Assembly: GCA_021555105.2 (NCBI GenBank)
Contig: CP134604.1
Coordinates: 3,324,501 to 3,388,500 of the forward strand
From: Thalassospiraceae bacterium LMO-JJ14
GTDB lineage: Bacteria > Pseudomonadota > Alphaproteobacteria > Rhodospirillales > Casp-alpha2
DNA: 64,000 bases
Direction: 5' to 3'
Made by a program: the position numbers and the translations under genes. Below, piece by piece: positions 1 to 64,000 of this stretch. The notes beneath the pieces are model-generated. The model searched no databases. It worked only from the letters and a program-made list of their open reading frames with translations, and had not been told where the DNA came from. The stretch's first letter is position 1, and each line of letters opens with the position of its first letter.

Positions 1-227
1 ACCCGGCCGAGATCGGCATTGGCGATATCGACGCCCCCGACTGGGGCGACAAGACTGAATTCAGAGACGGTGAAATTCCCGTCTTCTGGGCCTGCGGTGT
101 AACGCCGCAAAATGCTGTCAGATCGGCACGTCCGTCGATCTGCATTACCCATGCCCCTGGCAGAATGCTGGTAACAGATGTTCCGGCCTGGGCCACGGAT
201 TCGAAAATACCAAATTCTTCAAACTAA
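1..227 (+). CDS. DUF1445 / D-glutamate cyclase-like hydro-lyase, C-terminal part
   Basis: An open frame enters from the left edge (codons start at base 3) and stops with TAA at 225-227, leaving 74 residues. They include the runs [15 protein letters not shown] and [12 protein letters not shown], which I recognise as the conserved C-terminal end of the DUF1445 family (putative hydro-lyases; the mammalian relative is D-glutamate cyclase, which makes 5-oxo-D-proline). The start lies outside the window. The next gene begins 15 bases downstream, so it is probably the first or an early gene of the operon containing the TRAP transporter and the 5-oxoprolinase, a fitting partner if the substrate is D-glutamate. 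The family is firm; the reaction is inferred. Confidence 0.8.
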
Positions 228-242
228 GGGAGACTTATAGTC

Positions 243-1292
243 ATGAGACGTCTTACATCAATTGGACTTGCCTGTGCATTCGGCATTGCGGCCATGTCGG
301 CCTCGACGCCCGCATCGGCTGCCGACGTGACCATCAAGGCCGTCGGCACCTGGGGCAATCTGACCAACTACCAAAAACACGAAGGCCCGTTCTGGAGCGA
401 CGTCATCGGCAAAGCGTCCGGCGGCTCCATCAAGGGCGAAATCAAGCCGCAGACCGACCTTGGCCTTAAGGGCTTTGAAATCATGCGCCTTCTGAAGCAG
501 GGTGTGTTCAACTATGCGCACGGCGTCATGGGTTACGTGTCGGCTGAAAACGCCATGTTCGACGGTGTCGATCTGTCGTCGCTGGCGCAGGATATCAAAA
601 CCGAGCGCAAGGTCGTCGATGCCTACATGCCGATCATGGCCAAGAAGTTCGAGGAAATCTACGACTCGAAGCTGATGCAGCTGTACCCGTTCCCGAGCCA
701 GAACCTGTGGTGCAACGCCGAGATTAATTCGATTGACGATCTCAAAGGCAAGAAGGTCCGTACCTACACCGCCTCGCTTGCCGACTTCGTGCAGGGCGTC
801 GGTGGCACGCCTGTCACCGTGGCGTTCGCGGAAGTCATCCCGGCGCTGCAGAAAGGCGTCGTCGATTGCGGCATCACCGGCACCATGCCGGCCTATAACG
901 CCAAGTGGTACCAGGCCGCAACGCACGCCTACACCATGCGCGTGGGTTGGGGCATCGCGTTCGGCGCCATCAGCCTGAAGACGTGGAACAGTCTGTCTGC
1001 CGATCAGCAGAAAACCCTGCAGAGCGAAATCGACAAGCTGACCGACCGCATGTGGACGGAAACCGCCCAGGAAGACGCGCTTGCCATTCAGTGCCTGACC
1101 GGCAAGGAATGCCCGCTGGGTCCAGTCGGCGGCATGAAGCTGGTAGAGCCGTCCGCCGAAGACATCAAGAAGCAGAAGAAAATCGCTCAGGATGTCGTCG
1201 TCAAGAACTGGGCGGACCGTTGCGACGCCGAATGTGTCACGACCTGGAACAAGGTCGTCGGCCCGATTGTCGGCATCACCGCCAAGAAATAA
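243..1292 (+). CDS. TRAP transporter substrate-binding protein (DctP family)
   Basis: This 349-residue protein has an N-terminal signal peptide (residues 1-26, cut after ASA), so it is periplasmic. It shows the DctP fold pattern: a segment with INSIDDLKGKKVRTYT followed by the binding-site region GGTPVTVAFAEVIPALQKGVVDCGITG. It would capture an organic acid and hand it to the DctQM permease encoded next. The start is backed by GGGAGA ten bases upstream of ATG. It lies between a DUF1445 gene and DctQ. The ligand cannot be read from sequence; the downstream 5-oxoprolinase suggests 5-oxoproline or D-glutamate. A strong hairpin follows the stop codon. Confidence 0.9.
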   Translation: MRRLTSIGLACAFGIAAMSASTPASAADVTIKAVGTWGNLTNYQKHEGPFWSDVIGKASGGSIKGEIKPQTDLGLKGFEIMRLLKQGVFNYAHGVMGYVSAENAMFDGVDLSSLAQDIKTERKVVDAYMPIMAKKFEEIYDSKLMQLYPFPSQNLWCNAEINSIDDLKGKKVRTYTASLADFVQGVGGTPVTVAFAEVIPALQKGVVDCGITGTMPAYNAKWYQAATHAYTMRVGWGIAFGAISLKTWNSLSADQQKTLQSEIDKLTDRMWTETAQEDALAIQCLTGKECPLGPVGGMKLVEPSAEDIKKQKKIAQDVVVKNWADRCDAECVTTWNKVVGPIVGITAKK

Positions 1293-1307
1293 GAAACGCT
1301 TTATCGG

Positions 1308-1344
1308 GGCCGGGGAGATTTCAGTCTCCCCGGCCACGGTTTTT
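1308..1344 (+). terminator. hairpin with short T tract between dctP and dctQ
   Basis: A perfect 11-bp stem (1308-1318 with 1325-1335) closes a 6-base loop, and five T residues follow at 1340-1344. It sits inside the TRAP operon after the binding-protein gene. It is most likely a partial terminator or an mRNA 3'-end stabiliser that keeps binding-protein levels above permease levels. Confidence 0.7.
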
Positions 1345-1358
1345 CAGGGAGCTCACTG

Positions 1359-1925
1359 ATGAATTTTCTCGATAAGACCTTAAAGGGCCTGGACGGGATA
1401 GCCTTACGCCTCGTGTGGTTTGGCGGTGCGCTTCTGATCCTGGCCGCGTTGATCGTCACCGTCGATGTCATCCTGCGGAAACTGTTCGGCATCTCAATGG
1501 CCGGTTCGGATGAACTCAGCGGCTACGCCTTCGGCATCGCCACCAGCCTCTCGCTGACCTATGCCCTATTACACCGCTCCAATATCCGCGTCGATGCACT
1601 GTACCAGCACCTGCCCGAGTGGCTGCGCTGTACGCTCGATATCGTCGGCAATATTTTATTGATCTCTTTCATCGGCTATGTGTCCTGGCGCGCCTCTCTG
1701 CTGCTCGCCGACACCTACGCCAACCAGTCGCGGTCGATTTCACCGCTGCAAACCCCGCTCGCCATTCCGCAGACGGCCTGGTTCGTCGGCCTTCTACTGT
1801 TCGTCGTCACCGGGATCGTCATGATCATTTCGTCGCTGATCTCGTTTTTCAAACGGGACTGGACCGCCATTCAGCAGATGTTCGGCATCAAGTCCCTCGA
1901 CGAACAAATTGAAGAAGAAAGCTGA
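1359..1925 (+). CDS. TRAP transporter small permease (DctQ family)
   Basis: The 188-residue protein has four hydrophobic segments (about residues 20-42, 56-72, 92-112 and 135-160), the four-helix pattern of DctQ subunits. These pair with DctM in the inner membrane. ATG is preceded by CAGGGAG. The gene lies 66 bases after dctP, across the hairpin, and 9 bases before dctM. The C-terminal tail is acidic (DEQIEEES). Length and position are usual for the family. Confidence 0.88.
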   Translation: MNFLDKTLKGLDGIALRLVWFGGALLILAALIVTVDVILRKLFGISMAGSDELSGYAFGIATSLSLTYALLHRSNIRVDALYQHLPEWLRCTLDIVGNILLISFIGYVSWRASLLLADTYANQSRSISPLQTPLAIPQTAWFVGLLLFVVTGIVMIISSLISFFKRDWTAIQQMFGIKSLDEQIEEES

Positions 1926-1934
1926 ACCCCCGCC

Positions 1935-3218
1935 ATGATGATACAAGCAATCCTGTTTCTGATGGCGCTGGTCATTATCAGCGTACCGATTGCCGCCGTT
2001 CTCGGCTGGCTCGGCCTGTTCATGTCGAATTTCCATTCGTTCATGCCCCTGCATCTCGCGATCGGCGACATCTTCTGGCAGAACAGCATTGAATTCCTGC
2101 TTGTCGCCATTCCGATGTTCGTCCTGATGGGCGAGATCCTGCTGCGTTCCGGTATCACGGCGCGCATGTACGAAGGCATGGTGCAATGGCTCGGCTGGCT
2201 CCCCGGCGGCCTGATGCATTCCAACATCGGCGCCTGCGCGCTGTTCGCGGCAACCTCCGGTTCCAGCGTCGCGACGGCGGCGACCATCGGCACCGTGGCG
2301 CTGCCGGAAGTGGAAAAGCACAACTACAACGAACGCCTGTTCCTCGGCACAATCGCAGCGGGCGGCACGCTCGGTATCCTGATCCCGCCGTCGATCAACC
2401 TGATCATCTACGGCCTGCTGACCGACACCTCGGTGCCGGAGCTGTATCTGGCGGGATTCCTGCCGGGTCTGTTGCTGGCCGGCCTGTTCATGACGACGAT
2501 CGCCATCGCATGTTTCTTCAAACCCGAATGGGACGGCGATCCGGTGCCGCAGGATTGGTCGGCGAAGGTTCGTTCCCTTTCCGGTCTGTTGCCGCCGCTC
2601 GGTATTTTCGTCGTCGTCGTCGGCTCGATCTATGCTGGCGTCGCGACACCGACCGAAGGCGCATCGCTCGGTGTGATTGCGTCGCTCGGCCTGGCCGCGC
2701 AGAACCGCACGCTGACCGTCGAAATGCTGAAGCGCGCCATCGAAGGCACCATGCGCACGACCGCAATGATCATGCTGATTATTCTGGCGGCGATCTTCCT
2801 CAACTTCATTCTGGCCGCAGTCGGCCTGACGCAGGCATTGGCGGATTTCGTCACCGGCCTCGGCCTGACGCCGATGCAGACCATGTTCATGATCGTGTTG
2901 TTCTACATCATCCTCGGGTGCTTCATGGAGACGCTGTCGATGCTGCTGACCACGGCGCCGCTGATTGCACCGGTTGTCGTGCAGCTCGGCTTCGATCCGG
3001 TGTGGTTCGGCGTTCTGCTGATGGTACTGCTGGAGGCGGCACTTATCACACCGCCGATCGGCATCAACCTGTATGTCGTGCAGGGCATCCGCAAGCAGGG
3101 CGGCCTCAACGACGTGATGATCGGCACGCTGCCGTTTGTACTCGCCATGTTTGCGATGGTCGGCCTGTTATTGGCCTTCCCTGAAATCGCACTCTGGTTA
3201 CCGCAACTGTTCTACTGA
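1935..3218 (+). CDS. TRAP transporter large permease (DctM family)
   Basis: A 427-residue polytopic membrane protein with the DctM signature regions: FLLVAIPMFVLMGEILLRSG near residue 55, the SGSSVATAATIGTVALPE loop and GGTLGILIPPSINLIIYG around residues 140-160. It is the sodium-coupled translocation subunit of the secondary transporter formed with the two preceding genes. The length is typical. The 5-oxoprolinase start follows 63 bases later on the same strand with a good ribosome-binding site, so the same transcript probably covers both. Confidence 0.92.
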   Translation: MMIQAILFLMALVIISVPIAAVLGWLGLFMSNFHSFMPLHLAIGDIFWQNSIEFLLVAIPMFVLMGEILLRSGITARMYEGMVQWLGWLPGGLMHSNIGACALFAATSGSSVATAATIGTVALPEVEKHNYNERLFLGTIAAGGTLGILIPPSINLIIYGLLTDTSVPELYLAGFLPGLLLAGLFMTTIAIACFFKPEWDGDPVPQDWSAKVRSLSGLLPPLGIFVVVVGSIYAGVATPTEGASLGVIASLGLAAQNRTLTVEMLKRAIEGTMRTTAMIMLIILAAIFLNFILAAVGLTQALADFVTGLGLTPMQTMFMIVLFYIILGCFMETLSMLLTTAPLIAPVVVQLGFDPVWFGVLLMVLLEAALITPPIGINLYVVQGIRKQGGLNDVMIGTLPFVLAMFAMVGLLLAFPEIALWLPQLFY

Positions 3219-3281
3219 CTTTAAACCTATTAAGGGGAAAGCACGCCCGAAGTGCGCCCCGAACTCAAGGAGAGACTTGCC

Positions 3282-6200
3282 ATGTGGCAGATCTGGATCG
3301 ACCGGGGCGGCACCTTTACCGACCTCGTAGCCCGCAAACCGAACGGTGAACTGCTGACCCACAAGCTGCTCTCGGAAAACCCGGAACAGTACGAAGACGC
3401 GGCCCTGCAGGGCATCCGCGATCTGCTGGGGATCCCCAAGGGCGAACCGATCCCGGCGGGTAAGGTCGAGGCGGTCAAGATGGGCACCACGGTTGCCACC
3501 AATGCGCTTCTCGAGCGCAAGGGCGACCGCACGGCGCTGGTCATCACAAAGGGCTTCGGCGATGCGCTCAGGATCGGTTATCAGAACCGCCCGCGCCTGT
3601 TCGACATGAACATCAAACTGCCGGAACTCGTCTATGAGCAGGTTCTCGAAGCGGACGAACGGGTCGCGGTCGACGGCGAGATTCTGGCGCCGCTCGACGA
3701 GGATGCGTTGCGCGACGGCCTGCAGAAGGTTTTCGAAAGCGGTATCCGATCCGTCGCCATCGCCTTCCTGCACGGATACAAACACAACGATCACGAAATC
3801 CGCGCCGGCGAGATCGCACGAGACGTCGGGTTCACCCAGATTTCAGTGTCGCATCAGGTCAGCCCGTTGATCAAACTGGTGTCGCGCGGCGATACCACGG
3901 TGGTCGATGCCTATCTGTCGCCGATTTTGCGGCGCTACGTCGACCGCGTCGCGGCGGATCTGGAAGCCGAAGGCGGCGACGGCCCGCGCCTGATGTTCAT
4001 GCAATCGAACGGCGGGCTGACCGACGCCAAGCTGTTTCAGGGCAAGGATTCCATTCTGTCTGGACCTGCGGGTGGTGTTGTCGGCATGGTCCGCACGGCG
4101 CAGATCGCCGGCTTCGACAACATCATCGGCTTCGACATGGGCGGCACATCGACCGATGTCGCGCACTTCGACGGAGAATACGAACGCTCGCTCGAAAGCG
4201 TCGTCGCCGGGGTGCGCATGCGGGCACCGATGATGAATATCCATACCGTTGCCGCGGGCGGCGGGTCGATCCTGATGTTCGACGGCGCGCGGTTCCGCGT
4301 CGGGCCGGAAAGCGCCGGCGCCAATCCAGGACCTGCGTCCTATCGCCGCGGCGGCCCGTTGGCCGTCACCGATTGCAACGTCATGCTCGGCAAAATTCAA
4401 CCGCAGTACTTCCCAAGCGTGTTCGGCCCGAATGCCGACGAACGCCTTGATGGTGACGTGGTAAAGGCGAAATTCGAAGAGCTGGCCGACCGTATCGCAG
4501 CGGAAACCGGCGAAGCCCGGCGCACGCCCGAAGACATCGCCGAAGGGTTCCTGACAATCGCCGTCGAAAACATGGCCAATGCGATCAAGCAGATTTCCGT
4601 ACAGCGCGGCTACGACATCACCCATTACGTACTCAACTGCTTTGGCGGTGCCGGCGGACAGCACGCGTGTCTGGTCGCCGATGCGCTCGGCATGAAGACC
4701 GTCTTCGTACACCCGTTCGCCGGTGTGCTGTCGGCATACGGCATGGGTCTCGCCGATATCCGTGCGCTTCGTGAACGCTCGGTCAACGAGCCGGTCGACG
4801 ACGACGCGATCGGGCGCCTGCAAACGTTGCTCGACAACATGGCCGCCGATGCCCGCGCCGAAGTCAGGTCCCAGGGGATCGAGGAAAAGCAGATAACGGA
4901 CCATCGCCGCGCGCACTTGCGCTACGAAGGCACCGACAGCGCCCTCGTCGTCAACGTCGCCGACGCGGTGACGATGACAAAGGAATTCGAAGAACTGCAC
5001 CGCCAGCGCTTCGGCTTCGTACCCGAAGGCCGCAAGTTGGTCATCGAGGCGCTCGACGTCGAGGCTGTCGGCGCCACGGAAGGCATGATCGATCCGGAAA
5101 TCGACGCCATGCCCGATGCGGCTGCGATGCGCCCGCGCGACACCGTGCGGATGTATTCCGGCGGCGAAAACCACGACACACCGATCTACGCGCGTGAAGC
5201 GTTCCTGCCCGGGGATACTGTCGAAGGCCCGGCGATCATCACCGAAGACACGGCGACCACGGTCGTCGAACCCGGCTGGCAGGCGTATCTGAACACACGC
5301 GGCCATCTGATCTTGAAGCGCGTCAAGGAACGCCCGCAAACCTATGCTGTCGGCACCGAAGCCGACCCGGTGATGCTGGAGATCTTCAACAACCTGTTCA
5401 TGTCCATCGCCGAGCAGATGGGTGCGACGCTGGCCAATACGGCGTATTCCGTGAACATCAAGGAACGTCTCGATTTCTCGTGCGCGATCTTTGACATCGA
5501 AGGCAATCTGGTCGCCAACGCACCGCACATGCCGATCCATCTGGGATCCATGGGCGAAAGCATCAAGACCGTGATCCGCGAGAACGCAGGTACGATCAAA
5601 CCGGGCAACGTCTATGCGTTGAACGCACCGTACAACGGCGGCACGCACCTGCCCGACGTCACCGTCATCACGCCGGTGTTCGACGACAACGGCAAGGACA
5701 TCCTGTTCTATGTCGGCTCGCGCGGTCATCAGGCCGACATCGGCGGGCGCACACCGGGCTCCGCACCCCCGGATTCGACGCATATCGAGGATGAAGGTGT
5801 GCTGATCGATAACTTCCTTCTCGTCGAGGAAGGCCGGCTCCGCGAGAAGGAAACCTATGAACTGCTGAAGTCCGGCAAGTATCCGTGCCGCAATCCGATG
5901 CAGAACATGGCCGACCTGACGGCGCAGATCGCCGCCAACGAAACCGGCGTACGCGAGCTGCGCAAGATGATCACGCATTTCGGTCTCGACGTTGTGCATG
6001 CCTATATGGGCCATGTGCAGGACAACGCCGAGGAATCCGTCCGCCGTGTCCTCGATGTGCTGGCCGACTGCGAATTCAACTATCCGATGGACAACGGCGA
6101 TCAGATTCAGGTCAAGATCACCGTCGACCGCAAGGCGCGCGAGGCACTGATCGACTTCACCGGCACCTCGCCACAAGGCAATCACAACTACAATGCACCG

Positions 6201-6893
6201 CTCGCGGTCTGCAAAGCGGCGGTGTTGTATGTGTTCCGTACGATGGTGGATGACGAGATCCCCTTGAACGAAGGCTGCCTGAAACCGCTCAAGATCAAGG
6301 TGCCGAAAAAATCGATCATCAGCCCGGAATACCCGGCGGCCGTGATCGCCGGCAACACCGAGGTCTCGCAGTGCATCACCGATACGCTATACGGCGCACT
6401 CGGCGTATTGGCATCGTCGCAAGGCACGATGAACAACTTTGTCTACGGCAACGACGTCCATCAGAACTATGAAACCATCTGCGGCGGCACCGGCGCGGGT
6501 GACGGTTTCGACGGCTGCGATGCCGTGCACTCGCACATGACCAATACGCGGATGACCGACACGGAAGTGCTGGAAAACCGCTTCCCGGTCCGGGTCGAGG
6601 AATTCTCGATTCGCAAGGGGTCGGGTGGTGACGGCAAGAATCACGGTGGCAACGGCGTGATCCGCAGCATGCGGTTCCTGGAAAAAATGACCGCCACCGT
6701 GCTGTCCAGCCACCGACATACAGACCCGTTCGGTCTTAAAGGCGGCAAGGCCGGCGAGCGCGGCGAGAATTTCGTGGTCCGCGCCGACGGCAGCATCGAC
6801 AAATTGCGCGGTAACGACGAGACGGAAATGAATCCGGGCGACACCTTCGTTCTGAAAACGCCGGGCGGCGGGGGGTACGGGACGCCGGATTGA
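3282..6893 (+). CDS. 5-oxoprolinase (hydantoinase A and B domains fused)
   Basis: The 1203-residue protein joins a HyuA-type ATP-grasping half (about residues 1-690) to a HyuB-type half (about 700-1203). The opening [10 protein letters not shown], the DMGGTSTD motif near residue 285 and the B-half start [18 protein letters not shown] identify it. A fused A-B chain of this length is the layout of ATP-dependent 5-oxoprolinase (5-oxoproline to glutamate); bacterial N-methylhydantoinases usually use two polypeptides. The reading frame is open from GTG at 3252, but AAGGAGAG lies just before the ATG at 3282, which I prefer. Together with the upstream TRAP genes and DUF1445 it suggests import and opening of 5-oxoproline. 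A related cyclic amide remains possible. Confidence 0.88.
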
Positions 6894-7084
6894 CCGGCGG
6901 AAAGGCAGACCGGGCCAACCGGGCCGGATAGAATTTGTGATGATTTAGGTGATTTTAACGCAAAATCTTGTATGCAGAACGCCAAACCGGTATTTTTGAG
7001 GCGAATCGCTTTGCAGGCGAACAGTCTTTCAACAAGACCCGGCTGTTCGATGCAGGCCTGTAACGGTCGGGATACTCTGGGAGC

Positions 7085-8413
7085 GTGGCATTGCCATTTA
7101 AACGGCTGACAATTTGCCTATCCGTTGCCGCCGCTTGTCTGGCGGCGGTTCCGGTACCGGGCATGGCCAATCCCATCGAGATTGAACTGACCGGCTTGAT
7201 TACCCAGCATCCGCAGATCAAGGCCGCCGAAAAATCCCTGCAGTCATCCCGTCAGGGTGTGAAGTCAGCGATCGCCAATTTCTATCCGACGGTTTCGCTA
7301 ACGGGCGATGCCGGTTACGAACATATCGACAGCCCGTCCGCGCGAAGCGACAATGCACCGGAAGGCGACGCATACGGTCGCACGCGCAATACCGCATCGC
7401 TGACCGTGACGCAGAATCTGTTCAACGGCTATGCTAACGCCTCGGCGGTAAGAACGGCGCGGCTCAACCGGGAATTGGCACAGATTTCCTTCGAAGGCAC
7501 ACGGCAGAACACCATATTCGAAGGCATCCAGGTCTATATAGATGTGCTGCGCCAACGCCGCCTGATCGAACTCGCCCGCGAAAATGAAGCGACCATCCAG
7601 CGCCAGCTCAATCTCGAAGACGAACGCGTGCAGCGCGGCTCCGGTGTGGCGGTCGATGTGCTGCAGGCCAAGTCCCGGCTGCAGATCGCCAAGGAACGGC
7701 GCGTCAATTTCGAAGGCGCGCTGGAAGACGCCATCAGCCGCTATACACAGGTCTTTGCCCATCCGCCGGATATCGAAGCAATGCTCGATCCCGAACCGCC
7801 GATCGACCTGATCCCGAGCGAACTGTCCAAATCGATCGATATCGCCATCGTCGAAAATCCTGCCGTCGGTAACTCCGGGACCACCGTCGAAGTCGCCCGA
7901 GAGCGCCGTCGCACAGTCCGTGCCGAGCTGTTCCCGACGGTCGATCTGGAAGGCACCTATAACTACGAGAAGCACAACAACGCGACGCTCGGCACCCGGC
8001 GCGATTACTCGCTCGTTGTCTCCAGCACGTGGGAGCTTTTCTCCGGGTTCTCGACCCGCGCCTCGATGGCGCAGGCGGCTTACGATTATCATGCCAGTAA
8101 GGACCAGCACGAGTACACGGTCCGCAAGGTGGTCGAGCAGAGCAAGCTCGCCTGGCAATCGCTTCTGACCGCACGCGAACGCCTTGAACTGCTTGAAAAC
8201 GCCGTCAATATCGCATCGGAAGTATTCGAAAGCCGCAAGAAACTGCGCGAGGCCGGGAAAGAAACCGTGATCAACGTTCTCGACGCCGAGAACGAGGTCA
8301 ACAACGCGCAGATCAACTACACCTCAGCCTTCTATGACGAACGCCTCGCCGTCTATCAGCTTCTCCTCGCCATGGGCCGGCTCGACAGCAAGAACCTCGC
8401 GCTCGGTTTCTAG
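7085..8413 (+). CDS. TolC family outer-membrane efflux/secretion protein
   Basis: This 442-residue protein begins at GTG and has a signal peptide (about residues 1-28, ending GMAN). Two repeated halves with long alpha-helical, coiled-coil-like stretches follow, including SLTVTQNLFNGYANASAVRTA and its repeat SLVVSSTWELFSGFSTRASM. These are the outer-membrane factor repeats of TolC, which forms the trimeric channel for type I secretion and RND or MFS efflux. No membrane-fusion or inner-membrane partner lies nearby, so it is probably shared. The gene is separated from the oxoprolinase operon by 191 bases. Confidence 0.9.
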   Translation: MALPFKRLTICLSVAAACLAAVPVPGMANPIEIELTGLITQHPQIKAAEKSLQSSRQGVKSAIANFYPTVSLTGDAGYEHIDSPSARSDNAPEGDAYGRTRNTASLTVTQNLFNGYANASAVRTARLNRELAQISFEGTRQNTIFEGIQVYIDVLRQRRLIELARENEATIQRQLNLEDERVQRGSGVAVDVLQAKSRLQIAKERRVNFEGALEDAISRYTQVFAHPPDIEAMLDPEPPIDLIPSELSKSIDIAIVENPAVGNSGTTVEVARERRRTVRAELFPTVDLEGTYNYEKHNNATLGTRRDYSLVVSSTWELFSGFSTRASMAQAAYDYHASKDQHEYTVRKVVEQSKLAWQSLLTARERLELLENAVNIASEVFESRKKLREAGKETVINVLDAENEVNNAQINYTSAFYDERLAVYQLLLAMGRLDSKNLALGF

Positions 8414-8432
8414 CCCGAAAGACCTTAAATCC

Positions 8433-9401
8433 ATGTCCCTTCTCGTCAGCTTCGAAGATATTCAGGATGCCCGCGCGCGGCTGCACCCTTCCGTCCGCCG
8501 TACGCCGATCCTTCCCGTAGCCCGTGACAGTCGCGAAATCGGCGCAGAGAAACTCTCTGTCAAATGCGAGAACCTGCAGGTCACCGGGGCCTATAAAATA
8601 CGCGCCGCTTTCACCATGCTCGACCGGCTTTCAGCCGCTGAGAAAGCGAAAGGCGTCGTTCTGACCTCAAGCGGTAATTTCGCCCAGGCTTTCGCATTCG
8701 CCGGCCGACTTCTCGGCGTACCGATCTGTGTCGTCATGCTGAACGAAACCAGCGCCTACAAGGTGGATGCGACCCGTGATCACGGCGCCGATGTCGTCTT
8801 CTGCGACGATGCCCTGGCCCGTCAGCCGATGGTCGGACAAGTTGCCAACGAGCGCGGCATGACCGCCATCGACACCTGGGAAGAATACTGGATTACCGCC
8901 GGTCATGCCTCACTCGGCATGGAAATCTGCGAGGACGCGCCGGATGTGCAGCAGGTTCTGGTCCCGGTCTCGTCCGGCGGCGTCGCCGGCGGCACCGCCG
9001 CCGCGGTCAAGCACATACGCCCGGACGTCAAGGTCATCGGCGTGCAGCCCGAACGCGCCAATGCGGCTTATGTCTCGCGGGCGGCCGGCGAACCGACGGC
9101 CATCGATTACTGGGACAGCATCGCCGACGGCCTGTCGGCACGGCGTCCTGGCGAACGGCCGTTCGCGCATCTCGAAGCCTATATGGACGATATCGTTTTG
9201 GTGTCGGAAAACGATATCGGCCGCGCCTTCGTCACGCTGCTGACCCGCGCCAAGCTGCTGGGTGAAGCCGCCGGTGTCGTTGCCTCGGCGGCGTTTCTGG
9301 CGGGCAAGGTCGATACCTCTTTGAATACCGTCGCCGCGCTGACCGGCGGCAATCTGACCCGCGAAAGCATGGACAAGCTTTACGCCCTCGCCGAGGGCTG
9401 A
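8433..9401 (+). CDS. PLP-dependent threonine/serine dehydratase-like enzyme
   Basis: A 322-residue fold-type II PLP enzyme. Lys55 in ENLQVTGAYKIRAA is the expected Schiff-base lysine (more usually SFKIRGA), SSGNFAQAFAF binds the substrate carboxylate, and VSSGGVAGG is the phosphate-binding loop. It lacks the C-terminal ACT-like regulatory domain, so it resembles catabolic threonine or serine dehydratases, serine racemase, or hydroxyaspartate dehydratase; which one cannot be decided. The frame is open from 8334 inside tolC, but ATG 8433 places the family-typical N terminus after the tolC stop. A terminator follows. Confidence 0.82.
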   Translation: MSLLVSFEDIQDARARLHPSVRRTPILPVARDSREIGAEKLSVKCENLQVTGAYKIRAAFTMLDRLSAAEKAKGVVLTSSGNFAQAFAFAGRLLGVPICVVMLNETSAYKVDATRDHGADVVFCDDALARQPMVGQVANERGMTAIDTWEEYWITAGHASLGMEICEDAPDVQQVLVPVSSGGVAGGTAAAVKHIRPDVKVIGVQPERANAAYVSRAAGEPTAIDYWDSIADGLSARRPGERPFAHLEAYMDDIVLVSENDIGRAFVTLLTRAKLLGEAAGVVASAAFLAGKVDTSLNTVAALTGGNLTRESMDKLYALAEG

Positions 9402-9432
9402 AACCCTTTACCCGCCCCCGGACGCAGAAAGA

Positions 9433-9453
9433 CCCGGCCGAAGCCGGGCCTTT
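9433..9453 (+). terminator. putative intrinsic terminator after the dehydratase
   Basis: A 6-bp GC stem (9433-9438 with 9443-9448) around a CGAA tetraloop, followed by CC and TTT. The short T run makes it modest, but the position 32 bases after a stop codon fits. Confidence 0.5.
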
Positions 9454-9493
9454 CCTCGGGAACGCCGGGTTAGCTCCGACGCCCTGGGGGAAA

Positions 9494-9640
9494 TCAGGAA
9501 CCCCCGTTGAGCGCAGAACCGGCGAGGGTCTCTCCCGAAACCCGGTTGGTCGCATCGGCACAGGTCAGGGATTCGGCCGCCCTCACCCGTCCGTCGATAT
9601 CGCTGGCATTGAAATATATGATCATCGTCACGGCACTCAC
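9494..9640 (-). CDS. small hypothetical protein coupled to the preceding secreted protein gene
   Basis: A 48-codon frame on the minus strand starts with GTG overlapping the stop of the upstream gene (GTGA overlap, 9637-9640). The product would begin MSAVTMIIYFNASDIDGR and contains one cysteine; no family is recognised. A four-base start/stop overlap is typical of translational coupling, and the composition is protein-like. The frame is short and could be chance. Confidence 0.35.
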   Translation of the reverse strand: MSAVTMIIYFNASDIDGRVRAAESLTCADATNRVSGETLAGSALNGGS

Positions 9641-10071
9641 TTGCAGGCGACTTCGGCGTCGTACTGGAACGGCCGGTTATACCAGGATGGCTCCACGAAC
9701 AGGCCGATGTGTGCCGCACCGATATTTTTCATGCGGAAAGACGCTTTCTGGCCGCGCGCAAAACGCATCTGACGTGCGGAGACCTCCTTCGTCTGTCCCT
9801 CAAGGATGTGGTAAACCTTGAGCTTGCCAAGTTGTGGCCACTTGTCGCCGAGATTGACAATCTTGAAGGTGGCAGTGCCCTGCACGCAGGCGCTGACGAT
9901 TTCCAGATTGACGTTATCACCGCTCGACTGGGTCAGGTTGAGGATATTGACCTCGGCCCCCTGACGCTTTTCCAAAGGCAGCGGGACCGCGCGCTGTTGC
10001 GCCGCGGCCAAACCGGCAATACCGGTGACAAACGTAAACACTGAAATGATCGCAAGCCGTCTTAGAATCAC
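9637..10071 (-). CDS. secreted hypothetical protein
   Basis: A 144-residue protein with a clear signal peptide (residues 1-24, ending GLAAA before QQ), so it is periplasmic or secreted. The mature part has two cysteines (in SACVQG and the C-terminal VACK), which could form a disulfide, and a beta-rich composition. No family is recognised. It starts with GTG after GAGGGTGG, a good ribosome-binding site. It is transcribed away from the serine hydrolase promoter side and possibly together with the small frame downstream. Confidence 0.7.
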   Translation of the reverse strand: MILRRLAIISVFTFVTGIAGLAAAQQRAVPLPLEKRQGAEVNILNLTQSSGDNVNLEIVSACVQGTATFKIVNLGDKWPQLGKLKVYHILEGQTKEVSARQMRFARGQKASFRMKNIGAAHIGLFVEPSWYNRPFQYDAEVACK

Positions 10072-10191
10072 GGTTCCACCCTCAAGCTTTATTCGACAAG
10101 CCCCGCCCGTCGTTGGCTTAAGGTATAAAACCGCTTTGTAAGCGTCGTATGTCGCCGCTGTTAGAGAATGTTACAAAATGTGAATGCCAAC

Positions 10192-11322
10192 TTAGTTGTC
10201 GAGCGATGCCATGACACGGCCCAGCAGCCCGTTGATCTCGCTCTGCTCGATCCAGCGGAATACACCGACAATATCCAGTTCCTGATCGATCCAGATCAGG
10301 TTCGATCCGGCGCCGAGCGCGAAAAAGCTCGATGCCGGCGCATCCGGATAATACGCACGGTCCGTATTCAGCCACCACAGGAAGCCGTAGACCTTGTAGA
10401 TGTCGATGGCGGTGTGCATCTGCCGCACCCACCCCGCGTCGAGGATCTGCTTGCCTGCCCATGCGCCGTTGCGCGCGATCAACAGACCGAAACGCGCATG
10501 ATCGAACGTATCGATCCACATGCCGCCGCCCCAATGCGTGCCGCCGGGGACGGAAATCATCGGCTTGTCGTCGACCAGAACGCCGGAATTTTCATAGCCG
10601 TGCCACGTCCAGCCGTCGGATGCGCCGATCGGATCCATGACCCGTTCCTTCAATACCTCCGGCAAGGGGCGCTTGAAGACATGCAACAGCGCCAATGAGA
10701 ACACGTTGACCCGGACATCGTTGTATTCCCAGAACGTTCCCGGGTTCTGCAACGGCCGCGCCTGGCCTTTGCGCTCGTTGGTCGATCCGGCGCCGACCTC
10801 GCGGTAATGATCGACCTGGTCGGGTTTGTCGAACAGGGTGCCGGACCATTCACTGGTCTGTGTCAGCAGATGGCGCCAGGTGATGGCGGCATTATGAGCG
10901 CCCTGAAATTCCGGAATATCGATATCGCCCGAGACAGGTGCATCGATGTCCTTGATCAGGCCGTCGCCGACGGCGATGCCGCAAAGCACGCTCAGATAAC
11001 TCTTGGCGATGGAAAACGTCATGTCGACCCGCCCGGGATCGCCCCAGCTCGCGGCGATCTCTCCGTGCCGCAGGATCAATCCGGCCGGACCGCCGCGCGG
11101 TTTCAGGGGGCCCAGGAACTGGTTCCACGGTTCCGGTTCGATCTGCGTCAGCCCGGGGACGCTGCCGGCATCCTCCAGGTCGCGTGGCCACGAGCTTTCG
11201 CTGGCTTCGGCGAACGCAATGGCTGCCTTCATTTTTACTGTATCAAAGCCCAGTTCCCGTGGCTCGCGCTTGCTCCATTCGCCGGCACCGGATGCGGGCG
11301 GCACGTATGTCGAGGCTGTCAC
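10192..11322 (-). CDS. serine hydrolase of the class C beta-lactamase/penicillin-binding family
   Basis: The 376-residue protein has the serine-lysine signature SIAK (Ser104, Lys107 in MTFSIAKSYLS) and a later tyrosine motif region FWEYNDVRVN. These mark the beta-lactamase-related serine hydrolases (EstB, DD-peptidase and esterase types). There is no signal peptide, so it is more likely a cytoplasmic esterase or peptidase than a resistance enzyme. The start is GTG with GGGAGAG seven bases ahead. It is divergent from the TAXI-amidase operon, and the 131 bases between them must hold both promoters. Confidence 0.85.
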   Translation of the reverse strand: MTASTYVPPASGAGEWSKREPRELGFDTVKMKAAIAFAEASESSWPRDLEDAGSVPGLTQIEPEPWNQFLGPLKPRGGPAGLILRHGEIAASWGDPGRVDMTFSIAKSYLSVLCGIAVGDGLIKDIDAPVSGDIDIPEFQGAHNAAITWRHLLTQTSEWSGTLFDKPDQVDHYREVGAGSTNERKGQARPLQNPGTFWEYNDVRVNVFSLALLHVFKRPLPEVLKERVMDPIGASDGWTWHGYENSGVLVDDKPMISVPGGTHWGGGMWIDTFDHARFGLLIARNGAWAGKQILDAGWVRQMHTAIDIYKVYGFLWWLNTDRAYYPDAPASSFFALGAGSNLIWIDQELDIVGVFRWIEQSEINGLLGRVMASLDN

Positions 11323-11453
11323 GTCAATTCTCTCCCGGAAGTAAATCAGGCATGAAATCTAGCACAGCGGTCCGGCCAACCAAGGGCGGAGTTTTGTATT
11401 CCGAAGATCAACATGTTTGCCTATGATGACATAATAAAATCAGGGAGGCTTAT

Positions 11454-12473
11454 ATGCAGTGGATCACAAGGCTGGGTTTGTCGGCATTAATACTGTGTCT
11501 TTGCGGCTTGGGCCCCCCTCCTGCGCAAGCCAAGGATTTGCGCTTCTTCAAGATCGCATCGGGGTCGAGGGGCGGCACATACTTCCCGATCGCATCCGCC
11601 CTGGCCAAGGTCATATCAAACCCGCCGGGCTCCAAATCTTGTGAGAACGGCGGCAATTGCGGCATCCCGGACGTGACAGCCACGGCCCAAAGTACCGGCG
11701 GTTCCGTCGCCAACGTCGATGCCCTGTTGGCCAGGAAGTTTCCCTCTGCCATTGCCCAATCGGACGTCACGTACTGGTCCTATAGCGGCACCGGCCCGTT
11801 CCGGACGCGCAAACCGAATACCAGCCTTTGCGTGATCACCAGCCTGTATCCGGAAGACGTGCATCTGGTCGCTGCCAAATCGGCGGGGATCGGTAAAATG
11901 GAAGACCTGTCCGGCAAGCGCGTCGCACTGGGCGAGCGGGATTCCGGCGCGTTGCTGGGCGCACAGCTTCTTGTCCGCGCCTACGGTCTGCAGGAAGGCA
12001 AGGATTTCACCCCGTCATTCGTTAATTTCTCCGGCGCAGTGGATGCGCTGAAGGCCGGAAACGTAGATGCCTTCATCACCGTCGCCGGCCATCCGAGCAG
12101 CAGCATCACGAAGATATTGAAATCGGGACAAGCGCAACTGGTGCCGATCGTCGGCAAAGGCCGCGAGGTTCTGGCGGAAAAATCGCCTTTCTATGCACTC
12201 TCGGAAATACCGGCCGGCGTTTATCCGGGGCAAAGAAATGTCGTCGAAACGGTCGCCGTAACCGCGCTCTGGCTGGCGAGGACCGATCTTGATCAGAATT
12301 TCGTCTACAAACTGACCAAGGCGTTCTGGAGCAACAAATTCGCCCGCTCGATCCTCGATGGCGCGCATCCCAAGGGGAAATCCATCACCATGGACTCATC
12401 CTTCGACGGCGTACCGATCCCGTTATGCGTCGGTACACAGAATTACTACAAGGAAATCGGCCGACTTAAATGA
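11454..12473 (+). CDS. TAXI family TRAP substrate-binding protein
   Basis: The 339-residue protein has a signal peptide (about residues 1-26, ending AQA). The TAXI signature is ASGSRGGTYFPIASALA near residue 36 and a later AQSTGGSVANVDALL. These periplasmic proteins normally feed a fused 12-helix TRAP permease, but none is encoded beside it. Instead its stop overlaps the start of an amidase (ATGA). An unusual short cysteine pair (SCENGGNC, about residues 62-69) could form a loop disulfide. The start is supported by AGGGAGG. It may use a remote permease or bind an amide substrate. Confidence 0.85.
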   Translation: MQWITRLGLSALILCLCGLGPPPAQAKDLRFFKIASGSRGGTYFPIASALAKVISNPPGSKSCENGGNCGIPDVTATAQSTGGSVANVDALLARKFPSAIAQSDVTYWSYSGTGPFRTRKPNTSLCVITSLYPEDVHLVAAKSAGIGKMEDLSGKRVALGERDSGALLGAQLLVRAYGLQEGKDFTPSFVNFSGAVDALKAGNVDAFITVAGHPSSSITKILKSGQAQLVPIVGKGREVLAEKSPFYALSEIPAGVYPGQRNVVETVAVTALWLARTDLDQNFVYKLTKAFWSNKFARSILDGAHPKGKSITMDSSFDGVPIPLCVGTQNYYKEIGRLK

Positions 12474-13792
12474 CATCACCAAACCTGCTCAATGCCACCG
12501 ATGCCCGCGCGGCCATACGGTCCGGGAATATGTCTTCACGTGATCTGGTCGACGCGTGCCTGGCCCGTGCCGAAGCCCGCGAAGCCGATGTCGGGGCTTG
12601 GACCTACCTGAACCCCTGCCTTGCCCGCGAACAGGCCGATGCCTGCGACGAAGCCATGGCCGCCGGGCGCAATCTGGGTCCGCTGCACGGCATTCCGGTC
12701 GGGCTCAAGGACATCATCGACACCGCCGACATGCCGACGGAAAACGGCTCGGCGCTTTTCGAAGGCCGCCGCCCGGTCACCGACAGCACCATCGCCCGTC
12801 TGCTGCGCGCCGCTGGTGCCGTGGTCATGGGCAAGACCGTCACCACGGAGTTTGCGCTGACCGCGCCCGGCAAGACGAAAAATCCGCATAATCCGGCTCA
12901 TACGCCGGGTGGATCGTCATCGGGGTCCGCCGCCGCCGTCGCCGATCACCAGATACCGCTTTCCGTCGGGACACAAACCGGCGGCTCGATGATCCGGCCC
13001 GCATCTTTTTGCGGGGTCCATGGCTTCAAACCGACCTTCGGATCGATCTCTCGCGCCGGCATGTCGCCGCTGGCCCGGCCTCTGGACCACCCCGGCATTT
13101 ACGCCCGCTCGCTGGCGGATATCGCGCTTGCCGGCGATGTCCTGATGGTCAAGGACCCGGCGGATTTGGACATGCGCGGCCACCCGCGCGGCAAGCTTGT
13201 CGACGCGCTTTCATCGCCGTCCGTGACGCCGCCGCGCATCGCCTTCGTCAAGGGGCCGATGTGGGCTGACGCCGAACCGTACATGGACGGCCTGTTCGCC
13301 GACGTTATGGACAAGCTGGGCAATCACGCGCGCGAAGTTGAAATGACCGGTGTGTTCGACCAGGCGCTGGCATGCCATTCGACCGTAATGATGGCGAATG
13401 TGCGCGCCAATATCGGCGATTACTGCCGTGACCATGCGGACAAGGTGCGCGACGAAACGATACGCCGAAATGCCCAGGGCGCGGGAATCGCCGCGGAAGC
13501 CTATGTGCAGGCAATCGAATTCAGGGATACCCTTGCCGGCGCACTGGACAGGATGTTTGAAAATTACGATGTGTTGATCACCGCAGGTGCCCCCGGCGAA
13601 GCGCCGCGCGATCTGAGCAACACGGGGAATGCCGTTTTCCAGAAGATCTGGACCCTGACCGGTGTACCGACCGTCACGTTGCCGAAACTGACGGGGCCGA
13701 CGGGACTGCCTGTCGGGCTTCAAGTCATCGGCCGGTTTGCCCACGATGGTGAACTTCTGCGCCACGCACAGTGGATCGAGGATGCGTTTTGA
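12470..13792 (+). CDS. amidase signature family hydrolase
   Basis: A 440-residue amidase with the Ser-cisSer-Lys system: Lys80 in VGLKDIIDT, the GGSSSGS run at 147-153 and the nucleophile Ser173 in GTQTGGSMIRPAS. It hydrolyses a C-N amide bond; GatA can be excluded because no gatC or gatB is present. It overlaps the TAXI gene by four bases and the downstream M20 hydrolase probably by four bases, so the three form one translationally coupled unit. It is clearly related to the amidase at 21.7-23.0 kb. Confidence 0.88.
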   Translation: MTSPNLLNATDARAAIRSGNMSSRDLVDACLARAEAREADVGAWTYLNPCLAREQADACDEAMAAGRNLGPLHGIPVGLKDIIDTADMPTENGSALFEGRRPVTDSTIARLLRAAGAVVMGKTVTTEFALTAPGKTKNPHNPAHTPGGSSSGSAAAVADHQIPLSVGTQTGGSMIRPASFCGVHGFKPTFGSISRAGMSPLARPLDHPGIYARSLADIALAGDVLMVKDPADLDMRGHPRGKLVDALSSPSVTPPRIAFVKGPMWADAEPYMDGLFADVMDKLGNHAREVEMTGVFDQALACHSTVMMANVRANIGDYCRDHADKVRDETIRRNAQGAGIAAEAYVQAIEFRDTLAGALDRMFENYDVLITAGAPGEAPRDLSNTGNAVFQKIWTLTGVPTVTLPKLTGPTGLPVGLQVIGRFAHDGELLRHAQWIEDAF

Positions 13793-15015
13793 CGACTATT
13801 GTGAACAAAGACCGGTTATGGGATTCCCTCATGCAGCTTGCCAAGATCGGTGCCACGTCCAAGGGTGGCGTATGCCGGATCGCGCTCAGTGAGGAAGACC
13901 GGCGCGGGCGCGATCTTTTCTGCAGTTGGGCACGCGATGCCGGATGCGATATCCGCATCGATGCGATCGGCAATATTTTCGCCCGCCGTCCGGGCCTGGA
14001 TGCAGGTGCCGCCCCGGTCGTAACCGGCAGTCATATCGACAGCCAGCCGCTGGGCGGCAAATTCGACGGTGCCTTTGGCGTCATGGCCGGGCTTGAGGTG
14101 ATCCGCGCACTGAACGATGCAGGTATTGAAACCCGCGCCCCGATCGAAGTCGTCGACTGGACCGATGAAGAAGGTGCCCGCTTTGCCGCCGGATGTATCG
14201 GTTCCGGCACCTTCGCCGGACATCGCGAACTGGATCAGGCGCTGGCGCTCAGGGATGCCGACGGCATCAGCGTCGCCGACGCCCTGCAGAGCATCGGCTA
14301 TGCCGGTTCGTCCCCTGTCGGCGGCAGCCCGATCAAGGCTTATTTCGAGGCCCACATCGAGCAAGGGCCGATACTTGAACAGGCAGGGCTTGCTGTCGGC
14401 GCCGTCGTCGGCGCGCAGGGACAGCGCTGCTTCATCATCACGGTGACGGGGACGGATGGCCATGCCGGCACATTGCCCATGAACAAGCGCCAGGATGCCT
14501 TTGTCGGCACCGCGAAAATGACCGTTGCATTAAACGAACTGGCGGCGACCTACGAGCCGGCGGCGGTGATCACCGTCGGCTATGTTCGCGTGCAGCCGAA
14601 TTCCCGAAATACCGTCCCCGGAAAAACCGTCTTCACTATCGACAGCCGGCATCCCGATCTGGATATCCTGGCGCGGATGGAAACGGACATGATGCGCATC
14701 TGCCAGGACATCGCCGATGCATCCGGATTGAAGCTGGAAGTCGAAGCCATTACCCGCGCCGAACCGGTTGTCTTCGACCCTGATTGTGTCGATGCCATAC
14801 GCAACGCGTGCACGGACAGGCAGATCCGCTATATCGACATGCACTCGGGCGCAGGACACGATGCCTGCAAGCTCGCCGCCGTGTGTCCCGTCGGCATGAT
14901 TTTCGTACCGTGCGAAGGCGGCATCAGCCACAACGAGCTGGAAAGTGCCAGCGCCGGGGACCTGGCCACCGGCACACAGGTGCTGTTGGATGCGATGCTG
15001 AAGGCTGCGGGCTAA
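13789..15015 (+). CDS. M20 family Zn-dependent amidohydrolase (N-carbamoyl-L-amino acid hydrolase / allantoate amidohydrolase-like)
   Basis: About 408 residues. The metal-site motifs GSHIDSQPLGGKFDGAFG (His82, Asp93) and DWTDEEGARF, plus HIEQGP, identify the HyuC/AllC carbamoylase branch of peptidase family M20. Such enzymes cleave an N-carbamoyl or ureido group from an amino acid. I place the start at TTG 13789, overlapping the amidase stop, because GAGGA lies six bases upstream; GTG 13801 is an alternative. Its place after a TAXI protein and an amidase suggests a pathway for a ureido or N-acyl amino acid. Confidence 0.85.
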   Translation: MTTIVNKDRLWDSLMQLAKIGATSKGGVCRIALSEEDRRGRDLFCSWARDAGCDIRIDAIGNIFARRPGLDAGAAPVVTGSHIDSQPLGGKFDGAFGVMAGLEVIRALNDAGIETRAPIEVVDWTDEEGARFAAGCIGSGTFAGHRELDQALALRDADGISVADALQSIGYAGSSPVGGSPIKAYFEAHIEQGPILEQAGLAVGAVVGAQGQRCFIITVTGTDGHAGTLPMNKRQDAFVGTAKMTVALNELAATYEPAAVITVGYVRVQPNSRNTVPGKTVFTIDSRHPDLDILARMETDMMRICQDIADASGLKLEVEAITRAEPVVFDPDCVDAIRNACTDRQIRYIDMHSGAGHDACKLAAVCPVGMIFVPCEGGISHNELESASAGDLATGTQVLLDAMLKAAG

Positions 15016-15046
15016 TACCGGTCCTTCGAGACAACGTTTAGAGCAC

Positions 15047-16096
15047 TCAGGAATCCGGCTGGGACTTTTCCGTTACATCGGTCATTTTCTTGGCGATCTG
15101 TTCGTATTGATAATCCGGAATGATGTAGGCCCAGCCCTGAGTGCGCGCGGCAATGGCATTGGCCTGCTTGGCGGCGTCGGAATTCGCGTCATCGCCGATA
15201 TATGCCGCCGCGACGGTCATGTAGTGCGTCTTGTCTTGCTGCCACATGCGCGTCGTCACATGAATGGCGTCGACACTGAAGAATTCGGTGACATAGGCAT
15301 CTTCGGGGGCGAGCGCGACATCGGCCGCCGGACGAACGTCATTCAGCACGAAACCGTTCAGGACCGCGGCAATGTTGCGCGGCGCAAACTCGCTCTTGAG
15401 CTTCATGCCTTCGGGCATGTTTTCAAAAGCGAAACTGCCCGTGACACCCTCTTTCGGAATAACGATCAGCTTCTCGCCGTCCGGCTGCGTTACTTCGGCG
15501 CGGACAATGCGCTCCGGTTTGATATCGACGATATCGCGAATCAGCCAGTCGCGCGGCTCAACGCCGATATCGACGAGGCCTCGCACCAGCCAGGTCTGAT
15601 CCTCGCCCGGACGGCGCACGTACATGCCGCCGGTCGTCGTTTCCGGCAGGAAGAAGTTAGCTCTGCCGATGACCAGATCCGCGATCATCTCACCGCTGCT
15701 GCTTTTCAGGGTAACCTGCTGGGCGCTCGACTTTTTCTTGGACGGATCGCCGAGATTCAGTTCAGCGAAAAGCTCGGGCTTCCTGGTTCGCGGTTCCAGC
15801 AATTCCATGTTGGACAGGCCGAAAATCACCTTGTTGACCAGATTGGCATGCACCGGATAGCCACCGCTCTGCTTGAGCGTCCAGATATCGTCCTTGCGGA
15901 TGAACGTCATGGTGTCGCCATTCTGCAGAAGTGTCACTTCGCCGACGTTCCCGGCATTCTCAAGAAGTCCCGGGAACAGCCGCTCGCCCCTGAAATCGGT
16001 GCTCTGATAATCGACCCGCGTCGACACACCATAGGTGGCGGCCGCAACACTGATGATCGCGGTCAAAAGCAGAATGCTGACGGTTCTGGGTGTCAT
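15047..16096 (-). CDS. DUF4340 domain protein of a Gld-like ABC export operon
   Basis: A 349-residue protein with one N-terminal membrane segment (about residues 5-25) and a large extracytoplasmic region typical of DUF4340. It is the last gene of a four-gene operon (ATPase, permease, GldG-like, DUF4340), a conserved order in many proteobacteria. The biochemical role is unknown; the family is taken to be an auxiliary extracytoplasmic part of this transporter. Convergent with the M20 hydrolase, leaving 31 bases between them. Confidence 0.8.
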   Translation of the reverse strand: MTPRTVSILLLTAIISVAAATYGVSTRVDYQSTDFRGERLFPGLLENAGNVGEVTLLQNGDTMTFIRKDDIWTLKQSGGYPVHANLVNKVIFGLSNMELLEPRTRKPELFAELNLGDPSKKKSSAQQVTLKSSSGEMIADLVIGRANFFLPETTTGGMYVRRPGEDQTWLVRGLVDIGVEPRDWLIRDIVDIKPERIVRAEVTQPDGEKLIVIPKEGVTGSFAFENMPEGMKLKSEFAPRNIAAVLNGFVLNDVRPAADVALAPEDAYVTEFFSVDAIHVTTRMWQQDKTHYMTVAAAYIGDDANSDAAKQANAIAARTQGWAYIIPDYQYEQIAKKMTDVTEKSQPDS

Positions 16097-16105
16097 GCTC
16101 GCCCC

Positions 16106-18022
16106 CTATCCTTCGTGCTTCGCCAGAGTGTAGCGGCGCGCGCGTCTGGCCCGCCCGATCAGCAGCCAGACCAGTGCAATAGCGCCCAGCAACAGCGGGA
16201 TCGCCGCGATATTGATGAATTTCAACAGCGCATCCAGATCGTCGATGTCCTTCCTGAGTTCGTACTGCACATCGCGCAATTCCTTGCGCAGGCGGACCAT
16301 CTCGTGGCGGTATTCCTCGGCCTTCGCCTTGTCGGCCGGGCCGATGACAAGCTCGCCGCCGGCCTGTTCGCGGTTCAGAAGCTCGGCCAGCTCGGTCTTG
16401 ATGTTGTCGATCTGCGTTGCCAGTTGCTGTTCCTTGTCGCGGAACTGGCGCTCGGCGTTCTTGCGCACATCGTCGACATAGGTAAACGAACGCACCGCTT
16501 CGGTGCGTGCGCGCAGGCTCATCAGCGCCGTCCCGCCGCTCAGGTTTTCCAGCGAATTGACGGCGAAATCGGCGTTGTTGGCGAACGGTACATTGAAGGT
16601 CTGACCGAAAAGCTGGCGCGACTGCATCCAGAACTGCTCATGCAGCATGTCGACATCGGAAACGACAATCACGCTGATGTCCTTGTCGGCCTTGGCCAGA
16701 TGATCTTCGGCTTTCGGCATGTCCGGGAGCGCGGTTTCGCCTTCCTTCAACGCAGGCGGACCGTCCGGGAACGCCGTCGACGGCGTCCCCAGCACACGCG
16801 CGGCAACGATTTCACGTTTGCCGGACGGCTTGAAGTCGCGGAACAGGGAAACCACGTCGGGGTTGGCGCGAACCTTGGCGACATCGATTTCCATCGACTG
16901 CGGAGACGACTGGATCAGCGGCACCAGCGTCGTCCCCTTGCCGTCGAGCGGCTTGAGAATGCCTGCGTTGGCCAATGTGATCCGTTGCAGATCGGCGGTG
17001 ATGGCATCGTCGCTCTTAAAATTCCTGGGCAGATACGACAGCCAGGTCACGTAATCCGTAACCGCCGTCTGGCCACGAAGGTTGACGTTGACGCGGCGCG
17101 CCCCCTCCAGATCGCCGAGCACCTTGCCCTCGACCAGTTCAACACCCCAGGCATTGAGCATCTTGTCGAAATCCGACGGACCCGCATCGCCCCGGCCGCG
17201 CGCCATGGCAACATCGATTTCCGAGTTCTCATCGACATAGACCAGCGCTTTGCCGCCCTTCAGTACGAACTGATCGATCCCGTACATCAGATGCTCGCTA
17301 AGACCCTTCGGGTGCACGATGAGCAAGGCATCGATGTTGCCGGGAATCACTCTGTCCGTGGGATTGAGAATGGTGACGTCGAAGAATTCACGGACCTGCT
17401 CGACGAACGCCCACGCCTGGCCGCCCTGCACGCGCGGCCCACCGGCAATCGGCAGACCGGCAATCAGACCGACCAGCGGTTTCTTATTCTGCGACAGCTT
17501 GAAGATCATCTTCGACAGATCGTATTCAAGGAAGCTTTCGCGCTCAGGGCTCAGGTACGCAATGCGTTCCATCTTGTCGACGCTGTTGGTCGCAACGAGA
17601 CCGAAATACCCGAGATCACCGGTGTTATCGAGCGGCACACCCTGCAACCCGAAAGCGACGGCCAGATCCTCCTCGTCGGTGAACGGTTCCGGGCTGTACA
17701 GCTCGAGCTTTATCTTGCCGCCGGAGATGTCGACATAGCGTTCCAGCAACTGGCGGATGCGGTCGGCATACGTGGCGTGCCCGGAATTCAGCTCGACCAG
17801 CCGTTTCGAGACGAACAGCCGGACGGTAATCGGCTCGTCGATGCTTTTAAGGATATCGCGCGTGCCATCGGACAGCGTAAACAGCTTCTCTTCGGTCAGG
17901 TCGACCTCGAGCCCACGGAACGTCGTGTTGGCGAAAATATTGACGGAAAGAAAAATGACCACTGCCAGCACAGCCGACAGCCCGGCCAGTTTTCCGCGAT
18001 CGATGTTGGCGAAGAAATTCAT
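16106..18022 (-). CDS. GldG-like ABC auxiliary protein (Gldg family)
   Basis: The 638-residue protein has a first membrane helix at about residues 14-32 and a last one near 605-625, with a large extracytoplasmic domain between. LFTLSDGTRDILKSIDEPITVRLFVS near residue 45 is the typical opening of the Gldg/ABC-type uncharacterised transport domain. A coiled-coil-like stretch precedes the final helix (about 540-600). It lies 10 bases from each neighbour. In Flavobacterium relatives take part in gliding; here, without other gliding genes, an envelope or secretion role is more likely. Confidence 0.82.
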   Translation of the reverse strand: MNFFANIDRGKLAGLSAVLAVVIFLSVNIFANTTFRGLEVDLTEEKLFTLSDGTRDILKSIDEPITVRLFVSKRLVELNSGHATYADRIRQLLERYVDISGGKIKLELYSPEPFTDEEDLAVAFGLQGVPLDNTGDLGYFGLVATNSVDKMERIAYLSPERESFLEYDLSKMIFKLSQNKKPLVGLIAGLPIAGGPRVQGGQAWAFVEQVREFFDVTILNPTDRVIPGNIDALLIVHPKGLSEHLMYGIDQFVLKGGKALVYVDENSEIDVAMARGRGDAGPSDFDKMLNAWGVELVEGKVLGDLEGARRVNVNLRGQTAVTDYVTWLSYLPRNFKSDDAITADLQRITLANAGILKPLDGKGTTLVPLIQSSPQSMEIDVAKVRANPDVVSLFRDFKPSGKREIVAARVLGTPSTAFPDGPPALKEGETALPDMPKAEDHLAKADKDISVIVVSDVDMLHEQFWMQSRQLFGQTFNVPFANNADFAVNSLENLSGGTALMSLRARTEAVRSFTYVDDVRKNAERQFRDKEQQLATQIDNIKTELAELLNREQAGGELVIGPADKAKAEEYRHEMVRLRKELRDVQYELRKDIDDLDALLKFINIAAIPLLLGAIALVWLLIGRARRARRYTLAKHEG

Positions 18023-18032
18023 GGTGCGCCCC

Positions 18033-18767
18033 TCATCGTCCCTTGTTGATCTCGACCGCGAGGATGTTCAGAAACAGCCACATCACGATCAACGACCCGA
18101 AGAAAATCACGTCCTTGAGATCGATCACGCCACGCGTGACCGCATCGAAGTGGGTCAGGAAGCTCATCGAGCGCAAGGCCTCGACGAGCACATCCGGCGC
18201 CCACGCCTGGAAGAAGTTCAGAACCAGTTGCGCGCCGGACATGGTGAACAGGAAACACACCGTCGCGGCGATGATGAAGGCGATCACCTGGTTCTTGGTC
18301 ATCGCCGAAATGCAGGCGCTGATCGCCAGGAACGCGCCGGCCATAACGAAGCTGCCGATGTAGCTTGTGAAAATCACGCCGTTATCCGGGCTGCCGAGCA
18401 CATTGACCGTGATCCACATCGGGAACGTCAGCGCCAATGCCACGCCGCAGAACGCCCACGCCGCCAGATACTTGCCGAGCACCGCATCCAGGGTCGAAAC
18501 CGGCAGGGTCATCAAAAGCTCGATGGTGCCGGATTTGCGTTCCTCGGCCCACAACCGCATGCCGATGGCCGGCACCAGAAGCAGGAACAGCCACGGATGA
18601 TAGGCGAAGAACGACGTCAGGTCGGCATTGCCGCGGCTGAAAAAGCCGCCGACGTAAAACGCGAAGGCGCCGGTCAGGGCCAGAAAGATAACAATGAAGA
18701 CAAGCGCCAGCGGGGTCGCGAAATAGCCCTTGAACTCGCGCTTGGCAATGATCGCGATATTACGCAT
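18033..18767 (-). CDS. ABC-2 type permease (GldF-like)
   Basis: A 244-residue protein with six hydrophobic segments, starting MRNIAIIAKREFKGYFATPL, the usual opening of ABC-2 permeases that pair with GldA-type ATPases. The frame is open further upstream, but the ATG at 18767 gives the family N terminus and overlaps the ATPase stop by eight bases. It forms the membrane channel of the Gld-like exporter. No substrate is indicated. Confidence 0.85.
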   Translation of the reverse strand: MRNIAIIAKREFKGYFATPLALVFIVIFLALTGAFAFYVGGFFSRGNADLTSFFAYHPWLFLLLVPAIGMRLWAEERKSGTIELLMTLPVSTLDAVLGKYLAAWAFCGVALALTFPMWITVNVLGSPDNGVIFTSYIGSFVMAGAFLAISACISAMTKNQVIAFIIAATVCFLFTMSGAQLVLNFFQAWAPDVLVEALRSMSFLTHFDAVTRGVIDLKDVIFFGSLIVMWLFLNILAVEINKGR

Positions 18768-19734
18768 GGCTCGCCTCCGCCGGTTTTTTCTCTGGCCCGC
18801 GCGTGATGTCGCGGAACACGGCATCGAGGGCGCCCTTCTCGGTCTTGAAGTCGCTGACCGGGTGTCCCTTGTCCTTGAGCATCGCCGCCACGTCGGGCGC
18901 AATCGGCGCGCCGGATTTCGAGGTGACGCTGAATTCGCAATAGCCGTCGAAATCGTTGCCCCTTGTTACGTCGCCGACCATCGCCAGTGCGCGCAGATCG
19001 CCGGCAACGGCTTCCGCCTGCGCCACCTGGACACGCACGTGCACGGCGTTATGCAGTGGCGAGCGTTTCAGCAGATCGTCCGGCGTGCCGTCGGCAAGAA
19101 TTTTGCCGCGCGCGATAACAACGGCGCGGGTACAGACGGCTTCGACTTCTTCAAGGATGTGTGTCGAGATGATGACGGCCTTATCGGCGGCCATTTGCTG
19201 AATCAGATTTCGAACCTGATGCTTCTGGTTCGGGTCCAGCCCGTCCGTCGGCTCATCGAGGATCAGCACCGGCGGATTGTGCAGGATCGACTGGGCCAAG
19301 CCGACGCGGCGTTTGAAGCCCTTGGAAAGCGTTTCGATGGGCTGATCCATCACGCCGGCGATTTCGACCCGCTCGACGGTCTGCTGGATGGCGTGCTCAC
19401 GCGCCTTGCCGGACAACGCCCGCACATCGGCAATAAAATCGAGAAAACTTGTCGGCGTCATGTCACCGTAACACGGTGCGCCTTCGGGCAGATAACCGAT
19501 GCGCTGTTTGACGCCAACCGGATCCTTCGTCACGTCGATCCCGTTGACCAGAGCGCTGCCTTCGGTCGGTGTCAGAAAGCCGGTGACCATTTTCATCGTC
19601 GTCGACTTGCCCGCGCCGTTCGGCCCGAGAAACCCAAGAACCTCGCCACGGCTGACGGTCATGTCGATCCCGTCTACGGCCGTTAAAGGTCCAAACCGCT
19701 TTGTTAAGCGCGAAAGGGCGATCATTTCCGCCAT
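18760..19734 (-). CDS. ABC transporter ATP-binding protein (GldA-like)
   Basis: The 324-residue protein has Walker A GPNGAGKST (about residues 38-46), the signature in ETLSKGFKRRVGLAQS, Walker B VLILDEPTDGLD, and a C-terminal extension of some 90 residues as in GldA/CcmA-type exporters. ATG 19734 is chosen because upstream residues in the open frame do not resemble the family. It is the first gene of the four-gene operon; the promoter should lie in 19735-19909. Confidence 0.9.
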   Translation of the reverse strand: MAEMIALSRLTKRFGPLTAVDGIDMTVSRGEVLGFLGPNGAGKSTTMKMVTGFLTPTEGSALVNGIDVTKDPVGVKQRIGYLPEGAPCYGDMTPTSFLDFIADVRALSGKAREHAIQQTVERVEIAGVMDQPIETLSKGFKRRVGLAQSILHNPPVLILDEPTDGLDPNQKHQVRNLIQQMAADKAVIISTHILEEVEAVCTRAVVIARGKILADGTPDDLLKRSPLHNAVHVRVQVAQAEAVAGDLRALAMVGDVTRGNDFDGYCEFSVTSKSGAPIAPDVAAMLKDKGHPVSDFKTEKGALDAVFRDITRGPEKKPAEASHA

Positions 19735-19909
19735 GCCTTCGAACTCCCTGCGTTTTGTTTTCGGACAAGAGATATCTTGCCAAATGCGCGTTTCAAGCCC
19801 CTTTGCGGAGCCCATGCAATTGCGCGGTGAATGGACTTAACATATTGACCCGAAAAGAAAAGACCGGACTTTCAATCTAAACAAATTGTAATCCCCGGAC
19901 CGCCCTTCC

Positions 19910-20563
19910 CTAAAGGATGGACTGGCCGGTCTTTTCCCAGTCGGCAAGAAACGCCGCAAGCCCCTTATCGGTCAGCGGGTGCTTGAACATCTGCCTCAAA
20001 ACCCCCGGCGGCACGGTCGCAACGTCTGCCCCCATGCGCGCCGCGTCAACGACATGCATCGGATGGCGGATCGAGGCCACCAGCACTTCGGTGGCGAAAT
20101 CGTAATTGCTGTAGATCTCGCAGATTTCCTCGATCAGGCCCATGCCGTCCTGACCGATATCATCAAGCCGGCCGACAAACGGCGATATGAAGGCGGCACC
20201 GGCCTTGGCCGCCAGGATTGCCTGCGCCGACGAGAAACACAGCGTCACGTTGACCGAGGCGCCGTCGTCCGACAGCGCCTTGCAGGCCTGTATGCCCGCT
20301 TCGGTCATCGGCACCTTGATCGTCACGTTATCGGCGATGGCACGCAGCTTGGCGGCTTCGGCCAACATACCGCTGACATCCGTCGCCGTGACTTCGGCGG
20401 ATACCGGGCCCGCGACCATGTCGCAGATTTCCTTGATCGCTTCGGACATGTCGCGGCCCGATTTTGCGATCAGCGACGGGTTCGTGGTCACGCCGTCGAC
20501 GAGGCCCAGCTCGTTCAGGGCGCTGATTTCCGCAACATCGGCGGTATCGACGAAAAATTTCAT
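19910..20563 (-). CDS. small transaldolase / fructose-6-phosphate aldolase family protein
   Basis: A 217-residue single-domain (alpha/beta)8 enzyme of the TalC/FSA group, opening MKFFVDTAD, with the Schiff-base lysine at Lys83 in [11 protein letters not shown] and VTTNPSL near residue 25. These short forms catalyse transaldolase or fructose-6-phosphate aldolase reactions; sequence reading alone does not separate the two. The frame extends eight codons further, but the ATG at 20563 matches the family start. It is probably housekeeping for the pentose phosphate route. Confidence 0.9.
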
Positions 20564-20640
20564 TTTATTGGTTCCTCCCAGTGCCACGCATCATCCGGAA
20601 TGGCGGGCCGGAAATCAAGCCCAAGCACAGACCGGACCGC

Positions 20641-20952
20641 CTAGTCGGTTTTCGCGGGTTTCAGCCACGGCTGCGTCTCGCAGCCGGTCATATCGGCATC
20701 CGGCCACAGGCTTTTCAGGGCGCAGGTAAAGCGGTCCCCCTCTTCGCTGGAAGACAGGAAGGCGAACACGCCCAGCCAGACGAAAAACGTCGCCACCACC
20801 ACCGCCTTGAAGACAGAGGCGACTTTCTCGCGCGCCAGAAAAACCGCCAGCCGCTTGCGGTTCTTGGCAAACGTCTCCATCACCCACACAATCATGTTGA
20901 ACGGTTGGCGCAGATACGCGATCAGCCAGGATTTCAATTTGCTTTTGTTCAT
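20641..20952 (-). CDS. hypothetical single-pass membrane protein
   Basis: A 103-residue protein with a basic N terminus (KSKLKSWLIAYLRQPFN) and one strong membrane segment (about residues 48-66), followed by a short extracytoplasmic tail with two cysteines (FTCALK, TGCETQ). No family is recognised. It lies upstream of the transaldolase on the same strand (77-base gap) and may share its transcript. It is divergent from the GlcG-like gene. Confidence 0.6.
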   Translation of the reverse strand: MNKSKLKSWLIAYLRQPFNMIVWVMETFAKNRKRLAVFLAREKVASVFKAVVVATFFVWLGVFAFLSSSEEGDRFTCALKSLWPDADMTGCETQPWLKPAKTD

Positions 20953-20990
20953 GATCGGTTATCCGGTCATTCGATAACGGGAGACGGCCC

Positions 20991-21416
20991 TTGCTGACGA
21001 TCCAACGCCTGTCCTATGACGACGCGGCCATTCTTATAAGCGGTGCCGAGGCGAAAGCCCAGGAAATCGGTATCCCGATGTGTATCGCCGTGGTTGACGA
21101 CGGCGGGTACCTGATCGCCTTCAAGCGCATGGACCATGCCAAGGAATTGTCGACGACACTGGCGCAGGACAAGGCCTTCACGTCGGCAATCTCCAAAAAA
21201 ACGACCGCCGACTACAACGAGGCGGCGGTCCCGGGCAGTCTTGTGAACGGCATCCAGAGCGCGGCGGGCGGGCGTTTCTCGACCGTGGGCGGCGGCGTGC
21301 CGGTGCTCATCGATGGGGCGGTTGTCGGGGCGATCGGGTTGTCGGGCGGCGCTGCGGAGCAAGACATGGCCTGTGCCGATGCCGGCCTGCGGGCATTCCT
21401 CAAAACACAGGGTTGA
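20991..21416 (+). CDS. GlcG/HbpS family heme-binding-like protein
   Basis: The 141-residue protein matches the GlcG/HbpS (DUF336) pattern: ISGAEAKAQEIGIPMCIAVVDDGG near the start, then KAFTSAI and the glycine-rich GGRFSTVGGGVPVLIDGAVVGAIGLSGG. The family is small, often octameric, and appears in glycolate and catabolic operons as well as heme-sensing systems; a precise function is not established. The start is TTG, inferred from the family N terminus. Convergent with the next gene. Confidence 0.82.
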   Translation: MLTIQRLSYDDAAILISGAEAKAQEIGIPMCIAVVDDGGYLIAFKRMDHAKELSTTLAQDKAFTSAISKKTTADYNEAAVPGSLVNGIQSAAGGRFSTVGGGVPVLIDGAVVGAIGLSGGAAEQDMACADAGLRAFLKTQG

Positions 21417-21419
21417 GCG

Positions 21420-21596
21420 TCATTCCTGCTTGTTGGACTGTTCCGACTTGATGTCTTCGTAAAGACCATAGAGAGCCGCGGCGCAGACGATCACAACGAT
21501 GATGATAAACGGTGGCGCACCGATCGATTCCGCCAGACCACCGACGAAAAGCAGGAAGATTGCCACCCCGATAATGCCGCTGATGATGCTATCCAT
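21420..21596 (-). CDS. small membrane protein
   Basis: A 58-residue protein with two hydrophobic segments (about residues 5-22 and 28-47) and a charged tail (YEDIKSEQSNKQE). ATG 21596 is preferred because AAGGG lies eight bases ahead; GTG 21605 would add three residues. No family is recognised. It ends four bases from the convergent GlcG-like gene. Confidence 0.5.
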   Translation of the reverse strand: MDSIISGIIGVAIFLLFVGGLAESIGAPPFIIIVVIVCAAALYGLYEDIKSEQSNKQE

Positions 21597-21675
21597 GTGT
21601 TTCACCCTTTTCCTTCGTCATATTGTGACATAACCGCCGCATGCTGTCGTCTTTCAATTGCCGGGCGGTTTGAAA

Positions 21676-23016
21676 TCAAGCCTCGTCCGCCGCGTCGACA
21701 CGACGCGTCAGCCATGCCGCGGTCCTGAGCAGGCGCTCGTCGTCGCCTTTTTTGCCGACAAGCTGCACACCCAAGGGCATGCCCGCCTCGCCGCTCATCA
21801 GCGGCAGGGTGATCGCCGGCATGCCGGTATAGGTCCATAGCGTGCAGAATGCCGGATTGCCGGTCGCATCAAGCCCGGGCGGCGCCTCGCCCGGGGTCGA
21901 CGGCGTGATGATGGCATCGAAATGTTCGAACACCACGTCCAGGCCGTCGGCAAACAGCTTCTGGCGTTCGATCGCGATATTGTAGTCGACGGCCAGAACC
22001 TTGCGGCCGCGCTCGACCATCTCGGTCAGTTGCGGGCTGATCTTTTCTGGTGCGCGCAGGAAATCGGCCGCGAAATTCTTCGCCAGATCGGCCTCCATGA
22101 CGCGGCGCTGCAGCTCGAAGATCTCGTCATAAACCTCGGCCAGCGGCACGTCCTCGCAACGCTCGCCCAGAAATTCCGTCAGCTCGGCGAACGCCGCTTT
22201 GGTCCCTTCCTCGGCCTGATCCCAGGCCGGCGTCTTCAGAAAAGCGAGACGGGGTTCGATCTGCGGATCATCGGCCTGTGCCGCCACCAGACGCGGTTTC
22301 GCCTGTGGGCGCATATACCCGTCTTCGGCGTCGAAACCGATGATGGTCTCGGCCAGCAATGCCGCATCCTCTATCGAGCGTGCGAATACGCCGACCTGAT
22401 CCAAGGGCGGGGACTGACGCAGGATACCGCTTCGGGAAATCAGGCCGAACGTCGGCTTGTAGCCGACGACGCCGCAGAACGACGCCGGGCGAATGGTCGA
22501 ACCGTTGGTCTGCGTCCCCACGGCCCCCGGCACCATCATCGCCGCGACAGCAGCCGCCGAGCCGCTGGACGAGCCGCCTGGCGTCCGCGTCGGGTCATGC
22601 GGGTTGGTGGTCTTGCCGGGTGCATAGACGGCGAATTCGGTGGTTACCGTCTTGCCCATGATCACGGCGCCGGCTTCACGCAGCTTTGAGACGACGAAGG
22701 CCTCGCTCATCGTGTTGCGGCCGGCGTGAATGGGCGAACCCAGTTCCGTCGGGTAATCGATGGTGTCGATGATGTCCTTGATGCCGAGCGGCACGCCGTT
22801 CAGCGGCCCCGTCGGCTTGCCCTCGTAACGCAGCTTGTCGCAGACCTGGGCCTGCTCGAGCGCGTGCTCCTCGTTCAGGTTTACCCATGCCTGAACCGTG
22901 GGCTCGAACTCGCGTGTCCGGTCAAGGCACGCCTTGACCAGTTCTTCCGACTTCAATTCACCATCGCGGATGGCGCGCGCGGCCTCGGCGACGCCTAAGG
23001 TGGATGCTCCTTGCAT
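21676..23016 (-). CDS. amidase signature family hydrolase
   Basis: A 446-residue amidase with the lysine in LGIKDIIDT, the PGGSSSGSAAAVA run and GTQTNGSTIRPAS holding the nucleophilic serine; here the usual GGS before the nucleophile reads NGS. It is a paralogue of the amidase at 12.5-13.8 kb. It directly follows dctM of the TakP-like TRAP system (24 bases apart, same strand), so the transporter may bring in its amide substrate or carry the acid that it releases. Short upstream frames that lie inside it are not genes. Confidence 0.87.
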   Translation of the reverse strand: MQGASTLGVAEAARAIRDGELKSEELVKACLDRTREFEPTVQAWVNLNEEHALEQAQVCDKLRYEGKPTGPLNGVPLGIKDIIDTIDYPTELGSPIHAGRNTMSEAFVVSKLREAGAVIMGKTVTTEFAVYAPGKTTNPHDPTRTPGGSSSGSAAAVAAMMVPGAVGTQTNGSTIRPASFCGVVGYKPTFGLISRSGILRQSPPLDQVGVFARSIEDAALLAETIIGFDAEDGYMRPQAKPRLVAAQADDPQIEPRLAFLKTPAWDQAEEGTKAAFAELTEFLGERCEDVPLAEVYDEIFELQRRVMEADLAKNFAADFLRAPEKISPQLTEMVERGRKVLAVDYNIAIERQKLFADGLDVVFEHFDAIITPSTPGEAPPGLDATGNPAFCTLWTYTGMPAITLPLMSGEAGMPLGVQLVGKKGDDERLLRTAAWLTRRVDAADEA

Positions 23017-23040
23017 GACAGCGTTACCCCGTACCCCGGA

Positions 23041-24390
23041 TCAGCCCGGACCGAACAGGTATTCGGGCAGCCACAGTGCAATCCCCGGGAAGTTATAGAG
23101 CAGCACCATCGAGAAGATGACGATCAGCAGATACGGCATGATACCGGCAAAGATGTCCATCAACTGAACGTGCGGTGGCGCGACCCCCTTCAGGTAGTAC
23201 GCCGCCATTGCCATCGGCGGTGTCAGGAACGAGGTCTGCAGGTTCAACGCCACCAGCATGCCGAAGAACAGCGGATCGACCTGGAAATGCTCTAGCAGCG
23301 GCAGGAAGATCGGCACGAAGATGATGATGATCTCGGTCCATTCCAGCGGCCATCCCAACAGGAAGATGATGGTCTGCGCCAAAATCAGGAAGCCGACGGT
23401 GCCGACTTCGAGATGCAGGAACCAGTCCTTGATGATGTCGTGACCGCCAAGATAAGAGAACACGGACGCGAACGTCCACGAGCCGACGAACAACCAGCAC
23501 ACCATGGCCGATGTCTTGGCCGTCAAATACACCGCTTCCTTGAGCCGCTCCCACGTCAGCGAGCGATACAGAACGGCCAGCACCAGCCCGCCGGCAGCAC
23601 CCACGGCTGCCGCTTCGGCCGGTGTCGCAAGCCCCATCAGGATCGCCCCCAGCACCGACATGATCAGCACCGCGAGCGGGATGAACGAGGTCAGCAGCTC
23701 ATAAGCGACCCTGCCGATGGTGACGTCGACGTCTTTTGGCTTCGGCGCCAGCTTCGGGTTGATGGTGGCGCGCGTCACCACATAGATCATGTAGAAACCG
23801 GCCAGCATCATCCCCGGGAACAGGGCGCCCGCATACAGGCGCAGCGGCGAGATCTCGGCAATCGCCGCGTAGACGATCAGCATGATCGAAGGCGGGATCA
23901 GAATACCGAGGCAGCCGCCGGCGCAGATCACACCGGAGGCGAACTTGACGTCGTACCTGGCTTCGAGCATCGCTGGAAAAGCCAGCATGCCCATCAGGGT
24001 CACAACGGCGCCGATAATCCCGGTCGCCGTCGCGAACACTGCACAGGTCGCGAGTGCCGCCACCGCCATCGACCCCGGCAGGTGACGCGCCGCAAGCTGG
24101 AAGCTGAAGAACAGCCGGTTGACGATATTCGCGCGTTCGACCACGTACCCCATAAACAAGAATAGCGGCACCGCGACCAAAACATCGTTAGACATCACCG
24201 AGAATGTGTTTTGTACGAACAGATCGAAAATGCGGTTGTCCAACAGACCTTTCATCCGCAGCGGATCGAAGTACGCGTAATAGCCGAAGCCCAGGCCCAT
24301 GGCGATCAGTGTGAATGCAATCGGGAATCCCAGCAGCACCACGAGAATAAACAAGCCAAGCATCATGATGGCAATTTGGGGATCGGTCAT
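23041..24390 (-). CDS. TRAP transporter large permease (DctM family)
   Basis: A 449-residue polytopic membrane protein with FLFMGYVVERANIVNRLF near residue 75 and GGCLGILIPPSIMLIVYA near 158, the DctM signatures. It belongs to the larger DctM variety that works with TakP-like binding proteins. Its ATG overlaps the dctQ stop by four bases (ATGA), a normal coupling. Followed by an amidase. Confidence 0.92.
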   Translation of the reverse strand: MTDPQIAIMMLGLFILVVLLGFPIAFTLIAMGLGFGYYAYFDPLRMKGLLDNRIFDLFVQNTFSVMSNDVLVAVPLFLFMGYVVERANIVNRLFFSFQLAARHLPGSMAVAALATCAVFATATGIIGAVVTLMGMLAFPAMLEARYDVKFASGVICAGGCLGILIPPSIMLIVYAAIAEISPLRLYAGALFPGMMLAGFYMIYVVTRATINPKLAPKPKDVDVTIGRVAYELLTSFIPLAVLIMSVLGAILMGLATPAEAAAVGAAGGLVLAVLYRSLTWERLKEAVYLTAKTSAMVCWLFVGSWTFASVFSYLGGHDIIKDWFLHLEVGTVGFLILAQTIIFLLGWPLEWTEIIIIFVPIFLPLLEHFQVDPLFFGMLVALNLQTSFLTPPMAMAAYYLKGVAPPHVQLMDIFAGIMPYLLIVIFSMVLLYNFPGIALWLPEYLFGPG

Positions 24391-24977
24391 TGCGGCATCT
24401 CCGGATGGGCCTTGAGGTCTTCTTTTTCATGCAGAAGCATGGCTTCGGTTTCCTGCACATCATGCAGCCGTGGCGGCCATTTCCCGTCGCGCATGCACTG
24501 CACGCAGCGGACAGTTTCGGCGATGCCTTGCAAAAGCAGCAGCAAGCCGGAAATCGGGATCAGGGTCTTGAAGAAGTAAATCTGAATACGCGACGGGCTG
24601 GACCAGCTGACTTCCTTGTAGAACCAGGATTCAGCCGCTTGGTCATAGCCATAATAGACAAGGCATATGGCGCCCGGGATCAGGAACGTCAGGTACAGGA
24701 CGAAATCAACGCCGGCCTGCCACTTCAATGGCATCAGACGATACACGACGTCGCCACGGACATGGGCATCCTGCGACAGGGCATAGGCGCCAGCCATCAT
24801 GAACAGCGCGCCGTACATCTGCACGCTCATATCGAAAGCCCATACCGTCGGGTTGTTCAGCACATAGCGAACGAACACCTCGTAGCAGGTCGAAAGCGTC
24901 AGGATCATGATGCACCAGGCGAACGTCTTGCCGCTCCAGGCGCTCAGGCTGTCGATAAAATGAAGGATACGGGTCAT
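24387..24977 (-). CDS. TRAP transporter small permease (DctQ family)
   Basis: A 196-residue membrane protein with four helices and a cytoplasmic tail; TVWAFDMSVQMYGALFMMAGAY in the middle is typical of DctQ subunits in TakPQM-like systems. The frame opens with TTG at 24986, but the ATG at 24977 with GAGG upstream is more likely. It lies downstream of dctP across a GC-rich hairpin. Confidence 0.88.
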   Translation of the reverse strand: MTRILHFIDSLSAWSGKTFAWCIMILTLSTCYEVFVRYVLNNPTVWAFDMSVQMYGALFMMAGAYALSQDAHVRGDVVYRLMPLKWQAGVDFVLYLTFLIPGAICLVYYGYDQAAESWFYKEVSWSSPSRIQIYFFKTLIPISGLLLLLQGIAETVRCVQCMRDGKWPPRLHDVQETEAMLLHEKEDLKAHPEMPQ

Positions 24978-25021
24978 GTCACCCAACCTCGGTCTATTAC
25001 GATTAAATATTCAGGTGGAAG

Positions 25022-25045
25022 GGCGGCGCCGAAACCGGCACCGCC
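25022..25045 (-). terminator. GC-rich hairpin between dctP and dctQ
   Basis: A 10-bp stem (25022-25031 with 25036-25045, one G-U pair on the transcript) with a four-base loop, lying 30 bases beyond the dctP stop. There is no T tract, so it is more likely an mRNA-stabilising or processing hairpin than a full terminator. Confidence 0.55.
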
Positions 25046-25074
25046 CCAACCATCTTGCACTCTGATCACTTGGC

Positions 25075-26199
25075 TCAGAAAGCCTTACCGAAGTAATGCT
25101 CGTAAGCCGCCTGATAATCCGGCGCGTTCGTCAGCGAGTAGGCACCATGGCGCTTCGCCCATGCTTTCTGGGAATCGATGACCTTGGCGAAGAACGGATC
25201 GCTCTTGGAGATGCGGTCGACAACGACGTCCCATGCCTTGAGCTGGTCTTTCATGACCGACGTCGGCGTGCGGTAAACGTTGACGCCGAACTTCTCTTTG
25301 AGGACCACGAGGTCTGCCGAGTAGCGCTCCATCGCCTTCCATGCCATGTCCTGAGACGCGGCTTCGGAAGCGTATTCGAGGATCGAACGCTGCTCTTCGC
25401 CGAGATTGTCGAAAAGCGTCTTGTTGAAGATGATTTCGAAGCATTCCTGCGACTGGTGGAAGCTCGCAAGGTGATAGTGCTTGGAAACATCCTGCATACC
25501 GAAGTCCTTATCGGACGTCGGGTTGTTGAATTCGGCCGCATCGATGAGGCCCGACTTCATGGCCGGCTGAATTTCACCGCCCGGAAGCTGAACGACGGAC
25601 ATGCCCATTTCCTGCAGGACGTCGGCGGCAAGACCGACGGTGCGGTACTTGAGGCCCTTCATCTGCGAGGAGTCCTTGATCTGCTCCTTGAACCAACCCA
25701 GAGGCTGTGCCGGCATCGGGCCGGTGAAGAAGCCGACGAGGTCGAGGCGCAGTTTGTCGTGCATCAGTTCGTAGTAGAGTTCCTTACCGCCGCCATAAGC
25801 GATCCAGCCCATCAGTTCGTTGGCCGACCAGCCGAAGCACGGACCGGTACCGAACAGCGAGGCAACCGGTGATTTCGAATACCAGTAAGCCGTCACCATG
25901 TGCGCACCGTCGAGCACACCCTTGTGCACGGCGGTCTGCATTTCTGCGGTTTTCACGACCGCGCCGACACCGAGCAGGTCGATTTTCATGGCGCCGCCCG
26001 ACATCTTGTTGACGCGATTGACGTAGTCCTGAGCCATTTCGAGGAAGATACCACCACCCCACGCGGCCTGAACTTTCAGGGTCGTCGCGGCTTTGGCGAT
26101 ATGCGGTGCCGCAACGGTCGCTGCGGCTGCGCCGGTCGCGGCAAGGGCGGAACCCTTGAGAAACTTCCGGCGTGAGACGGTTTCGGTTTTCTTGGACAT
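25075..26199 (-). CDS. TRAP substrate-binding protein, TakP-like, with Tat signal
   Basis: The 374-residue protein begins with a twin-arginine signal (SRRKFLKGSALAATG, cut after AKA near residue 37), so it is exported folded. The body fits the TakP branch (alpha-keto acid binding, often dimeric): GVGAVVKTAEMQTAVHKGVLDG, then GLKYRTVGLAADVLQEMGMSVV and AAEFNNPTSDKDFG. Known members bind 2-oxo acids or related ligands with a cation. A 2-hydroxyacid dehydrogenase is encoded just upstream on the same strand, which fits a keto- or hydroxy-acid ligand. Start: GGGAGA seven bases before ATG. Confidence 0.9.
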   Translation of the reverse strand: MSKKTETVSRRKFLKGSALAATGAAAATVAAPHIAKAATTLKVQAAWGGGIFLEMAQDYVNRVNKMSGGAMKIDLLGVGAVVKTAEMQTAVHKGVLDGAHMVTAYWYSKSPVASLFGTGPCFGWSANELMGWIAYGGGKELYYELMHDKLRLDLVGFFTGPMPAQPLGWFKEQIKDSSQMKGLKYRTVGLAADVLQEMGMSVVQLPGGEIQPAMKSGLIDAAEFNNPTSDKDFGMQDVSKHYHLASFHQSQECFEIIFNKTLFDNLGEEQRSILEYASEAASQDMAWKAMERYSADLVVLKEKFGVNVYRTPTSVMKDQLKAWDVVVDRISKSDPFFAKVIDSQKAWAKRHGAYSLTNAPDYQAAYEHYFGKAF

Positions 26200-26470
26200 T
26201 GATGTTCTCCCAAAGTTTCGTTAGCCCCGTATTTAAGTCCGGTCGAAAACCGGGATTCACACGGAACCTTTTTTCATGAAGAGAGCCGAAAGTGTTCAAC
26301 CCTCCTGCTACGGGCCTTTTACAAGCATCCGCAAGTTTTCGGATAATTGACGGGGGCCCAACCCAGTTTTCAACGCGCTTACTGTTGATTCAGTACTATC
26401 TCATTATTGTTACATAACCTACGTCTGTTGCTCACAAGCGTCAACGCCAAGTGGTATACCACCGACCATG

Positions 26471-27439
26471 TCAGGCAACCCTGTCGCCAGGTTCGCGGCC
26501 GGCAAAAATGGCATCCAGATTGTCGAGGGCCCGGAATCCCATACCGTCACGGGTTTCCCTGGTGGCGCTGCCGATATGCGGCAACAGGAACACGTTTTCG
26601 AGAGCACGGTAGCCCGGATGAATATCCGCCGGCTCGCCATTGAACACATCGAGCCCGGCAGCCGCCAGTTTCCCGGATTTGAGGGCGGCGATAAGCGCAT
26701 CGTCATCGATCACCGCGCCACGGCTGGTATTCACGACAATGGCGCCGTCCGGCATCAACGCGATTTTTTCGGCGTTCAGCAATCCCTTGGTTTCCGGAGT
26801 CGCCGGGCAGTGGATCGACAACACGTCGGCGTGCGCCAGCAGCGCATCGACATCGGCGTGAAACACGGCACCCTTCTCCAACTCCGGATCAAGGCGCTTG
26901 CGGTTGTAATAATGAATTTCCATGTCGAAGCCGCGCGCACGCTCGGCGGCAACGCGGCCGACCCGGCCCATGCCGATGACGCCAAAGCGTTTGCCGGTGA
27001 CCTGTGTGCCGACCATGAACGACGGCGACCAGTCTTTCCATTGCTTCGAACGCACCAGCCGTTCGCCTTCCGACGCACGCCGCGCAGCAGCCAGCATCAA
27101 AAGGATGGCGATCTCGGCGGTGGCGTCGGACAGCACATCGGGCGTGTTGGTGACGATAATACCGCGTTTTTTTGCGGCTTCGGTATCGACGTGATCGTAC
27201 CCGACCGAAAAATTGGCGATGGCTTTGATACGATCCGGCAGCCGGGCGATAACATCCGCCGTGAAATGCTCGGAATGGCAGGGCAGAATTGCATCGGCCT
27301 GCTGGCAAAGCTCGATCAACTCATCGGATGAATAGAGCTTGTCGTCGGGATTGAGGATCGGATTGTAGTCTCGCTTGAGCCGTGCTTCGACAGCTTCCGG
27401 CAGCTTGCGTCCGACAAGTATGGTCGGCTTATCCGGCAT
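26471..27439 (-). CDS. D-2-hydroxyacid dehydrogenase (glyoxylate/hydroxypyruvate reductase-like)
   Basis: The 322-residue NAD(P)-dependent enzyme has the Rossmann motif GVIGMGRVGR (about residues 151-160), the arginine in VVNTSRGAVID, a following glutamate region and the catalytic histidine in LLPHIGSAT. It reduces a 2-keto acid such as glyoxylate or hydroxypyruvate to the D-hydroxyacid, or the reverse. It lies upstream of the TakP-like TRAP operon and could also feed glycerate into the glycerate kinase route at 42-44 kb. The cofactor was not determined. Confidence 0.87.
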   Translation of the reverse strand: MPDKPTILVGRKLPEAVEARLKRDYNPILNPDDKLYSSDELIELCQQADAILPCHSEHFTADVIARLPDRIKAIANFSVGYDHVDTEAAKKRGIIVTNTPDVLSDATAEIAILLMLAAARRASEGERLVRSKQWKDWSPSFMVGTQVTGKRFGVIGMGRVGRVAAERARGFDMEIHYYNRKRLDPELEKGAVFHADVDALLAHADVLSIHCPATPETKGLLNAEKIALMPDGAIVVNTSRGAVIDDDALIAALKSGKLAAAGLDVFNGEPADIHPGYRALENVFLLPHIGSATRETRDGMGFRALDNLDAIFAGREPGDRVA

Positions 27440-27580
27440 TATCCCCCCGATCTGTTCAACGACACGTTATACGCATGTCTTGGCTGGTTTGTGCTTTTTA
27501 AACGCCTTACCCCATATGTTGTCGCCCCGCCCTGCAGGGTCAATGATTTTTTTACGCCGTACGGCCGCTTTTAAGGGCCG

Positions 27581-27844
27581 TTACAAATAGCGGCCGCGTT
27601 CGAGGATTTCGAGCGTGTATTCGTGGTAACTCATGCCCAGTTCCCGGGCCCGTTTCAGGCGCCTGAGGACGATTTCACGGGGCGGCGATTTCCAGGCCTT
27701 CTTATGCGCACGCGCCCAGCACCAGCGCCGCCAGCTACGGCCTGGAACGGCTTCCAGCAACGGTCCGCCATTGTGTCCGACACCGGCCGGGGTCAGCATG
27801 GAAGACGCACCATCGGGCGCCAAAACGGGATATGGAATTGGCAT
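27581..27844 (-). CDS. short HNGGP-motif protein of unknown function
   Basis: An 87-residue protein with the run GVGHNGGPLLE near residue 23, then a basic helical part (RRLKRARELGMSYHEYTLEILERGRYL). The HNGGP motif recurs in short uncharacterised alphaproteobacterial proteins, as far as I recall. ATG 27844 is favoured by AGG seven bases upstream; 27850 is possible. It is divergent from the XRE-cupin gene with only about 34 bases between starts, so promoters must overlap the genes. Confidence 0.6.
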   Translation of the reverse strand: MPIPYPVLAPDGASSMLTPAGVGHNGGPLLEAVPGRSWRRWCWARAHKKAWKSPPREIVLRRLKRARELGMSYHEYTLEILERGRYL

Positions 27845-27878
27845 GGTCATACCTGGATAATTCCATTAAGATCACTAC

Positions 27879-28496
27879 ATGTCTACTATAATAGAAAACA
27901 CATCAACCCCGTCCGAAGAAGACCGGTTAAGCCTACGCCTGGCGGCGCGTATCCGCCATGAACGCAATGTGCGCGGCTGGTCAATCAATGAACTGGCGGC
28001 GGTATCGGGGGTATCGCGGGCGATGATCTCGCGCATCGAAAGGGCCGAGGCCAGTCCGACGGCCGCTTTGCTGGGCAAGCTTTCCGGTGCGTTCGGCCTG
28101 ACCATGTCGACGTTGCTGGCGCGGGCCGAAGCCGATGACGGCGATGACCGGGACGGCCGGGTATCGCGTGCCGGCGATCAGACGCGTTGGAACGATCCGG
28201 AAACCGGCTTTACCCGCCAGACTTTGACGCCGCCGGGTGCCGACCCGGAAATGGTTTTGGGCAATCTGCCGGCGGGGGCGCGCATTGCCTATCCGGCATC
28301 GGCATATACCTTCATGCGCGGCCAGTGCGTTTGGGTGATGCGTGGACGGCTTGCGATCCGTGAGGACGAAGAGGTTTCGATACTCAGCGCCGGCGACTGT
28401 CTGGCCTTCGACCTTGCAACGCCGAAGAACTGTGCCTTCGAGAACCCGTCAAAAACCGAACCCGCTACATATGTGGTGAGCCTGGTCCGACGCTGA
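27879..28496 (+). CDS. XRE family transcriptional regulator with cupin domain
   Basis: The 205-residue protein has an N-terminal helix-turn-helix (about residues 19-72, with SINELAAVSGVSRAMISRIE) and a C-terminal cupin barrel (about 110-200) that probably senses a small molecule. Such regulators often control neighbouring metabolic genes; nearby candidates are the short HNGGP protein and the hydroxyacid dehydrogenase. No clear ribosome-binding site precedes the ATG, so a leaderless message is possible. Confidence 0.88.
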   Translation: MSTIIENTSTPSEEDRLSLRLAARIRHERNVRGWSINELAAVSGVSRAMISRIERAEASPTAALLGKLSGAFGLTMSTLLARAEADDGDDRDGRVSRAGDQTRWNDPETGFTRQTLTPPGADPEMVLGNLPAGARIAYPASAYTFMRGQCVWVMRGRLAIREDEEVSILSAGDCLAFDLATPKNCAFENPSKTEPATYVVSLVRR

Positions 28497-28537
28497 GCCG
28501 TGCTGCGCGCCTTGGTAACGAAGACGAATGTCGCCCT

Positions 28538-29830
28538 TCAGCCGAGCGCGGCGACAAGATCGCGGAGTTGATGGATCGTACTTTCATTGAGCGAGTTGGC
28601 CAGGGCATCGCGCCGGACCTTGTTGACCATCGTCGTCCTGATCCCCGCAAACAGATCGCGCAGCAGGTTCCGCGCGGCGGTTTCCGAAAACGACCAATCG
28701 GCCCCGGGTCGTGTACTGCCGATGGTTATGAGGTTACCGTTGATGAAGGCGATCAGCCAATCTATCCGCTTCTCAACATCCTTGAAATTACGTGCCATCA
28801 GTATTTCTGCGCGCAACGCGATGCGGCGGCCCTCCTTGCTCGCATAGACCTCGGCCCAATCGAATTTATCGCCCAGTTCGCTGCGAAGGCGCGCCGCCAG
28901 CGCATCGGCCTCGCGATGGCATTTGGCAAGATTATCCTGCCCGATCATCAGGGAAAGCATACTGAAAAAGCCCGGCAGCATGCGCCGCGACAGACGGTCC
29001 GGGGTTTTGTCGAGCGCCGTATCCGGTGCCAGCCGGCCTTCAAAACGGTGAACCATCAAACGATGAAAGGCGCCCTTTCTGTGTTCATCGTTCATGCTGC
29101 GCTGGCTTGCGTTCGCATAACTTTTGACCGCTTCCATGAAAATCGTTCTGATCTCGCCCATCTGCGCATGGAATTCCGTGTGCATTTCCGCAAGATCGTC
29201 TTCGTTCAGGCGACCGTCACCGTCCGCCAGCCGTTGCCTGAGCAATCCCATGAATTTTTGCTCGATCAGATCGGCAATATCCTCGGCATAGTCTTCCGCC
29301 GATGCATCAGAACCGGTGGCCGGGCGCTCGCTCGATGAACTTTCGTTCTCCGTTGTGGCAGCATCACCTGTTTCGTGCGGCGCCTTCGCCGGGTCGATGT
29401 CAGTCTGCCTGCACTGAATTTTGCCGTTATCGTCATAGAAAATCGCCAGCGCGTCATCCGCACCGAGATCGTTAGCGCGGCCACCCCTAGCCTGCGCTTC
29501 GTCTTTGTTCGCATTCATCACATTTGCTCCTGCGGGTGAGAACAGCTTTTCCCAGCCGCACCTGATTTCCCCGAGGGCATAAAACGTAACATATGCATTA
29601 AAAAAATGCATCCGGGCAGCGCCGCAATCAAGTCGCACCCTTGAACCTGTATTTATAATTAAGTCGCATGACCAGCCCGGTTCGCATTGCGCGCGCCCCT
29701 GCGCGGTGGGGTCTTCCGCAAGCGGGTGGACAAGTCCGCCCGGCATGCCGTCCTTAGCATCCAGGATGACAACGCCGGCATCCGATGCCCGGGCATTTTC
29801 CAGCGGCAGCAACGCAACAACAACGGACAC
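28538..29830 (-). CDS. large hypothetical protein with uncertain N terminus
   Basis: The longest form (GTG 29830) has 430 residues: a hydrophobic, signal-like start (VVVALLPLENARAS), a cysteine-containing part (four Cys, residues about 48-92) and a long hydrophilic helical part. No family is recognised. Two alternatives exist. ATG 29518 has AGGAG nine bases upstream and would give a 326-residue cytoplasmic protein starting MNANKDEAQ. Upstream, ATG 29867 would give a canonical signal peptide if one C of the CCC at 29853-29855 were removed, so a frameshift may have cut the start. Confidence 0.5.
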   Translation of the reverse strand: MSVVVALLPLENARASDAGVVILDAKDGMPGGLVHPLAEDPTAQGRAQCEPGWSCDLIINTGSRVRLDCGAARMHFFNAYVTFYALGEIRCGWEKLFSPAGANVMNANKDEAQARGGRANDLGADDALAIFYDDNGKIQCRQTDIDPAKAPHETGDAATTENESSSSERPATGSDASAEDYAEDIADLIEQKFMGLLRQRLADGDGRLNEDDLAEMHTEFHAQMGEIRTIFMEAVKSYANASQRSMNDEHRKGAFHRLMVHRFEGRLAPDTALDKTPDRLSRRMLPGFFSMLSLMIGQDNLAKCHREADALAARLRSELGDKFDWAEVYASKEGRRIALRAEILMARNFKDVEKRIDWLIAFINGNLITIGSTRPGADWSFSETAARNLLRDLFAGIRTTMVNKVRRDALANSLNESTIHQLRDLVAALG

Positions 29831-30154
29831 CAGCAGGGCTACGCAGATGGCCGGGTTTGATCATCATAAGTGCTCGCAACTCGCACACGCGACACGCAAC
29901 CTGAACCGCATAGCCGGCTTATTCATACGTTTAGGTGCATCCGGCAACATTCTTAACAAAACTCAGCAGTGGAAATAAACTGACTTGCTGAAGCGGACGA
30001 TTGAAGATGCCCAAACCGTGATGCGACAGATTAAGGTCGTCAGGATTGAATTGATGGCGCACGTCAAAACTATGTCCCATGTGATCCTGGATGGGCGTGA
30101 AACGCTTTCGGATCGGCTTGACAATCCATTCGCATGACAGTCGGTTAGTTACAA
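29831..30154. other. intergenic region between hypothetical gene and pgtC-like gene
   Basis: It holds the possible original start (29867) of the minus-strand hypothetical, a small plus-strand frame at 29985-30137 and the promoter of the pgtC-like gene. The partial palindrome GAAACGCTTTC lies at 30099-30109. No sigma-54 motif was found here. Confidence 0.5.
29985..30137 (+). CDS. possible small ORF upstream of the pgtC-like gene
   Basis: A 50-codon frame with a TTG start, ending 17 bases before the pgtC-like ATG. It would encode a helical, charged peptide (KRTIEDAQTVMRQIKVVRIE). No convincing ribosome-binding site and no known family. It may be a leader peptide, a gene remnant or chance. Confidence 0.2.
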   Translation: MLKRTIEDAQTVMRQIKVVRIELMAHVKTMSHVILDGRETLSDRLDNPFA

Positions 30155-31543
30155 ATGTACAACATCAATGACCCGTTCCGGTTTTCCGACCTTCCCATCT
30201 TCCGCGTGGCGGCGATCGTGGCATTGTTGTTATTGATGTCGATGCCCTCCGTCGCCAGCGACTTGAGCGGGCGGCTGATTATCGTCACGTCGTTCCCGGA
30301 GCACATGTTCGAAAGATTCATTTCAGCTTTCCAGTCACAACACCCGAAGTTGAAGACCTTTGTTCGATCGAAAAAGACCTCCGCCGCGATTTCTTTTATC
30401 CAGGAGAGGGAAAGCGATCCGGTAGACATCATCTGGGCATCGGCACCCGATGCCTTCGAAGTCCTTAAGAAATCCGGACACTTGGCGCAAGCGTTCCCCG
30501 CACCTCAGGGAGAAAATCACCGCATTGGCGGATATCCGTTGGACGACCTTGGCGGTTACTACCGCGGGTTCGCCGTATCAGGGTATGGGATCATGTGGAA
30601 TACGCCCTATCTAGAGCAATCGGGCCTTCCCGTGCCACGAACATGGGACGATCTGCGAAATCCGGTTTACGCGGGACACCTGGGAATCTCGGCGCCATCA
30701 CGCTCCGGCACCATGCACCTGATTATCGAGACAATCCTGCAAGGCAAGGGCTGGGATGATGGATGGGCTGCGCTGCTCGAGATTGGCGGCAATCTGGCAA
30801 CGGTGACAGCGAGAAGCTTCGGCGTTCTTGACGGAGTAAGGCGCGGACGTTTCGGCGCCGGTCCCGTGATTGATTTCTTCGGCCTGTCCGCGATTGCGAC
30901 CGGGGCGCCGGTCGGTTTCGTATACCCGGATGCGACGGTGTTCCTCCCCGCCAACATCGCCCTGGTCACAGGCGGCGAGAACCCCGAAGCAGCGAAGGCT
31001 TTTGTACAATTCATACTCTCGCCGGCAGGACAGGAGATCCTGCTTGAGCCCGAGATCAGCCGTCTCCCCGTTCTGCGCGATACTTACAAGAATGCGCGCC
31101 CCGGATTCCCCAACCCGTATGACGACGATCTGACCCGAAAAGGCATTCCCTTCAACACGGAACTTTCCAGAACTCGATACCACCTCGTCAACGCGTTGTT
31201 CGACGCGATGATCACATACCGCTTACGTGGGCTGACGCAGGCCTGGAACGCGCTGCACGAAGCCGAAGCAGCCTCGGCGAACGTGAGCGATGAAAACATT
31301 GCCCGTCGCCTTGCCGAGGCACGCCATCTGCTCACGCGTGTGCCCGTGAGCAGTCAGGAGGCATCGGACCTGAAGTTTGCGTCCGGTTTCGTTCACCGTC
31401 GGTCGGGCCTGCCTGTACCGTCACTCCAGGTCAAGCTGGAGGCCGAATGGGAACGCATGGTTCAAGGCAATCACGAGCAAGCGATCAAGCTATCGCGCGA
31501 AATCCTTGGTGTCGTGGAATCAACACCCGTGACGCGCCCATGA
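30155..31543 (+). CDS. PgtC-like periplasmic sensor binding protein
   Basis: This 462-residue protein has a signal peptide (about residues 15-35, ending SVAS) and an iron(III)/sugar-phosphate type binding fold with ASAPDAFEVLK, APSRSGT and GAGPVIDFFGL. It is strongly alike the transport binding protein at 35.1-36.4 kb through most of its length. Its stop overlaps the histidine kinase start (ATGA), the same order as Salmonella pgtC, pgtB, pgtA, where PgtC relays extracellular phosphoglycerate to the PgtB kinase. I infer that it senses the ligand rather than transporting it. The ligand is not proven. Confidence 0.78.
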   Translation: MYNINDPFRFSDLPIFRVAAIVALLLLMSMPSVASDLSGRLIIVTSFPEHMFERFISAFQSQHPKLKTFVRSKKTSAAISFIQERESDPVDIIWASAPDAFEVLKKSGHLAQAFPAPQGENHRIGGYPLDDLGGYYRGFAVSGYGIMWNTPYLEQSGLPVPRTWDDLRNPVYAGHLGISAPSRSGTMHLIIETILQGKGWDDGWAALLEIGGNLATVTARSFGVLDGVRRGRFGAGPVIDFFGLSAIATGAPVGFVYPDATVFLPANIALVTGGENPEAAKAFVQFILSPAGQEILLEPEISRLPVLRDTYKNARPGFPNPYDDDLTRKGIPFNTELSRTRYHLVNALFDAMITYRLRGLTQAWNALHEAEAASANVSDENIARRLAEARHLLTRVPVSSQEASDLKFASGFVHRRSGLPVPSLQVKLEAEWERMVQGNHEQAIKLSREILGVVESTPVTRP

Positions 31544-33474
31544 GTACGTTTCGTCTTGCCGGTATCCGTGGGCGACTGTTTCTTGCCTTCGGAAGTGTGA
31601 CGGCAATGACAGTCGCGGCGACGGTCGTTGCCTGGATTTCATTTGGCGGCGTAGGGGACAGCCTCAATCGATTGGTTACAGACAATATCCCGACAATCGT
31701 GCTGGCGGCACGCCTGGCGGAGAAAGGTGGCGTTATCAGCGCAACCGCACCTGCACTGGCGTCTGCTGAGAGCGAGCAGGCCCGCGAACGCGCATGGTCG
31801 ACACTGACCAGCAACCTGCAAAGCATGAACAGAATACTCAGTCAGGTAGAAGCGCCACTGATCGACGATGCCGCCAAAACGTCCTTGCACGGGATCATCG
31901 ATACGCTGCAGGCGAACCTGCGGTCACTGGGGACGAATGTCCGCCGGCGTTTCTGGTTCCAAGACCGCAATGCCGAACTTGTCGGTCGACTGCGCTGGGC
32001 ACATGCCGATTTTCTCGATGAAGTCGAACCCATGATTGCCGATGCCCGTTTCCGGATCGATATCGCTGTGGAACAAGCTTCCGAAGCAAACACGTCACCG
32101 GATCAGCAAAAGATTTTGCAGTTGGAGACGCGCCGCCAGACCGCGCTATTGCGTCTGAATGCAGCTGGCAACCTGGCCGTCGGCTTGATCGCCCGCGCCG
32201 CAAGTCTGCCCGATGAGTCATCTCTCAACGACACTGAACTTTTCCTCAGCGAGGTCCAAGGGAATATCAACAATGATATAGATGTGCTCGAAGCATTGCC
32301 CGAAGCTCTCTCACTGCGTCAGTCTCTGCAGGACGTCATGGCTTTTGCGTCCGGCGACGATGATCTGTTTCAGCTCCGTCGTGACGAGCTGAAGACGCTT
32401 TCCGACGGGCAGAAGTTGGTGGCAGCGAACCGGGATCTGGTTGAGCAACTGCAGGCGCTTATCACCAGACGTGTCGAAGCCGGCAACGTCACATCACAGG
32501 AAGCCGCGCGTCAGTCCGGTATTTCCATCGAGCGTGGAAAGTTCCTGCTTCTTGCCGCCGCCGGATTCAGCATTGTTGTGGCGATCCTCGTAGTATGGCT
32601 TTATGTCGGTCGCAATCTTGTGCGCCGGATTACATCTCTGGATCAATCGATGCGTGCCATAGCCGATGGCAAACTGAATACGCACGTCGTTACAGATGGC
32701 GATGACGAGATTTCAGATATGGCGACCTCATTACGAACATTCCGTGACACACTGGCCGAAACCCAGGCAGAACTCGTGCAGGCGGGAAAACTGGCGGCCC
32801 TGGGACAGCTGTCAGCAGGTGTCGCACACGAACTGAACCAGCCGCTCGCTGCCATTCGGTCCTATGCGCACAACGCCCATCGGCTAATGGAGAAAGGGAA
32901 CGCTGATGCGGCCACGGACACGATCGGGCGGATATCGAAACTCGTAGATCGAATGGCCGGCACAGTCGATCACCTCCGAAATCTTGCCCGACGCCCCTCG
33001 CCCGACATCGAGACCGTTAACCTCTCGAAGGTAACCAATGACGCGCTACAATTGATGGACAGCCGAATTCGTGACGCGGGGATCGACGTTGTGAACAGGC
33101 TCATGACGGATGCCATCCAGGTGCGCGCTGAAACCATCCGCCTGGAGCAGGTTCTCATCAACCTGATCGGCAACGCCATCGACGCAATGGAGGAACAACC
33201 GGTCAGACGACTTGTGATCTCAGCCGAGGAAAGTGGAAACACGGTCACGTTAATGCTGGAGGACAGCGGCGCCGGAATCGCGGAAGAGACACTCGAGAAG
33301 ATTTTCGAACCATTTTTCACGACCAAGGAACAAGGTCAGGGCGTCGGACTCGGGCTTGCTATCTCGTACAACATTATCAAGGATTTCGGGGGATCGGTAC
33401 GGGCCAGCAGCGCACGCGGCGGCCCGACCGTTTTCAGGATCGCACTCAACCGGGCCATGACGGACGAGGAATAA
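31540..33474 (+). CDS. PgtB-like sensor histidine kinase
   Basis: A 644-residue membrane kinase. First helix about residues 12-34, a periplasmic helical domain of some 300 residues, second helix about 333-357, HAMP about 357-410, then the phospho-accepting His430 in AHELNQPLAAIRSYAH, and an ATPase domain with N box NLIGNAIDAME, GAGIAEETLEKIFEPFFTTK and GVGLGLAIS. It should phosphorylate the response regulator encoded three bases later. Start ATG 31540 overlaps the pgtC-like stop; upstream in-frame residues belong to that gene. The DctB/PgtB-like kinase core fits a sigma-54 regulator partner. Confidence 0.88.
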   Translation: MSTFRLAGIRGRLFLAFGSVTAMTVAATVVAWISFGGVGDSLNRLVTDNIPTIVLAARLAEKGGVISATAPALASAESEQARERAWSTLTSNLQSMNRILSQVEAPLIDDAAKTSLHGIIDTLQANLRSLGTNVRRRFWFQDRNAELVGRLRWAHADFLDEVEPMIADARFRIDIAVEQASEANTSPDQQKILQLETRRQTALLRLNAAGNLAVGLIARAASLPDESSLNDTELFLSEVQGNINNDIDVLEALPEALSLRQSLQDVMAFASGDDDLFQLRRDELKTLSDGQKLVAANRDLVEQLQALITRRVEAGNVTSQEAARQSGISIERGKFLLLAAAGFSIVVAILVVWLYVGRNLVRRITSLDQSMRAIADGKLNTHVVTDGDDEISDMATSLRTFRDTLAETQAELVQAGKLAALGQLSAGVAHELNQPLAAIRSYAHNAHRLMEKGNADAATDTIGRISKLVDRMAGTVDHLRNLARRPSPDIETVNLSKVTNDALQLMDSRIRDAGIDVVNRLMTDAIQVRAETIRLEQVLINLIGNAIDAMEEQPVRRLVISAEESGNTVTLMLEDSGAGIAEETLEKIFEPFFTTKEQGQGVGLGLAISYNIIKDFGGSVRASSARGGPTVFRIALNRAMTDEE

Positions 33475-33477
33475 CCG

Positions 33478-34848
33478 ATGGGTATCAGCGAATGGGGCAA
33501 GGTCCTCTTCATCGACGACGAGGAAGATGTCCGGATTTCCGGTGCTCAGACACTGGAGATAGAGGGCTTCGAGGTGCTGACGCTGGATAACGCCCAGGCG
33601 GCGCTGGACGAACTGTCGGCCTCGTCCCCGGCGATGGTCGTCACCGACGTCAAAATGCCCGGGATGAACGGGATGGAACTGCTCAACCGTATCGTTGCCG
33701 TCGACCCCGATCTGCCTGTGGTCCTGATCACAGGACACGGCGATGTGCATCTTGCGGTCGAGGCGATACGTGCCGGCGCATACGACTTCATCGAGAAACC
33801 GGCCGATCCGGAACGTCTGATCGACGTCGTACGCCGTGCGCTGGAAAAACGTCGCCTGGTCATCGAGAACCGGAGTTTGCGCCTGGCGCACGATTCACAA
33901 GGAGAGATGGAACGCCGGATCATCGGCTCGACGCCGGTCATGGCCGAACTGCGACATACGATTGCCGATCTCGCGAATACGGACGTCGATGTACTGATTC
34001 ACGGTGAAACCGGGACAGGCAAGGAACTGGTGGCAAGGTGTCTGCACGATTTCGGCATGCGCCGCGACAGGCGGTTTGTCGCATTGAACTGCGGTGCGCT
34101 GCCCGACTCCGTTATCGAAAGTGAGTTGTTCGGCCACGAGGCCGGTGCCTTCACCGGCGCGAACAAACGACGGATCGGCAAGATCGAATATGCCGAAGGG
34201 GGTACTCTTTTCCTCGACGAGATCGAGAGCATGCCGCCCGCGGTACAGGTTCGTCTGTTGCGCGTTTTGCAGGAACGCACGATCGAGCGACTTGGCGGGA
34301 ACGATCCTATTGCCGTCGACATCCGCGTCATTACCGCCGCCAAACTGGATTTGCGTGAGGCTGCAAACGACGGGACGTTTCGCGAGGACTTGTACTACCG
34401 GCTTCATGTCGCCAGCGTGGATCTCCCCGCTTTGCGCGATCGACGTGAAGACATCCCCCTTCTATTCGGGCAATTCGCCGAGGCGGCAGGGGCACGATTC
34501 CACCGTCCGGTACCGGCCATCGACAGTACCAAAATAAACGAACTACTGTCTCGGTCATGGCCCGGCAACGTGCGCGAATTGAGAAATGCCGCGGAACGCT
34601 TTGTACTCGGGATGGCGGCATCGCAAGGGAACGGCCGTAACCCCGGCGGTCCGCACGCCGTCGGCGCAAGCGAAGCGAATACACTTGAGCAGCGTATGGC
34701 GGATTTTGAACGCGATACCATCAAGGTTGCACTGCGTGACAGCCAAGGACGCGTCGGCAAGGCGGCGGAAGCTCTGGGCATCCCCCGAAAACGGCTTTAC
34801 CTGCGCATGCAGAAGTACGGTTTGAATGCGGATGCGTTCAAGGCCTGA
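33478..34848 (+). CDS. PgtA-like NtrC-family response regulator
   Basis: The 456-residue protein has a receiver domain with Asp57 in VVTDVKMPGMNG, a sigma-54 AAA+ domain with Walker A GETGTGKE (176-183), the sigma-54 contact loop GAFTGA (223-228) and Walker B GGTLFLDEIE, and a C-terminal Fis-type helix-turn-helix (about 415-450). When phosphorylated it should activate a sigma-54 promoter, and one lies 126 bases beyond its stop codon. This is the strongest direct link between the sensor module and the ABC importer. Confidence 0.92.
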   Translation: MGISEWGKVLFIDDEEDVRISGAQTLEIEGFEVLTLDNAQAALDELSASSPAMVVTDVKMPGMNGMELLNRIVAVDPDLPVVLITGHGDVHLAVEAIRAGAYDFIEKPADPERLIDVVRRALEKRRLVIENRSLRLAHDSQGEMERRIIGSTPVMAELRHTIADLANTDVDVLIHGETGTGKELVARCLHDFGMRRDRRFVALNCGALPDSVIESELFGHEAGAFTGANKRRIGKIEYAEGGTLFLDEIESMPPAVQVRLLRVLQERTIERLGGNDPIAVDIRVITAAKLDLREAANDGTFREDLYYRLHVASVDLPALRDRREDIPLLFGQFAEAAGARFHRPVPAIDSTKINELLSRSWPGNVRELRNAAERFVLGMAASQGNGRNPGGPHAVGASEANTLEQRMADFERDTIKVALRDSQGRVGKAAEALGIPRKRLYLRMQKYGLNADAFKA

Positions 34849-34932
34849 ATGTGTCAAGCCTAACTCAATCCTTCCAAGACCTGGGTCACCAACGTCTCAA
34901 ATTCTCCTGATGCCGAAATTTTAAAACTCCCG

Positions 34933-34947
34933 GAAAGCCCTGCTTTC
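34933..34947. promoter_or_regulatory. perfect palindrome, candidate operator for the response regulator
   Basis: GAAAGC-CCT-GCTTTC is a perfect inverted repeat with a three-base centre, ending 27 bases upstream of the sigma-54 -24 element. NtrC-type activators bind such repeats, usually further upstream (80-150 bases), so the position is closer than normal. No second copy was seen in 34849-34975. Confidence 0.4.
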
Positions 34948-34973
34948 TATGGGTTTTCTCCATCTTCTCCGTG

Positions 34974-34990
34974 TTGGCACAGAGCTTGCT
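34974..34990 (+). promoter_or_regulatory. sigma-54 promoter of the ABC importer operon
   Basis: TTGGCACAGAGCTTGCT matches the consensus TGGCAC-N5-TTGC with GG at 34976-34977 and GC at 34988-34989, exactly 12 bases apart. Transcription would begin near 35001, about 50 bases before the binding-protein ATG. The upstream gene encodes a GAFTGA-bearing activator, which supports its use. Confidence 0.85.
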
Positions 34991-35051
34991 CTTACCAACG
35001 TCGATAGCCCGCTCGCATTAACGGGGCGGGATAATTGTTGGGAGAGAAACT

Positions 35052-36386
35052 ATGAGACGTTCTACTGCGTTCGGCACTGCCGCGCTTTTGATTACCCTAG
35101 CCTCCAGCCCGGCCTCGGCCCTCGAGGGCAGCCTGACGATCGTCACATCGTATCCGCCGGATACGACGACGACCTTCGAAGAAGCGTTCGAGAAAAAATA
35201 CCCCGGCGTCAATGTGGAGATGCTCAAAAAGAAAACCTCAGCCGGGATCAAGTACCTGCAAGAAACGGCAGGTAACAACAAGGCCGACATGTTCTGGGCG
35301 TCCGCGCCTGATGCTTTCGAAGTTCTCAAGAGCGACAACCTTCTGCAGAAGTACTCGGTGAAGGTCGGCGGCATTCCTGAAAAGGTGGGAGCCTTCCCGA
35401 TCAACGACCCGGACGGTTACTACAAGGGGTTTGCCGCATCGGGATACGGGATCATGTGGAATACCCGCTACATGAAGGCCAAGGACTTGCCTGCGCCGAA
35501 AGAATGGTCTGACCTCAAGAAAGCCGTCTATTTCGGTCACACCGGAATGAGCGCACCGTCACGTTCCGGGACCACGCACCTGACCGTCGAAACCCTTCTG
35601 CAGGGCCTCGGATGGGAAAAAGGCTGGGCCGAATGGAAGGCAATTGCCGGTAACTTCAAGACTGTCACCGAGCGCAGCTTCGGCGTACCGGACGGTGTCA
35701 ATTCCGGGGCTTTCGGTGCGGGGATCGTGATCGACTTCTTCGGTCTGTCGTCGCAGGCCTCTGGGTTCCCGGTCGAATTCGCCTATCCGACGGTAACGAC
35801 GCTGGTGCCCGCCAACATCGCGATCGTCAAGAACGCGCCGAACCAGGAAGCCGCAGCCGCATTCATCGAGTTTCTGCTCTCGACCGAAGGTCAGGAACTT
35901 CTTCTCGATCCGAAAATCCGCCGCCTGCCTGTTAACCCGGCGACTTATGCCAAGGCACCGGCAGACTTCCCGAACCCGTTCAAGGACAAGTCGATCGGCG
36001 CTGCTGTGAAGTTCGACCTGGATCTGTCGAAAAGCCGCTACAACGTGATCAACTCGCTTTTTGACGTGATGATCACGTACCGTCTCGACGATCTGGTTGC
36101 CGCCACCAAGGCCATCCAGAAAGCCGAAGCCAAACTCGCCGGCAACAACAATGCCGAGGCCGCCAAGCTGATTGCGGAAGCGCATGCACTCGTCAACGCC
36201 GTACCGGTTACCGCCGCACAAGCGAGTGAGAAGGACTTCAACAAGATCTTCAAGAAGAAACGGAAGAAGGCCGACACGAAGGTCACGGGCCGCCAGGCCG
36301 AGATCGAGCGTGAATGGGACACCGTTACCAAAGCGAATTACGAGAAGGCTAAGGAGTTGGCCGAGAAAGCAGTCTCCCTGCTGTAA
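35052..36386 (+). CDS. ABC transporter substrate-binding protein (phosphorylated compound or iron(III) type)
   Basis: A 444-residue periplasmic protein (signal peptide about 1-23, ending ASA). It has TIVTSYPPDTTTTFEEAF at the mature start, ASAPDAFEVLK, APSRSGTTHLTVET and GAGIVIDFFGLSSQASG. The fold family includes FbpA (iron), AfuA (hexose phosphates) and PgtC. The lysine/alanine-rich C-terminal extension of roughly 100 residues is shared with the PgtC-like sensor and absent from FbpA. The good ribosome-binding site GGGAGAGAAACT precedes ATG, and the gene is first behind the sigma-54 promoter. I infer an anionic phosphorylated ligand; iron is the alternative. Confidence 0.85.
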   Translation: MRRSTAFGTAALLITLASSPASALEGSLTIVTSYPPDTTTTFEEAFEKKYPGVNVEMLKKKTSAGIKYLQETAGNNKADMFWASAPDAFEVLKSDNLLQKYSVKVGGIPEKVGAFPINDPDGYYKGFAASGYGIMWNTRYMKAKDLPAPKEWSDLKKAVYFGHTGMSAPSRSGTTHLTVETLLQGLGWEKGWAEWKAIAGNFKTVTERSFGVPDGVNSGAFGAGIVIDFFGLSSQASGFPVEFAYPTVTTLVPANIAIVKNAPNQEAAAAFIEFLLSTEGQELLLDPKIRRLPVNPATYAKAPADFPNPFKDKSIGAAVKFDLDLSKSRYNVINSLFDVMITYRLDDLVAATKAIQKAEAKLAGNNNAEAAKLIAEAHALVNAVPVTAAQASEKDFNKIFKKKRKKADTKVTGRQAEIEREWDTVTKANYEKAKELAEKAVSLL

Positions 36387-36400
36387 CGATCTCCTACCTC

Positions 36401-36437
36401 GGGAGCCGCCTTCTGCGTCGGCGGCTCCCTACTTTTT
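36401..36437 (+). terminator. strong hairpin with T tract after the binding-protein gene
   Basis: A perfect 10-bp stem (36401-36410 with 36420-36429), a nine-base loop and five T residues at 36433-36437, between the binding-protein and permease genes. It has the form of an intrinsic terminator and probably lets only part of the transcripts continue, giving more binding protein than permease. Confidence 0.8.
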
Positions 36438-36466
36438 CTTCAATTCGTTTTATGGCGAGGCTGATC

Positions 36467-38185
36467 ATGGCTCTACCCCTCTCATCCGTACAACGGGGCC
36501 CCGCGGCTGCCGGCGTGCTGATCACGCTCTTCTTGCTGCTATTCCTTGTGGTGCCGGTTGCCAAGGTCGTCTTCGTGGCGTTCCAGGATCCTAATACCGG
36601 TGCGTTCACCCTCATCAACTTTGCCGATTTCTTCCGGAACTCGCTGTTTCAGGAATCGTTCTTTAACTCGTTTTACGTGTCTGCGATGTCGGTGCTTCTT
36701 TCGACGATCATCGCGATGCCACTCGCCTATTTCACGACGCGCTTCAACTTCGGCGGTGCGATACTCATTCAAACGCTTGGGGTGATCCCCTTGATCATGC
36801 CACCTTTTGTCGGCGCCGTTGCCATGCAGTTGCTGTTCGGCGCCAACGGGTCGGTCAACCTGCTTCTCGATGAACACCTTGGTATTACCATTCCGTTCAT
36901 GAGAGGTCTGAACGGCGTCATCCTGGTCGAAAGCATCCACTACTTTCCGTTTATCCTCATCAACCTGTCCGCAGCACTCAACAACATCGACCGCGCGATG
37001 GAAGAGTCAGCGCAGAACCTCGGCGCGAGCGGGCTTCGCTTGTTCCGCAGGATCGTATTCCCGCTTTCAATGCCCGGCTATGTCGCCGGCGCGGCGCTGG
37101 TCTTTATCAAGGTCTTCGACGATCTCGGCACGCCTTTATTGCTGAACGTTAACAACATGCTTGCGCCGCAGGCTTACCTCAGGGTGTCGTCGATCGGCAT
37201 ATCCGATCCCATGGGGTACGTCATTTCCGTGATCCTCGTCGGATTTTCACTGCTCTCACTCTGGGTGTCGTTGCTGGCCCTGAAAAACAAGGATTACGCA
37301 ACCGTGCAGAAAGGGGGCGGCGGACTAATGCGCCGTGACCTCAGAACATGGGAGAAGGTCGGCTGCTATGCGGTTGTGATCGTCATTCTGCTATTCGTGC
37401 TATCACCGCATTTCGGACTGGCCCTGCTTTCTTTCGGTACGGTGTGGTCCTACGCCGTCCTGCCGGATGCTTACACTTTCGATCACTACCGGGAGGTCTT
37501 CGGGAGTGCGTCGCAGTACATCTCGAATACACTGCTTTACGCCGGGATCGCCGCATTACTGGACGTCATCTTGGCAACGGGGATAGCCTACATCGTCTGG
37601 CGGACCAAGCTGATCGGCCGAAAGTGGCTCGATTACGTGGCCTCGGCGGCGTTGGCCGTGCCGGGTGTGGTTCTGGGTATAGGTTATCTGCGAACCTATC
37701 ACAGCTTCGACATTCCGATCATCGACGAGCCGCTGGCATCATGGTGGGTCATCATCGTCATCGCCATGACGATCCGCCGGCTGCCATATGCCCTGCGTGC
37801 ATGCGTTGCCGCCATTCAGCAAGTCAGCGTCATGCTTGAGGAAGCGGCGGAAAACCTGGGAGCTACAAAGGGCCGGACCGTCTGGCGCATTGTCATTCCC
37901 TTGATGTCAGGCGGAATCCTGGCCGGTTTCGTCACCAGCTTTGCAACCGCGTCGGTAGAGTTGTCGGCAACCATCATGCTGGTCGCCAAGAATTCCGATG
38001 CACCACTGGCGTTCGGCATTTACGAATTCATGCAATCGGCCGCAGGCCGTGGACCGGGTGCGGCGCTGGGGATCATCGCCGTTCTATTCGTCGGCATCGG
38101 CACTTACATCTCACATGTCATCATCGAGCGCAGCAATAAGGCGCGCGAGCAAAGCACCAACGTTGCGGAAGGAGCCGCCCAATGA
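36467..38185 (+). CDS. ABC transporter permease with two fused transmembrane domains (FbpB/AfuB-like)
   Basis: About 572 residues with two BPD-type permease halves. The cytoplasmic coupling loops are EESAQNLGASGLRLFRRIVFPL (about residues 183-204) and EEAAENLGATKGRTVWRIVIP (about 460-480); both contain the EAA motif. This doubled architecture is typical of the FbpB/AfuB group. ATG 36467 has GAGG six bases upstream; ATG 36452 would add five residues. The stop overlaps the ATPase start by four bases. Confidence 0.9.
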   Translation: MALPLSSVQRGPAAAGVLITLFLLLFLVVPVAKVVFVAFQDPNTGAFTLINFADFFRNSLFQESFFNSFYVSAMSVLLSTIIAMPLAYFTTRFNFGGAILIQTLGVIPLIMPPFVGAVAMQLLFGANGSVNLLLDEHLGITIPFMRGLNGVILVESIHYFPFILINLSAALNNIDRAMEESAQNLGASGLRLFRRIVFPLSMPGYVAGAALVFIKVFDDLGTPLLLNVNNMLAPQAYLRVSSIGISDPMGYVISVILVGFSLLSLWVSLLALKNKDYATVQKGGGGLMRRDLRTWEKVGCYAVVIVILLFVLSPHFGLALLSFGTVWSYAVLPDAYTFDHYREVFGSASQYISNTLLYAGIAALLDVILATGIAYIVWRTKLIGRKWLDYVASAALAVPGVVLGIGYLRTYHSFDIPIIDEPLASWWVIIVIAMTIRRLPYALRACVAAIQQVSVMLEEAAENLGATKGRTVWRIVIPLMSGGILAGFVTSFATASVELSATIMLVAKNSDAPLAFGIYEFMQSAAGRGPGAALGIIAVLFVGIGTYISHVIIERSNKAREQSTNVAEGAAQ

Positions 38186-39267
38186 ACCCGAACACTGGTA
38201 AATCCGCCGGCGTCGTCATCGAACAACTGAACCTATCGTTCGGCGATGTCCACGTTCTGAAAGGCGTCGACCTTTCTATCGAGTCTGGAGAGTTTTTTGC
38301 CTTCCTCGGGCCGTCCGGTTCCGGGAAATCAACGCTCCTGAGATGCATCGCCGGGTTCGGGCCGACGCCGACGGGGCGTATCCTGATCGATGACAACGAT
38401 GTCGCCGGACGTCCGCCATGGCAACGCGATGTCGGCATGGTTTTCCAAAGCTACGCGCTGTGGCCGCACATGACGGTACGCAAGAATGTCGCTTTCGGCC
38501 TCGAAGAGCGCCGGATAGCAGCATCGGAAATCCGCGACCGCGTCGATGCCGCGTTGGATCTCGTGGGGCTGCGGAACCTTGCGGAACGCCGGCCCTCGCA
38601 GCTTTCGGGCGGCCAGCAGCAACGCATCGCACTGGCGCGGACGATCGTCGTCGAACCCAAGGTCCTGCTTCTCGATGAACCGTTATCCAATCTGGATTCG
38701 AACCTGCGGGTTCAGATGCGTCGGGAAATCCGTGAACTTCAGCAGAAACTCAAACTGACGACAATCTTCGTTACCCATGACCAGGAGGAAGCGAATACCA
38801 CATGCGACCGAATGGCAGTGCTCGAAAATGGGGTCATCCAGCAGATCGGCTCGCCCGTGGAACTTTACGACAACCCCTCCAACCTGTTCGTCGCCAAGTT
38901 CCTGGGAACGGCAAACATCATCAACGGCACCATTCATGTATCGAACGGAGGGAAGGTCTTCCACACGTCATCCGGCGCGACAATACCGCTCGGCGACGAT
39001 GCAGGGGATGGACAATCCGTTGTCTTCCGGCCACAGAATGTCGACATCGTGGAGCCCGGTCACAAACCGAGCGGCGAGTGCGCCTCCATCTCAGGAACGG
39101 TTGAATACACCGAGTTTCTGGGTTCAACGGTGCGATATGGCGTCGATGTCGCAGGCGACATGATTATGGTCGACCATCCGCATCGCAGCAACGAACGTGT
39201 TTTCACTGGCGGCGACAAGGTCGATCTGATGATCGACCGGAAGAGCATTCTAGTGCTAGCGGCATAG
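38182..39267 (+). CDS. ABC transporter ATP-binding protein (FbpC/AfuC-like)
   Basis: The 361-residue protein has Walker A GPSGSGKST (about 39-47), Q loop MVFQSYALWPH, signature LSGGQQQR, Walker B VLLLDEPLSNLD, H loop THDQEE, and a C-terminal TOBE-type domain (about 240-361). It energises the importer. It overlaps the permease by four bases and is 15 bases ahead of pyruvate kinase, so the kinase is the last gene of the same operon. Confidence 0.92.
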   Translation: MNPNTGKSAGVVIEQLNLSFGDVHVLKGVDLSIESGEFFAFLGPSGSGKSTLLRCIAGFGPTPTGRILIDDNDVAGRPPWQRDVGMVFQSYALWPHMTVRKNVAFGLEERRIAASEIRDRVDAALDLVGLRNLAERRPSQLSGGQQQRIALARTIVVEPKVLLLDEPLSNLDSNLRVQMRREIRELQQKLKLTTIFVTHDQEEANTTCDRMAVLENGVIQQIGSPVELYDNPSNLFVAKFLGTANIINGTIHVSNGGKVFHTSSGATIPLGDDAGDGQSVVFRPQNVDIVEPGHKPSGECASISGTVEYTEFLGSTVRYGVDVAGDMIMVDHPHRSNERVFTGGDKVDLMIDRKSILVLAA

Positions 39268-39282
39268 CCGGAAAGATCGTCG

Positions 39283-40758
39283 ATGGATACACATTCACCC
39301 GGGCGTGAGGACGGTAAATCTCAGGTCAGTCGCAGAACGAAAATCGTTGCGACTCTGGGACCGTCCTCATCGTCACCTCAGATGATAGAGGCAATTTTCA
39401 AAGCCGGGGTCGAGGTTTTTCGTCTGAATTTCAGTCACGGTAGTCATGACGATCACGCCGAGCGCGTGGCGATTATCCGGGATCTTGAGAAATCCACGGG
39501 AAGGCTGACCTGTATTCTGGCCGACCTGCAGGGGCCCAAGTTCCGTATCGGCAATTTCATGAACGGTCGGGCAAAACTGGAACCGGGCGCATCGTTCCGT
39601 TTTGATTTGTCAGACGCTCCCGGCGATACCACTCGCGTCCAGTTGCCTCACCCCGAGATATTGAAAGTCGTGCAGCCAGGCCATCATGTTCTACTGGATG
39701 ATGGCAAGGTCCGGGTGCGAATAGAGGAGGCCGGCGCGGACTATGCACTCGGGCATGTGTTGGTCGGTGGCATTCTTTCAGATCACAAAGGCTTTAACGT
39801 CCCCGATACAAGTGTCGACGTCCCCGCGTTAACAGCCAAAGATAAAATTGATCTCGCTTTCGCATTGTCACTGGGTGTCGACTGGATTGCACTATCGTTT
39901 GTTCAGTCTGCGCAGGATGTTCAGCAAGCCAGGCTTCTTGTCGGCGACCGTGCCGGCATCATGGTGAAACTTGAAAAACCAAGTGCGGTACATGATCTGG
40001 CGAAGATTCTGGATGTTGCCGATGCTGTGATGATCGCACGTGGCGACCTGGGCGTGGAAATGTCGGCGGAAGAACTCCCCGCCATTCAGAAGCGCATCAT
40101 CATGGCGGCGCGGCAGATGGGGAAACCCGTGGTCGTCGCGACGCAAATGCTGGAATCAATGGTCAACGCCCCGGTTCCAACGCGCGCGGAAACGTCGGAC
40201 GTCGCGAACGCGGTATATGACGGAACCGATGCCGTGATGCTGTCCGCGGAAAGTGCTGCAGGCCAGTTCCCCCTTGAAGCCGTTCAGACCATGGCCCGTA
40301 TTCTTAAAATGGCGGAGCGCGATGCCTCCGGTTTTGCCATTGACCCGCTGCTTCTTGAGGATGCTGCCATGCGCCGGGCAGCAGTCGTAACACGCGCAGC
40401 CTGTGCATCCGCGACCGTGCTGCAGGCGGTGGGCCTGGTCACTTTCACGACATCCGGATCGACCACCCTGTGCGCCGCACGAGAGCGAGTGCCGCTTCGG
40501 CTGCTTTCGTTGTCACCCAGGCTCGAAACCGCGCGCCGCCTGGTGATTTGCTACGGGGTAACAAGCGTGAGCTGCCCAGACGCCCAGTCGTTCGGCGACA
40601 TGGTGGATATCAGCTGCAAGATGGCCACAAGCACAGGGATAGCAAAACCCGGCGACGAGCTCGCCATCATTGCCGGCGTGCCATTCGGCACACCAGGGAC
40701 GACGAATGTCATGCGCGTGTTTGTCGTGCCACCGGCAAAAGAGTCGAACAGGATTTAA
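39283..40758 (+). CDS. pyk: pyruvate kinase (first copy, TtuE-like)
   Basis: The 491-residue enzyme converts PEP and ADP to pyruvate and ATP. RRTKIVATLGPSSSS and RLNFSHGSHDDH mark the N-terminal barrel, MVKLEKP the catalytic lysine strand, ARGDLGVE the metal and phosphate site, and ATQMLESM follows. The C-terminal domain is complete. It carries a 16-residue N-terminal extension before RRTK. It is very like the copy at 41.5-43.0 kb; the two converge on either side of the phosphatase gene. Placed behind the ABC importer it suggests that the imported compound enters at the PEP level. Pyruvate kinases called TtuE occur in tartrate-use loci. Confidence 0.93.
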   Translation: MDTHSPGREDGKSQVSRRTKIVATLGPSSSSPQMIEAIFKAGVEVFRLNFSHGSHDDHAERVAIIRDLEKSTGRLTCILADLQGPKFRIGNFMNGRAKLEPGASFRFDLSDAPGDTTRVQLPHPEILKVVQPGHHVLLDDGKVRVRIEEAGADYALGHVLVGGILSDHKGFNVPDTSVDVPALTAKDKIDLAFALSLGVDWIALSFVQSAQDVQQARLLVGDRAGIMVKLEKPSAVHDLAKILDVADAVMIARGDLGVEMSAEELPAIQKRIIMAARQMGKPVVVATQMLESMVNAPVPTRAETSDVANAVYDGTDAVMLSAESAAGQFPLEAVQTMARILKMAERDASGFAIDPLLLEDAAMRRAAVVTRAACASATVLQAVGLVTFTTSGSTTLCAARERVPLRLLSLSPRLETARRLVICYGVTSVSCPDAQSFGDMVDISCKMATSTGIAKPGDELAIIAGVPFGTPGTTNVMRVFVVPPAKESNRI

Positions 40759-41411
40759 ATCCTTACACCCAGGCCCGCATCGCTGCAGCCGAATGCATGC
40801 AGCGCATCCGGGTCTGCAGCAAATGTTCTCGTCGTCCCGTTTTCGAGAAAATAGATCGTGGATTGCGGATCGTTACAGGCGAAGATTTCGTCTGTTCCCA
40901 TCCCGGCATAAATGCCACGCAGAACACGCCCCGAACCACCATGCGCCATCACGATGAGCGGCTGGTCCGCCGCACGCTCTTCCAGCCAGCGTCCTAAGCG
41001 GCTAGCAACGTCGGCGAAACTCTCACCGCCCTCCGGGATGGCAAACCCCCATCGGTCCTGGTGCTCGCGGGCCAGATCGTCCGCGTAACCCGCGGTGATA
41101 TCGTCTCGGGTCAGACCTTCCCATCGGCCGTAGTTCCTTTCTTTCAGCCGGTCGTCGAAGTGCACCGCCCCATAGGTCACGCCCAGCTCATCACAAAGGA
41201 TCGAGACCGATTGGCGGGTCCTTGCAAGCGGGCTCGCCCAGACTTGATACATGCTAAGATCGCCAAACTGCGCCTTAAGCGTCTCCGCCACTGCGCGTAC
41301 CTGACCAATGCCGGTTAGGCTCAGCGGAGAGTCCTGCTGTCCCTGGTATCGGCCCTCTCGGTTCCACTGTGTTTCGCCATGACGGAGCAGGAGCAAGTCT
41401 GGTGCCGGCAT
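40755..41411 (-). CDS. histidine phosphatase family protein (phosphoglycerate mutase-like)
   Basis: A 218-residue enzyme with the RHG motif LLLRHGETQWN (His near residue 9), the second conserved part LKERNYGRWEGLT, and VMAHGGSGRVLRG with the second catalytic histidine. Such proteins are either cofactor-dependent phosphoglycerate mutases or broad phosphatases; this length and the ERNYG pattern fit phosphatases better. Its stop overlaps the stop of the convergent pyk by three to four bases. ATG 41411 is chosen for the AGAG box upstream; 41420 is possible. It may act on a phosphoglycerate, which is inference. Confidence 0.82.
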   Translation of the reverse strand: MPAPDLLLLRHGETQWNREGRYQGQQDSPLSLTGIGQVRAVAETLKAQFGDLSMYQVWASPLARTRQSVSILCDELGVTYGAVHFDDRLKERNYGRWEGLTRDDITAGYADDLAREHQDRWGFAIPEGGESFADVASRLGRWLEERAADQPLIVMAHGGSGRVLRGIYAGMGTDEIFACNDPQSTIYFLENGTTRTFAADPDALHAFGCSDAGLGVRI

Positions 41412-41532
41412 GAGTTCCATCTCTCTTGATTTACTGGATACTTTGCGGGTTGGTTTAAGACGCTTATTCTCTCATTTGTAGACACCGGCTTCAAATCGAA
41501 CCAATGCGTCGGGAAAATTATTTGTACGCAAT

Positions 41533-42957
41533 TCAGCTCGACGGCACCTCGATTACCCGCATCACGTTCGTTGCGCCGGGCGTCCCAAACGGGACGCCGG
41601 CAATGATGACGACTTCGTCACCTGCCGCAGCTGCACCGACCTCAGCAGCCATCGCATAACTTATCACCACCATGTCGTCGAACGAGCTGGCATCGGGGCA
41701 ATTGACACTCATCGCGCCATAGCAGACGGCAAGTCTGCGTGCCGTTTCCAAAGACGGTGATAACGACAACACGGTGAGCGGCATGCGCTCCCGCGTTGCG
41801 CAAAGCGTGGTGGAGCCGGACGTCGTGAACGTCACCAGACAAGCAGCCTGCATTTCCGTTGCCGCATGGCATGCCGCCCGGGTGACGACGGCAGCACGCC
41901 GCGACTTCCTGTCCGCCAACAATACCGGCGGCATCTCAATGCAGCCGACATCCTTCTCTGCGCTGACAAGGATTTTGGCCATCATTCGCACGGCTTCCAG
42001 CGGATAACGTCCCGCAGCACTCTCGGCCGACAGCATCACCGCATCCGTACCATCATAAACGGCATTTGCAACGTCGGATGTCTCCGCGCGTGTCGGCACC
42101 GGTGTGTTGATCATGGATTCCAGCATCTGCGTCGCAATCACAACAGGCTTGCCTGCATGTCGCGCCGCCCTGACGATCCGTTTCTGAATGGCGGGGAGTT
42201 CCTCCGCCGGCATTTCCACCCCAAGATCGCCTCGTGCAACCATGACTGCATCAGCCGTGTCGATGATTTCGTCGAGTTCACGAATGGCACTCGGCTTCTC
42301 CAGCTTCACCATCAAGCCTGCCTTGTCGCCGATCAGCGTACGCGCATAGATCACATCCTGTGGTGACTGGACGAATGATAGCGCGACCCAGTCAACACCC
42401 AGTGACAATGCAAACGCCAAATCCTCCTCATCTTTGGGCGTCAATGAAGAGACGGCCACTTTCGTATCCGGTATGTTGAACCCTTTCCTGTCGGAGAGGG
42501 TGCCGCCGTTCACGACCCGGGCAATAACTTCGCCTTTCGACACATCTTCGACACATACACGGATCTTACCATCGTCCAGCAAAATAAAATGACCGGGCCG
42601 CAATGCATCGAGAACTTCCGGATGCGGCAAGTACACACGGCAGCCGTCCCCTGGCTTATCCGATGCGTCGAAACGAAACTCTTGATCAGGGCTGAGTATC
42701 ACTCGACCATTTTCAAACGTACCAATGCGGAACTTGGGTCCTTGCAGGTCGGCCAGCACGCAAGTGAGCCTGCCGGTTTTCTCTTCAAGTGTCCGGATTT
42801 CCTTGATGCGGGCGGCATGATCGGCATGAGTACCGTGACTGAAGTTAAGCCGAAACACGTCGGCACCCGCCTCGAATAACTTCTCGATCATATTCGGTGA
42901 GGAAGATGACGGACCTAAAGTCACGACAATTTTGGTGCGGCGGCAGAACCCCGGCAT
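41533..42957 (-). CDS. pyk: pyruvate kinase (second copy, TtuE-like)
   Basis: The 474-residue enzyme has the same motifs as the first copy (RRTKIVVTLGPSSSS, MVKLEKPSA, ARGDLGVEM, ATQMLESM) and ends near the same point, so the two are recent-looking paralogues. Its ATG overlaps the glycerate kinase stop (ATGA), so the two are coupled: 2-phosphoglycerate made by the kinase becomes PEP through enolase and then pyruvate here. A TtuD-TtuE style pair is known from tartrate use in Agrobacterium. Confidence 0.93.
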   Translation of the reverse strand: MPGFCRRTKIVVTLGPSSSSPNMIEKLFEAGADVFRLNFSHGTHADHAARIKEIRTLEEKTGRLTCVLADLQGPKFRIGTFENGRVILSPDQEFRFDASDKPGDGCRVYLPHPEVLDALRPGHFILLDDGKIRVCVEDVSKGEVIARVVNGGTLSDRKGFNIPDTKVAVSSLTPKDEEDLAFALSLGVDWVALSFVQSPQDVIYARTLIGDKAGLMVKLEKPSAIRELDEIIDTADAVMVARGDLGVEMPAEELPAIQKRIVRAARHAGKPVVIATQMLESMINTPVPTRAETSDVANAVYDGTDAVMLSAESAAGRYPLEAVRMMAKILVSAEKDVGCIEMPPVLLADRKSRRAAVVTRAACHAATEMQAACLVTFTTSGSTTLCATRERMPLTVLSLSPSLETARRLAVCYGAMSVNCPDASSFDDMVVISYAMAAEVGAAAAGDEVVIIAGVPFGTPGATNVMRVIEVPSS

Positions 42958-44252
42958 CAGCGCGGTCCTACTCCAGCGGTGAGCGCATCCTTAGGATCGA
43001 CAAGAATCGCCCGAAAATCGTTAACATTCGTCAACGTCGGCCCGGTTTTGATAAGATCGCCAAGCGAGTCGAAGAAGCTATAACCGTCATTTTCTTGCAG
43101 GAATGCCCGGGCAAACATTCCTTTCGAAAGAGCGCGCGAAATCGTCGTGGGATCAATACAGGCACCGGCATTGTCTTCGGTGCCGTCAATACCATCCGTA
43201 TCGCAGGCGAGAGCAAATATGCCCGGTCTGCCATCGAGTGCATTGGCTAGGGCCAGCAGAAATTCCGCGTTGCGACCGCCGCGGCCCTCACCGCGAACAG
43301 TCACCGTGGTTTCGCCGCCGCTCAGGATTACCGCCGGCACGGGAAAAGGCTGAGACCGTTCCGCGACCTGCGAGGCGATTGCGGCATGGGCCAACGCAAT
43401 GTCGCGCGCTTCGCCTTCCATTCGGTCACTCAGGATATATGCGTTCACACCGGCTGCTTCCGCGACATTGGCAGCAGCCTCAAGCGCTTCCTGCGGCGTT
43501 ACAATGACCTTCGTGGTCGCACGGGAAAGCTCAGGCGCTCCCGATTTAGGCGTTTCTGTGTCGCCAGACTGCAGACACCGAATTACATCTTCGCCGGGAT
43601 TGATCCCATACCGATCCAGAATTTCCAGTGCGTCGTCGCAAGTCGTTGGATCGGCAACGGTCGGTCCAGAGGCGATTACCGCCGGATCGTCACCGGGCAC
43701 ATCGGAAACAGCGAGTGTTACTGTTCTTGCCGGGTAAGCCCGCGTAGCAAGGCGCCCCCCCTTGACCGACGAAAGGTGTTTTCTTACACAGTTCATTTCG
43801 GAGATTGTCGCGCCGGATTTCAGCAAAGCACGTGTAACGGCACGTTTGTGCTCAAGCGTAATGCTCGGTGTCGGACATGTCATGAGTGCCGAGCCGCCAC
43901 CGGAGATAAGAGCAATTACCAAATCATCGGCGCCGAGCTCGTCGACACTTTCAAGGATCTGTTGCGTCGCCAAGAAGGCTGCATCGTCCGGCACCGGGTG
44001 CCCGGCTTCGACGACCTTTATGTCTCGGCATGGCACGGCGTGCGCGTAGCGCGTAATAACAAGCCCTTCCAATTTGCCAGGCCAATTTTGCTCAAGGGCG
44101 GCAGCCATCGCTGCCGCAGCCTTGCCTGCGCCGACGACAACTGTGCGGCCTTTCGGCGGCTCAGGTAAATACGTTGCCAGTTTCTCCCACGGTGACGCTG
44201 CACGCACAGCGGCGGTGAAAAGATCGAGTAGGAAATCCTTAGGTTCAGGCAT
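42957..44252 (-). CDS. glycerate 2-kinase, MOFRL family (GckA/TtuD-like)
   Basis: A 431-residue enzyme: N-terminal DUF4147 part with VVVGAGKAAAAMAAALEQ near residue 40, and a C-terminal MOFRL domain with GEGRGGRNAEFLLALA and CDTDGIDGTEDNAGACID. It phosphorylates D-glycerate to 2-phosphoglycerate. ATG 44252 gives the family start; codons further upstream lie in the terminator region. An intrinsic terminator ends only about 12 bases before the ATG and no strong ribosome-binding site is visible (GGA eight bases ahead), so expression may depend on read-through. Older annotation calls TtuD a hydroxypyruvate reductase. Confidence 0.92.
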   Translation of the reverse strand: MPEPKDFLLDLFTAAVRAASPWEKLATYLPEPPKGRTVVVGAGKAAAAMAAALEQNWPGKLEGLVITRYAHAVPCRDIKVVEAGHPVPDDAAFLATQQILESVDELGADDLVIALISGGGSALMTCPTPSITLEHKRAVTRALLKSGATISEMNCVRKHLSSVKGGRLATRAYPARTVTLAVSDVPGDDPAVIASGPTVADPTTCDDALEILDRYGINPGEDVIRCLQSGDTETPKSGAPELSRATTKVIVTPQEALEAAANVAEAAGVNAYILSDRMEGEARDIALAHAAIASQVAERSQPFPVPAVILSGGETTVTVRGEGRGGRNAEFLLALANALDGRPGIFALACDTDGIDGTEDNAGACIDPTTISRALSKGMFARAFLQENDGYSFFDSLGDLIKTGPTLTNVNDFRAILVDPKDALTAGVGPR

Positions 44253-44263
44253 TATGTGATTCC

Positions 44264-44315
44264 AAAAAAAAGCGGTGTCCCGGCTTGACCCGGGGGGATC
44301 TGCACCGGGACACCG
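44264..44315 (-). terminator. intrinsic terminator between glxR and glycerate kinase
   Basis: Perfect 11-bp inverted repeat, 44305-44315 with 44273-44283, with a loop of about 21 bases, followed on the minus strand by eight T residues (44264-44271). It terminates or attenuates transcripts from gcl-hyi-glxR just before the glycerate kinase ATG. Confidence 0.8.
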
Positions 44316-44345
44316 ACAGGCCAGGGAGAACATCGGCCTGGGAGA

Positions 44346-45257
44346 TTACTCTGCTGCGTCCGCCTTGGGGGCCGGCCCTGCAATAGGGTGATTTGCCATG
44401 AGCTCCAGGGCACGAACCATCCCTGAATGATCCCATGAAGCCCCACCATTAGCCGCACAAGCGTTGAACAGTTCCTGTGCCGTCGCCGTGTTGGGTAGAC
44501 TGAGACCGAGGGCCTTCGCACCCTGCAGCGCGAGGTTCAGATCCTTCTGGTGCAACTCGATCCGAAAGCCGGGATCGAATGTCCGATTAACCATACGCTC
44601 CCCGTGGATCTCGAGAATCTTTGAAGATGCGAAACCACCCATAAGCGCCTCGCGAACACGCGCGGGGTCGGCGCCTGCCTTTGACGCGAACAACAGCGCT
44701 TCACCGACGGCCTCGATATTCAAAGCAACGATAATCTGGTTCGCGACCTTGCATGTTTGTCCATCGCCGTTGCCGCCGACTAGGGTAATGTTTTTGCCCA
44801 TGGTATCGAACAATGGCTTGGCCTTTTCGAAGGCCTTCTCCGGACCGCCCACCATGATCGTCAGCGTCCCGGCCAAGGCGCCCACCTCGCCACCCGAGAC
44901 CGGCGCATCGAGGTAATCGCAGCCGAGGTCGTTGACCCGTTTGGCAAACGCCTTCGTCTCGATCGGCGAGATCGAACTCATGTCGATGACGAGCTTGCCC
45001 GCACCAAGACCCTCGGCAACACCATTTTCTCCGAACAGAACGTCGGCCACATGAGGTGTATCCGGGACCATAATGATGACGACATCCGCCGCTTCCGCAG
45101 CGGCCTTACCATTAGGCACGGTCACACCGCCTTTGGCGACAAGCGTTTCCGGCACATCGGGTTTGCTATGCAGGTAAAGCTCATGGCCCGCGTCAATCAA
45201 ATGAGCCGCCATGGGGGCGCCCATGATCCCCAGTCCAATGAATGCAATCTTGGTCAT
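44346..45257 (-). CDS. glxR: 2-hydroxy-3-oxopropionate (tartronate semialdehyde) reductase
   Basis: The 303-residue beta-hydroxyacid dehydrogenase has the dinucleotide motif GLGIMGAPMAAHL (residues 7-19), the substrate motif DAPVSGGEVGALAGTL (about 119-134) and the catalytic lysine in DGQTCKVANQI (about 170). It reduces tartronate semialdehyde to D-glycerate. Its neighbours hyi and gcl make the substrate assignment strong. The gene lies 35 bases after hyi and before the terminator. GarR is the near-identical alternative name. Confidence 0.92.
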   Translation of the reverse strand: MTKIAFIGLGIMGAPMAAHLIDAGHELYLHSKPDVPETLVAKGGVTVPNGKAAAEAADVVIIMVPDTPHVADVLFGENGVAEGLGAGKLVIDMSSISPIETKAFAKRVNDLGCDYLDAPVSGGEVGALAGTLTIMVGGPEKAFEKAKPLFDTMGKNITLVGGNGDGQTCKVANQIIVALNIEAVGEALLFASKAGADPARVREALMGGFASSKILEIHGERMVNRTFDPGFRIELHQKDLNLALQGAKALGLSLPNTATAQELFNACAANGGASWDHSGMVRALELMANHPIAGPAPKADAAE

Positions 45258-45292
45258 ATCTTCCTCTCTCTAAATGTGGGAATGCGTACCGT

Positions 45293-46075
45293 TCAGGCAG
45301 CTGTTGCCGAGGCAAGCCAGCCGAGGCCCTCGCGTGTGTCTCCGGCGGGTTTGTATTCACACCCGATCCAACCGTCGTATCCCAGCTCGTCGATATAGTT
45401 GAACAGGAAGCCGTAGTTAATCTCGCCCGTCCCCGGCTCGTGCCGGCCCGGTGTATCTGCGAGCTGGATATGCTTGATCACGTCGAGGTTGTCGCGAATG
45501 GTCGGCGCCAAATCCCCTTCCATGATTTGCATGTGGTAGATGTCGTACTGGATGAACAGATTGTCCGCCCCGACTTCATCAAGGTACGCGCGCGCCTGAC
45601 TCGTGGCGTTGAGAAAGAACCCCGGAATGTCCCTGGTATTGATCGGCTCGATCAGCAGGCAGATGCCGGCTTCCTTCAACTTCATGGCCGCATACTTCAG
45701 ATTCGAGACAAAAGTCGCGTGTGCGACGTCGGGGTCCGCGTCTTCCGGCAGCACCCCGGCAAGGCAGTTCAGTTGCGTGCAACCCAGTGCCGTTGCATAC
45801 CTGATCGCTTCGTGAACGCCTTGGTGAAATTCCTCGACCCGGCCAGGATGACAGGCGATGCCTCTTTCGCCGGCGTCCCAGTCGCCAGCCGGCAGATTAT
45901 GCAGCACCTGCTGCAGGCCGAACGCCTGTAGACGACTGGCCAGAACGTCTGGGTCGTAGGCATACGGAAAAAGATACTCCACGCCCCTGAACCCGGCTTC
46001 CGAGGCGGCCTCGAAGCGGTCCAGAAAATCAAGTTCCCCGAATAACATTGAAAGGTTTGCCGCGAATCTAGGCAT
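45293..46075 (-). CDS. hyi: hydroxypyruvate isomerase
   Basis: A 260-residue TIM-barrel enzyme of the sugar-phosphate isomerase/epimerase family. Its opening MPRFAANLSMLFGELDFLDR followed by GFRGVEYLFPY closely tracks E. coli Hyi, and INTRDIPGF lies near residue 150. It interconverts hydroxypyruvate and tartronate semialdehyde. ATG 46075 is preceded by AGGAGAG, which decides against the slightly longer frame. It lies between gcl and glxR. Confidence 0.93.
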   Translation of the reverse strand: MPRFAANLSMLFGELDFLDRFEAASEAGFRGVEYLFPYAYDPDVLASRLQAFGLQQVLHNLPAGDWDAGERGIACHPGRVEEFHQGVHEAIRYATALGCTQLNCLAGVLPEDADPDVAHATFVSNLKYAAMKLKEAGICLLIEPINTRDIPGFFLNATSQARAYLDEVGADNLFIQYDIYHMQIMEGDLAPTIRDNLDVIKHIQLADTPGRHEPGTGEINYGFLFNYIDELGYDGWIGCEYKPAGDTREGLGWLASATAA

Positions 46076-46111
46076 TGGTCTCTCCTGTATCATAGTGCTT
46101 TTGTACGTGTG

Positions 46112-47881
46112 TTAAGCAGTCACCGTCTCGCGCGGCACGCTCGGAAGATCGACGATGTCTTCAAATTCGGTGATGTCGTTGATCTCGGTTCCCATCGCGA
46201 TATTGGTAACTCGCTCCAGGATCACTTCGACGACAATGGGTACCTTGTGCAGGTCGCGCAGACGCTCGGCCTCCCTCAGCGCCGCGTTCAGATCGTTTGG
46301 ATCCTTTACCCTTATCGCTTTGCAGCCGAGCCCCTCGACTACAGCCACGTGATCGACACCGTATCCCTGAGCATCATGTGCATTGATGTTGTCGAATGAA
46401 AGCTGGACCTGATAGTCCATCTGGAATCCACGCTGTGCCTGCCGGATAAGACCCAGGTACGCATTGTTCACCAGGACATGGATGTAAGGCAGGTTGAATT
46501 GTGCGGCGACCGCCAACTCTTCGATCATGAACTGGAAATCGAAATCACCACTCAGGGCGACGATTTTCCGGGCCGGGTCTGCGGCGGCCACACCGATTGC
46601 CGCCGGCACGGTCCAGCCCAGCGGGCCGGCCTGTCCGCAGTTGATCCAATGGCGGGGATGATAGACGTGCAACATCTGCGCCCCGGCGATCTGGGAAAGG
46701 CCGATCGTGCTGACGTAGCAAACATCCTTACCGAACACGTCATTCATTTCCTGATAGACGCGCTGCGGCTTGATCGGTTGATTATCGAAATCGGTACGGC
46801 GAAGCATCGTGCGCTTGCGTTCGGCACAGCTAGCTGCCCATGCGCGCCAGTCCGGAAGGCGGCTCTCGGCCTTTCGATCCGATGCACATGCACGCAGCAT
46901 TCTCAACGCCACTCCGGCATCTGACACCACCCCGTAATCAGGCATGAACACACGGCCGATCTGAGTTGGTTCAATGTCAATATGAACGAAAGTCCGGCCC
47001 TTCGTGTAGACATCGATACTGCCGGTGTGCCGATTGGCCCACCGGTTGCCAATTCCGAGCACGAAATCGGATTCGAGAAATGTCGCATTGCCATAGCGGT
47101 GTGCGGTCTGGAGTCCGACCATACCCGCCATCAACGGATGATCGTCGGGGATCGCACCCCAGCCCATGAGCGTCGGCACAACCGGGACACCCGCAAGCTC
47201 GGCGAACTCAACCAAAGTCGTCGCCGCATTTGCATTGATGATACCGCCACCAGCGACGATCAATGGGCGTTTCGCCTTGGACAGCATATCCATGACCCGA
47301 GATATCTGGGCAGAAGATGCCTCGGGCTTGTATGGATTGAGTGGCTGGTAAGTATCCGGATCGAATTCGATCTCCGCCATCTGCACATCCAAGGGAAGAT
47401 CTATCAGAACCGGGCCGGGCCGGGATGACCGCATCAGGTGGAAAGCCTTTTGCAATGTCCAGGGCACCTGAGCCGGCTCCTGTACCGTAACGGCCATTTT
47501 GGTGACGGGTGCAGCGATCGAAGCTATGTCGACGGCCTGAAAATCTTCCTTGTGGATACGGGCGCGCGGCGCCTGTCCGGTAATGCAAAGAATTGGGATC
47601 GAATCCGCTGAGGCCGAGTAAAGCCCGGTGATCATGTCCGTGCCCGCCGGCCCCGACGTACCGATGGCAACACCGATATTGCCCGGGTTCGCCCGGGTAT
47701 AACCTTCCGCCATATGTGACACGCCTTCCATATGGCGGCCAAGAATATGATCGATGCTCTCGCGATGGCGGAGCGCCGCGTAAAGCGGGTTGATTGCGGC
47801 TCCCGGAATCCCGAACGCGCACCTTACGCCTTCGTGTTCAAGAACCCGGACCACTGCCTCCGCTGCCGTCATCTTCGCCAT
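46112..47881 (-). CDS. gcl: glyoxylate carboligase (tartronate-semialdehyde synthase)
   Basis: A 589-residue ThDP enzyme that joins two glyoxylates to tartronate semialdehyde and CO2. It parallels E. coli Gcl throughout: MAKM start, [49 protein letters not shown] in its expected parts, and the ThDP/Mg motif [20 protein letters not shown]. The position that is glutamate in other ThDP enzymes and Val51 in E. coli Gcl is Met51 here (in [14 protein letters not shown]). ATG 47881 is chosen over 47896 because GGAG lies six bases ahead and it matches the E. coli start. Confidence 0.94.
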
Positions 47882-48098
47882 CACACACTCCGTCATCTGC
47901 TGTCGTTGAACGATGACAACATTTCACAGTCGGAGCATTGAGTCTATTATTTTAAAACTAATTCCGTATCGTGAGATGATCTATTAATTTTCTTATTATT
48001 CAACATGTTATTAGTTTTTACATTATTGACTTAAAATCATAACTCATAATCCCAACAGGCATCTGGGGACACAATAGCACTCATGTTTTAAGCCAACG
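47882..48098 (-). promoter_or_regulatory. AT-rich gcl promoter region
   Basis: 217 bases, markedly AT-rich compared with the flanks, between the IclR gene and gcl on the same strand. It must contain the gcl promoter and is the likely target of the IclR protein encoded upstream; I could not define a palindromic operator with confidence. Confidence 0.5.
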
Positions 48099-48923
48099 TC
48101 ACACGCGCACGCCACAGCCGAGCTCATGCGAAATCGCCGAGGCGGCACGACGCACCAACTCGCCCAGCACGGGGATTCGATCGGTCACTACGCGTGCGGC
48201 CGGACCGGATACTGAAATTGCAGCAACAGCTGTATCGTGCTCGTCGAAAATTGGCGCCGCGACGCAACGCAATCCAACGGCGTGCTCTTCATCGTCAACT
48301 GCATAGCCGTTCTCGCGAATGATTTTCAGTTCTTCCCGCAGCGTCTTGGGCTTAATGATGGTTTTTGCCGTCAACGCATGAAGCCCGCGCTTTTCAAGAA
48401 TCTTCGTTAACCGTGGATCGCTCATATAAGCCAGCAACGCCTTACCAACCCCTGAGCAATGCATAGCCGCCCGCGCCCCTTCGGGGACCAAAGCCCGCAT
48501 AACCTGCCGACATTCGATCTGGCAAAGGAAGATAACTTCACCGCCGTCTTCCACTGCCAGATTGACCGTTTCACCGCTTTCTTCCATCAACTGACGCATA
48601 ACAGGACGCGCGAACTGCACCAGATTACGCGTCCGTACGAACGCGTGGCCGATGGCAAAGGCCTGTACACCGATAAACCATCGAGACTGCTCTTGGTCGA
48701 AACGGACATATCGCTGGAGTTCAAGGGTCGACAGCAACCGGTGCGCAGTCGACGCAGCCAGACCAACCTGCTGAGAAAGCTCCGTCAGCGTGGCGCCGTC
48801 GTCACTCTCGGAAATGGCATTCATCAGGCCCAGCGCCCGTGTCAACGACTGGACCTGTCCCGTCGATGCCGCCGTCGCCTTCTTTGCGCCTGCGCCGCGG
48901 CGCGCTGCTCGTGCTGTGGCCAC
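48099..48923 (-). CDS. IclR family transcriptional regulator
   Basis: The 274-residue protein has a basic, alanine-rich N-terminal tail, a winged helix (about residues 28-88, with TLTELSQQVGLAASTAHRLLSTLE) and an IclR effector domain (about 100-270, with CSGVGKALLAYM). GTG 48923 has GGAGGGA eight bases ahead and is preferred to the longer frame. IclR members such as AllR and GclR act on glyoxylate genes, so control of the adjacent gcl operon is likely; control of the upstream amidohydrolase region is also possible. Confidence 0.88.
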   Translation of the reverse strand: MATARAARRGAGAKKATAASTGQVQSLTRALGLMNAISESDDGATLTELSQQVGLAASTAHRLLSTLELQRYVRFDQEQSRWFIGVQAFAIGHAFVRTRNLVQFARPVMRQLMEESGETVNLAVEDGGEVIFLCQIECRQVMRALVPEGARAAMHCSGVGKALLAYMSDPRLTKILEKRGLHALTAKTIIKPKTLREELKIIRENGYAVDDEEHAVGLRCVAAPIFDEHDTAVAAISVSGPAARVVTDRIPVLGELVRRAASAISHELGCGVRV

Positions 48924-49025
48924 CTTGAGTCTCCCTCCGAAATCGGTTTTAGAAAGTCTGTTCACGATATGGAAAACCTCTCTTCCGGGCAAACCCGCTG
49001 TTGCGTTTGCGAGACAAAGGCGTAT

Positions 49026-50528
49026 TTAGCCGATCTTCGCGGGCAACGTTTGTTCAGGGACGGGCAAAGCATCGCAACGCGCGCAGATTCGCTCATATGC
49101 GGCGCGGATTTCATCGACCTTGTTTTCGGACTCTGCGATCAGTGGCGACAATGTGCCATGCCGGTCGGCAATCTCGGCGATTAACGACGCCTCGTCGATT
49201 TGCGTGAACTTTCCGTCACGCAAGACCGCCTCACCAGCGACATATATATCCCTTACCGCGGAACAATCTGCAGCGAATACCAGCTGATGCAGAGCATTGT
49301 TTAATGGCGTAAACGCAATCGAGTTCAGGTCATAAACCGCAAGATCGGCCGAGTAGCCTTTCGCAATGCAGCCCAGTCGACCCGCCTGACCGATGGCCTT
49401 TGCGCCACCTGTCGTTCCGGCTTGCCACGCTTCACGTGCGCCCACCCATCTGGCACGATCCTCAGCCCGCAATTTGTTGACGAGTGCGGCCATATTCACG
49501 GTCCGCAGCATGTTCAGCGTTTCCGTTGATCCACAGCCGTCGGTCCCCAAACTGACGTTCACGCCGGCATCCAACAATGCACGCACCGGCGCCACGCCCG
49601 AGCCCAGTTTCAAATTACTGGTCGGGTTGTGCTGTACGCTCGCCCCGGCGTTCGCCAACAACCCGATGTCGTCGGGCGTCAACCATACGGCATGGATCAG
49701 ACTGGTGTTCGCGTTCAGGAATCCGAGGTCCGAAAGGTGCGCAATCATGGTTTTCCCGTAGAATTCCTGTGCTGTTACCGCCTGCAGACGTGTCTCATGT
49801 ACATGGATCATCGCCGGAAGGTCGAACTCGTCGGCCAGCGCTCGCGTCTGTAAAAGAAATTCATCACTGCATCGTTGCGGTGCCGACGGCGCTACGATGT
49901 ATCCGACCCGGTTTTCACGCGGATGACGCCTTGTGGCAAGTTCTCGAGCAAATGCCAGAACCTCCGAAGGCGGCGTTGATTTTCCTGCCGCCAGTTTGGC
50001 CTGCAATTCGCCCGAAATTTCTTCATCGACGAACGGCATGGCACGATAAAACGGCTTGTCAAACAGGCTGATCCCGACGAGGGAACGAATACCGATATCT
50101 TCGTACGCCTGGAACACCGCTTCGACATGATCTGGGCGCAGGATAGGACTCACATTAAGATCGTCCATCAGGGTGGTGGTGCCGCTTCTGATAGCCTCGA
50201 TCGCGCCTACCATCGTCCGTAGATATACATCCCTGGCCGTAAGTGGCAGCGGCTCGGGCGGACGCATATAATTCATCCACAGTTCAAGTGGAAGATTGTC
50301 GTACCGGCCCTTGTGAAAATGTTCGTGAGAATGATGATGTCCGTTGATCAGCCCCGGCGTGACCAGACAGTTCCGCGCGTCAATCACATCGCCGCCGGGC
50401 GCGCGCGTGTCAGCAGGCCGAACATCCGCAATAAAGCCGTCGGCAACCTCGATATCGAATGTTGCGGCTTGCTGCGCACCGGCATCGAATTCAAGCAGTC
50501 GGCAACCGGTTAAAGTAAAGTGAGCCAT
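49026..50528 (-). CDS. amidohydrolase family protein (TRZ/ATZ, cytosine/guanine deaminase-like)
   Basis: A 500-residue metal-dependent hydrolase: NGHHHSHEHFHKG (first metal site, about residues 65-77), IHVHET, SLIHAVWLTPDD and the catalytic aspartate in GTDGCGS. Members deaminate or dechlorinate ring substrates (guanine, cytosine, triazines, S-adenosylhomocysteine). The histidine-rich NGHHHSHEHFH is longer than the common form. The last 40 residues form a helical tail. It is downstream of tctC beyond a terminator. The substrate is unknown. Confidence 0.82.
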   Translation of the reverse strand: MAHFTLTGCRLLEFDAGAQQAATFDIEVADGFIADVRPADTRAPGGDVIDARNCLVTPGLINGHHHSHEHFHKGRYDNLPLELWMNYMRPPEPLPLTARDVYLRTMVGAIEAIRSGTTTLMDDLNVSPILRPDHVEAVFQAYEDIGIRSLVGISLFDKPFYRAMPFVDEEISGELQAKLAAGKSTPPSEVLAFARELATRRHPRENRVGYIVAPSAPQRCSDEFLLQTRALADEFDLPAMIHVHETRLQAVTAQEFYGKTMIAHLSDLGFLNANTSLIHAVWLTPDDIGLLANAGASVQHNPTSNLKLGSGVAPVRALLDAGVNVSLGTDGCGSTETLNMLRTVNMAALVNKLRAEDRARWVGAREAWQAGTTGGAKAIGQAGRLGCIAKGYSADLAVYDLNSIAFTPLNNALHQLVFAADCSAVRDIYVAGEAVLRDGKFTQIDEASLIAEIADRHGTLSPLIAESENKVDEIRAAYERICARCDALPVPEQTLPAKIG

Positions 50529-50559
50529 CACGAAAATCCGTCCTCTGGTTCGCTTCAAT

Positions 50560-50594
50560 AAAGAAAAGGGCGGAGGGAACAACTCCCCCCGCCC
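50560..50594 (-). terminator. intrinsic terminator after tctC
   Basis: A 9-bp stem (50586-50594 with 50568-50576, one G-U pair on the transcript), followed on the minus strand by TTTTCTTT. It ends the TctBAC transcript 32 bases before the amidohydrolase ATG. Confidence 0.65.
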
Positions 50595-50616
50595 ATCAGT
50601 TTGCTAGCTTTGGGAG

Positions 50617-51570
50617 TTACTTTTCAATTTTTGCGTAAAGTTCCTTGAGCTCTTTCTGTTCACGCGCCAGAAGCTCACCGAACTCTTTATAGCCCAGAAA
50701 ACCGATTCGCGAGTTGATCTTGCCGATCAAGCGCTGGAAACCTTTGTCTTCAACCAGCTTGGCAAAACCATCGCTGAGGATCTTGATCTTGTCCTCTGAG
50801 ACGCCTTTCTTGACCAAGGCCCCGCGCCAGAAGTGCCAGACAACGTCATATCCAGCTTCCTTACAGGTCGGCACGTCAGGCAGCGTTTCCCAACGCTCAA
50901 GATCGGTTGCACAGATGGCTTTGACCTTGCCGCCCTTGATGTGCTCGCCAACGACACTCGGCGCCCCCGCGTAGGCCATGGTGTTGCCGCCCAGAAGCTG
51001 CGCAATGGCCGGACCGCCGCCGCCGAAAGTAATACCTTTCATCTTGGCGCCGCTCTTGAGCTTCAGCATCTCAAACGCAACGTAAGTGAACCCGTTCACG
51101 TTGTCCGAGCTGTAAACCAGTTTGTCCGGGTTCTTCTTCGCGTAGTCGACCATCCCTTTCAGATCGTCAAACGGCGCATCCTTGGCGGCGATGAATACCG
51201 CCGGGGAATAGTTAATACGCGCCACCGGCACGAAATCATCCACTTTGTAAGGCAGGTCCTCGACTTGAGGACGCAACGAATTGATCGTCGGATCGCCGAA
51301 CAGAATGGTGTATCCGTCCGTATCACCCTGCGCGATCTGCGCGGCAGCCACTGCACCGCCGCCGCCGGCACGAATGACAGAGATCATCGGCTGCTTGAAG
51401 TAAGGCTCTGCAACCGTGGTGATGATGCCGGCATGCAGAGAATGCGATCCGCCCGGTGGATACGGTGTCACAAAACGAATGGGTTTATCGGGGAACTCCC
51501 CCGCGATCACGGGCGCTGCTGCAACACCTGCAAGTACTGCCCCCAAGATAAGACTTTTAAACTTTCCCAT
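50617..51570 (-). CDS. tctC: tripartite tricarboxylate transporter binding protein (TctC/Bug family)
   Basis: The 317-residue periplasmic protein has a signal peptide (about 1-23, ending VIAG) and the Bug-family opening FPDKPIRFVTPYPPGGSHSLHAG. It has a second loop with IRAGGGGAVAAAQIAQGDTDGYT and a later AGAPSVVGEHIKGGKVKAIC. Bug proteins bind carboxylates or amides. It is downstream of tctA (2-base gap) and closes the TctBAC set. Confidence 0.9.
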   Translation of the reverse strand: MGKFKSLILGAVLAGVAAAPVIAGEFPDKPIRFVTPYPPGGSHSLHAGIITTVAEPYFKQPMISVIRAGGGGAVAAAQIAQGDTDGYTILFGDPTINSLRPQVEDLPYKVDDFVPVARINYSPAVFIAAKDAPFDDLKGMVDYAKKNPDKLVYSSDNVNGFTYVAFEMLKLKSGAKMKGITFGGGGPAIAQLLGGNTMAYAGAPSVVGEHIKGGKVKAICATDLERWETLPDVPTCKEAGYDVVWHFWRGALVKKGVSEDKIKILSDGFAKLVEDKGFQRLIGKINSRIGFLGYKEFGELLAREQKELKELYAKIEK

Positions 51571-51572
51571 TA

Positions 51573-53108
51573 TTAACCTCCATTGGTTGTTGATTCAGTT
51601 TGTTGTGCCGATTGGTTCGGCATCGAATTAATTTTTCGTTTCCTCATTGTGCTGAAGCCGGCGAGCAGGATTGCACCGAACAGCAAGGCAAAGATGCCGG
51701 CGCTGATCGGACGGGTGACGAAAATCGCGAGACTTCCGTCGGAAAACGCAAGCGACTGGCGCAGTGCGCTTTCAAGGCCGGGTGCCAATAGCATCGCGAT
51801 GACGAGCGGTGGTATCGGCACACCGGTTTTTCGCATCAGGTAACCGGCACCACCGCCGGCCACCATGATAATAAGGTCGAAGAAGCTGGAGTTCACCGCA
51901 AACGCGCCTGCAAAACACATCACGGTAACGACCGGGTACATCAGCCCACCCGGGATCAGCGCAATGCGGCGTAGATAGCGGATCGCAAAATACCCGAAGA
52001 AGACGAGCAACACGTTCGTGAAAACCAGCAACGCAAAAAGGCCATAAAGCACATCGCCGTGCTTCTGGAACAGTAGGGGACCGGGCAAGAGACCCTGGGC
52101 CATGAAAGCTCCCAGAAGAACTGCAGTAATGGTGTCCCCGGGAATGCCGAAAACCAGCATCGGAATAAGCGCAGCCGGGCAAACGGCGTTGTTGCCTGCT
52201 TCAGCGGCTGCCACGCCTTCTATCGAGCCCTTTCCGAATTCTTCCGGTTTCTTAGACCGTTTCTTTGCAAGTCCGTAAGAGATCCAACACGAAATCTCGG
52301 CACCGAGTCCAGGCAGAGCACCAAGCGCAATACCAACGCCTGAAGATCTGAAAATAGTTACCAAGGACGATTTTATATCCTGCCACGACACGCCCTTTTG
52401 ATTCTCCTGCAAACCGGCGACATCGAGCTTTCTAACGCCCTTCTCCGCCTGCAACAGTACCTCGCTGAGTGCGAACATGCCGATCAACAGCGGCACGAGC
52501 GACACGCCACCCATCAAATCCGTACTTCCAAACGTGAAGCGCATCGAACCCGACATCGGATCGAGACCAACTATCGCAAGACCAATACCGAGAGCCGTCG
52601 CGATCAGCCCCTTGATAAGGCTGTCGCCACTAACGGCCGCCACCATGGTCAGCGAGAACAGGAACAACATCGTGAATTCTGGCGAGCTGAATTTCAGCGC
52701 CACCGTCGCCAACGGCGCGGCGACGAAGATCAGAACAAGCGTCGCCAACATGTCGCCAATGACGGATGCATAGAGGCTCATCTCAAGCGCACGCCGCGCC
52801 TCGCCGCGCTTTGCCAGAATATGGCCGTCGATCGCCGTCGCCGCAGCGGCGGCAGTGCCTGGCGTATTGATCATGATCGCCGGGATCGAGCCACCGTAAA
52901 TTGCGCCCTTGTAAACGCCGAGCAGGAACGGAATGCCGATCGTAGCATCCATAAGGAACGTGAATGGCACCAGAACAGCGACCGCCATCGTCGCCGTGAG
53001 CCCGGGTAATCCACCGACTATAATACCGGCTGCCAGGCCAGCCAGTGCGGCGCCAATACTGACCGGATTGGCAACAAGTTCAACGCCCTGAAGTAATAAA
53101 TCAAACAT
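51573..53108 (-). CDS. tctA: tripartite tricarboxylate transporter large permease (TctA)
   Basis: A 511-residue protein with about 12 hydrophobic segments and the TctA hallmarks GIIVGGLPGLTATMAVAVL (about 27-45), YGGSIPAIMINTPGTAAAAAT (about 70-90) and their second-half copies GALPGLGAEIS and VFGIPGDTITAVLLGA. It is the translocating subunit. It starts one base after the tctB stop. Confidence 0.93.
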   Translation of the reverse strand: MFDLLLQGVELVANPVSIGAALAGLAAGIIVGGLPGLTATMAVAVLVPFTFLMDATIGIPFLLGVYKGAIYGGSIPAIMINTPGTAAAAATAIDGHILAKRGEARRALEMSLYASVIGDMLATLVLIFVAAPLATVALKFSSPEFTMLFLFSLTMVAAVSGDSLIKGLIATALGIGLAIVGLDPMSGSMRFTFGSTDLMGGVSLVPLLIGMFALSEVLLQAEKGVRKLDVAGLQENQKGVSWQDIKSSLVTIFRSSGVGIALGALPGLGAEISCWISYGLAKKRSKKPEEFGKGSIEGVAAAEAGNNAVCPAALIPMLVFGIPGDTITAVLLGAFMAQGLLPGPLLFQKHGDVLYGLFALLVFTNVLLVFFGYFAIRYLRRIALIPGGLMYPVVTVMCFAGAFAVNSSFFDLIIMVAGGGAGYLMRKTGVPIPPLVIAMLLAPGLESALRQSLAFSDGSLAIFVTRPISAGIFALLFGAILLAGFSTMRKRKINSMPNQSAQQTESTTNGG

Positions 53109-53109
53109 C

Positions 53110-53607
53110 TCAGAACAGTACTCCGTGCGGCAGAAGGATCTTCAGCAGATGCTCGAATAGGACGTAGACGAGCGCCGGAAAAACCACCGCACTTATCAGA
53201 ATGTGTTTCTTGTTTTCGTATTGCAGAATGAACGCCATCACGGCGATCAGGATGATCGAGGAAACCATCATGCCGACGGTATCGAGTGCCAACAGGTACA
53301 CGACGAACAGTACGAACACCGTTGCCGTCCGGGTAAGACTTACCGGCTCATCGTCCGGCTCGACTGCAGTTGTCATGAAGACTCCCTGCCCGGCCGTCGC
53401 AGTGAAAAAAAGCCCCCCTCCGCAGATGAACATGAAGATACCGGCAAGGGCGGGGAAAAAAGCACTCGACCCCATATCGGTAACAGCAAGGATGGTTTCA
53501 CCCGGGACCTGAGCCGGTATGGAAAACAACACGAACGCGCCAGCTGCGAGCGCTGTAAGTGCGACCCATATATCAGCATTTACTCTGGTTCTCGTATTAG
53601 CGGACAT
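53110..53607 (-). CDS. tctB: tripartite tricarboxylate transporter small permease (TctB)
   Basis: A 165-residue protein with four membrane segments in the TctB arrangement (about residues 15-33, 50-70, 90-125 in two helices, 135-155). The start at ATG 53607 is chosen because GAGG lies eight bases ahead; two earlier in-frame starts are less suitable. First gene of tctB-tctA-tctC, 23 bases after the hydantoinase stop, so the whole set probably belongs to one operon beginning with the TRAP genes. Confidence 0.85.
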   Translation of the reverse strand: MSANTRTRVNADIWVALTALAAGAFVLFSIPAQVPGETILAVTDMGSSAFFPALAGIFMFICGGGLFFTATAGQGVFMTTAVEPDDEPVSLTRTATVFVLFVVYLLALDTVGMMVSSIILIAVMAFILQYENKKHILISAVVFPALVYVLFEHLLKILLPHGVLF

Positions 53608-53630
53608 CAACATTTCCTCTGGCGCGAAAC

Positions 53631-55052
53631 CTAAACAACGTTCGTTCCCCGGACATGCTCGGGCCGTTCGCAACGCAGGAATGCGCCACGCCCCTTCTCG
53701 GCGACCAGATCACCATCACGGCACACCACGTCTCCCCTCGACATGGTCAACACCGGCCAGCCAGTGAGCGTACGACCCGCATAGGGCGTATAATCAACGT
53801 TATGATGCAGAAGCGTATTCGTAAGTTCGACCGTTCGGCGCGGATCCCAACAAACAATGTCGGCATCCGCACCGACTGCAATCGTGCCTTTCCGCGGGTA
53901 CAAACCGTAAATTTTTGCAGGCCCTGTGGCCGTGAGTTGGACGAAACGCTGCAGGTCGATCCGGCCCTTCATCACACCTTCCGAGAAAAGCAAAGGCATG
54001 CGCGTTTCCAAACCGGGAATGCCGTTCGGCACGTGGTTGAAGCAGGCGTGGTCACCATTCAGTTTCTTCCCCTTTGCCGAGTCGAACTTGAACGGCGCAT
54101 GGTCCGACGAAAACACCTGGAACACGCCACTTTGCAGTGCGGTCCAAACCGCTTCCTGGTTCGACTTGTCGCGTGGTGGCGGCGAGCAGATGTACTTGGC
54201 GCCCTCGAACCCGTCGCAGTCTAGATCCTCCGCAGTGAGGAAAAGATACTGCGGACATGTTTCTCCATATATACGTGCGCCGCGTGCCTGACCTTCTCGG
54301 ATTTGACGGATCGCGTCTTCACCGGAAACGTGTACGATCAATGCCGGCACATCGACAATCTCGGCAAGCGTTACCGCGCGGTGTGTGGCTTCTCGCTCAA
54401 CCAATGCAGGGCGAGATGCTGCATGGTATTTCGGGCTCGTATGTCCGGCGGCTATCAGTTGCTCGGTCAGCCATTTGATGCAGTCCGAATTTTCGGCATG
54501 AATCATGGTCATGCCGCCTTCGCGTTTTGCAACGGCGAGGACGTCTAGGATGTCCTTGTCGTCGAGTTTCATATCGTCATACGTCATGTAGATCTTGAAA
54601 GACGTGTAGCCGTCGTCGATCAACGCCGGCAGTTCCTGGCCCAGCACGCTTTCGTTGACATCCGATACAATCAGGTGAAACGCGTAATCGATATAGGCCA
54701 TGTTGCCGGCGCGTTCATGATAGTCGGTCACCGCAGCGCGCAGCGTCTGCCCCTTCATCTGGCACGCAAAAGGTATGACCGTCGTCGTTCCACCGAAGGC
54801 GGCTGATAATGTACCGCTCTCGAAATCGTCGGCCATCTCGGAGCCATCACTCATCGGCTGATCGAGATGACAATGTGCATCCACACCGCCCGGCGTCACG
54901 ATCAAGCCGGTTGCGTCGATCTCGTCGGCACCTGGCGACAAGCCGGCACCAAGCGCGCGTATTTTCCCGTCGCGGATACCTATGTCGCATGACATGGTGT
55001 CCCCGGCTGTGGCCACGGTTCCGTTGCGAATGACGACGTCGAATTCCTGCAT
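53631..55052 (-). CDS. D-hydantoinase / dihydropyrimidinase
   Basis: A 473-residue cyclic-amide hydrolase with two-metal site His60 and His62 (GGVDAHCHLD), the carbamylated Lys153 in TSFKIYMTY, His185 in MIHAEN, then HVSG and SSDHAPF. It opens hydantoins or dihydropyrimidines to N-carbamoyl acids. No beta-ureidopropionase or matching carbamoylase lies beside it, but an M20 carbamoylase-like gene is at 13.8-15.0 kb. It lies between TctB and an Asp/Glu-racemase-like gene. Substrate specificity cannot be read. Confidence 0.9.
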   Translation of the reverse strand: MQEFDVVIRNGTVATAGDTMSCDIGIRDGKIRALGAGLSPGADEIDATGLIVTPGGVDAHCHLDQPMSDGSEMADDFESGTLSAAFGGTTTVIPFACQMKGQTLRAAVTDYHERAGNMAYIDYAFHLIVSDVNESVLGQELPALIDDGYTSFKIYMTYDDMKLDDKDILDVLAVAKREGGMTMIHAENSDCIKWLTEQLIAAGHTSPKYHAASRPALVEREATHRAVTLAEIVDVPALIVHVSGEDAIRQIREGQARGARIYGETCPQYLFLTAEDLDCDGFEGAKYICSPPPRDKSNQEAVWTALQSGVFQVFSSDHAPFKFDSAKGKKLNGDHACFNHVPNGIPGLETRMPLLFSEGVMKGRIDLQRFVQLTATGPAKIYGLYPRKGTIAVGADADIVCWDPRRTVELTNTLLHHNVDYTPYAGRTLTGWPVLTMSRGDVVCRDGDLVAEKGRGAFLRCERPEHVRGTNVV

Positions 55053-55075
55053 CGGCTTAAATCCCTCCCCGGCGA

Positions 55076-55834
55076 TCAGCGGACGACCGATTTGCGTTCA
55101 CCTTCGGCAACCAAATCGAGTTCAAACAATCGGCCCCATCCCTTGATGCGACTGGTCGGCTCGCCAATCAGGCGCAACCCACTCCAGATCGCGAGTGAAA
55201 CTGTGTCGAATATCGGAATACCGATTTCGGATTCCAACTCGCTAACGATCCTTGCTCCACGCAGATTCGTGCAGAAAATGGTGATTGCCTGCGGTTTGTC
55301 CTTGGCAACTTCACGTACCATTTCGGCGATGGTTTCTTCGGAAAACTCGGAGAACGAAAAGTTGCCCGGGTCGTTCAGGTGACGCTCGGAAATACATTCG
55401 AATCCCTCCGACGCGAAAGTCGAGACCACCTTCTCCTGAATTTCGTCCAAATACGGCGTTACAAGGCCGATCTTCTCTGCACCCTGCGCGCGGAATGCAT
55501 CGGCCATAGCCAGAACTGATGTCGTCGCCGGAATTCCGGTCTGCGCATAGATCTCCTGACAGAGCCTGAAATCGGCATCCAAGCCGAGCCAGCCCGCAGA
55601 CGTGCCGTTCCAGCAAATCGACTGTACCTTGGCGTCCGCGAGAAGTTCGGCAGCGGCAATCATGGGGCCGTTTTCGAACTGCTGAAGCGCTTCTTTCTTC
55701 GCTGTAATTTCAGTGACCTTGAACCGGCCGAAATGCACCGTGATATCCGGACAATTGGCGACAATTGCCGATGACATTGGTTCCAGCACCGTATTCGACG
55801 ACGGCGTCAGCATCCCCAGAAGTTTTCTATTCAT
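55076..55834 (-). CDS. maleate isomerase / Asp-Glu racemase superfamily enzyme
   Basis: The 252-residue protein opens with LGMLTPSSNTVLEP, typical of maleate cis-trans isomerases and arylmalonate decarboxylases. It has two candidate catalytic cysteines: one in SICWNGTSAGWLG (about residue 74) and one in ITIFCTNLRG (about residue 191). Both cysteines are needed for isomerase or racemase chemistry. It sits between dctM and the hydantoinase gene, so maleate, a maleamate-like acid, or a hydantoin-derived acid could be the substrate. Confidence 0.82.
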   Translation of the reverse strand: MNRKLLGMLTPSSNTVLEPMSSAIVANCPDITVHFGRFKVTEITAKKEALQQFENGPMIAAAELLADAKVQSICWNGTSAGWLGLDADFRLCQEIYAQTGIPATTSVLAMADAFRAQGAEKIGLVTPYLDEIQEKVVSTFASEGFECISERHLNDPGNFSFSEFSEETIAEMVREVAKDKPQAITIFCTNLRGARIVSELESEIGIPIFDTVSLAIWSGLRLIGEPTSRIKGWGRLFELDLVAEGERKSVVR

Positions 55835-55883
55835 AACGTTCGTGTTCCTCTCTTATATTTCGCCTTTTCGGCTTATAAATCCG

Positions 55884-57164
55884 TCAAAAACCCAGATACT
55901 TCGGCAGCGCCAGGACAAGATCCGGGAAGATCATGCACAACGCCAGAACGACGAACTGCCATATCACATATGGCCAAACCGCATGAATCAGGGACGTCAT
56001 CGGGATTTTTGTGATCCCGCACATAACGAACAGCAACACGCCCACCGGCGGCGTCATCATGCCGATAACGAGGTTGTACATAAACAGGAAGCCGAAGTAG
56101 AGGGGATCGATACCGAAGCTCAGCGCTACCGGCGCAAACAACGGCACCAGCATGATGTAAGCGGCGTTCGATTCAACGAGCATGCCCACCACGATCAACA
56201 GCACCATTACCAGCAGAATATAGGTCAACGGATCGGAGGTAATGGCCTGCAAAAGGTCCGAAAGCTGTTGTGGCACGAGGTCGATTGTGAAAATGAACGT
56301 TACGGCCGAAGCAAAAGCGATCAGAGCACCAACCATCGATGCCGTGACGGCACCGCGGAACAGGCACCCAGGTAGATCGGCGACCGTGAGGGTACGGGTA
56401 ACAAAGAACCCGACGAGCACCGAATAGGCGACGGCGATGGCGGCGCCTTCGGTAGCTGTAAAGATTCCGACAACGATACCGCCGACGACAAGAATCGGCA
56501 TAACGATAATGATGAAAGCCTTTCTGCCCTGTCTTAGAACTTCGTGGATACTGAACGACTTGCCCGTATGTTCGTAGCCCCGGCGTTTCGAAACGATGGA
56601 GGCTATCACCATGAAACCGATGGTCAGGATGATCCCCGGGATAATTCCCGACATGAACAGTCCGCCGACTGACACGCTAGACCCTGCCATAAGGGCATAA
56701 ACGATCATAGCGTTGCTCGGCGGAATGACCGGGCCGAGGTTCGCCGCGGAAGCAACGACCGCGCTTGAATAATCATCGTCATAATGCTTGCGCAGTGCTG
56801 GCACCAGCGTATTGCCGAGCGCGCTGGCACTGGCGACGGCGGCGCCGCTGACCGATGCCAGGAACATGCCTGACAGAATAGTCACATGCGCAAGGCCCCC
56901 ATGAACGCGGCCGACCAGCGCATTCGCGAAATCAATCAGACGGTGAATAATTCCGGCCTTCAACATCACCTCGCCCGCCAGCATGAAGAGCGGGATCGCC
57001 ATCAGTGGAAAACTGTCAACGGCATGCATCATGCGCTGGGCAAGGACCGTCAGTTCGATGCCCTCGTACCAGAGGGCGCCGAGCGAAGCCATGCCTAGAG
57101 CGAATGCGAGCGGCATTCCGACAGACGCAAACGCACAGAACAGAATAAGTACGACAGCGGTCAT
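55884..57164 (-). CDS. TRAP transporter large permease (DctM family)
   Basis: A 426-residue polytopic protein with FPLMAIPLFMLAGEVMLKAG (about 50-69), SGAAVASASALGNTLVPALRK and ANLGPVIPPSNAMIVYALMAG. It overlaps the dctQ stop by four bases. It closes the TRAP P-Q-M set and is 49 bases before the maleate-isomerase-like gene. Confidence 0.92.
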   Translation of the reverse strand: MTAVVLILFCAFASVGMPLAFALGMASLGALWYEGIELTVLAQRMMHAVDSFPLMAIPLFMLAGEVMLKAGIIHRLIDFANALVGRVHGGLAHVTILSGMFLASVSGAAVASASALGNTLVPALRKHYDDDYSSAVVASAANLGPVIPPSNAMIVYALMAGSSVSVGGLFMSGIIPGIILTIGFMVIASIVSKRRGYEHTGKSFSIHEVLRQGRKAFIIIVMPILVVGGIVVGIFTATEGAAIAVAYSVLVGFFVTRTLTVADLPGCLFRGAVTASMVGALIAFASAVTFIFTIDLVPQQLSDLLQAITSDPLTYILLVMVLLIVVGMLVESNAAYIMLVPLFAPVALSFGIDPLYFGFLFMYNLVIGMMTPPVGVLLFVMCGITKIPMTSLIHAVWPYVIWQFVVLALCMIFPDLVLALPKYLGF

Positions 57165-57664
57165 TGTGTCACCATGTCATCGGTATCATTCGTTTCTTCC
57201 CAGGCGCGATGCCCATGAATAACGAGGTAAAAAAGATGCAGGAAGGAGTGACCGGCACAGATCACCACTGCTGCATAGTAAAGGCCTGCTGAAATCGGCA
57301 GCGTCGGCATCAATTCGGGCCATTTGTCCATGGTCGCTTGCCATCCGATGACAAAGACGAACCCCATAAGCACCGCTGAAACCAGATTGAGTGCACGAGC
57401 GAGGTTGTCCTTTATCGATTCGGCAAGATTGCGGACGAACAGGTCGATACCGACATGGATGCCGAAACGCACGCCGTGTGGGATCGCCAGGAAGATCGAC
57501 CAGACAAAAAACAATCGCGACAATTCGTCTGCGGAATCGATCGAGTAGTTGAATACATACCGGAACACGACCTGCATCGAGACGATCGACGCCATCGCTC
57601 CCATGACGAACACGATTGCCCAATGAGAGACCTGGTCTATCCGCTCAAGAATGCTACGAAACAT
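57161..57664 (-). CDS. TRAP transporter small permease (DctQ family)
   Basis: A 167-residue protein with four hydrophobic segments; ADELSRLFFVWSIFLAIPHGVRFGIHVG in the middle is the DctQ signature region (about residues 41-70). Lies 70 bases after dctP across a hairpin. Confidence 0.88.
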   Translation of the reverse strand: MFRSILERIDQVSHWAIVFVMGAMASIVSMQVVFRYVFNYSIDSADELSRLFFVWSIFLAIPHGVRFGIHVGIDLFVRNLAESIKDNLARALNLVSAVLMGFVFVIGWQATMDKWPELMPTLPISAGLYYAAVVICAGHSFLHLFYLVIHGHRAWEETNDTDDMVTQ

Positions 57665-57690
57665 TTTTTATTATTCTCCGTTTCGGGGAC

Positions 57691-57714
57691 GGGGGCGGCC
57701 CGAAGACCACCCCC
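57691..57714 (-). terminator. GC-rich hairpin between dctP and dctQ
   Basis: An 8-bp stem (57707-57714 with 57691-57698, one G-U pair on the transcript) with an eight-base loop in the short gap between the genes. There is no clean T tract, so a stabilising or partial terminating role is likely. Confidence 0.5.
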
Positions 57715-57734
57715 TACTTCCGAGGCAGTTACCG

Positions 57735-58769
57735 TCAACCGGCTTCAGCAGCCTTAACCGCCTTCAGAACATCGTCCACGATGCTGCCGCCGACGCGATC
57801 GCGAACCTGGTTCACGATATCCTTCGTCGCTTCACGCAGCGCCTTACGGGTATCCAGAGAAATCGGGGTGAACGTCATGCCGCGCTTGACCAACTCATCG
57901 CGCCGCTGGAGATCCTGATCGGCCGCGGTTTTCCGTTGCCAGGCAACAGCTTTCGCCATGGCATCGCGAATAGCCGTCTGCCATTCCGGCTTCAGCTTGT
58001 CGAACTTCTTCTTGTTTGCGACAACGTTGATAAAGTCGAAGAAGTGGCCGCTGTCGGACAGATGTTTCTGCACTTCGTCAAAACGGCGCGTTGCAATGAT
58101 GTTGTATGGGTTTTCCTGACCATCCAGCACGCCCTGCTGCAGCGCAGAATACACTTCCTTGATGTCCATCGCGGTCGGATTGGCGCCCACGGCACGGAAT
58201 GACGCGATATGCGTCTCGCTCGGTTGGAGGCGGATTTTAAGACCGGCGAAATCGTCGATGGTTTTCAGCGCACGAACATTGTTGGTGACGTGCCGGAACC
58301 CGAGCTCCATGTACCCCAGGTTCTCGAAACCTTTTTCGCCAAGCTTTGCATCGAACGTCCGGCCAACGGGGCCATCCATCACCTTGAAGGCCACATCACG
58401 CGACGAGAACAGAAACGGCAGGTTGACCGCATCCAGTTCGGGGACACTGCGCGTGAAGTACGCGATACTCGTGAACACGGCGAAAATCGTGCCTGAACGC
58501 ACCTGGTCGACGTTTTCCTGAGCACCGCCCAATTGCATGGCCGGGAACAAGTCAGCGACCACTTCACCCTTTGTCGATTTCTCAAGCTCTTCCTTGAAAA
58601 TCTTCATCGCGCCAGTTGCCGTATGCTCCAGCGGGAAATTCCCGGCGATACGCAGGCGTTCCGCGGCAACCGCATCGGATACCGCACCAAACGTCAGGGC
58701 ACTTGCAACGCATAACGCAGCCACACCAGCGCCCCGGAAACTTTTTTGACTCTTGAATAATCCAAACAT
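57735..58769 (-). CDS. TRAP transporter substrate-binding protein (DctP family)
   Basis: A 344-residue periplasmic protein with a signal peptide (about residues 10-36, ending AVAA) and the classical DctP features: AMQLGGAQENVDQVRSGTIFAVF (about 76-98), the carboxylate-binding arginine region in GLKIRLQPSETHIASFRAVGANPT, and MDIKEVYSALQQGVLDGQENP. It follows the DctP family used for dicarboxylates, sugar acids and similar acids. ATG 58769 is preferred; ATG 58787 would add six residues. First gene of a possible operon running to the amidohydrolase. Confidence 0.9.
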   Translation of the reverse strand: MFGLFKSQKSFRGAGVAALCVASALTFGAVSDAVAAERLRIAGNFPLEHTATGAMKIFKEELEKSTKGEVVADLFPAMQLGGAQENVDQVRSGTIFAVFTSIAYFTRSVPELDAVNLPFLFSSRDVAFKVMDGPVGRTFDAKLGEKGFENLGYMELGFRHVTNNVRALKTIDDFAGLKIRLQPSETHIASFRAVGANPTAMDIKEVYSALQQGVLDGQENPYNIIATRRFDEVQKHLSDSGHFFDFINVVANKKKFDKLKPEWQTAIRDAMAKAVAWQRKTAADQDLQRRDELVKRGMTFTPISLDTRKALREATKDIVNQVRDRVGGSIVDDVLKAVKAAEAG

Positions 58770-59185
58770 CTCTCTTCTCGTCTCCATTTACTTTGCCAGA
58801 TTCGGCTTGCCAGAACCCGACCATGCGTCAATCCGCACAGCCGGCTTTTTCAAAGCAATGGCAAGCCCGATGAAACCCGGCGTGGTTGAAGGCACCCGTC
58901 AGCCCGGCACACGTCGGCCTTCCGTGGCCCGGTGCCCGAACTCGGGCTGGGCACAGAAACAGAACGAAAGACCTGATGTGTGGGAATTCCAAAGAACATG
59001 ACGCAAGCCCCGTGTTGTTGATGGTTTTGTGCCGCCTTCATTTTCCGGACAGCTTGGCCAGCATCGTACCGCCAGCATAAATGTAATATATAATTTATAA
59101 TTATAAATGCAATATTAATTTTGTTTTCAATGACTTCGCGCGATTGCTCAACGCCAAGCTATTGATTCTTCGTTAGAAAATATTG
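58770..59185 (-). promoter_or_regulatory. intergenic region upstream of dctP, with AT-rich repeats
   Basis: 416 bases without a convincing gene. At 59077-59090 and 59103-59116 a 14-base direct repeat (ATAAATG-T/C-AATAT-A/T) lies in a very AT-rich stretch. It is a candidate operator/promoter region for the TRAP operon, perhaps for the GntR protein at 60.8-61.5 kb. The remainder holds nothing recognisable. Confidence 0.45.
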
Positions 59186-60544
59186 CTATACAGCTTCACG
59201 GGCACGTTGCCACAAGGCCTGCGCTGCGTTCTCTGCGTCACGAATAATCTCATTCGCGTCGACTTTCGTCGGCTTTCCGTCCTCTACCACGATGTCCCCT
59301 TCGACGACGACCATCTCGACATCTCGACCGTGACCGGTATGGACGAGGTTCCCCAGCAGATCGAGTTTCGGCGTCAGATGCGGTCGGCGGAAGTCGAACA
59401 GAACCACATCCGCGCGCTTACCAACCTCAATCGAGCCAACCTCGTTTTCGAGCCCCATCGCCTTGGCACCGTTCATGGTCGCCATCTGAAAAACGTCTTC
59501 GGGTTGCCAGAAGTCGGTAACTCTTCCCTCCTTCAACCTGCCGACACAAAGCGCCCAGCGCATGACTTCAACCATGTCAGCATGCATGTTGTCAGTGGCG
59601 AGGGTCAGATTCGCGCCGGCGCGACGGAGTTCCGTCGTTGGCGCCATCGTGCCGCCCGTCGCATTTCCTTTTGCGATATTGATTGCGTTCACACCGGCAG
59701 CGCCGATCCGCTGGATATCCGCATCGTCGACAAATATGCAATGTGCCCCCAGCAACCGGTCGTCGAGCAACCCGACGTCGTCCAGAAATTCAGGCGGGCG
59801 CATCCCTTCGCGCTCCAGAATTCGTTCAACCTCGATACCGCTTTGGGATAGATGAGTCGTCACACGCAATCCCTTGTCGTCGCGCACTTCGCGGATCGCG
59901 CACAACAACTCACGTGAGCACGTGTCCGGTGCATGCGCTGCGAGTTGCACGCCCATGCGTCCGTTGTCAGCACCGTGATACTTCTCGGCCAGGTCCACCG
60001 CCAACCCCAGTGTTACTTCACCGATCTTGGGATCCACTTCCCAGATTTTCTCATGCACGCGGGAAAAATCGACGTCATGAATCCGGCCGCACGCATAGAC
60101 ACGCAGCCCAACCTCAGCCATTGCGGGCAAGGTCAGGTCCTGATGTACGTACGTGTCGTTGATAAGCGTTGATCCGAACATCATTGCTTCAAGCGCGCCA
60201 AGACGCCCGAGCGCAACAGCCTCATCCGGCGTGACCTCGTGACCGTGTGGCACGCCAGGTGTGTATGCCGGCGCAAACCCCATGTCTTCGGCAACGCCAC
60301 GCACCATGCTGAGGATGGCGTGTGTGTGAACGTTTACGAACCCCGGTGTCATCACACGTCCCGGCAGCGATATGCTGCGCGTCGCCCGAAAATCCGTTTC
60401 AACGACATCGGTCTTTCCGACCTCGACAATGCGGCCGTCTTTTACGGCGACATAACCGTCTTTAATGACGGACTGTTCCCTATCGCCGGTGAGAATATCG
60501 ATATCCTTGATGATCAGATCGAACGTTTCGCCCATGTCAGCCAC
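59186..60544 (-). CDS. amidohydrolase family protein (TRZ/ATZ, MtaD/SsnA-like)
   Basis: A 452-residue metal-dependent hydrolase: PGFVNVHTHAILSMVRG (metal site near residue 65), AAHAPDTCS, TTHLSQSGIEVE, LLGAHCIFVDD and the catalytic aspartate in LATDNMHAD. It resembles S-adenosylhomocysteine/methylthioadenosine and related aminohydrolases. GTG 60544 has AGGAGG seven bases ahead and is preferred to the longer frame and to ATG 60535. Different from the amidohydrolase at 49.0-50.5 kb in its metal motif, so two distinct substrates or successive steps are likely. Confidence 0.83.
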   Translation of the reverse strand: MADMGETFDLIIKDIDILTGDREQSVIKDGYVAVKDGRIVEVGKTDVVETDFRATRSISLPGRVMTPGFVNVHTHAILSMVRGVAEDMGFAPAYTPGVPHGHEVTPDEAVALGRLGALEAMMFGSTLINDTYVHQDLTLPAMAEVGLRVYACGRIHDVDFSRVHEKIWEVDPKIGEVTLGLAVDLAEKYHGADNGRMGVQLAAHAPDTCSRELLCAIREVRDDKGLRVTTHLSQSGIEVERILEREGMRPPEFLDDVGLLDDRLLGAHCIFVDDADIQRIGAAGVNAINIAKGNATGGTMAPTTELRRAGANLTLATDNMHADMVEVMRWALCVGRLKEGRVTDFWQPEDVFQMATMNGAKAMGLENEVGSIEVGKRADVVLFDFRRPHLTPKLDLLGNLVHTGHGRDVEMVVVEGDIVVEDGKPTKVDANEIIRDAENAAQALWQRAREAV

Positions 60545-60753
60545 GCTGGTGCCTCCTGAAATTGGTAGCGCCGGGTGATGGCGCCGATGTTGTTCTCCAC
60601 CAATCAATATCAGGCAAATGATTTTTTTATCAATAATTTTTAATTATATTTTTTGCATCTTATTGTTTTAAAACATTTTTATTAAAACATTTTGCGAAAA
60701 ATAACTGAGTCTGCGCACGCACTGTCACGGGCAGCTTCAGCTTGCAGGGGGAA
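60545..60753 (-). promoter_or_regulatory. AT-rich region between GntR gene and amidohydrolase
   Basis: About 210 bases, very AT-rich at 60605-60700, with a near-repeat TTTTAAAACATTTTT / ATTAAAACATTTT at about 60666-60693. It is a plausible promoter and GntR-binding site for the amidohydrolase. No gene. Confidence 0.4.
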
Positions 60754-61455
60754 TCAGGTATTGGAAACGCGACTTAGGGCGTCGAGGACGAACTTAGCGG
60801 TCAGGTCGCAGTGTTCACGCATCCTTTCGGCAAGCAGGCCGGCGTTCCGACTGCGTAACGCCTCCATGATGCCCTCGTGCTCGCGCGCCGATTCGTCCCA
60901 ACGGACCTGGTCGAGGTTGGCAACGGACCGACCGCGCATGATCTTCCGGGAATAGGCTTCGTACGTGTTCATAAGCACGGGGTTATGCGTCAGGCTGGCG
61001 AGTCGAAAATGAATGTTCTGGTTCTGGCGGAAATAAGAAGTTCGGTTGCCATCCGCATGAGCCGCCATCATCTTCTCATGCATCTTGTCGACTTCGGCGA
61101 TATCTGTATCCGTCGCCCTTTCGACAATCAGCTTGCCGATTAGCGCTTCAAATGAAGCCATGGCTTCGAACACTGCTGAAATTTCATCGATGCTGACTTC
61201 CGAAACCATGCTTCCGCGACGGGGCAGCAGGACGACCAGCCCCTCCGACGCCAGCACCTTGAGCGCCTCGCGTAGCGGTGTACGCGATACGCCCAGATCC
61301 TCACAGATCGCGACTTCGGGTATGCGGGTACCCGGTGCGAGTTCCCCTTCCAGGATCATATCCCGCACTGTGACGACCAATTCGTCATGCAACGAAGGCC
61401 TCGACCTGAAGCCGCCTTTTCTGCCACCGCCTTTGACCGTCGAGTTGGATTTCAT
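60754..61455 (-). CDS. GntR family regulator, FCD subgroup
   Basis: The 233-residue protein has a basic N-terminal tail, a winged helix (about residues 22-88, with VAICEDLGVSRTPLREALKVLASEGLV) and an all-helical FCD effector domain (about 95-225). The metal-site pattern of FCD proteins is probably formed by histidines in NIHFRLA and REHEGI and by EHCDLT. ATG 61455 has GGAGG ten bases ahead; TTG 61476 is possible. Likely represses the adjacent catabolic genes. Confidence 0.88.
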   Translation of the reverse strand: MKSNSTVKGGGRKGGFRSRPSLHDELVVTVRDMILEGELAPGTRIPEVAICEDLGVSRTPLREALKVLASEGLVVLLPRRGSMVSEVSIDEISAVFEAMASFEALIGKLIVERATDTDIAEVDKMHEKMMAAHADGNRTSYFRQNQNIHFRLASLTHNPVLMNTYEAYSRKIMRGRSVANLDQVRWDESAREHEGIMEALRSRNAGLLAERMREHCDLTAKFVLDALSRVSNT

Positions 61456-61717
61456 TCGTTGTATTTCCTCCGACAAGAATGCCTCTTATCACGACGAAGA
61501 TGCAAATATCTAGCGGATTGTCATATTTCGGGCGCCATCTCGGCACAATCACTGGGTGCCCGGTGCTTGGAATCAGCCGTGCTGCTTCCAGATTTCCCTG
61601 CATTAACAAAGCCACGATGATATCGCTCCAAACAAACAAAGCATTGAATTATTCAGGCGACGAAACCATCTGCCAGTGATTCAGTTAAAAACACATAGAA
61701 ATCGGAGGAGATGGTTA

Positions 61718-62134
61718 GTGACAAAGGTTTTGGTAACAACCGGGCCATTCACATTCGACGGCGTTCTCGAGACGAAAGCCGCACCGCAGACGTGCGCGCT
61801 GATCGAGAAACAACTGCCGCTGGACAGCAAAATTATCCACGTACGTTGGAGTGGAGAAGGCGTCTGGATTCCGTTCGGCGACGATCATTTCGACGTCGGT
61901 TACGAAAACCATACCAGTTATCCGAAGCCGGGGCAGATGATCCTGTATCCTGGCGGAATCAGCGAATCGGAGATGCTTCTGGCATATGGCGAAGTGCGGT
62001 TCGCTTCGAAATTCGGGCAACTCGCCGGCAATCATTTTCTGACGATCGATGACCCGGACGGAAACCTTTATGAACTTGGACGAAGCGTTTTGTGGGAGGG
62101 AGCAAAAGGAATTTACATCGAACGCCGAGGGTGA
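61718..62134 (+). CDS. DUF3830 family protein
   Basis: The 138-residue protein has WSGEGVWIPFGDDHFDVGYENHTSYPKPG and LAYGEVRFASKFGQLAGNHF, which I recognise as DUF3830, a small cyclophilin-like family of unknown function commonly found with hydantoin racemases and amidohydrolases. GTG 61718 has AGGAG seven bases ahead, so the shorter frame is preferred. It is the only plus-strand gene in the right-hand 14 kb and converges on the racemase gene. Confidence 0.75.
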   Translation: MTKVLVTTGPFTFDGVLETKAAPQTCALIEKQLPLDSKIIHVRWSGEGVWIPFGDDHFDVGYENHTSYPKPGQMILYPGGISESEMLLAYGEVRFASKFGQLAGNHFLTIDDPDGNLYELGRSVLWEGAKGIYIERRG

Positions 62135-62162
62135 CGGTCCCCCGCGCGTCGGTTTGGTGGTA

Positions 62163-62930
62163 TTAGGAATTCAGTGAACCATGTCCGTCTTTGTGTGCGA
62201 GACGGGCAGCAAGCGCAGCAGTCAGGCCCACCGATTCTTTGGCGGCAGGCCGCATGAAGTTTCCGGATTCCGCTTTCCGGAATTTCAAGGCGACAAGAAG
62301 TTCGAGCTGTTTGATTGCCGCTTCGGCACAATCAACAACAGGCACGGGGATGCGATCGCGAACGCGCGATGCCAATCCGGCAAGCGGGGCGCCGGCTAGA
62401 ACGACCACATCCGCACCATCCCGAACGACGGCATCGTTCGCAAGCTCGGCCAGCAGATCTTCCTTTTCTTCGCCGACATCGTTGATCGACGTGAATGGCT
62501 TGTCGAGCGTCCGAATGCTGACGCAGCGACTTGATAATTTGTGCCAGTCGACGCACTCCTGATACCAGGATCCCAGCGCCGTTGCGAATGTCACAATGGA
62601 GAAATTGCGGCCAAGCATCGATGCCGTGACCATCCCTGCTTCGGCAAGCCCAATGACTGGAATGTCGAACATTTCGCGCGCACCGCCGAGTCCCGGATCA
62701 CCAAACGCCGCGACAATCGCGCCATCGGCGTTAGCGGATTTCTCCGACAGAACCTCCAACACCACTTGACCGCCAATGAGCTCCTCGGCGCGGGTGGAGA
62801 TGTAAGGAACTCCTTTTTTGGCGGTAACAGGAATAATTTCCGTGTCCAGCGAAGCGACCGCCGCCGCTGCAGAATGCAGCCGAGCCGTGACGCACTCGCT
62901 GGTGTTCGGATTAATGAGAAGAAGTTTCAA
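62163..62930 (-). CDS. hydantoin/Asp-Glu racemase family protein with altered first cysteine
   Basis: A 255-residue protein opening MKLLLINPNTSECVTARL as in hydantoin and allantoin racemases. The second catalytic cysteine is present in PVVDCAEAAIK (about residue 199). At the first site, usually ACFGDPG, the sequence reads AAFGDPG (residues 74-80), so the cysteine is replaced by alanine. Related annotated racemases may share this. With one acid/base residue missing it may act on only one enantiomer or do another reaction. Near GntR, DUF3830 and GAF genes. Confidence 0.8.
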   Translation of the reverse strand: MKLLLINPNTSECVTARLHSAAAAVASLDTEIIPVTAKKGVPYISTRAEELIGGQVVLEVLSEKSANADGAIVAAFGDPGLGGAREMFDIPVIGLAEAGMVTASMLGRNFSIVTFATALGSWYQECVDWHKLSSRCVSIRTLDKPFTSINDVGEEKEDLLAELANDAVVRDGADVVVLAGAPLAGLASRVRDRIPVPVVDCAEAAIKQLELLVALKFRKAESGNFMRPAAKESVGLTAALAARLAHKDGHGSLNS

Positions 62931-63376
62931 GATTTTTCTCCGTATTGAGTTTCGGCTTCATTACCGACTGTCCATATACAGGCGAAGCGGCCCCGTTTCC
63001 ATAGGCGCGAAGGAAACAAAGACGACAATCTTCATTTTCTGGCTATTGCGTTCGAGGGTCGAGTCCGTCGCCTGCGCCGATCAATGTCCACTGCCTTCTC
63101 ATCTTTCGCGGACAAGTTGATAAGGTCGTCATTGTGCTCCGACACACCGATGAGTGGCTTCATACCGGCAGAACTCTGCGCCCTTGAGGACATCGGCCTC
63201 TGGCCGGTCCTGCGTTAGGAGCAAGGTCACCTATTGGAATCGAAACCTATGCATTCAACCCGGTCGGATAAGCGTCTTGCATTTTGCCTATGCATAGTGG
63301 CGGCTACTCCATACGCAATACTCGCTGTTGCAAGTCTGCACCAACGATCGGAGTGAAGATATTATCGTTGAGTCAG
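62931..63376. other. intergenic region, no gene recognised
   Basis: 446 bases between the racemase gene and the GAF gene, both on the minus strand. Only short frames are present, none with a family match; the sequence CCTATGCAT occurs twice (about 63246 and 63288). It should hold the racemase promoter. Confidence 0.4.
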
Positions 63377-63880
63377 CTATCTATTCTTAAGTGCACTGGC
63401 AAGCTCATCGGCGATCTTGTGAGCACACGCCACATGATCCTCGCGATAAAAACCCGCTTCATCCAGTAAATTCATCGTTCCTAGGGTTTTGCCGTCGGCC
63501 CTGATCGGCATGTTCAGGACGGATTCCAGTCCAAGGTCGATGATCACCGCATAGTCATTGAAATTGGCGCGGATATCGTCGGCATTGTAGCCGATGAAAG
63601 GTCGCCCTTGCGTCAGAACTTGGTCGCCCCACGCAGTAAAGCGTTTCTTCTTTCGTCCGCCCGTCGGATATTTGTCGGGATTGCTTGAATAACAGCGCTC
63701 CACTTCCATGCTCTCGCGATGCAACGCCATGACCGTAAACAACCGGTGGCCGATCAGGTCTGCGGCGGCTCTTTCTGCCAAGCGGAACGCGGTGTCGGCG
63801 TCCGGCGCTTCGGCGACCGCTTTCGCATAGGCATCAAGAGCTTGGAGCATTGCCGCATCCTCAATCGTTTCACCCGACAT
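63377..63880 (-). CDS. GAF domain protein
   Basis: A 167-residue single-domain protein; FRLAERAAADLIGHRLFTVMAL, YSSNPDKYPTGGRKKK and LESVLNMPIRADGKTLGTMNLLD fit a stand-alone GAF domain that binds a small ligand. It starts two bases after the stop of the gamma-glutamyltransferase gene, so the two form an operon. There is no output domain; a role in ligand sensing or as an enzyme subunit cannot be told apart. Confidence 0.75.
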   Translation of the reverse strand: MSGETIEDAAMLQALDAYAKAVAEAPDADTAFRLAERAAADLIGHRLFTVMALHRESMEVERCYSSNPDKYPTGGRKKKRFTAWGDQVLTQGRPFIGYNADDIRANFNDYAVIIDLGLESVLNMPIRADGKTLGTMNLLDEAGFYREDHVACAHKIADELASALKNR

Positions 63881-63882
63881 TT

Positions 63883-64000
63883 TCAGACCCCGCCGGCGGT
63901 GCCGGCACGCCGGGGATCGGCCCCAGCCGTCAACGCCCCTGTTTCGGGATCACGTACCACCGCAAGCACACCGCCGGCTTTCCATGTGCCGTCCTGCCAG
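63883..64000 (-). CDS. gamma-glutamyltransferase, C-terminal end
   Basis: The frame enters from the right edge and stops at 63883-63885, leaving 38 residues ending GALTAGADPRRAGTAGGV. The preceding VLAVVRDPETGAL and the ending GADPRR are typical of the small-subunit C terminus of gamma-glutamyltransferases. The catalytic part lies outside the window, so the call rests on a short tail. Confidence 0.65.
   Translation of the reverse strand, partial: WQDGTWKAGGVLAVVRDPETGALTAGADPRRAGTAGGV

Follow-up and report, generated by a model that had tools for sequence, protein, structure and literature searches.

The 64,000-nt stretch of contig CP134604.1 from Thalassospiraceae bacterium LMO-JJ14 that was analysed here (the window) carries a gene cluster that is probably a variant of the Pgt phosphoglycerate system with an ABC carrier, by which phosphoglycerate or phosphoenolpyruvate (PEP) would be imported inducibly and fed to pyruvate kinase. 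In enteric bacteria, phosphoglycerate and PEP are known to enter through the PgtP antiporter. In Salmonella, 3-phosphoglycerate (3PG) is sensed by PgtC, PgtA is phosphorylated by PgtB, and pgtP is activated by PgtA (PMC11077982); the cargo of PgtP consists of 2- and 3-phosphoglycerate (2-/3-PGA) and PEP (PMC10715179). The antiporter, which belongs to a complete Pgt transport system, is missing from the locus, and no PgtP ortholog was found in the genome either, where the best match has 22-28% identity (E 4e-7); an ABC importer is present instead. No paper naming an ABC importer for phosphoglycerate or PEP was found in a literature search.

The gene order given by the first-pass annotation of this DNA, that is, a binding protein, a kinase and a regulator, a sigma-54 box, and then a second binding protein, a fused permease, an ATPase and pyk, is reproduced in full, in coordinates as well as in strand. 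The features are as follows.

30155..31543, plus strand: SBP1, a PgtC-like sensory periplasmic binding protein of 462 aa (identity to annotated PgtC, position on the sensor/PgtC side of the tree, fold)
31537..33474, plus strand: HK, a PgtB-like sensor kinase with TorS-type sensor, HAMP, HisKA and HATPase domains (PgtB profile NF047794, both halves)
33478..34848, plus strand: RR, a PgtA-like activator of NtrC type in which GAFTGA, Walker A and Walker B are intact (PgtA profile NF047793; motifs on the alignment)
34975..34990, plus strand: sigma-54 (-24/-12) promoter box TGGCACAGAGCTTGCT (sole match in the window)
35052..36386, plus strand: SBP2, the binding protein that serves transport in the ABC importer, 444 aa (48% identity to SBP1, transport clade, fold)
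36401..36429, plus strand: RNA hairpin between SBP2 and the permease gene, followed by a U-rich tract (10 bp stem, -23.3 kcal/mol, z -3.57)
36452..38185, plus strand: fused two-domain ABC permease (BPD_transp_1 in two stretches; adjoins SBP2 throughout the family)
38182..39267, plus strand: ABC ATPase with a TOBE_2 domain (ABC_tran, TOBE_2)
39283..40758, plus strand: Pyk1, pyruvate kinase (TIGR01064, 472 bits)
40755..41420, minus strand: histidine phosphatase superfamily protein of the phosphoglycerate mutase/phosphatase type (PF00300)
41533..42957, minus strand: Pyk2, a second pyruvate kinase at the end of the adjacent glycerate cluster (TIGR01064, 494 bits)
42957..44333, minus strand: glycerate 2-kinase of MOFRL type (NF041176, below its cut-off; PF13660, PF05161)

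The sensor module has the contiguous order pgtC-pgtB-pgtA with touching start and stop codons, the ATG of HK lying over the stop codon of SBP1 (an overlap of 7 nt), and the order is identical in the E. coli and Salmonella records. The proposed likeness of SBP1 to PgtC agrees with 30% identity to the annotated PgtC of E. coli and Salmonella over 94% of SBP1 length, as well as with its place in the binding-protein tree. The likeness of the kinase to PgtB is also upheld: HK is the best of 40 kinase matches to the PgtB profile in the genome, its sensor and kinase halves both match, and it is the only listed match whose N-terminal sensor half also fits PgtB (model residues 7-399, E 2e-19). However, HK scores 212 bits against NF047794, whose cut-off is 1000, and RR scores 315 bits against NF047793, whose cut-off is 650; since both scores stay below the equivalog cut-offs, the module is a relative of PgtCBA rather than the enteric equivalog. 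RR matches the NtrC profile (410 bits) better than the PgtA profile, and this closeness to NtrC in general is in line with its intact AAA+ domain.

The PgtP-PgtCBA system of Salmonella and E. coli shares with the window the C-B-A order with overlaps, a PgtC-type binding protein with a helical extension, a TorS-like sensor kinase and an NtrC-like regulator with a Fis-type HTH, and in Vibrionaceae and their relatives it is often linked to pyk, too. It differs in having the PgtP antiporter where the window pairs an ABC importer with a further binding protein dedicated to transport. TorT-TorS and similar binding-protein-assisted kinases also combine a periplasmic binding protein with a TorS-type sensor domain, but their binding protein is of another family and the output in the window is a sigma-54 activator.

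Related loci were searched for with an SBP2-only alignment, and genes in the loci were assigned by tblastn, with named proteins as references. At least 539 places matching SBP2 were returned by one scan, and matches at E < 1e-60 occur in 14 of 385 genomes of the class. The complete PgtCBA-ABC set was also found in Azospirillum, Paracoccus, Chelatococcus, Pseudochrobactrum, Maritalea, Aminobacter, Vibrio, Grimontia, Motiliproteus and others. PgtCBA has the ABC importer as its partner in 30 loci, the window being one of them, and PgtP in 26; 21 loci have neither carrier and no locus has both. These counts reflect how the loci were fetched and include related species, so that they are not natural frequencies. 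The presence of sensor module and ABC importer together in 29 further sampled loci indicates that the arrangement is not due to chance. Accordingly, the earlier idea that an ABC importer replaces PgtP holds among the sampled loci, in a genome without the ortholog. The make-up, which had been unfamiliar to the first-pass annotation, is not confined to this genome. Most sampled ABC loci of SBP2 type lack a sensor module nearby (91 of 121, some of them on contigs that end early).

The operon behind the module has the three features of sigma-54-dependent operons, namely a -24/-12 box, a GAFTGA activator and a genomic RpoN (one rpoN, above the curated cut-off). The box is the sole match to TGGCAYRNNNNTTGCW on both strands of the 64-kb window, compared with an average of 0.06 in shuffled sequences (n=100), and it lies 61 nt upstream of the start codon of SBP2; the near-consensus promoter noticed at first pass is thereby borne out. 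The operon is thus predicted from sequence to be RpoN-dependent. In the relatives, a box scoring at least 13.5 of 15.5 was found upstream of SBP2 in 21 of the 28 loci where the module, or at least its RR, precedes the importer, and in 3 of the 78 ABC loci where neither does (Fisher p 2e-13), and 2.6% of random 300-nt stretches from those loci reach this score; the p values for box and GAFTGA overstate the case, because the gammaproteobacterial loss described below may be one event. One of the three module-less ABC loci with a box (L081) belongs to Aminobacter, whose other record carries the module.

GAFTGA or a near variant occurs in 28 of the 30 modules paired with the ABC importer and in none of those paired with PgtP or with no carrier. 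Box and loop go together: of 28 loci with GAFTGA, 24 have the box, as against 0 of 29 that lack the loop. The two ABC loci without GAFTGA are both from Paracoccus, P. denitrificans included, and have lost the box as well, which is a separate event at least. No gammaproteobacterial PgtA in the sample that is partnered with PgtP, that of Salmonella among them, has GAFTGA; in PgtA of enterics and vibrios, the Lys of Walker A is mostly replaced by Arg and the Asp-Glu of Walker B is mostly lost. No sigma-54 box was found before pgtP in the sampled loci. The comparison with Salmonella made at first pass therefore stands for the kinship of the sensors and fails at the promoter, where the window has kept both GAFTGA and box.

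This paired decay of GAFTGA and the sigma-54 box is the least expected part of the analysis. In a 2024 study, contact with sigma-54 was proposed for part of the Salmonella PgtA protein (PMC11077982); the paired loss calls this proposal into question, and the sequences speak against such a contact. On balance, we lean towards the reading that one PgtCBA sensor serves two carriers with two promoter logics, either an ABC importer via sigma-54 or the PgtP antiporter without it, and that the switch went along with the loss of GAFTGA and the decay of the Walker motifs in PgtA, in which case the PgtA of Salmonella would be what is left, independent of sigma-54, of an activator resembling that of the window.

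The pyruvate kinase link is real, yet it is far stronger at loci of PgtP type, where pyk adjoins PgtP in 21 of 26, than at those of ABC type. The neighbourhood search that had been proposed for PgtA/B/C, the ABC importer and Pyk gave pyk in only 2 of the 30 loci that combine PgtCBA with the importer (the window and Pseudochrobactrum) and in 1 of the 91 ABC loci without the module, so pyk was not found to be a general feature of the sampled ABC loci. In Pseudochrobactrum, a histidine phosphatase gene stands between the importer and pyk, and the nearest sampled relatives with the module (L054, L056, L092, L094 and L096) have no pyk. Pyk1 is 70% identical to Pyk2 and 36-48% identical to the pyk products of other Pgt loci, from which local recruitment follows; the pyk genes joined the ABC loci of the window and of Pseudochrobactrum separately and from separate pyk lineages. 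Histidine phosphatase genes occur in 9 of 30 ABC loci with the module versus 1 of 91 without (Fisher p 1e-5), and in several ABC loci a histidine phosphatase or a gph-like HAD is present instead of pyk, which would suit any phosphate ester. The glycerate set that faces the cluster on the opposite strand comprises Pyk2, glycerate 2-kinase and three more enzymes, which were named by reading the sequences, with no profile, as tartronate semialdehyde reductase-like, hydroxypyruvate isomerase-like and glyoxylate carboligase-like. The importer cluster and the glycerate set meet at 2-phosphoglycerate/PEP.

The second binding protein had been described as similar to the first, and SBP1 and SBP2 are indeed 48% identical. 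Their structure models (pLDDT 88.9 for SBP1 and 85.4 for SBP2) have as closest PDB folds three binders of phosphate esters, VcA0625 (ligand G6P), AfuA (G6P, F6P and S7P) and P5PA (pyridoxal phosphate). On the alignment, PgtC, SBP1 and SBP2 have in common the SRSxTxH / RSxG / ID signature and a helical C-terminal extension. The residues common to SBP1, SBP2 and enteric PgtC are P169, R171, S172, T174, H176, R208, S209, G211, I227, D228 and R329, with single exceptions such as Gln for H176 in one PgtC. A quick maximum-likelihood tree, which carries a long-branch warning and does not resolve where PgtC joins the sensors, places the transport binding proteins in one clade (SH-aLRT 100) with the sensors and PgtC outside, which fits an old duplication into a sensing copy and a transporting copy.

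The pocket residues, compared by sequence alignment with AfuA and FbpA as had been proposed, bear on what the importer carries. The phosphate contact Thr150 of AfuA corresponds to the conserved T174, and Asp206 is retained as D228, whereas Ile takes the place of His205 and a hydrophobic residue that of Glu229, and Arg is found at 171 and 208 where AfuA has no aligned Arg. With T174 kept, His205 and Glu229 replaced and Arg171 and Arg208 added, a small phosphorylated acid fits better than a hexose phosphate, and the ligand would carry both a phosphate and a carboxylate. A hexose- or heptose-phosphate importer of AfuABC type is consequently very improbable, even though no solved structures come closer than AfuA, VcA0625 and P5PA: of the sugar-phosphate motif His205/Asp206/Glu229, H205 and E229 are not conserved, identity is only about 22%, and AfuA (321 residues) lacks the helical C-terminal extension, which is about 130 residues long in the window proteins. 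AfuABC of A. pleuropneumoniae and C. rodentium, like VcA0625, does resemble the locus as an ABC importer for phosphate esters with a class II binding protein, but the window differs from it by dedicated sigma-54 two-component control. The Afu-type label of the first-pass annotation is accordingly given up on AfuABC's own motif, and hexose-phosphate uptake was set aside. The P5PA-type pyridoxal-phosphate importer of Actinobacillus belongs to the same fold family and also has a phosphate-ester ligand, but at about 22% identity and with a chain of 355 aa as against 444-462 aa here. Ferric iron import of Fbp/Fut type is hardly credible. It would agree with the shared structural superfamily and with the public permease label 'iron ABC transporter permease', an annotation used in Azospirillum, Paracoccus, Aminobacter and others; however, the tyrosine pair of VmFbpA, the site by which the first-pass annotation would have been overturned, is absent, Phe229-Phe230 of SBP2 and Phe-Phe of SBP1 being aligned with it, and the linkage is to phosphatases, pyk and a PgtC/B-type sensor rather than to iron genes. 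Iron uptake (FbpA) was thus set aside on the aligned residues. Among NCBIfam models, those of PhnS2T2U2, a putative 2-aminoethylphosphonate importer (TIGR03261/3262/3265), give the best matches to SBP1, SBP2, permease and ATPase, but all scores are far below the curated equivalog cut-offs (SBP2: 120 of 393 bits), and no phosphonate genes were seen near the locus; aminoethylphosphonate uptake (PhnSTUV/PhnS2T2U2) was rejected on these scores.

Closer to the preferred reading is one in which the same machinery imports a different small phosphorylated compound, whose phosphate is removed once it is in the cytosol; 2-phosphoglycolate is the main candidate, others being phospholactate and glycerol or triose phosphates. 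We regard it as rather unlikely. Histidine phosphatases and gph-type (phosphoglycolate phosphatase-like) HADs are the commonest genes behind the ATPase elsewhere, and a glyoxylate-to-glycerate gene set adjoins the locus; on the other hand, the window operon is without gph, pyk in the operon and beside PgtP points to phosphoglycerate or PEP, and the binding signature matches that of PgtC, which in Salmonella answers to 3PG (PMC11077982). It is less unlikely, though still doubtful, that Pyk1 is a by-product of local duplication in the glycerate cluster, having no functional tie to the importer. Pyk2 lies 0.8 kb off on the opposite strand with its high identity, and pyk is in the ABC operon of none of the sampled near relatives, but pyk1 follows the ATPase gene on the importer's strand after 15 nt, and unrelated pyk genes have entered Pgt loci in Pseudochrobactrum and Gammaproteobacteria at the least.

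If the cluster is a phosphoglycerate/PEP importer of Pgt type, its workings can be carried over from Salmonella by homology. In the periplasm, SBP1 would bind a small phosphorylated acid from outside the cell, the likeliest being 3-phosphoglycerate, 2-phosphoglycerate or PEP, and ligand-loaded SBP1 would engage the PgtB-like HK. HK would then phosphorylate RR, which would act on sigma-54 RNA polymerase at the 34975-34990 box and turn on SBP2, permease, ATPase and pyk. SBP2 would hand the ligand of SBP1 to the permease-ATPase importer, and the cargo would join lower glycolysis at or above PEP, from which Pyk1 would form pyruvate and ATP. What is bound, which way the signal runs, induction, transport and flux to pyruvate are in this scheme inferred from the genes and their relatives. 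Were it true, many alpha- and gammaproteobacteria would have a binding-protein ABC route, for which a set of candidate ligands is at hand, encoded by genes now labelled as iron or anonymous solute transport, and a common sensor with swapped carriers would open the substrate prediction to a single binding assay.

Within the operon, the permease and ATPase genes overlap by 4 nt, and the hairpin between SBP2 and the permease gene may serve in attenuation or mRNA stability.

Most of the sampled SBP2-type importers, that is, the ABC importers with a transport binding protein of the SBP2 kind, occur without a sensor module nearby, as found in 91 of the 121 sampled ABC loci (L092-L171). The sigma-54 box is mostly missing in these loci, the binding signature is unchanged, and these importers are found even in Thermodesulfobacteriota bins. 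Azospirillum argentinense also carries a diverged binding protein of this family that stands as an orphan (L089, 8007-9293), lacks the T174/H176 signature and adjoins genes for a di-heme oxidoreductase and a TonB receptor.

The PgtCBA sensor module also occurs in a second type, adjoined by neither the ABC importer nor the MFS carrier PgtP (L202, L205, L210 and L212-L229). These modules belong to a sampled gammaproteobacterial family, probably the Vibrionaceae. Encoded next to them are, for example, a nucleoside transporter, a CbiM-like protein or a distant member of the MFS. Among the sampled gammaproteobacterial PgtA regulators partnered with PgtP (L085-L088, L173-L229), the GAFTGA loop is missing from every one, and in most of them the Walker A Lys is replaced by Arg and the Walker B Asp-Glu is gone. 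Contact with sigma-54 has been suggested for Salmonella PgtA (PMC11077982), which looks doubtful at the sequence level.

A further gene set lies beside the Pgt-ABC operon:

41533-47896, minus strand, glyoxylate-to-pyruvate gene set, directed towards the operon.

It comprises glyoxylate carboligase-like, hydroxypyruvate isomerase-like and tartronate semialdehyde reductase-like genes, a glycerate 2-kinase gene and that of the second pyruvate kinase, Pyk2. Within the operon, the gap between the SBP2 and permease genes contains a strong hairpin followed by a U-rich stretch (36401-36429), and the hairpin possibly lowers permease expression relative to SBP2.
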